Origin: an uncultured Eubacteriales bacterium
GTDB taxonomy: Bacteria > Bacillota > Clostridia > Oscillospirales > Oscillospiraceae
Reading direction: 5' to 3'
Assembly (NCBI GenBank): GCA_900543085.1
Contig: UQQF01000036.1
Coordinates: 1 to 20,286, forward strand
Length of the DNA stretch: 20,286 bases
Below the pieces are notes generated by a model that worked only from the letters and a program-made list of their open reading frames with translations, did no database searches and was not told the DNA's origin. The stretch's first letter is position 1. Each line of letters starts with the position of its first letter. Below are positions 1 to 20,286 of the stretch, in pieces. The position numbers and the translations under genes are program-made.

Positions 1-136
1 CATCGCAACCCAAAAAGCGTTTTTCTCTTTGGAGTCTGAGGGGTTTCTTTTTGTCGCCACAAAAAGAAATCCCTCAGGAGTTCCGCAACCCGCTCCCGGG
101 TTGCACCCCCCGGGGGCGGGGTCGCCCCCACAAAAC
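1..136. other. Hairpin-rich intergenic region downstream of purA
   Basis: No convincing gene lies here. Three strong inverted repeats follow one another after the purA stop on the minus strand. The first has arms 112-118 and 123-129 (GGGGGCG/CGCCCCC). The second has arms 85-92 and 97-104 (GCAACCCG/CGGGTTGC). The third is a 42-nt hairpin at 36-77. Short T-runs on the minus strand lie beyond the third hairpin, but no hairpin is directly followed by a classic U-tract. The stretch may end the operon transcript, yet much of it (10-79) is a dispersed repeat and not a dedicated terminator. Confidence 0.6.
10..79. repeat. 70-nt dispersed hairpin repeat, copy 1
   Basis: This unit recurs at 14255-14323 with two substitutions and one single-A length difference. 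It contains a small stem (CCAAA at 10-14 with TTTGG at 28-32) and then a long stem with arms 36-54 and 59-77 around a CGCC loop. The long stem carries one G-T wobble. The flank before the long stem has the same orientation in both copies, while the long stem in copy 2 equals the reverse complement of that in copy 1. No coding function is evident. It looks like a small non-autonomous or REP-like intergenic repeat. Confidence 0.75.
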
Positions 137-1405
137 TCACCTGATAATGATTTGTTCCCTATCCGCCCCCACGGAGATGTAGGTTATCCGGCAGCCGACT
201 TCCTGCTCGCAGTAGAGGACGTAGTCCCGGGCGGCCTGGGGGAGGTCTTCAAACCTGCGGCAGCCGCTGATGTCGCCGTCGAAGCCGGGGAGGTACTCGT
301 ACACGGGCTTGGCGCGCTCCAGCGCGCCGCCGCTGGGGAAGTTGTCGGTGATTACGCCGTCGACGTCGTAGTGCGTGCAGACGGGTATCTCGCCGTAGCC
401 TGCTAGCACGTCCAGCTTGGTGAGGGCTATCTCGGTCGCGCCCTGCACTCTCACGCCGTAGCGGCTGGCCACGACGTCGAAGCCGCCGACGCGCCTCGGG
501 CGTCCGGTGGCCGCGCCGTACTCGCCGCCCAGCTCGCGCAGCTTGTCCGCGCGCTCGCCGAAGAACTCGCAGGTGAACGGTCCCTCGCCGACGCAGCTGG
601 AGTACGCCTTCATGATGCCTATGACCTTGTCCAGCTTGTGCGCCGGCACGCCCGCGCCGATGGGCGCATAGGCCGCCAGCGTGGTGGACGAGCTGGTGTA
701 GGGGTAGATGCCGAAGTCTATGTCGCGCAGCGCGCCGAGCTGGGCTTCAAACATGACGTTCGCGCCGCGCTCCTCTATAGCGTCGTGCAGCCACACGGTG
801 GTGTCGGTGATGCGCCCGAGCAGCGGCTCGCCGTTGGTCATCAGCCAGTCGTACATCTCGTCGGCGTCCGCCTCGGCGCCGTAGCCGCGCAGGGTGATGT
901 TCTTCCACTCGACTATGTCGCGCAGCCGCTCTTTCAGCCCCTGGGTGTGCAGCAAATCGCCCATGCGCAGCGCCTTCTTCATGTACTTGTCCGCGTAGAT
1001 GGGCGCTATCCCGCGGCGGGTGGAGCCGAATTTCTTGTCGGCCAGGCGGTCTTCCTCCAGGCCGTCCATCAGCCGGTGATAGGGCATACAGATGGTGGCG
1101 CGGTCGGAGATGAGCAGCGCATCCCCGGCGGGAGCGGCGCCCTGTCCGGCCAGGTGGTTCAGCTCGTTTTTCAAATGCTCTATGTCTATGACCATGCCCG
1201 GACCCATGATGTTGGTCACGCCCTCGCGCAATATGCCGCTGGGCAGGAGGTTCAATATGAACTTCCCGCGCTCGTTCACGACGGTGTGTCCGGCGTTGTT
1301 GCCGCCCTGGTAGCGGCAGACGACGTTGTAGTCGGCGCTGAGCAGGTCGACCATGCGGCCCTTGCCCTCATCGCCCCAGTTGATGCCGGCGATTGCTGTC
1401 AGCAT
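137..1405 (-). CDS. purA: Adenylosuccinate synthetase
   Basis: PurA joins IMP and aspartate using GTP to give adenylosuccinate, the first committed step from IMP to AMP, in the cytosol. The 422-aa product is of normal family length. It has the GTP-binding signature GDEGKG at residues 11-16 (catalytic Asp12), the GGNNAGHT motif at 34-41 with the general-acid His40, and the C-terminal TGRPRR and TKLDVL motifs of the family. The residue before WGDEGKG is Asn where many family members have Gln. The ATG at 1405 has GAGG just upstream and overlaps the purB stop by 7 nt, so the two genes are translationally coupled. It is the last gene of the operon; PurB acts on its product. Confidence 0.97.
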   Translation of the reverse strand: MLTAIAGINWGDEGKGRMVDLLSADYNVVCRYQGGNNAGHTVVNERGKFILNLLPSGILREGVTNIMGPGMVIDIEHLKNELNHLAGQGAAPAGDALLISDRATICMPYHRLMDGLEEDRLADKKFGSTRRGIAPIYADKYMKKALRMGDLLHTQGLKERLRDIVEWKNITLRGYGAEADADEMYDWLMTNGEPLLGRITDTTVWLHDAIEERGANVMFEAQLGALRDIDFGIYPYTSSSTTLAAYAPIGAGVPAHKLDKVIGIMKAYSSCVGEGPFTCEFFGERADKLRELGGEYGAATGRPRRVGGFDVVASRYGVRVQGATEIALTKLDVLAGYGEIPVCTHYDVDGVITDNFPSGGALERAKPVYEYLPGFDGDISGCRRFEDLPQAARDYVLYCEQEVGCRITYISVGADREQIIIR

Positions 1406-2838
1406 TTGACCTCACCCTTTCCGTCGGCGCCCAGCTCGGCGGCGTTCGCCTCGAGCATGGGCTTGATGCTGTTGTTTACAAAATCGCGCGCCTGCTTGGG
1501 CGCCATGCCTATGAACTTGCGTATGTCCAGCAGCTCCGAGAGCGTCTCGCGTGTGAGCCTGAAGCGCTCATCGGCGAGCAGCTTCTCCTCCAGGTCGTTG
1601 GCGCAGCCGGTCTCCTTCATGCGCCTGGCGGTGTCCACGCTGTACTCGCGTATGACCTCGTGCAGCTCCTGGCGGTCGCCGCCCAGCTCCACGGCGCGCA
1701 TGAGTATGTTCTCCGTGGCGAGGAAGGGCAGCTCCTCGCGCAGGTGCCGCTCCATCATGCCGGGGTAGACCGTGCAGCCGCTCATGACGTTTATGACCAG
1801 GTTGAGTATGGCGTCCGTGGCGAGGAAGGCCTCGGGGATGGAGATGCGCCTGTTCGCGCTGTCATCCAGCGTGCGCTCCAGCCACTGCACGCTGGAGGTG
1901 ATGGCGGGGTTGAGCGTGTCGCACAGCACGTAGCGCGCCAGGGAGCATATACGCTCGCAGCGCATGGGGTTGCGCTTGTAGGCCATGGCGCTCGAGCCGA
2001 CCTGCGAGGCCGTGAACGGCTCGTCAAACTCCTTCTCGTGCGCCATCAGGCGCAGGTCTGTGGCCATCTTGCTCGCGCTCTGCGCGATGCCGGACAGCAC
2101 GCTGAGGAAGTAGTAGTCCAGCTTGCGCGTGTAGGTCTGGCCGCAGATGGGCAGCGCGCGCTCAAAGCCCATGTCGCGCGCTATGCGCGCCTCCAGCTCC
2201 TCGGCCTTGGCCGCGTCGCCGCCGAACAGGGCGAGAAAGCTCGCGCCGGTGCCGGTCGCGCCCTTGCAGCCGTAGAAGGGTATGCGCTCCAGCTCGAAGT
2301 CCAGCCGCTCCAGGTCGAACATGAGGTCCTGCGCCCACATGCACGCCCTCTTGCCTACGGTGGTGGGCTGGGCGGCCTGATAGTGCGTGTAGGCCAGCAC
2401 GGGCGTGTCCGCGTTCTTCTCCGCGAAGTCCGCGATGGCCGCGATGGCGTTCACCAGCAGCATGCGTATCTGACGCAGCGCGTCGCGGTAGGCGATGAGG
2501 TCGCCGTTGTCGTCCACGTAGCAGCTCGTCGCGCCCAGGTGGATTATCCCGCGGGCTTTGGGGCAGTGGTCGCCCCAGGCGCGGATGTGCGCCATGACGT
2601 CGTGGCGCAGCTCGCGCTCGTACCTGTCGGCGGCCTCGTAGTCGATCATGTCCAGGTTTGCGCGCAGCTCATCCACCTGCTCGGCGGTGACGTTCAGCCC
2701 CAGCGCGTGCTCGTTTTCCGCGAGGGCGAGCCAGAGGCGGTGCCAGGTGGTGAACTTGTAGTCCGGGGAGAAGATGTACTGCATCCGCTCGGAGGCGTAG
2801 CGCGAGCAGAGCGGGCTTTCGTAAGTAGGCTTGTTCAC
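1399..2838 (-). CDS. purB: Adenylosuccinate lyase
   Basis: PurB cleaves adenylosuccinate to AMP and fumarate, and SAICAR to AICAR, so it serves both the IMP and AMP branches. The protein belongs to the fumarase/aspartase superfamily. The flexible-loop signature GSSAMAYKRNP lies near residues 281-291, and the catalytic His motif YTHYQ is near residue 152. At about 479 aa it is of the longer type, compared with about 430 aa in Bacillus. Two GTG starts are possible. GTG at 2847 overlaps the glmS stop as GTGA, but a GGAG site lies 8 nt before GTG at 2838, so I prefer 2838. The gene is tightly packed between glmS and purA. Confidence 0.95.
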   Translation of the reverse strand: MNKPTYESPLCSRYASERMQYIFSPDYKFTTWHRLWLALAENEHALGLNVTAEQVDELRANLDMIDYEAADRYERELRHDVMAHIRAWGDHCPKARGIIHLGATSCYVDDNGDLIAYRDALRQIRMLLVNAIAAIADFAEKNADTPVLAYTHYQAAQPTTVGKRACMWAQDLMFDLERLDFELERIPFYGCKGATGTGASFLALFGGDAAKAEELEARIARDMGFERALPICGQTYTRKLDYYFLSVLSGIAQSASKMATDLRLMAHEKEFDEPFTASQVGSSAMAYKRNPMRCERICSLARYVLCDTLNPAITSSVQWLERTLDDSANRRISIPEAFLATDAILNLVINVMSGCTVYPGMMERHLREELPFLATENILMRAVELGGDRQELHEVIREYSVDTARRMKETGCANDLEEKLLADERFRLTRETLSELLDIRKFIGMAPKQARDFVNNSIKPMLEANAAELGADGKGEVKC

Positions 2839-2843
2839 TGTTA

Positions 2844-4670
2844 TCACTCCACTGTAACGGATTTGGCGAGGTTTCGGGGCTTATCTATGTCGCAGCCGTT
2901 TTCGCGCGCGATGTGGTACGCAAAGAGCTGCAGCGGTACTATCTCGGGCAGGGCGGCGAAAAGCGGCTCGCACTTCGGGGAGTACAGCACGTCGTCCGCC
3001 TCGGCGAAGATGCGCCGGTTGCCCTCCGGCGCCACGCCGAGCACCTTGGCGCCGCGCGCTTTGACCTCCTGGATGTTGCTGACCATCTTGTCGAACAGCG
3101 CGTCCTGGCAGCAGAGCGCCACGACCAGGCGCTTTTCGTCTATCAGCGCTATGGTGCCGTGCTTCAGCTCGCCGGCGGCGTAGGCCTCGGAGTGTATGTA
3201 GCTTATCTCCTTGAGCTTGAGCGAGCCCTCCATCGCGGCGGCGTAGTCTATGTTGCGCCCGATGAAAAAGAGGCTTTGCAGCTGGTGCCAGCGCTCGGAC
3301 AGGTACTTGACGTGCAGGTTCAGGTCTATCGCGCGCTGCACCATCCTGGGCAGGGAGCGTATACTCTCCACCAGCTGGGAATAGCGCTCCGCGTCTATCT
3401 TCCCCAAAAGCTCCGCCGCCCAGACGGCAAAGAGGTACAGCGCCGCGAGCTGGGTGGTGTAGCCCTTGGTGGTGGCCACGGCTATCTCGGGGCCTGCGTG
3501 GGTGTATATGACGCTGTCGGCCAGGCGCGCTATGGTGCTGCCCACGACGTTGACTATGGCGAGGCTCCTCGCGCCGCGCGCCATGCACTCGCGCATGGCG
3601 GCGATGGTGTCCGCCGTCTCGCCGGACTGCGAGATGACTATCAGCAGCGTGTGCGAGTCTATTATCGGGTCGCTGTAGCGCAGCTCGCTGGCGAGGGCGC
3701 ACTCCACGCTCACGCGGCAGAGCGACTCTATCACGTACTTGCCCACCACTCCGGCGTGGTATGCGCTGCCGCAGGCGGTTATCACTATCCTGTTGTAGCC
3801 CTCCAGCTCCTCGCGAGTGAGCGCGAAGTCCTCGAAGACTATCCGGCCGCCGCGTATGCGCGGCTCCACGGTGTTCTTGACGGCGCGGGGCTGCTCCATG
3901 ATCTCCTTCATCATGAAGTGCTCATAGCCGCCCTTCTCGGCGGCCTCGATGTCCCAGACCACGTGGCTGACGGTCTTGGTTATCTCCCGGCCGGTGCGGT
4001 CGTAGACGGTTATCTGCTCGGGCGTCAGCTCGGCAAACTCGCCGTCTTCCATGTATATGACGTTCTTCGTCCGGCTGACCAGGGCGGTGACGTCGCTGGC
4101 GAAGTAGTTCTCCCCGACGCCGAGGCCGAGGATGAGGGGACCTGCCTCCTTGACGCAGAACAGCCTGCCCGGCTCGGCGGCGCAGAGCACGCCCAGCACG
4201 TAGCTGCCCTCCAGGCGCGAGGCCGTGCGCATCACCGTGCGCTTGAGGTCGCCGTCGTAGTACTTCTCCAGCAGGTGCGCCACTACCTCGGTGTCCGTCT
4301 CGCTGGCGAATACGTAGCCCTCCGCCTCCAGCTCGCTCCTGAGCGCGGCGAAGTTCTCGATTATGCCGTTGTGGATGACGGCGAACAGCCCGTGCTCGCT
4401 CAGATGCGGGTGGGCGTTGGTGTCCGTCGGCGCGCCGTGGGTCGCCCATCTGGTGTGGGCTATGCCGCACACGCCGCGCAGGGCGTTCCCGTTCTCGGTC
4501 AGCTCCGCGAGGTGGGCTACCGAGCCGCTGGCCTTGACCATCTCGATGCGCTCTCCGTCGTGCACGGCCACGCCCGCGCTGTCATACCCGCGGTACTCCA
4601 GCCGGCGAAGGCCCTCGATAAGCACCGGCGCGGCCTGGGTCGAGCCGGTAAATCCTACAATTCCGCACAT
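2844..4670 (-). CDS. glmS: Glutamine-fructose-6-phosphate aminotransferase (isomerizing)
   Basis: GlmS makes glucosamine-6-phosphate from fructose-6-phosphate and glutamine, the entry step to UDP-GlcNAc and peptidoglycan. The 608-aa product begins MCGIVGF, so Cys2 becomes the N-terminal nucleophile after Met removal. The N-terminal GATase-2 domain shows the RWATHG and HNGIIENF motifs. Two SIS sugar-isomerase domains follow, and the protein ends in the family-typical PRNLAKSVTVE. A frame-consistent ATG at 4685 exists, but it overlaps the AGGAG ribosome site. Only ATG 4670 places Cys at position 2, so 4670 is chosen. It lies 40 nt after pyrG, too close for a glmS ribozyme. Confidence 0.97.
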   Translation of the reverse strand: MCGIVGFTGSTQAAPVLIEGLRRLEYRGYDSAGVAVHDGERIEMVKASGSVAHLAELTENGNALRGVCGIAHTRWATHGAPTDTNAHPHLSEHGLFAVIHNGIIENFAALRSELEAEGYVFASETDTEVVAHLLEKYYDGDLKRTVMRTASRLEGSYVLGVLCAAEPGRLFCVKEAGPLILGLGVGENYFASDVTALVSRTKNVIYMEDGEFAELTPEQITVYDRTGREITKTVSHVVWDIEAAEKGGYEHFMMKEIMEQPRAVKNTVEPRIRGGRIVFEDFALTREELEGYNRIVITACGSAYHAGVVGKYVIESLCRVSVECALASELRYSDPIIDSHTLLIVISQSGETADTIAAMRECMARGARSLAIVNVVGSTIARLADSVIYTHAGPEIAVATTKGYTTQLAALYLFAVWAAELLGKIDAERYSQLVESIRSLPRMVQRAIDLNLHVKYLSERWHQLQSLFFIGRNIDYAAAMEGSLKLKEISYIHSEAYAAGELKHGTIALIDEKRLVVALCCQDALFDKMVSNIQEVKARGAKVLGVAPEGNRRIFAEADDVLYSPKCEPLFAALPEIVPLQLFAYHIARENGCDIDKPRNLAKSVTVE

Positions 4671-4710
4671 ATGCGCTCCTTTCAATCGTGCCGCGTGGGG
4701 ACTTGCGCGC

Positions 4711-6946
<2,236 letters not shown>

Positions 6947-6963
6947 TGCGCGCCCCCTTTCAG

Positions 6964-7200
6964 TCAGTCTCTGTCTGTTACGTCGAAGATGCCGGTCACC
7001 TTGCGGCAGCTCTCGCAGTAGTACGCATCCGGCACACGGGTCTCACCCAGCAGATGGTTCGTTTTGCCAAGGCTCACTTCCGTGTCATATGCCGGGCGCC
7101 ACCCTTTTTCGAATTTCTCCTCAGGCACCCAGACCAGGCCGCGCCCCATGGCTATCAGGCCGCCCTTTTGCATCTCCAGGCCGCATACCGGGCATTTCAT
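6964..7200 (-). CDS. Small zinc-ribbon protein (DUF6487/PF20097-like)
   Basis: This 78-aa protein has an N-terminal CPVC (residues 3-6) and a C-terminal CESC pair, spaced like a split zinc ribbon around a central segment with several aromatic residues. The layout resembles small Firmicute proteins of the PF20097 (DUF6487) type; I make that link from memory of the pattern. There is no signal peptide or membrane segment, so it should be cytosolic. Its ATG at 7200 lies 7 nt after the guaA stop, and a GGAG within the guaA end serves as ribosome site, so it is co-translated with guaA. Its function is unknown; zinc binding and protein or RNA contact are inference. Confidence 0.8.
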   Translation of the reverse strand: MKCPVCGLEMQKGGLIAMGRGLVWVPEEKFEKGWRPAYDTEVSLGKTNHLLGETRVPDAYYCESCRKVTGIFDVTDRD

Positions 7201-7207
7201 AGTCTGC

Positions 7208-8749
7208 TCACTCCCACTCTATGGTCGCGGGCGGCTTGCTGGTGATGTCGTAGACCACGCGGTTTATGCCGCCGACCTCGTTGACTATGCGCGTGGACAC
7301 GCGGTCAAGCAGCTCCCACGGCAGGTGGAACCAGTCCGCGGTCATGAAGTCGCTGGTCTCCACGGCGCGCAGTGCCAGTGTGTAGTCATAGGTGCGCCCG
7401 TCGCCCATCACGCCCACGCTGCGAGTGTCGGTCAGCACGGCGAAGTACTGGTCGGGCAGCTTGGGCAGGCCGGAGGCGGCCAGCTCCTCGCGGAAGATGG
7501 CGTCCGCCTCGCGCAGCGAGCTCAGCTTGTCCTCGGTCACGTCGCCAATCACGCGGATGGCCAGGCCGGGACCCGGGAAGGGCTGGCGCATGACCAGGCT
7601 CTCGGGCAGACCCAGCTCGCGGCCGAGCTGGCGCACCTCGTCCTTGAACAGCATGCGCAGCGGCTCTATGATCTCGCGGAAGTCCACATAGTCGGGCAGG
7701 CCGCCTACGTTGTGGTGGCTCTTGATGACCGCGGCGTCGCCCGTGCCGGACTCTATGACGTCGGGGTAGATGGTGCCCTGCGCGAGGAAGTCGACGGCGC
7801 CTATCTTCTTAGCCTCGGCCTCGAACACGCGGATGAACTCCTCGCCTATGATGCGGCGCTTGCGCTCCGGCTCGCTGACGCCGGCGAGCTTGATGAGGAA
7901 GCGGTCGCGCGCGTCGACGCGCACAAAGTTCAGCTCGCGGTCGGAGAACACGCGCTCGACCTCGTCGGCCTCGCCCTTGCGCAGCAGGCCGTGGTCGACA
8001 AACACGGCGGTGAGCTTGTCGCCGACGGCCTCGCTCAGCAGCGCGGCGGCCACGGAGGAGTCCACGCCGCCGGAGAGCGCGAGCAGCACCTTGCCGCCGC
8101 CGACCTTCTCGCGTATGCCGGCTATGGCCTCGTCCTTGTAGCTGCCCATGGACCAGCTGCCCGCGGCCTTGCAGGCGCCGTAGAGGAAGTTGCGTATCAT
8201 GTCCGTGCCGTGCTCGGTGTGGTTCACCTCGGGGTGGAACTGCACGCCGTAGAAGCCGCGGCTCTCGTCGGCGATGGCCGCGTTGGGGCACACGGAGGTG
8301 TGGGCGGTGTTCCTGAAGCCGTCCGGCACGCGCTCCATGTAGTCGCCGTGGCTCATCCAGGTCACGCCCTCGGACTCCAGCCCGGCGAACAGGGCGCAGC
8401 CGGTGTCAAAATGCGTGTCCGTGCGGCCGTACTCGCGCGCGGTGTCCTCCTGCGCGGGCACGACGCTGCCGCCGAGGTACTGCGCCATGAGCTGGCAGCC
8501 GTAGCAGATGCCCAGCACCGGCACGCCCAGGGCGAAGATGGCCGGGTCGGCCTTCGGCGCGTCGGCGGCGTAGACGCTGCCGGGGCCGCCGGTGAGGATG
8601 AGTCCTATCGGCGCCATCGCGCGCAGCTCCTCTATCGAAGTGGTGTAGGGCTTGACCTCGCAGTACACGCCGCACTCGCGCACGCGGCGGGCTATGAGCT
8701 GGTTGTACTGGCCTCCGAAGTCAAGGACGATAACCGTTTCTTGTCGCAT
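7208..8749 (-). CDS. guaA: GMP synthase (glutamine-hydrolysing)
   Basis: GuaA converts XMP to GMP with ATP and glutamine. The 513-aa product has the class-I amidotransferase domain first, with nucleophile Cys82 in GICYG and His172/Glu174 in FHPE. The ATP-pyrophosphatase domain follows, with its P-loop SGGVDSS at 226-232. The C-terminal dimerisation domain ends in KPPATIEWE, the family-typical tail. ATG 8749 gives the conserved start of the amidotransferase domain, and an AGAGG site lies 11 nt upstream. The start lies inside the 3' end of the ANTAR gene (29-nt overlap), so translation is probably coupled. It is the first of three glutamine amidotransferases in the operon. Confidence 0.97.
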
Positions 8750-8966
8750 TCTGATTTGTTCCTCTCTTTTCCTCGTATTTCTCGTGGTAGTCGATGATTT
8801 CCCTGGCGACCTGCCGCTTCTTCACGCACCTGTCCATCGCGCTGTGCACGATGAAGCGGTGAGCCTCGGCCTCGGTCATCCCGCGCATCTTTATAAGGAT
8901 GAGCTTGGCGCGGTTGACAAGCCGGATTTCCTCAACAAGCTTTCTGATGTCTTCATAGGTGTACAC
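8721..8966 (-). CDS. Stand-alone ANTAR-domain RNA-binding protein, putative antiterminator
   Basis: This 81-aa protein is almost entirely an ANTAR domain (residues about 12-62). That is the three-helix RNA-binding fold of AmiR, NasR and EutV, which binds tandem hairpins in nascent leaders and prevents termination. Visible hallmarks are the RAK motif at 19-21, the hydrophobic [14 protein letters not shown] stretch, AMD near 43-45 and VAREII near 53-58. A longer reading from 9068 would run through the leader hairpin and U-tract. GTG 8966 has an ideal GGAGG 7-8 nt upstream and starts at the domain, so I chose it. There is no receiver, GAF or nitrate-sensing domain, so its signal input is unknown. 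It heads the purine/CTP/glucosamine operon and overlaps guaA. Confidence 0.87.
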
Positions 8967-9095
8967 GCCCAGCCCTCCTTTGTGCGTCTTAAAAAGCAAA
9001 AAACGACGCTCCCGATGCCAAAAGAGGGCACCTCGGCCCTTTGGGTATCGTTGAACGCCGTTGCTCAAAACGAGCTCTTAGCTCTTTCATTAACG
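8967..9095 (-). promoter_or_regulatory. Transcribed leader with candidate attenuator
   Basis: Between the predicted transcription start (about 9094) and the ANTAR GTG lie about 125 nt of leader. A hairpin spans 9013-9050 on the minus strand, with outer arms CGAU/AUCG and an inner GGGC/GCCC around the hexaloop CGAGGU. An alternative longer base stem (ACGA..CCC with GGG..UCGU, 9003-9051) runs directly into U6 (9003-8998) and U5 (8995-8991), which is terminator-like. Upstream, a 5-bp hairpin at 9072-9084 (GAGCU/AGCUC) competes with GCUC/GAGC pairing just downstream. Such alternatives would suit attenuation. Pairings were made by eye. Confidence 0.55.
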
Positions 9096-9100
9096 GAGAT

Positions 9101-9129
9101 ATTATATTCTTGCCGCCGTGCCTTGTCAA
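9101..9129 (-). promoter_or_regulatory. Perfect consensus vegetative promoter of the ANTAR-guaA operon
   Basis: On the minus strand TTGACA (9124-9129) and TATAAT (9101-9106) are separated by exactly 17 nt, a full match to the housekeeping sigma consensus. The start of transcription is expected near 9094. No other clear promoter was seen inside the eight-gene operon, so this one probably serves all of it. Such a strong promoter followed by a hairpin-rich leader suggests that control occurs after initiation. Confidence 0.9.
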
Positions 9130-9150
9130 GTGAAAAGTTATGAACGGTCA

Positions 9151-9190
9151 AAAATTTTTAGCTGTCCGGCTCATATTGAGCCGGACAGCT
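9151..9190 (-). terminator. Terminator of the acetyltransferase gene, overlapping its 3' end
   Basis: A perfect 14-bp stem has arms 9160-9173 and 9177-9190 with a 3-nt loop. The stop codon (9171-9173) and the last codons of the acetyltransferase lie within the stem. On the minus strand the stem is followed by AAAA and then a T5 run, so the U-tract is not immediately adjacent. It insulates the downstream ANTAR operon promoter, which begins about 20 nt further on. Confidence 0.75.
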
Positions 9191-9698
9191 CCGCGCGGCT
9201 TATTCCGTAGACTATGTGGGGCATGTACACGCCGTGGTAATGCTTCATCATCACGGCGCGAGGCTCCATGCCCAGGCGCAGCGCGACGCGGCGCGAGGCC
9301 TGATTCACGTCGCGGATGATGGAGTACACCTCGTTGAAGCCCAGCGTCTCAAAGGCGTAGTCCCGGCAGGCCAGAGCCGCCTCCGTGGCGTAGCCGTGGT
9401 GCCAGCGGTCGCGCCGGAAGACATAGCCTATCTCCGGCACGTGCGCGCCCAGGCAGTCCTGGACGGTGACGCCGCACTGGCCTATCACCTCGCCCGTCTC
9501 CTTCAGCTCCACGGCGCAGAGGGAGAAGCCCCAGATGCGCCTGCGCAATATCTGCTTTTCAAGCCACTCGGCTACCTCGTCGTCCGAAAACGTGTGGGCA
9601 TACGCCCACATGGTGTCCGCGTCCATCATGGAGCGCAGCGCGTCGTAGTCACCCGGCTCCAGGTCGCGCAAAACAAGCCTCTCCGTCTCAAGTCTCAT
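9171..9698 (-). CDS. GNAT-family N-acetyltransferase (RimJ/RimL-like)
   Basis: The 175-aa protein opens with the RimJ-type pattern LETERLVLRDL. It carries the acetyl-CoA pyrophosphate-binding motif RRDRWHHGYATEA at 95-107 and the conserved NQASRRVALRLGM at 132-144. It should use acetyl-CoA to acetylate an amino group in the cytosol. The family covers ribosomal-protein acetylation, drug resistance and small-molecule targets, and the substrate cannot be assigned. ATG 9698 has GGAGG 6 nt upstream and overlaps the dehydratase gene by 11 nt, so the pair is co-translated. Confidence 0.88.
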   Translation of the reverse strand: MRLETERLVLRDLEPGDYDALRSMMDADTMWAYAHTFSDDEVAEWLEKQILRRRIWGFSLCAVELKETGEVIGQCGVTVQDCLGAHVPEIGYVFRRDRWHHGYATEAALACRDYAFETLGFNEVYSIIRDVNQASRRVALRLGMEPRAVMMKHYHGVYMPHIVYGISRAELSGSI

Positions 9699-10410
9699 GT
9701 TTGCCCTCCGATATGTCCAACACTATCTTCTGCGCCATCAGCAGCCCGGCCGTGGCCGGCACCCACACCGCGGAGCCGGGCACGCTGCGCCTGCCCGGGG
9801 GCGGAGCCTCGACCTGGGCGCACTCGTGCGCCGGCTCGTCGGAGAACACCACGTCCAGGTGCTCTATCCCCAGCCTGCGCAGCTCGCGGCGGAGCACCCG
9901 CGCGAACGGGCAGCCGCTGGTTCCGGACAGGTCGGTGATCCGCAGCCGCTGCGCGTCCAGCTTGTTCCCGGTGCCCAGCGCCGAGACTATCGGCACGCCG
10001 CGCGCCTTCGCCGTCGAGATCAGGTCCACCTTGCAGCTCACGAGGTCTATGCAGTCGGCAATGTAGTCGCAGTCCGCCGGGAAAACCCCGCCGCGCGTCT
10101 CGGCGCTGTACAGCGCGTGCACCGGCGCTATCTCAGCGTCCGGCGCTATGTCCCGGCAGCGCGCGGCGAGCACCTCCGCCTTGCCCAGACCCACGGTGGA
10201 GGCGAGCGCGCCGAGCTGGCGGTTCACGTTGCTCTCCGCCACGGCGTCCGAATCTATCAGCACCAGCGCGCCGACGCCCGAGCGCGCGAGCGCCTCGGCG
10301 CACCACGAGCCGACGCCGCCCAGACCCACGACCGCCACTCTCGCGCGGCTCAGCCGCTCCATCGCGTCCGAGCCCAACAGCATTTCAATTCGCTTAGTGC
10401 GCTCCTTCAC
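9688..10410 (-). CDS. tcdA: tRNA threonylcarbamoyladenosine dehydratase (ThiF/E1-like)
   Basis: TcdA adenylates and cyclises t6A at position 37 of ANN-decoding tRNAs to ct6A. The 240-aa protein has the nucleotide-binding GLGGVGS loop at 29-35, LIDSD with Asp53, NRQ at 63-65, Asp122 and Lys127 in the central ThiF core, and the TcdA-like SGTSGCP near 162-168. These features separate it from ThiF and MoeB, which carry Zn-binding CxxC pairs. GTG 10410 is chosen because a GGGAGGT site lies 6 nt upstream; the earlier TTG at 10425 overlaps that site. It follows the foldase terminator closely, so it may depend on read-through or on a promoter I could not identify. Confidence 0.9.
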   Translation of the reverse strand: MKERTKRIEMLLGSDAMERLSRARVAVVGLGGVGSWCAEALARSGVGALVLIDSDAVAESNVNRQLGALASTVGLGKAEVLAARCRDIAPDAEIAPVHALYSAETRGGVFPADCDYIADCIDLVSCKVDLISTAKARGVPIVSALGTGNKLDAQRLRITDLSGTSGCPFARVLRRELRRLGIEHLDVVFSDEPAHECAQVEAPPPGRRSVPGSAVWVPATAGLLMAQKIVLDISEGKHET

Positions 10411-10437
10411 GGCCACACCTCCCAAACGGTTTGAGTG

Positions 10438-10467
10438 AAAAAGGCAGAGCCGGTAGGCTCTGCCTTT
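10438..10467 (-). terminator. Intrinsic terminator of the foldase gene
   Basis: A 12-bp perfect stem has arms 10440-10451 and 10456-10467 (AAAGGCAGAGCC and its complement) with a 4-nt loop. On the minus strand it runs into five T residues (10442-10438). It starts 16 nt after the foldase stop and ends just before the ribosome site of tcdA, so tcdA lies directly behind a terminator. Confidence 0.9.
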
Positions 10468-10482
10468 GTGTATTTGTCAGCC

Positions 10483-12171
10483 TTACACCTTGGCGAACCA
10501 GTTGATAAAGCCGTTGATGCTGACCGGGAACTGGGCGAACAGCTCGTCCTCCCAGGCGGTGTAATCCTGCTGGCGCAGACCCTCGGGGGCGCCGGCGGAG
10601 CCAAGGCCGTACTGAGCCAGGCAGTCGTGGTAGTTGTAGTCGTCGGTGCCGACGAAGTAGACCAGGTGGTAGCCGGTGTAGTTGCTGGCCTCGACGTAGA
10701 TTATCTCGGTGTCGCCCGGCTGGCGCTCAGAGTCGAATATCCAGTCGTTGATGCCGTCGACCATCTGGTTCACGGCGACGTGCTCATAGAGTCCGCCGCT
10801 GCTGCCGTAGGTGCTGGAGCCGTTGGAGCGGCTGTCGTCGCTGTAGGTGTTGGCCAGCTCGGCAAAGCTGTCCTCGGTGGCCTCGTTGTCCTGCCAGTCG
10901 GAGTAGATCTCGTTGATCTCGTCCTCGGCGCTCTGACGCTCCTCGTCGCTTATCTCTCCGTCCTCATCGGCGTCGTCGACCTGGATGAGTATGTGGCGGA
11001 AGCTCACGCCGTTGTAGGAGCTGTTGTCGTTGCGGGAGTGGAAGACCACGACGTAGTAGCCGGTGTCGGCGCTCTCAATGACGGCCACGTCCCCGGCCTG
11101 GCGGGAGCCGTCAAGCACCCACTCGGAGAAGTCGTCGGAGAAGTTGCTGCTGACGCTGTAGCCGAAGGCGTTCTCGTACTCGGTGATCTCGGCGTCCTCG
11201 ATCTCGCCGGAGACGGTCTCGGCGAAGTCCGCGCCGCCCTCGACGGCCTCGGCGATGCCGTCGGCGATCTCCTTGGCGTCGGCCATGGTGGCCTCGGTCA
11301 CCTGGTCGTTGGTCTCCTCGGTCTCCTCGCCGGTCTCCTCGTCGGTCACGGTCTCGGTGACCTCCTCGGTCTCGGCGCGGACGAGGTAGTAGTCAAAGCT
11401 CAGCGCGTCGAAGGCGTCGGCGTTCTCGTCGTAGTAGCTGTTGAGCTCGTCGGCGGTGTACTCAAAGCCCTCGAACACGTCGGTGGAGTAGCTCTCGGCG
11501 ATGTAGGCGCGCTCGAGCAGCTCGCGCACGAGCGCGGAGTCCACGCCCTTGCCGTAGGCCAGGGCGATGTAGCCGTCGGCGCCGCGCAGGTTGTTCTTCT
11601 CGGCCAGAGTGGCATAGTTGGAGATGATGTCGTCGATGGAGGCGCTGTCCTCCTCGCTGAGCGTGTAGCCGGCCTTAGTGGCGGCGTCCCAGATGGCGGT
11701 GACCTGCACCATATTCTGCAGCGCGGTCTCGCGGAAGTAGTCCGCCCAGGTGATCTCCTCGGGGGCGTCGTCGCCGGTGAGGGAGTCGGGCAGGGTCAGA
11801 CCGAGCATCTCGACCATGGACGTGTTCATCGTCTGATCCTTCAGGTCGGAGTTCGTGTCAAGGCCGAGGTAGCTGGCGACACTGCCGTACTGGGAGACAA
11901 AGTTGTTGTACGCAGTGTTGTAGTAGTACTGGTACTCGGCGTTAGTGAACTCGTAGTCGCCTATGGTCATGGCGGTGGTGCCGGTGTAGAACAGGTTGGT
12001 GTTCAGCACTATGACGAGTATGACGAACACAGCGACGATGACGCCGACTATCGTCCACGTCCGCCGCTCCTTTTTGCTTTTGAGCTCGGCCTCGCGCTCG
12101 GCGAGCGTCTTCGGGCTGGTGCCTGCGGTTCGCTCGGCCTGGCGCCGCTTCTTGTCCTGAGATGCGCTCAT
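10483..12171 (-). CDS. Membrane-anchored parvulin-type foldase (PpiC/SurA-like)
   Basis: The 562-aa protein has a charged cytosolic tail (1-37), one membrane segment at about 38-58 (a signal anchor; no lipobox Cys as in PrsA), and a large external part. Residues 67-250 resemble a SurA-type chaperone domain rich in Tyr and Asn. Two parvulin-like segments follow, about 258-378 and 388-510. The second has the typical FRHILIQ strand and a SFAELANTYSDD helix. Peptidyl-prolyl isomerases of this type help secreted proteins fold outside the membrane. An acidic Thr/Glu-rich stretch lies at 268-297 and an EF-hand-like loop at 400-411. ATG 12171 has AAGGAT upstream; the reading from 12303 would cross the promoter. 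Gene symbol prsA is possible but not assured. Confidence 0.87.
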   Translation of the reverse strand: MSASQDKKRRQAERTAGTSPKTLAEREAELKSKKERRTWTIVGVIVAVFVILVIVLNTNLFYTGTTAMTIGDYEFTNAEYQYYYNTAYNNFVSQYGSVASYLGLDTNSDLKDQTMNTSMVEMLGLTLPDSLTGDDAPEEITWADYFRETALQNMVQVTAIWDAATKAGYTLSEEDSASIDDIISNYATLAEKNNLRGADGYIALAYGKGVDSALVRELLERAYIAESYSTDVFEGFEYTADELNSYYDENADAFDALSFDYYLVRAETEEVTETVTDEETGEETEETNDQVTEATMADAKEIADGIAEAVEGGADFAETVSGEIEDAEITEYENAFGYSVSSNFSDDFSEWVLDGSRQAGDVAVIESADTGYYVVVFHSRNDNSSYNGVSFRHILIQVDDADEDGEISDEERQSAEDEINEIYSDWQDNEATEDSFAELANTYSDDSRSNGSSTYGSSGGLYEHVAVNQMVDGINDWIFDSERQPGDTEIIYVEASNYTGYHLVYFVGTDDYNYHDCLAQYGLGSAGAPEGLRQQDYTAWEDELFAQFPVSINGFINWFAKV

Positions 12172-12244
12172 TACGCTTTCATCCTTTTCATCCGTAATTG
12201 CATTTTGACGTGTGGGGCAGCGCCCGCACACGTACAGCCTTGGT

Positions 12245-12273
12245 ATTATAACGCATATGCCGGCGCGTTTCAA
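12245..12273 (-). promoter_or_regulatory. Vegetative promoter of the foldase gene
   Basis: On the minus strand TTGAAA (12268-12273) and TATAAT (12245-12250) are 17 nt apart. The predicted start near 12238 gives a 5' leader of about 65 nt, which contains a GC-rich stem formed by ACGTGTG and its complement. The promoter is divergent to the glycosyltransferase promoter in the same 223-nt interval. Confidence 0.8.
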
Positions 12274-12332
12274 GGCCAAATTGTAAATTATAGCTTTTCG
12301 CACCGGCCGAGGCGGCGGTGCGGCACACTGTC

Positions 12333-12361
12333 TTGTATTTCCACCTCCAATGTGTTAAAAT
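12333..12361 (+). promoter_or_regulatory. Candidate promoter of the glycosyltransferase gene
   Basis: TTGTAT (12333-12338) and TAAAAT (12356-12361) are separated by 17 nt and lie 33 nt upstream of the ATG. The -35 is weak, so the call rests mainly on spacing and position. Confidence 0.5.
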
Positions 12362-12394
12362 GTCTTGTATTATTCCGCCTTGGAGGGCACAGTT

Positions 12395-13918
12395 ATGTCC
12401 GGTGAAAGAAGAATATCCCGCCGCACGGAGCTGATATGCGCCGCCGCGCTCCTGGCGCTGGGCTTCGCCGCGCGGCTTGTCGGACTTGACTCTCTCCCCC
12501 TCGGGCTGAACCAGGACGAGGCGAGCGCGGGCTACGACGCCTGGGCGATACTCAGCTACGGCATAGACCGCTGCGGCAACTCCCTGCCCGTGCTGCTGGA
12601 GAGCTGGGGCAGCGGGCAGAACGCGCTGCTGAGCTACCTGGCCATGCCGTTCATCGCGATCTTCGGGCTGAGCGAGGTGACGCTGCGCCTGCCCGTGGCG
12701 CTCTCCGGCTGCGCGAGCCTGGTGTTCATGTGGCTGCTGGCCAGGCGCTCGCGCGGGGCGCGCTTCGGCCTGGCGGCGCTGCTGTTTTTGGCCGTCTGCC
12801 CCTGGCACGTCATGGCGACGCGCTGGGCGCTGGAGTCCAACCTGCTGCCGGGGACGCTCATCGCGGCGGTGTACCTTGCCGCGCTCTCGGAGGAGAAGCC
12901 CTGGGCGCTGGCGGCGGCGGGGCTGTGCTTCGGCCTTTCGCTGTACGCCTACGGCACGGCGTTCTTCATACTGCCGGCGCTGCTGGTCTGGTGCGTCTGG
13001 CGGCTGCGCCGCTCGCTACGCCCCGCGCCCTTCCTCACGGGGCTGGGGATTTTCCTCGCGCTCGCGCTGCCGATAGCGCTCTGCCAGCTGCGCAACGCGC
13101 TGGGACTGGGCGAGCTGAGCATCCTGGGCTTCACGCTCCCCGAGCTGACCAGCACGCGGCAGAGCGCGACCAGCGTGTTCGGCAGCGGCCTCGCCGGGGT
13201 GTGGTCGAACCTCGCCGGACTTGTGCGGCTGCTCATCACGCAGTCGGACGGACTGCCCTGGAACAGCGGCGAGTGGGGCGGGCTCTACTACTTCTTCGGC
13301 CTGCCGCTGGCGATAATAGGCGCGGTGTGCGCGCTGAGGACGAGGCCGCGCAGCACGCCGGACTCGCTGATGCTCGCCTGGCTCTTTATCGCGCTGTTCT
13401 GCTCCTGCCTCATCACCGTGAACGTCAACCGGGTGAACTTCCTCTGGCTGCCGGTGTGCTACTTCGCCGCGCTGGGACTGGACGCCGCCATGTCCCTGCT
13501 CGGCCGCGCGAAGCTTGCCCTGCCGGCGGCGCTGCTGCTCTGCTTTGCGCTGTTCATGCGCAGCTATGACGGCAGCCTCGGCGGCACGGGGAACATCAAC
13601 TTCTTCCCCGGCCTCGGCGACGCCATAGAGTACGTGGACGCCCTGGAGCCGGAGAGCGCGTACATATCCGGCAACTACGTCAGCGCGCCGTACATCTTCG
13701 CGCTGTTCTACACGCAGACGCCGACGCAGGAGTTCATCGACACCGTGGACTACACCGACCCCGACAGCGCGTTCCGAAACGTCGACGGCTTCGGCTGCTG
13801 GCGCTTCGGCTCCACGGAAAACGCCGAGGGCGAGTACCTCATACTCCACGTCATCGAGTGCCATGACCGCAACGTTCTGGCGGTGTTCGGGCAATACGCA
13901 GTCTGCGAAGGGGATTAG
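12395..13918 (+). CDS. Membrane glycosyltransferase, GT39/PMT-like (GT-C fold)
   Basis: The 507-aa polytopic membrane protein begins with one helix (about 12-30). The external loop LNQDEASAGYDAW (39-50) follows, with the Asp41-Glu42 pair typical of GT-C enzymes of the ArnT/PMT_2 type. Many hydrophobic helices then run to about residue 395, and a soluble C-terminal part of about 110 residues ends the protein. Such enzymes move a sugar from a polyprenyl-phosphate donor to a lipid, glycan or protein on the outer face. Donor and acceptor cannot be told. ATG 12395 has GGAGGG 7 nt upstream; an earlier in-frame TTG has no ribosome site. It stands alone, with no other envelope-glycan gene adjacent. 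Confidence 0.88.
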   Translation: MSGERRISRRTELICAAALLALGFAARLVGLDSLPLGLNQDEASAGYDAWAILSYGIDRCGNSLPVLLESWGSGQNALLSYLAMPFIAIFGLSEVTLRLPVALSGCASLVFMWLLARRSRGARFGLAALLFLAVCPWHVMATRWALESNLLPGTLIAAVYLAALSEEKPWALAAAGLCFGLSLYAYGTAFFILPALLVWCVWRLRRSLRPAPFLTGLGIFLALALPIALCQLRNALGLGELSILGFTLPELTSTRQSATSVFGSGLAGVWSNLAGLVRLLITQSDGLPWNSGEWGGLYYFFGLPLAIIGAVCALRTRPRSTPDSLMLAWLFIALFCSCLITVNVNRVNFLWLPVCYFAALGLDAAMSLLGRAKLALPAALLLCFALFMRSYDGSLGGTGNINFFPGLGDAIEYVDALEPESAYISGNYVSAPYIFALFYTQTPTQEFIDTVDYTDPDSAFRNVDGFGCWRFGSTENAEGEYLILHVIECHDRNVLAVFGQYAVCEGD

Positions 13919-14389
13919 CGGGGGGCTCCCCGCGGGACTCCTGGGAGGCTTTCTTTGGTCTTGGCCAAAGAAAGCCCCCCAGACCCCGGCGTCGTCACAA
14001 TCTCCGTATCCTTCGCTTCCGGGCAAGCCCGAAAGCTCAGTCACTCCGATGCTCCTCCTTACCGCCGCACAAGCACGCTTGCGCGGCGGATAGGGTGCCA
14101 CTTGCTTACCTCTCTAACCTCCGACCGGTAAGCGCTCCGGCGCAACGCGCCGTCGCGCGAAAAAGACAGCACCCCAGTCTCGTATAGACTAAGGGATGCA
14201 AACGTATCTATGTCGAACCGTGAGGATAAAACTAATCCCCGGCATATTAACGCACCAAAAGCGTTTTTCTCTTTGGAGTCTGAGGGATTTCTTTTTGTCG
14301 CCACAAAAAGAAACCCCTCAGGAAATAATGAATTAAGCGATAATAATATGCAAATAGTATAAAACCCCCAAAAGGTAGTGATTGTATTT
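13919..14389. other. 471-nt gene-free region with several hairpins and a repeat copy
   Basis: I see no gene on either strand. Inverted repeats lie at 13943-13980 (core GGCTTTCTTTGG and its complement, no U-tract on either side), 14062-14089 (CCGCCGC/GCGGCGG with inner CAAG/CTTG), 14139-14151 (GGCGC/GCGCC) and 14280-14321 (inside the 70-nt repeat). Between 14152 and 14254 no structure stood out. Just before the nuclease gene the DNA turns AT-rich, with a possible -10 TATAAA at 14358-14363 but no convincing -35. Confidence 0.65.
14255..14323. repeat. 70-nt dispersed hairpin repeat, copy 2
   Basis: This is the partner of the copy at 10-79, some 14.2 kb away: two substitutions and one A fewer. 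The long stem has arms 14280-14298 and 14303-14321 with loop CGCC. The two substitutions sit at paired positions, so this stem has an A-C mismatch on the plus strand (G-U on the minus) where copy 1 has G-T on the plus. Confidence 0.75.
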
Positions 14390-15223
14390 ATGCCAATGGA
14401 AAACATGCGTCTCGCAGTCCTGATCGACGGGGACAACGCCCCGCGGGACTGTTTGAAGGGAATAATGGAGGAGATCGCCATCTACGGCACGCCGATGATA
14501 AAGCGCATATACGGCGACTGGGCGAGCCACGGGCTGACCTCCTGGAAGAACACGCTGCTTGAAAACGCCGTCACGCCCAAGCAGCAGTTCGCGTACACGA
14601 CCGGCAAGAACGCCACGGACTCGGCCATGATAATCGACGCGATGGACATACTCTACACCGGCAAGACCGACGGCTATGTGCTCGTCAGCTCCGACAGCGA
14701 CTTCACGCCGCTGGCGATACGCCTGCGCGAGAGCGGGATGTACGTCATCGGCATCGGCGAGGAGAAGACGCCCAAGGCCTTTGTCCAGGCCTGCGACAAG
14801 TTCATCCGCGTCGAGGTCATACGCGACAAGTACAAGAAGCCCGCCAAGACCGCCGCGAAGAAGACGGCCTCGACGGCCAAGAAGGCCGCGTCCAAGACGC
14901 CCGAGAAGGCCGAAAAGGCCCCCGCCAAGACCGCAGCCAAGAAGGCGGCCGCCCCGGCCGCGGACGCCAAGCCGCCCGTGCCCGAGGATATCATCAACCT
15001 CATCGCCGACAGCGTGGCCGACCTGGCCGACGACGACGGCTGGATAGACATGTCCAACCTCGGCAACCTCATAATCAAAAAGCAGCCGGACTTCGACCCA
15101 CGCACCTACGGCTACGGCAAGCTCTCCAACATGCTCCGCAACCTGCCCCGCTTTGAAGTCCAGGTGCGCGAGACCGCCGACCCCAACGTGCGCCCCATGT
15201 ACGTGCGCGACGTCGAGGCCTGA
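14390..15223 (+). CDS. NYN-domain nuclease with Lys/Ala linker and C-terminal OST-HTH/LOTUS domain
   Basis: The 277-aa protein has three parts. The NYN (PIN-like, LabA/DUF88) domain covers residues 6-145 and shows acidic metal-binding residues Asp13 and Asp15 in LIDGDN, Asp77 in ATDSAM, and Asp102/Asp104 in SSDSDF. A low-complexity linker rich in Lys, Ala and Pro (149-195) resembles histone H1 tails. An OST-HTH/LOTUS RNA-binding domain (about 196-275) ends the protein. By family knowledge NYN proteins cleave RNA, and LOTUS modules bind RNA; the target is unknown. Starts at GTG 14378 and ATG 14390 are both possible; AAAAGG lies 2 and 14 nt before them, neither ideal. I prefer the ATG. Confidence 0.88.
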   Translation: MPMENMRLAVLIDGDNAPRDCLKGIMEEIAIYGTPMIKRIYGDWASHGLTSWKNTLLENAVTPKQQFAYTTGKNATDSAMIIDAMDILYTGKTDGYVLVSSDSDFTPLAIRLRESGMYVIGIGEEKTPKAFVQACDKFIRVEVIRDKYKKPAKTAAKKTASTAKKAASKTPEKAEKAPAKTAAKKAAAPAADAKPPVPEDIINLIADSVADLADDDGWIDMSNLGNLIIKKQPDFDPRTYGYGKLSNMLRNLPRFEVQVRETADPNVRPMYVRDVEA

Positions 15224-15247
15224 GCCGCTCCCGCCGGAAAACGCAGC

Positions 15248-15281
15248 ATCCGGGCGCCTTTTTCAAGGCGCCCGGATTTTT
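15248..15281 (+). terminator. Intrinsic terminator of the NYN-LOTUS gene
   Basis: A perfect 13-bp stem has arms 15248-15260 and 15265-15277 with loop TTTC, and is followed by four further T residues. It lies between two convergent genes and ends 11 nt before the tetR stop. The minus-strand reading has A-runs on both sides and could help stop the tetR transcript too. Confidence 0.92.
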
Positions 15282-15292
15282 CTGCACCGCGC

Positions 15293-15865
15293 TCACCCGG
15301 CCAGGCTCATGAACCCCGCGCTGGAGAGCTTGATTATTATGTCCGCCACCTCGCCGCTGGGCTTGACCGTGCCCTCGGCGAGCCACTTCCTGATGACGCC
15401 CACGCTGCCTATGGCGATGAACGTGTAGATGTACTCCGCGTCCTCCATGCTCGCGGAGCTGTTGGCGCGCCAGTGCTCGATGAACTGCTTCTCCACCACC
15501 TGTACCACCTGGTTCTGGAACCCCGTGTCGCCCTGGTCGGACAGCAGCGCGCGGCAGGCCTCCGCGTTCTCGCGGACGTACTCCACTATCTCCGTCATGC
15601 TGTCCTTGAGGTCGCCGCCAAGCGCGGCGATGGCCGGCTGCACCCGGCGGGATATGTCCTCTATCAGCTCCCGCTCTATGCTGTGCAGCAGATCCGTGGG
15701 GTCGCTGTAGTGCGAGTAAAATGTCGCGCGGTTGATGCCCGCCTTCTCGCAGATTTCGGTCACCGTTATCTTCGCCACCGGCTTGGTCTGCATCAGCTCC
15801 AGCAGGCTGGATCTGACCATCATTTTAGTGTAGCGCACGCGCGCGTCCTGCTTCTTCCCGGGCAT
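15293..15865 (-). CDS. TetR/AcrR-family transcriptional repressor
   Basis: The 190-aa protein has an N-terminal TetR DNA-binding domain: a first helix around 12-28, then the helix-turn-helix at about 33-52 (ITVTEICEKAGINRATFY), which fits the family strongly. The C-terminal ligand-binding and dimerisation part is helical and variable. ATG 15865 has GAGGAGGT 5 nt upstream; the reading from 15880 passes through that site and is rejected. It is divergent to the MMPL transporter gene, the usual arrangement for a local repressor of an efflux system. The ligand is unknown but is plausibly a substrate of the transporter. Confidence 0.92.
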   Translation of the reverse strand: MPGKKQDARVRYTKMMVRSSLLELMQTKPVAKITVTEICEKAGINRATFYSHYSDPTDLLHSIERELIEDISRRVQPAIAALGGDLKDSMTEIVEYVRENAEACRALLSDQGDTGFQNQVVQVVEKQFIEHWRANSSASMEDAEYIYTFIAIGSVGVIRKWLAEGTVKPSGEVADIIIKLSSAGFMSLAG

Positions 15866-15903
15866 GGCGCACCTCCTCAAAAGTCGTGAATTTTTTGTGA
15901 TAT

Positions 15904-15932
15904 ATCATACATTTCGCCTGTAATCCGTTTAA
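15904..15932 (-). promoter_or_regulatory. Candidate tetR promoter with overlapping palindrome
   Basis: On the minus strand TTAAAC (15927-15932) and TATGAT (15904-15909) are 17 nt apart. A perfect 10-bp palindrome TGATATATCA (15898-15907) overlaps the -10 element and might be an extra autoregulatory site, although AT-rich palindromes of this size can arise by chance. Confidence 0.55.
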
Positions 15933-15946
15933 GAATTTTCAAATAA

Positions 15947-15963
15947 CAACAAACTGTCTGTTG
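15947..15963. promoter_or_regulatory. Candidate TetR operator (17-bp imperfect palindrome)
   Basis: CAACAAACTGTCTGTTG has 7 of 8 base pairs symmetric around the central T. It lies between the divergent tetR and mmpL promoters and covers the first bases of the transporter -35 (15961-15966). Size, symmetry and place suit a TetR-family operator that blocks the transporter promoter. Confidence 0.6.
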
Positions 15964-15989
15964 CTTTGTTTTCACTTTGAAAATATACT
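15961..15989 (+). promoter_or_regulatory. Candidate promoter of the MMPL transporter operon
   Basis: TTGCTT (15961-15966) and TATACT (15984-15989) are 17 nt apart. The predicted start near 15996 leaves a leader of about 70 nt with a hairpin (arms 16026-16032 and 16041-16047). An alternative -10 TATAAA lies 5 nt further on. Confidence 0.5.
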
Positions 15990-16067
15990 ATAAAAGCGAA
16001 AGTAAGTCAACACCACGTTGATTATCGGGCGCTTTCCGGTGCGCCCGGCAGGGATGGAGGGCTGCCT

Positions 16068-18140
16068 ATGGATGGATTGACAAGGGGCATCACGCGGCAC
16101 AAAAAGCTCGTGATAGCCATATTCCTGGTCGCGACGGTCATATCGGCCGTGCTGATCCTCGGGGTGAGCGTCAACTACGACCTCACGGACTATCTGCCCG
16201 AGGACTCGGAGAGCACGATAGCGCTCGACCTGATGTACGAGGAGTTCGGCTCCGGCGTGCCGAACACGCGCGTCATGGTGCGGAACCTGACGCTGACGGG
16301 CGCCGTGGAGACGAAGGCGAAGATCGCGCAGGCTCCGGGCGTCACGGGAGTGATGTGGCTGGACGACACGCAGGACATGTCCACACCGATAGAGCTGATG
16401 GACAGCGCCACCGTGGAGCAGTACTGGCACGACGGCACGGCGCTCTATCAGGTGACGATAGAGGAAGGCCGCGAGAGCGAGGCCGTAGCCGCGCTGTATG
16501 AGATGCTGGGCTCGGACGTGGCCATATCCGGCAACTCCGCGAACACGGCCAGCATGCAGAACCTGGTCGTCAGCGAGGTCGTGGGCGCGGCCAGCATCCT
16601 GATCCCCATCATTATAATCATATTGCTGCTGACCACCACGAGCTGGATCTCGCCGGCGCTCTTTCTGCTGACGATAGGCGTCGCGGTGCTTATAAACATG
16701 GGCACCAACGTCGTCTTCGGCGAGATAAGCTTTGTCACGCAGAGCGTCAGCCCCATATTGCAGCTCGCAGTCTCGCTGGACTACGCCATTTTCCTGCTCA
16801 ACAGCTTCGGCCGCCACCGTCAGGAGGTCGACATCAGCGAGACGGCCATGCGCCTTGCGATAAAGGAGAGCTTCTCGTCCATCGCGGCCAGCGCCGCGAC
16901 GACCCTGTTCGGCTTCATGGCGCTGATGTTCATGCGCTTCGGCATAGGCAGCGACCTCGGACTGAACCTAATGAAGGGCATAGTGCTCAGCTATGTGTCG
17001 GTCATGGTGTTCCTGCCCGCGCTCGCGCTTGCAAGCGTGAAGCTGCTGGACAAGACCTCGCACAGACCCATCATACATACGGGCAAGCGCCTCGGGCGCG
17101 CGCTGGTCAAGGTGCGCATCCCCGCGCTGATACTCGTGCTCATAGCCGTTATCCCCTGCTACCTCGCGCAGACCCGCGCCGACTTCCTCTACGGCAACGG
17201 CACGCCCGACACCCGCACGGACTACGGCCGCGACACCGTGGCGATAAACGAGGAGTTCGGCGAGTCGAACGCCCTGGTGCTGCTGGTGCCCCGCGGCGAC
17301 CCCGGCGCGGAGGCGAAGATGGCCGAGGAGCTGGCCGGCATCGACCACGTCACCAGCGTGCTCAGCTACGCCGGCACCGTCGGCGCCGTGCCGGAGGGCT
17401 TCCTGGACGAGAGCATAGTCTCCCAGTTCTACTCCGACGGCTATGCGCGCATCATCATGTACACCGACACCTCCGAGGAGGGCGACGAGGCCTTCGCCGT
17501 TGTCGAGCAGGTGCGCGCCACGGCGGACAAGTACTACTCCGAGAGCTGGCTGTGCGGCCAGAGCGCCAACCTCTACGACATGCGCGACGTGGTCACGGCC
17601 GACTCCACCCTGGTCAACTGGATAGCTATAGGCTTCATCTTCCTCACGCTGCTGGTGACCTTCAAGAGCGCCACGCTGCCGTTCATACTGCTGTTCGTAA
17701 TAGAGGCGGCCATCTGGATAAACCTCTCCGTACCGTACTTTGCAGATCAGCCTCTTGTGTACATAGGCTACCTGGTCATCAACACGGTGCAGCTGGGCGC
17801 GACTATAGACTACGCCATACTCATGACCAACGGCTACACCGCCAACCGGCGTACAATGGGCAAGCGCGAGGCGGTCGTGGCCACGCTGAACACCAACTTT
17901 GAGAGCGTGCTGACCAGCGGCGTGATACTCACCGCCGCCGGACTGTGCCTGGGCTTTGTCAGCTCGCTGCAGGTCGTCGCCGAGCTGGGCATATTGCTCG
18001 CGCGCGGCACGGTGCTCTCAATGGCCATGGTCGTGCTGGCTCTGCCCGCGCTCTTGATTCTCTTTGACCCGCTGACCGCCAGGCTCACCTGGAAGGCCGG
18101 ATTTATCGACACTGCCAAAAAGGAGGCTGAGACAAAATGA
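16068..18140 (+). CDS. MMPL/RND-superfamily transporter
   Basis: The 690-aa protein has about 12 membrane helices in two repeats. Helix 1 (14-34) is followed by an external domain (35-170), then helices between about 171 and 324. Helix 7 (351-368) is followed by a second external domain (369-513), then helices between 514 and 667. Each repeat has an Asp-Tyr pair in its fourth helix (238-239 in SLDYAIF, 581-582 in TIDYAIL), matching the proton-relay pairs of MmpL3-type proteins. Substrates of this family are often lipids or hydrophobic compounds. ATG 16068 has GGAGGG 6 nt upstream. Its stop overlaps the next gene as ATGA, so the two products are probably made together. Repression by the adjacent TetR is likely. 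Confidence 0.93.
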   Translation: MDGLTRGITRHKKLVIAIFLVATVISAVLILGVSVNYDLTDYLPEDSESTIALDLMYEEFGSGVPNTRVMVRNLTLTGAVETKAKIAQAPGVTGVMWLDDTQDMSTPIELMDSATVEQYWHDGTALYQVTIEEGRESEAVAALYEMLGSDVAISGNSANTASMQNLVVSEVVGAASILIPIIIIILLLTTTSWISPALFLLTIGVAVLINMGTNVVFGEISFVTQSVSPILQLAVSLDYAIFLLNSFGRHRQEVDISETAMRLAIKESFSSIAASAATTLFGFMALMFMRFGIGSDLGLNLMKGIVLSYVSVMVFLPALALASVKLLDKTSHRPIIHTGKRLGRALVKVRIPALILVLIAVIPCYLAQTRADFLYGNGTPDTRTDYGRDTVAINEEFGESNALVLLVPRGDPGAEAKMAEELAGIDHVTSVLSYAGTVGAVPEGFLDESIVSQFYSDGYARIIMYTDTSEEGDEAFAVVEQVRATADKYYSESWLCGQSANLYDMRDVVTADSTLVNWIAIGFIFLTLLVTFKSATLPFILLFVIEAAIWINLSVPYFADQPLVYIGYLVINTVQLGATIDYAILMTNGYTANRRTMGKREAVVATLNTNFESVLTSGVILTAAGLCLGFVSSLQVVAELGILLARGTVLSMAMVVLALPALLILFDPLTARLTWKAGFIDTAKKEAETK

Positions 18141-20092
18141 AACGTAAGCTTTCCGTACTCTTGTCCATTTTCCTCTGCGTCGCGCTGTGCATAAGCACGC
18201 TCGGCCTCGCGGCCGATTCCACCGGCGACGGCGAGCCTGCCGCGACCGACGCCCCCGAGGACGCCGCCACTACGCCGTCTGACGGCCCGGAGGAGGTCAT
18301 CTACGCGCGGCTCGACGCCTCCGGCGACCCGCAGGACGCCTACGCCGTCGTGGCGCTGACGCTCACCGAGGACGGCACGGCCACGCACTACGGGCGCTAC
18401 ACCGCCGTGTCCAACCTGACCGACACCAGCCCGATCGACTACCGCAGCGGCATAGTCACGCTGGAGGCCGACGCGGGGCGCTATTACTACCAGGGCACGC
18501 TGAGAAGCGCCAAGATGCCCTGGAACATAGAGATAAGCTACACGCTCAACGGCTCGGAGATAGACCCCGACGAGCTGGGCGGCCGCTCCGGCGAGCTGGG
18601 CGTGAACATAAACACCTCCGTCAACAGCGGCTTTGACCCGTATTTCACGGAGAACTACATGCTGCAGATCTCCGTCACGCTGGATGCCTCGCTGTGCGAG
18701 AACATCAGCACCCGCAACGGCACCGTGGCCAGCGCGGGCAGCGACAAGACCATCACCTTTGTCGTCCTGCCCGGCGGCGAGGGCGATGTGGGCTTCACCG
18801 CCGACGTCACCGACTTTGAGATGGGCGGCTTCACCATCGCCGCCGTGCCGTACAGCATGGATTCAATGATGGACATGAGCGAGCTGGACGGCATCACCAG
18901 CGGTATAGACCAGCTCACCGGCGCCATCACCCAGCTGACCAGCGGCGCTTCCGCCATCAACGACGGCGCGGGCGCGCTGAGCGAAAACAGCGCCACCCTC
19001 ACCGACGCCAGCGACCAGATAGAAAGCGCGCTCCGGCAGATATCCGACGGCTTGCAGGGCTATGATTTGAGCAGCATGACCGAGGGTCTCGACCAGCTCC
19101 AGCAGCTACCGGCCGCCTTCACGCAGGTTGCAGCTGCTCTCTCCCAGGCCGGAGACGGACTTATTGAGCTATACGGCGGATACGACCAGATCGCCGACGG
19201 CCTGCATCAGGCAGTTGATATGATAGGGGAATACCTCCCCGGCGGCGGAACAGGCGAAGGTGACGAAGGCGACACTGGCGGCGGAGACGGCGGCAACACT
19301 GGCGGCGGCATGGATATGATCCAGATGTTGGCTATGGCCAATATAATATATCAAGCCGGTTATAATAGCGGATGGAGTCAAGCAGGTGGCCAAGGCGTGC
19401 CCAGCGCTCCCACTTTAACGCTGGATCAACTTTTGGCTATCATCGGCGGCACTGGTTCCGGAACTTCCAGCAACGGTGGAGACACTGGCGGAGGCGACGG
19501 CACCACTACGCCAAACCCGATAGAAATGCTCCGCCAGGCAGCCGACGGACTGGATACGCTCAACGGTTATCTGTATCAGGCCGCAGAGGGCATGTACACC
19601 ATGTCCGACGAAATGATGAGCGCCGCCATAGAGCTTTCCTCCGGTCTTGAGGGTATGACTGACTTCGACACCAGCGCGATCACTGAGCTGCAGGACGGTA
19701 TGCTCCAGCTCTCCGACAGCTATGAGCAGTTCAACTCCGGGCTCAAGTCCTACACCGACGGCGTGGACCAGCTCAGCGAGGGCATGAACACCTACACCTC
19801 CGGTATGTACGCGCTCAACAGCGAGACGCAGGGCATCCCCGACATGATAGACGAGCTGCTGGGCACGGGCGGGGACGAAGACGCAGAGGACGGCGAAAAC
19901 GCCGACGGTGAGGACGGCACGGGCGTCGTCAGCTTCCTTGACGAGCGCAACACCGACACAGCCAGCGTCCAGTTCGTCATCTCCACCGACGGCATCTCGG
20001 CTCCCGAGCAGCCTGTCGAGGATCAGCCCGAGGCCGAGTCTCAGGGCTTCTTCGCAGACCTCTGGGACAAGATAGTGGCGCTGTTCACCTAA
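18137..20092 (+). CDS. Secreted xxxLxxG heptad-repeat-like protein, MMPL partner
   Basis: The 651-aa protein has a signal peptide (1-26, positive start, hydrophobic core, cut near LGLAA). A beta-rich region (52-240) follows, then a helical region (about 245-365 and 460-575) with many seven-residue steps of Leu/Ile and Gly, as in GLDQLQQ, GVDQLSEGM and DGLDTLNGY. The pattern resembles the xxxLxxG repeats of YhgE/Pip-type proteins. Residues 369-460 are a Gly/Asp-rich insert with different base composition. The tail is acidic and ends in an amphipathic helix (FFADLWDKIVALF) without a clear membrane anchor. It overlaps the transporter stop by 4 nt. A role as an extracellular accessory of the transporter is inferred from context; the exact family is uncertain. 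Confidence 0.75.
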   Translation: MKRKLSVLLSIFLCVALCISTLGLAADSTGDGEPAATDAPEDAATTPSDGPEEVIYARLDASGDPQDAYAVVALTLTEDGTATHYGRYTAVSNLTDTSPIDYRSGIVTLEADAGRYYYQGTLRSAKMPWNIEISYTLNGSEIDPDELGGRSGELGVNINTSVNSGFDPYFTENYMLQISVTLDASLCENISTRNGTVASAGSDKTITFVVLPGGEGDVGFTADVTDFEMGGFTIAAVPYSMDSMMDMSELDGITSGIDQLTGAITQLTSGASAINDGAGALSENSATLTDASDQIESALRQISDGLQGYDLSSMTEGLDQLQQLPAAFTQVAAALSQAGDGLIELYGGYDQIADGLHQAVDMIGEYLPGGGTGEGDEGDTGGGDGGNTGGGMDMIQMLAMANIIYQAGYNSGWSQAGGQGVPSAPTLTLDQLLAIIGGTGSGTSSNGGDTGGGDGTTTPNPIEMLRQAADGLDTLNGYLYQAAEGMYTMSDEMMSAAIELSSGLEGMTDFDTSAITELQDGMLQLSDSYEQFNSGLKSYTDGVDQLSEGMNTYTSGMYALNSETQGIPDMIDELLGTGGDEDAEDGENADGEDGTGVVSFLDERNTDTASVQFVISTDGISAPEQPVEDQPEAESQGFFADLWDKIVALFT

Positions 20093-20100
20093 ATAATACT

Positions 20101-20133
20101 GCCCCGGATGTCCGCTGACATCCGGGGCTGCTT
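20101..20133 (+). terminator. Terminator of the MMPL operon
   Basis: A perfect 12-bp stem has arms 20101-20112 and 20117-20128 with loop CGCT, 8 nt after the stop codon. The downstream T-tract is weak (TGCTTTGT). Confidence 0.8.
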
Positions 20134-20146
20134 TGTATCCAGGCAC

Positions 20147-20174
20147 GAAAAGAGCCGGTCTTGCGACCGGCTCT
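20147..20174 (-). terminator. Minus-strand terminator for a gene beyond the right edge
   Basis: A perfect 10-bp stem has arms 20151-20160 and 20165-20174 with loop TTGC. On the minus strand it is followed by four T residues (20151-20148). This points to a convergent transcript entering from outside the window. Confidence 0.65.
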
Positions 20175-20199
20175 CAGCTTGTCAAAAAGCCTCGCAGAG

Positions 20200-20267
20200 T
20201 TTCGCGCCCTATGGGCGCGAAAGGGACTGCAATCATTTTCGGCGGCGGCGTGTACGTCGCCGAAAAT
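20200..20267. repeat. Two tandem inverted repeats at the right edge
   Basis: Arms 20200-20209 and 20213-20222 (TTTCGCGCCC and complement, 3-nt loop) are followed by arms 20235-20244 and 20258-20267 (ATTTTCGGCG and complement, 13-nt spacer). No coding function is supported. Neither repeat has a clear U-tract. They resemble the hairpin-dense intergenic DNA at the left edge in style, not in sequence. Confidence 0.6.
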
Positions 20268-20286
20268 ACTTCGGGTTCCCGATGAG

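Follow-up and report, generated by a model that had tools for sequence, protein, structure and literature searches.

Organization of the operon

The window, i.e. the whole stretch of 20,286 nt analyzed here, carries on its minus strand a run of genes in the order ANTAR-guaA-DUF6487-histidine phosphatase-pyrG-glmS-purB-purA behind a sigma-A type promoter (Table 1). Domain matches confirmed the operon of GuaA, PyrG and GlmS with PurB and PurA that had been proposed in the original prediction, and glutamine-amidotransferase domains are present in GuaA, PyrG and GlmS. The guaA gene overlaps the ANTAR reading frame by 29 nt, while the start codons of pyrG and glmS are our choice within the listed ORFs. 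No kinase gene was found in the operon in a Pfam domain search. The promoter, earlier described as perfect, indeed agrees with the consensus at every position. Positions 1-11000 contain four promoter-like sites, while shuffled sequences average 1.3, and the 12/12 promoter, with a spacing of 17-18 nt, stands in 10/10 loci with a bare ANTAR protein (the window and L001-L009).

Table 1. Features of the operon and its leader in the window.
Feature	Position	Strand	Basis or remark
Promoter, sigma-A type, TTGACA-17-TATAAT	9101..9129	-	12/12 consensus matches
5' leader RNA	8967..9094	-	start inferred ~7 nt past the -10 box
P1 antiterminator hairpin (putative), UUGAGC-AACGGC-GUUCAA	9051..9068	-	read from sequence
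P1 hexaloop AACGGC, A1 and G4	9057..9062	-	ANTAR signature
Intrinsic terminator (predicted), including U-run	8998..9059	-	fold and comparative pairing
Terminator stem; base helix; U-run	9059-9005; 9059-9053 with 9011-9005; 9003-8998	-	fold
Apical P2-like hairpin, AGGGC-CGAGGU-GCCCU	9025..9040	-	fold
Ribosome-binding site AAAGGAGGG	8973..8981	-	read from sequence
ANTAR ORF, 81 aa, GTG start	8721..8966	-	Pfam PF03861
guaA, GMP synthase (glutamine-hydrolysing)	7208..8749	-	domain matches
DUF6487 zinc-ribbon protein	6964..7200	-	domain match
Histidine phosphatase superfamily protein	6383..6946	-	domain match
pyrG, CTP synthase	4711..6342	-	domain matches
glmS, glutamine--fructose-6-phosphate transaminase	2844..4670	-	domain matches
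purB, adenylosuccinate lyase	1399..2847	-	domain matches
purA, adenylosuccinate synthase	137..1405	-	domain matches

The first gene had been predicted to encode an ANTAR domain alone, and this holds. The Pfam ANTAR family matches with 56 bits (cut-off 27.3), and no second domain, a receiver included, exceeds its Pfam cut-off in the 81-residue protein. The AlphaFold model places helices at residues 4-28, 32-46 and 50-65 (mean pLDDT 84.7), giving the three-helix fold of AmiR, NasR and EutV, and the best eight PDB matches were Rv1626, NasR, AmiR and EutV at a probability of 1.00, with none at E ≤ 0.001. The MY[TS]Y start is kept in most relatives; alignment A1 comprised 33 of 52 homologues and the window protein. 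Compared with nine relatives, pN/pS is 0.07-0.26, i.e. the gene is under purifying selection, which rules out a decaying pseudogene.

The RNA-contact residues of EutV, as named in the available part of PMC8934654, were mapped by hand on the alignment to E32, H36, M44, D45, R15, R19 and K49. Among them, E160 and M172 of EutV are kept and the positions of K143, K147 and R177 are basic, while Y164 and N173 correspond to H36 and D45, and R142 and R175 to I14 and C47. Receiver-less EutV pieces were isolated as RNA-binding dimers (available part of PMC3369936). Since the short piece E140 is described as monomeric, with weaker RNA binding (available part of PMC8934654), dimerization of the 81-residue protein is not assured.

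Leader RNA

The hairpin leader noted in the original prediction turned out to have the features of an attenuator, with an ANTAR-type hexaloop hairpin (P1) that had not been named before. The 5' arm of the terminator extends from G4 in the P1 loop through the 3' arm of P1, and therefore the two folds are mutually exclusive. Their calculated energies are -24.8 kcal/mol for the terminator and -12.5 kcal/mol for P1 plus the P2-like hairpin, the P1 fold being weaker by ~12 kcal/mol. The apical loop CGAGGU lacks A1 and is not a canonical second hexaloop; it differs in L001, L008 and L009 and is not conserved among relatives.

By energy, the fold of the full 128-nt leader does not stand out (z -1.2; 27/200 shuffles equally good), and the consensus terminator scan gave no entry for the 9059-9005 terminator; the case for this predicted element is comparative. 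Across 10 leaders, its pairing is retained in 85.2% of cells compared with at most 55.6% when the pairing is slid. The 11 cells changed on both sides were matched by only 1/500 shuffles, while the three pairs changed on both sides were reached by 86/500 and the further pair types by 386/500. For P1, likewise across 10 leaders, 96.6% of cells are paired compared with at most 49.2% when slid; 21/500 shuffles reached its paired cells and 154/500 its changes on both sides. Covariation in the leader thus appears moderate.

A1 and G4 are present in all 16 aligned guaA and glnA leaders, a count taken without L002 and L007, and loop positions 2, 3 and 5 vary. Alignments A3 and A5 excluded L002 and L007, where P1 is not canonical, L003-L005, which lack a leader of this kind, and L012, a copy of the type of L011; A5 also excluded L017 and the two short glnA leaders L296 and L302. 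In these last two, A1 and G4 are present and the last loop base differs. At the gathering score, no Rfam family was found anywhere in the window, and at E ≤ 10 the leader gave six matches, all far under the gathering score. Though not filed as a dual-hexaloop RNA, the leader is predicted to work like one.

Conservation in related genomes

The original prediction had left the conservation of the ANTAR-guaA pair to a search of related genomes, where the pair proved to be conserved. In a scan for ANTAR genes, made without selection for guaA, the two genes are adjacent in 15/27 loci, and in a second genus guaA adjoins ANTAR in 27/27 ANTAR loci that are not beside glnA. The ANTAR gene is single in each of 13/13 genomes. 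For these comparisons, 98/103 ANTAR matches and one of G016 were fetched, three of 127 loci (L091, L098 and L148) were omitted because they had no chosen ANTAR ORF, and genes in related contigs were picked by cross-locus homology.

The leader in front of guaA is kept less uniformly. An intact P1 hexaloop was found in 5/10 bare-ANTAR loci (the window, L001, L006, L008 and L009), with A1 and G4 kept and the stem changed in L006. We read the guaA leaders of L002 and L007 as degenerate; a leader of this kind is absent from L003-L005. In the second genus, 21/27 ANTAR-guaA loci have a short leader without an A1/G4 hexaloop.

Further downstream, the histidine phosphatase occupies the same place in L001, L002, L006, L008 and L009, whereas a search of 27 related loci at E ≤ 1 gave nothing for the zinc-ribbon protein, earlier named as a possible partner of ANTAR. 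In five relatives, the slot behind guaA holds a GNAT-like, CAT-like (twice), GIY-YIG-like or cyclase-like protein, names which come from our reading of the sequences rather than from a family search. In L008 and L009, the identity to the window is 62% for GuaA compared with 77-84% for PyrG, GlmS, PurB and PurA, and 72-74% for ANTAR.

A probable second target at glnA

An attenuator with an A1/G4 loop precedes glnA in G001-G007 and G009, i.e. in 8/8 bare-ANTAR genomes with a visible glnA leader; the count refers to related genomes and does not include the glnA leader of the window's own genome. Seven of these attenuators were first met by a pattern requiring A1 and G4, and the later glnA search covered every genome irrespective of leader. 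Within the window's genus, glnA is therefore likely a second target of the bare ANTAR protein in trans. L003, L004 and L005 lack the guaA hexaloop and yet keep both purifying selection on ANTAR and the glnA attenuator, and because of this the protein is probably not solely autoregulatory. Of the autoregulatory antitermination switch proposed earlier, the antitermination part is supported by the exclusive and conserved hexaloop and terminator, while autoregulation alone is too narrow. G014 also has a glnA attenuator, and ANTAR was not found in its assembly, which may be partial. GSIII genes, with uncertain starts, also occur in the bare-ANTAR genomes.

Model R2, trained on ANTAR-guaA leaders alone and run over 150 family genomes, gave 15 matches at E ≤ 5e-4 beyond the three training genomes. 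Eleven of them precede guaA, pyrG, ANTAR-pyrG, gltB-like (GATase_2) or glnA genes; among these, G095, G145 and G058 are without the canonical P1 hairpin, and in G095 and G145 the A1/G4 loop sits in the apical hairpin instead. The matches at G097, G066, G157 and G063, as well as weaker ones, look like chance. G145, G114 and G118 carry such leaders and gave no ANTAR match, though their assemblies may be partial. Model R1 gave 16 matches at E < 1e-5, all at guaA or glnA, and missed the G009 glnA leader; since 14 of the 16 are training sequences, this outcome points to an absence of further strong targets and does not count as independent evidence.

Among upstream hexaloops with a stem of at least 5, the A1/G4 share is 57/370 for glutamine genes versus 47/617 for other genes (p 1e-4), and with a stem of at least 6 it is 28/170 versus 25/286 (p 0.01), p values that are optimistic because the loci are related. 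In 14 genomes, a wide target pattern gave 100 matches compared with 40 for the reversed pattern. Twenty of 91 scored pattern sites were viewed in context: the glnA ones are attenuator-like, and most others fall inside long open frames. L216 and L292 show a long stem and a T-run, and the target list may be incomplete.

Pseudo-receiver relatives and origin

The family also contains pseudo-receiver ANTAR proteins, which keep a receiver-like domain of ~130 residues with the phosphorylation pocket mostly lost, a domain that the bare ANTAR protein is without. They lie beside glnA, pyrG and guaA, sharing neighbors with the bare ANTAR gene and, for a part of them, the attenuator type; the ANTAR domain of the guaA-linked ones is 55-57% identical to that of the window. 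In 72/88 pseudo-receiver loci, ANTAR is directly downstream of glnA, which, together with the glnA attenuator in the window's genus, supports the link to glutamine that had been proposed. The first acidic position is D or E in 0/101 aligned c1 and c4 proteins, the second is E or D in 29/37 c4 proteins and in no c1 protein, and the phospho-site D is present in 14/64 c1 proteins, all six guaA-linked ones included, and absent from the c4 proteins. By these losses, phosphorylation is unlikely for most pseudo-receivers. In contrast, the acidic residues are retained in the family's seven c23 proteins, as D/D/D in six and as E/D/D in one. Most simply, we infer that the bare ANTAR protein is a relative of the glnA-linked dead-receiver (NitR-like) ANTAR proteins that has lost this domain.

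A more specific origin, which we consider doubtful, is that an internal deletion in an ancestral leader-glnA-ANTAR operon fused roughly the first dozen glnA codons to ANTAR and kept the glnA-type attenuator ahead of the fusion. The GlnA-like N-terminus of ANTAR (MYTYEDIRKLVEE; in GlnA, M..YTKEDIIRLVEE) would then let glutamine synthetase hold or release the antiterminator, making this enzyme the missing sensor over GMP, CTP, AMP and glucosamine-6-phosphate synthesis. At least 12/85 GlnA N-termini, whose starts were picked with a motif, outscore the best of 1021 other N-termini against the ANTAR N-terminus. When the N-terminal segment was shuffled, at least 1/100 shuffles did better, with a largest median of 20.4 versus 19.6 observed and a mean of 9.6. 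Convergence on a helix-capping motif could be an alternative to a shared N-terminus. The gene order glnA-receiver-ANTAR-pyrG in G016, from the window's genus, was counted in favor of the deletion and fusion.

Proposed mechanism and alternative explanations

Combined, we give a probability of roughly three in four to the reading that this module is an ANTAR antitermination switch for the operon and probably also for glnA in trans. Polymerase starting from the promoter would transcribe the leader, where folding of the terminator (9059-9005) would leave the operon off. If ANTAR holds the P1 hairpin (9068-9051), the 5' arm of the terminator would no longer be available, and read-through into ANTAR-guaA-pyrG-glmS-purB-purA would follow. 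In the window's genus, the same protein would very likely also act in trans on the similar attenuator of the glnA leader, so that glutamine synthesis and the main glutamine-consuming steps toward nucleotides and amino sugars would come under one RNA-binding regulator. That the bare ANTAR protein binds RNA, and that binding turns genes on, is what we infer from sequence comparison. We think that the input is the glutamine or nitrogen state, read via the amount or sequestration of ANTAR rather than via a ligand domain of its own, and that glutamine synthetase is its likeliest partner.

The lack of a sensor domain, the absence of a kinase from the operon and the RNA binding of receiver-less EutV dimers would also fit an ANTAR protein without any input, which binds RNA constitutively and whose own amount sets read-through, a positive feedback keeping both the operon and glnA expressed in growing cells. 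We regard this as somewhat unlikely, as terminators would scarcely be retained at two loci by a switch lacking an input, positive feedback by itself is prone to locking on, and the histidine phosphatase, which may have a regulatory role, is retained in the operons of five relatives. Similarly tentative is the view that glnA, reached in trans, is the main target of ANTAR, with the guaA leader as a residue under loss and the operon position serving co-production with glutamine-using enzymes. The attenuator is indeed more regular at glnA than at guaA (8/8 versus 5/10), and selection on ANTAR persists where the guaA leader is lost; however, this leader, where present, is well conserved down to L008 and L009, and that of L006 keeps A1 and G4 despite its changed stem.

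Direct contact of ANTAR with GuaA or the zinc-ribbon protein as the means of sensing is improbable. The ANTAR and guaA genes overlap and their adjacency is constant, but GuaA is markedly divergent in L008 and L009, where ANTAR and the leader are kept, so that an amidotransferase as a conserved sensor partner, another earlier suggestion, is not favored; the missing zinc-ribbon matches and the variable slot behind guaA argue against the other candidate. Least probable is a small-molecule riboswitch for a purine or glutamine with ANTAR as a bystander. The leader is structured and the operon makes purines, yet the leader's Rfam matches are at chance level, the conserved loop positions are those known for ANTAR, and the motif is found ahead of genes from various pathways, several of which lie next to ANTAR.

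Under the preferred reading of an antitermination switch acting on both loci, an 81-residue RNA-binding protein would control glutamine synthetase and the glutamine steps toward GMP, CTP and amino sugars in uncultured Clostridia. Since relatives carry the same switch before glutamine synthetase, the switch of this gut bacterium probably couples the consumption of glutamine to its supply. ANTAR control would then extend beyond nitrogen uptake and glutamine synthesis to guaA and pyrG across the family, and nitrogen sensing by an ANTAR protein without a working receiver could be tested on a protein of very small size. An ANTAR switch would moreover prove reducible to an output domain alone with a single loop of this type, putting to the test the single hexaloop proposed as the minimal site (available part of PMC8934654).

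Comparison with known systems

In the literature, no paper was found joining ANTAR, antitermination and guaA, and among the matches listed there was no ANTAR paper with CTP synthase or GMP synthase. The main text of PMC3369931 contains no purine, GMP, CTP or pyrG, although guaA or pyrG entries in its supplementary tables are possible.

EutV/EutW of Enterococcus faecalis and the window have in common the ANTAR fold and the A1/G4 hexaloop (available parts of PMC3369931 and PMC8934654), as well as an antiterminator that is exclusive with an intrinsic terminator (PMC3369931, same part). The eut 13-mer AGCAANGRRGCUY, as given in the available sources, resembles AGCAACGGCGUUC of the window, with 11/13 positions fitting. 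In contrast, EutV carries a receiver that is phosphorylated and is paired with a kinase (PMC3369931 and PMC8934654, available parts), while the window protein is without a receiver. In the EutV leader, P2 overlaps the terminator and P1 is free (available part of PMC3369931), whereas in the window P1 overlaps it and P2 is without an A1/G4 loop. More generally, two-component ANTAR regulators such as EutV and PdtaR have an acidic pocket, a phospho-Asp and a cognate kinase, unlike the window protein.

The pseudo-receiver of AmiR is controlled by a partner protein. AmiR/AmiC and NasR share the ANTAR output with the window protein, which has no NIT domain, and no amide-binding partner was found among the operon's Pfam matches. 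The nearest described system is NitR of Clostridium saccharobutylicum, whose gene presumably adjoins glnA there. NitR is an ANTAR antiterminator inducing GS/GOGAT genes (Stutz et al. 2007, via the available part of the review PMC6316151). Compared with NitR, the bare ANTAR protein dispenses with the receiver-like N-terminal domain typical of this type and heads a nucleotide operon, with glnA as a probable, distant second target.

Organization of the operon and its guaA leader

The operon on the minus strand of the window is headed by an 81-codon gene in which ANTAR, an RNA-binding output domain, is the sole domain (Pfam, 56 bits); its product is called bare ANTAR here, as it lacks a receiver-like domain. 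A promoter matching the consensus at 12/12 positions precedes a leader of ~128 nt, and the 3′ end of the ANTAR gene overlaps guaA by 29 nt. GuaA, PyrG and GlmS each contain a glutamine-amidotransferase domain, and the operon coordinates and gene list of the original prediction are correct. The hairpin at the end of the neighbouring GNAT gene is probably a terminator and would insulate the promoter at 9129.

Features of the window and of related loci (L-numbers)
Feature	Coordinates	Strand	Description
Genes downstream of ANTAR		minus	guaA, DUF6487 zinc-ribbon gene, histidine phosphatase, pyrG, glmS, purB, purA
P1 hairpin	9068-9051	minus	5′-UUGAGC AACGGC GUUCAA-3′; six-base loop, first base A (A1), fourth G (G4)
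Terminator	9059-9005	minus	GGCGUUC...GAGCGUC; 5′ arm begins at G4 of the P1 loop
U-run	9003-8998	minus	six U, after terminator
Slot between guaA and histidine phosphatase	window 6964-7200; L001:11764-12276; L002:11769-12395; L006:9809-10453; L008:6422-7117; L009:3258-3902		
Hairpin at end of GNAT gene	9160-9190		perfect 14 bp, then AAAAATTTTT
NYN protein	14378-15223	plus	NYN joined to OST-HTH/LOTUS domain
TetR-type regulator	15293-15880	minus	divergent from the MMPL-family gene
MMPL-family transporter	16068-18140	plus	
651-aa protein	18137-20092	plus	no Pfam match at E<=1e-5
Second GuaA match (L076)	G001:C49:687-1601		C-terminal synthetase part only (residues 204-513, 58% identity)
Tandem A1/G4 hexaloops	L155:4194-4345; L158:4183-4362	plus	two, before 495-523 aa transporter-like gene; ANTAR gene adjoining

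Both A1 and G4 are required for induction through EutV, according to Ramesh et al. (PMC3369931). Since the P1 hairpin and the terminator have bases in common, they are mutually exclusive, with the terminator more stable (−24.8 kcal/mol versus −12.5 kcal/mol for P1 plus the P2-like apical hairpin within the terminator). Pairing was evaluated over ten leaders, drawn equally from the bare-ANTAR genus and a second genus (five each). Of the terminator cells, 85.2% are paired, compared with at most 55.6% for slid versions. Eleven cells changed on both sides and the covariation score were each equalled in only 1/500 shuffles, while the three pairs changed on both sides were equalled in 86/500 and the further pair types in 386/500. 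For P1, 96.6% of the cells are paired (slid versions at most 49.2%; 21/500 shuffles as good), a count that is too low for the L006 row, where the MAFFT alignment placed one gap; both-sides changes were equalled in 154/500. In L006 itself, stem and loop are altered (GUCGGC AGCGAC GUUGAC) and pairing and A1/G4 are retained. Therefore, the pairing of P1 and terminator is clearly kept, and their covariation is moderate.

The RNA-contact residues of EutV named in PMC8934654 align with E32, H36, M44, D45, R15, R19 and K49 of bare ANTAR, with two arginines replaced by I14 and C47. The predicted fold is a three-helix ANTAR core whose first helix starts at residue 4; it matches Rv1626, NasR, AmiR and EutV, none at E<=0.001. 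In PMC3369936, receiver-less EutV pieces were isolated as RNA-binding dimers, so bare ANTAR may by analogy bind RNA without an input of its own; a short EutV piece is monomeric and weaker per PMC8934654. The same source redefines the minimal ANTAR site as one hexaloop, and the single A1/G4 hairpin of the window leader would itself be the antiterminator.

Conservation and a probable second target within the genus

An ANTAR family scan of genome contigs gave 27 loci, 15 of which (L001-L014, L017) have guaA directly 3′ of ANTAR, an adjacency whose conservation the original prediction had proposed to check. The bare form occurs in L001-L009, while L010-L014 and L017 encode a ~195-aa ANTAR protein with a receiver-like domain. 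As in the window, histidine phosphatase, pyrG, glmS and all or part of purB lie downstream at 4/9 bare loci (L001, L006, L008, L009), and L002 shows the first two behind guaA; the other bare loci have none of these genes behind guaA within the DNA stretch examined. All 13 genomes searched contain exactly one ANTAR gene. In the window's genus (that of G001), ANTAR is present in 10/13 genomes (nine bare, G016 with receiver). The second genus (that of G010) has 30 ANTAR genes in 28/35 genomes, of which 27 are followed by guaA and three adjoin glnA; at 26 of the 27 ANTAR-guaA loci a type III glutamine synthetase gene is divergent, and only 6/27 have an attenuator. Two genomes of the guaA-linked genus hold two ANTAR genes each: both adjoin glnA in G168 (L181, L204), and G166 (L192, L205) has one beside glnA and the other before guaA.

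Half of the bare-ANTAR loci have a guaA leader without P1, the leader being short in L003, L004 and L005 and P1 being degenerate, on our reading of the sequence, in L002 and L007. ANTAR is under purifying selection also where P1 is gone (pN/pS 0.07-0.26). A search pattern built on the loop plus its closing bases found 100 matches in 14 genomes, versus 40 with the reversed pattern, and revealed a conserved attenuator (e.g., GGGC AAAGGC GUCC ... GGACGCCUUUGCCC, then U's) upstream of a gene starting M-x-x-Y-T-K-x-D-I, identified by a glnA search as glnA. Wherever the glnA leader of a bare-ANTAR genome is visible, this attenuator is present (8/8: G001-G007, G009); G008, outside this count, has its glnA truncated at the end of a contig. 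G014 has the attenuator though the search found no ANTAR there, and the glnA leader of G015, without ANTAR, has none. Across nine guaA and seven glnA leaders aligned, the closing C-G, A1, G4 and the last loop C are kept; the G009 and G014 glnA leaders keep A1/G4 with a different last base. Searching 17 genomes with an RNA model of the two leader types (R1) gave 16 matches below E 1e-5, each at guaA or glnA. Because 14 of these are training sequences, this shows only that the model brought up no additional strong target in the 17 genomes. Combined, glnA is likely a second, predicted target of bare ANTAR in trans.

Family-wide pattern

ANTAR is present in 90/150 family genomes, with 98 of 103 matches analysed. 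Among 88 pseudo-receiver loci tabulated (phosphorylation pocket mostly lost; neighbours named from Pfam of cluster representatives), glnA immediately precedes ANTAR in 72, and pyrG (19), gltB (10) or carA (5) directly follows; seven lack glutamine genes within the stretch. In an alignment of 101 proteins of two pseudo-receiver clusters, some from the 27-locus scan, all have lost the first acidic position and 87 the phospho-aspartate, while 29/37 proteins of one cluster retain the second acidic position. Seven proteins of another cluster (c23) retain all three, and a histidine kinase gene lies behind two of their genes (L110, L083).

A model of ANTAR-guaA leaders only (R2), run on the 150 genomes at E<=5e-4 with three training genomes excluded, gave 15 matches. 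They precede guaA (G110, G100), pyrG (G145, G040, G118, G058, G074), a gltB-like GATase_2 gene (G114, G141), glnA (G115) and, in G095, an ANTAR-pyrG-purB-purA operon much like that of the window. Two in G147 stand before transporter-like genes and contain tandem A1/G4 hexaloops, and those in G097 and G066 look like chance. Canonical P1 is missing in 3/11 matches at glutamine genes (G095, G145, G058), and an ANTAR search of the 14 genomes with matches found none in G145, G114, G118 and G066. Independently of any model, A1/G4 loops make up 57/370 upstream hexaloop hairpins at glutamine genes versus 47/617 at others. In our reading, these patterns point to a candidate glutamine regulon, spanning the family, that ANTAR would control.

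Matches to the guaA-leader model in L348, L354, L351, L355, L359, L360, L361, L364, L350, L352, L356, L363, L357 and L367 precede guaA, pyrG, gltB-like and glnA genes of further family genomes, frequently with a type III glutamine synthetase gene in divergent orientation; E values are poorer (0.006-0.01) for L363, L364 and L367. The transporter-like protein of L155 has no Pfam match above its cut-off.

Possible input signal, partners and origin

Among described regulators, the closest to bare ANTAR is the ANTAR protein NitR from C. saccharobutylicum; according to a review (PMC6316151), it induces GS/GOGAT genes upon nitrogen limitation. As NitR responds to nitrogen limitation, the analogy suggests glutamine or nitrogen state as the input. 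The original prediction considered contact with an amidotransferase or the zinc-ribbon protein. Contact with GuaA is disfavoured by the divergence of this enzyme in L008 and L009 (only 62% identity to the window's GuaA, beside 77-84% for PyrG, GlmS, PurB and PurA); one of the lineages may have exchanged its guaA while retaining ANTAR and leader. The zinc-ribbon protein fares no better: none of the 27 loci contains a match at E<=1, and five relatives have other genes in its slot. These are of four kinds, none like the window's, and we read this position as a small site for cargo genes within the operon. The histidine phosphatase, kept in the operon of relatives, is a possible partner. C-terminal-only GuaA matches similar to that of L076 occur in G014 and G015.

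The first 13 residues of bare ANTAR (MYTYEDIRKLVEE) resemble the GlnA N-terminus: at least 12/85 GlnA N-termini outscore the best of 1021 others, with median scores of 19.6 versus 4.9. Over 100 segment shuffles, the mean was 9.6 and the largest value, 20.4, exceeds the observed 19.6, which is why the likeness is suggestive only. The gene order in G016 is glnA-receiver-ANTAR-pyrG. A deletion might have fused the glnA start to the ANTAR domain, giving glutamine synthetase, as sensor, a docking segment; we consider this rather unlikely, though if true it would account for receiver loss, new N-terminus and attenuator.

Comparison with known systems

The ANTAR-headed guaA operon with its attenuator is real and conserved. 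For an ANTAR antitermination switch at this operon, with glnA very likely also regulated in trans, we put the probability at roughly 0.76, lowered to this value because the covariation controls were less one-sided than first judged. ANTAR antitermination itself is an already known kind of system. What appears new, as predicted from sequence, is the sensorless ANTAR, the single-hexaloop attenuator whose first hairpin is the one overlapping the terminator, and guaA/pyrG as putative ANTAR targets, tied to glnA within the genus through attenuators of this type.
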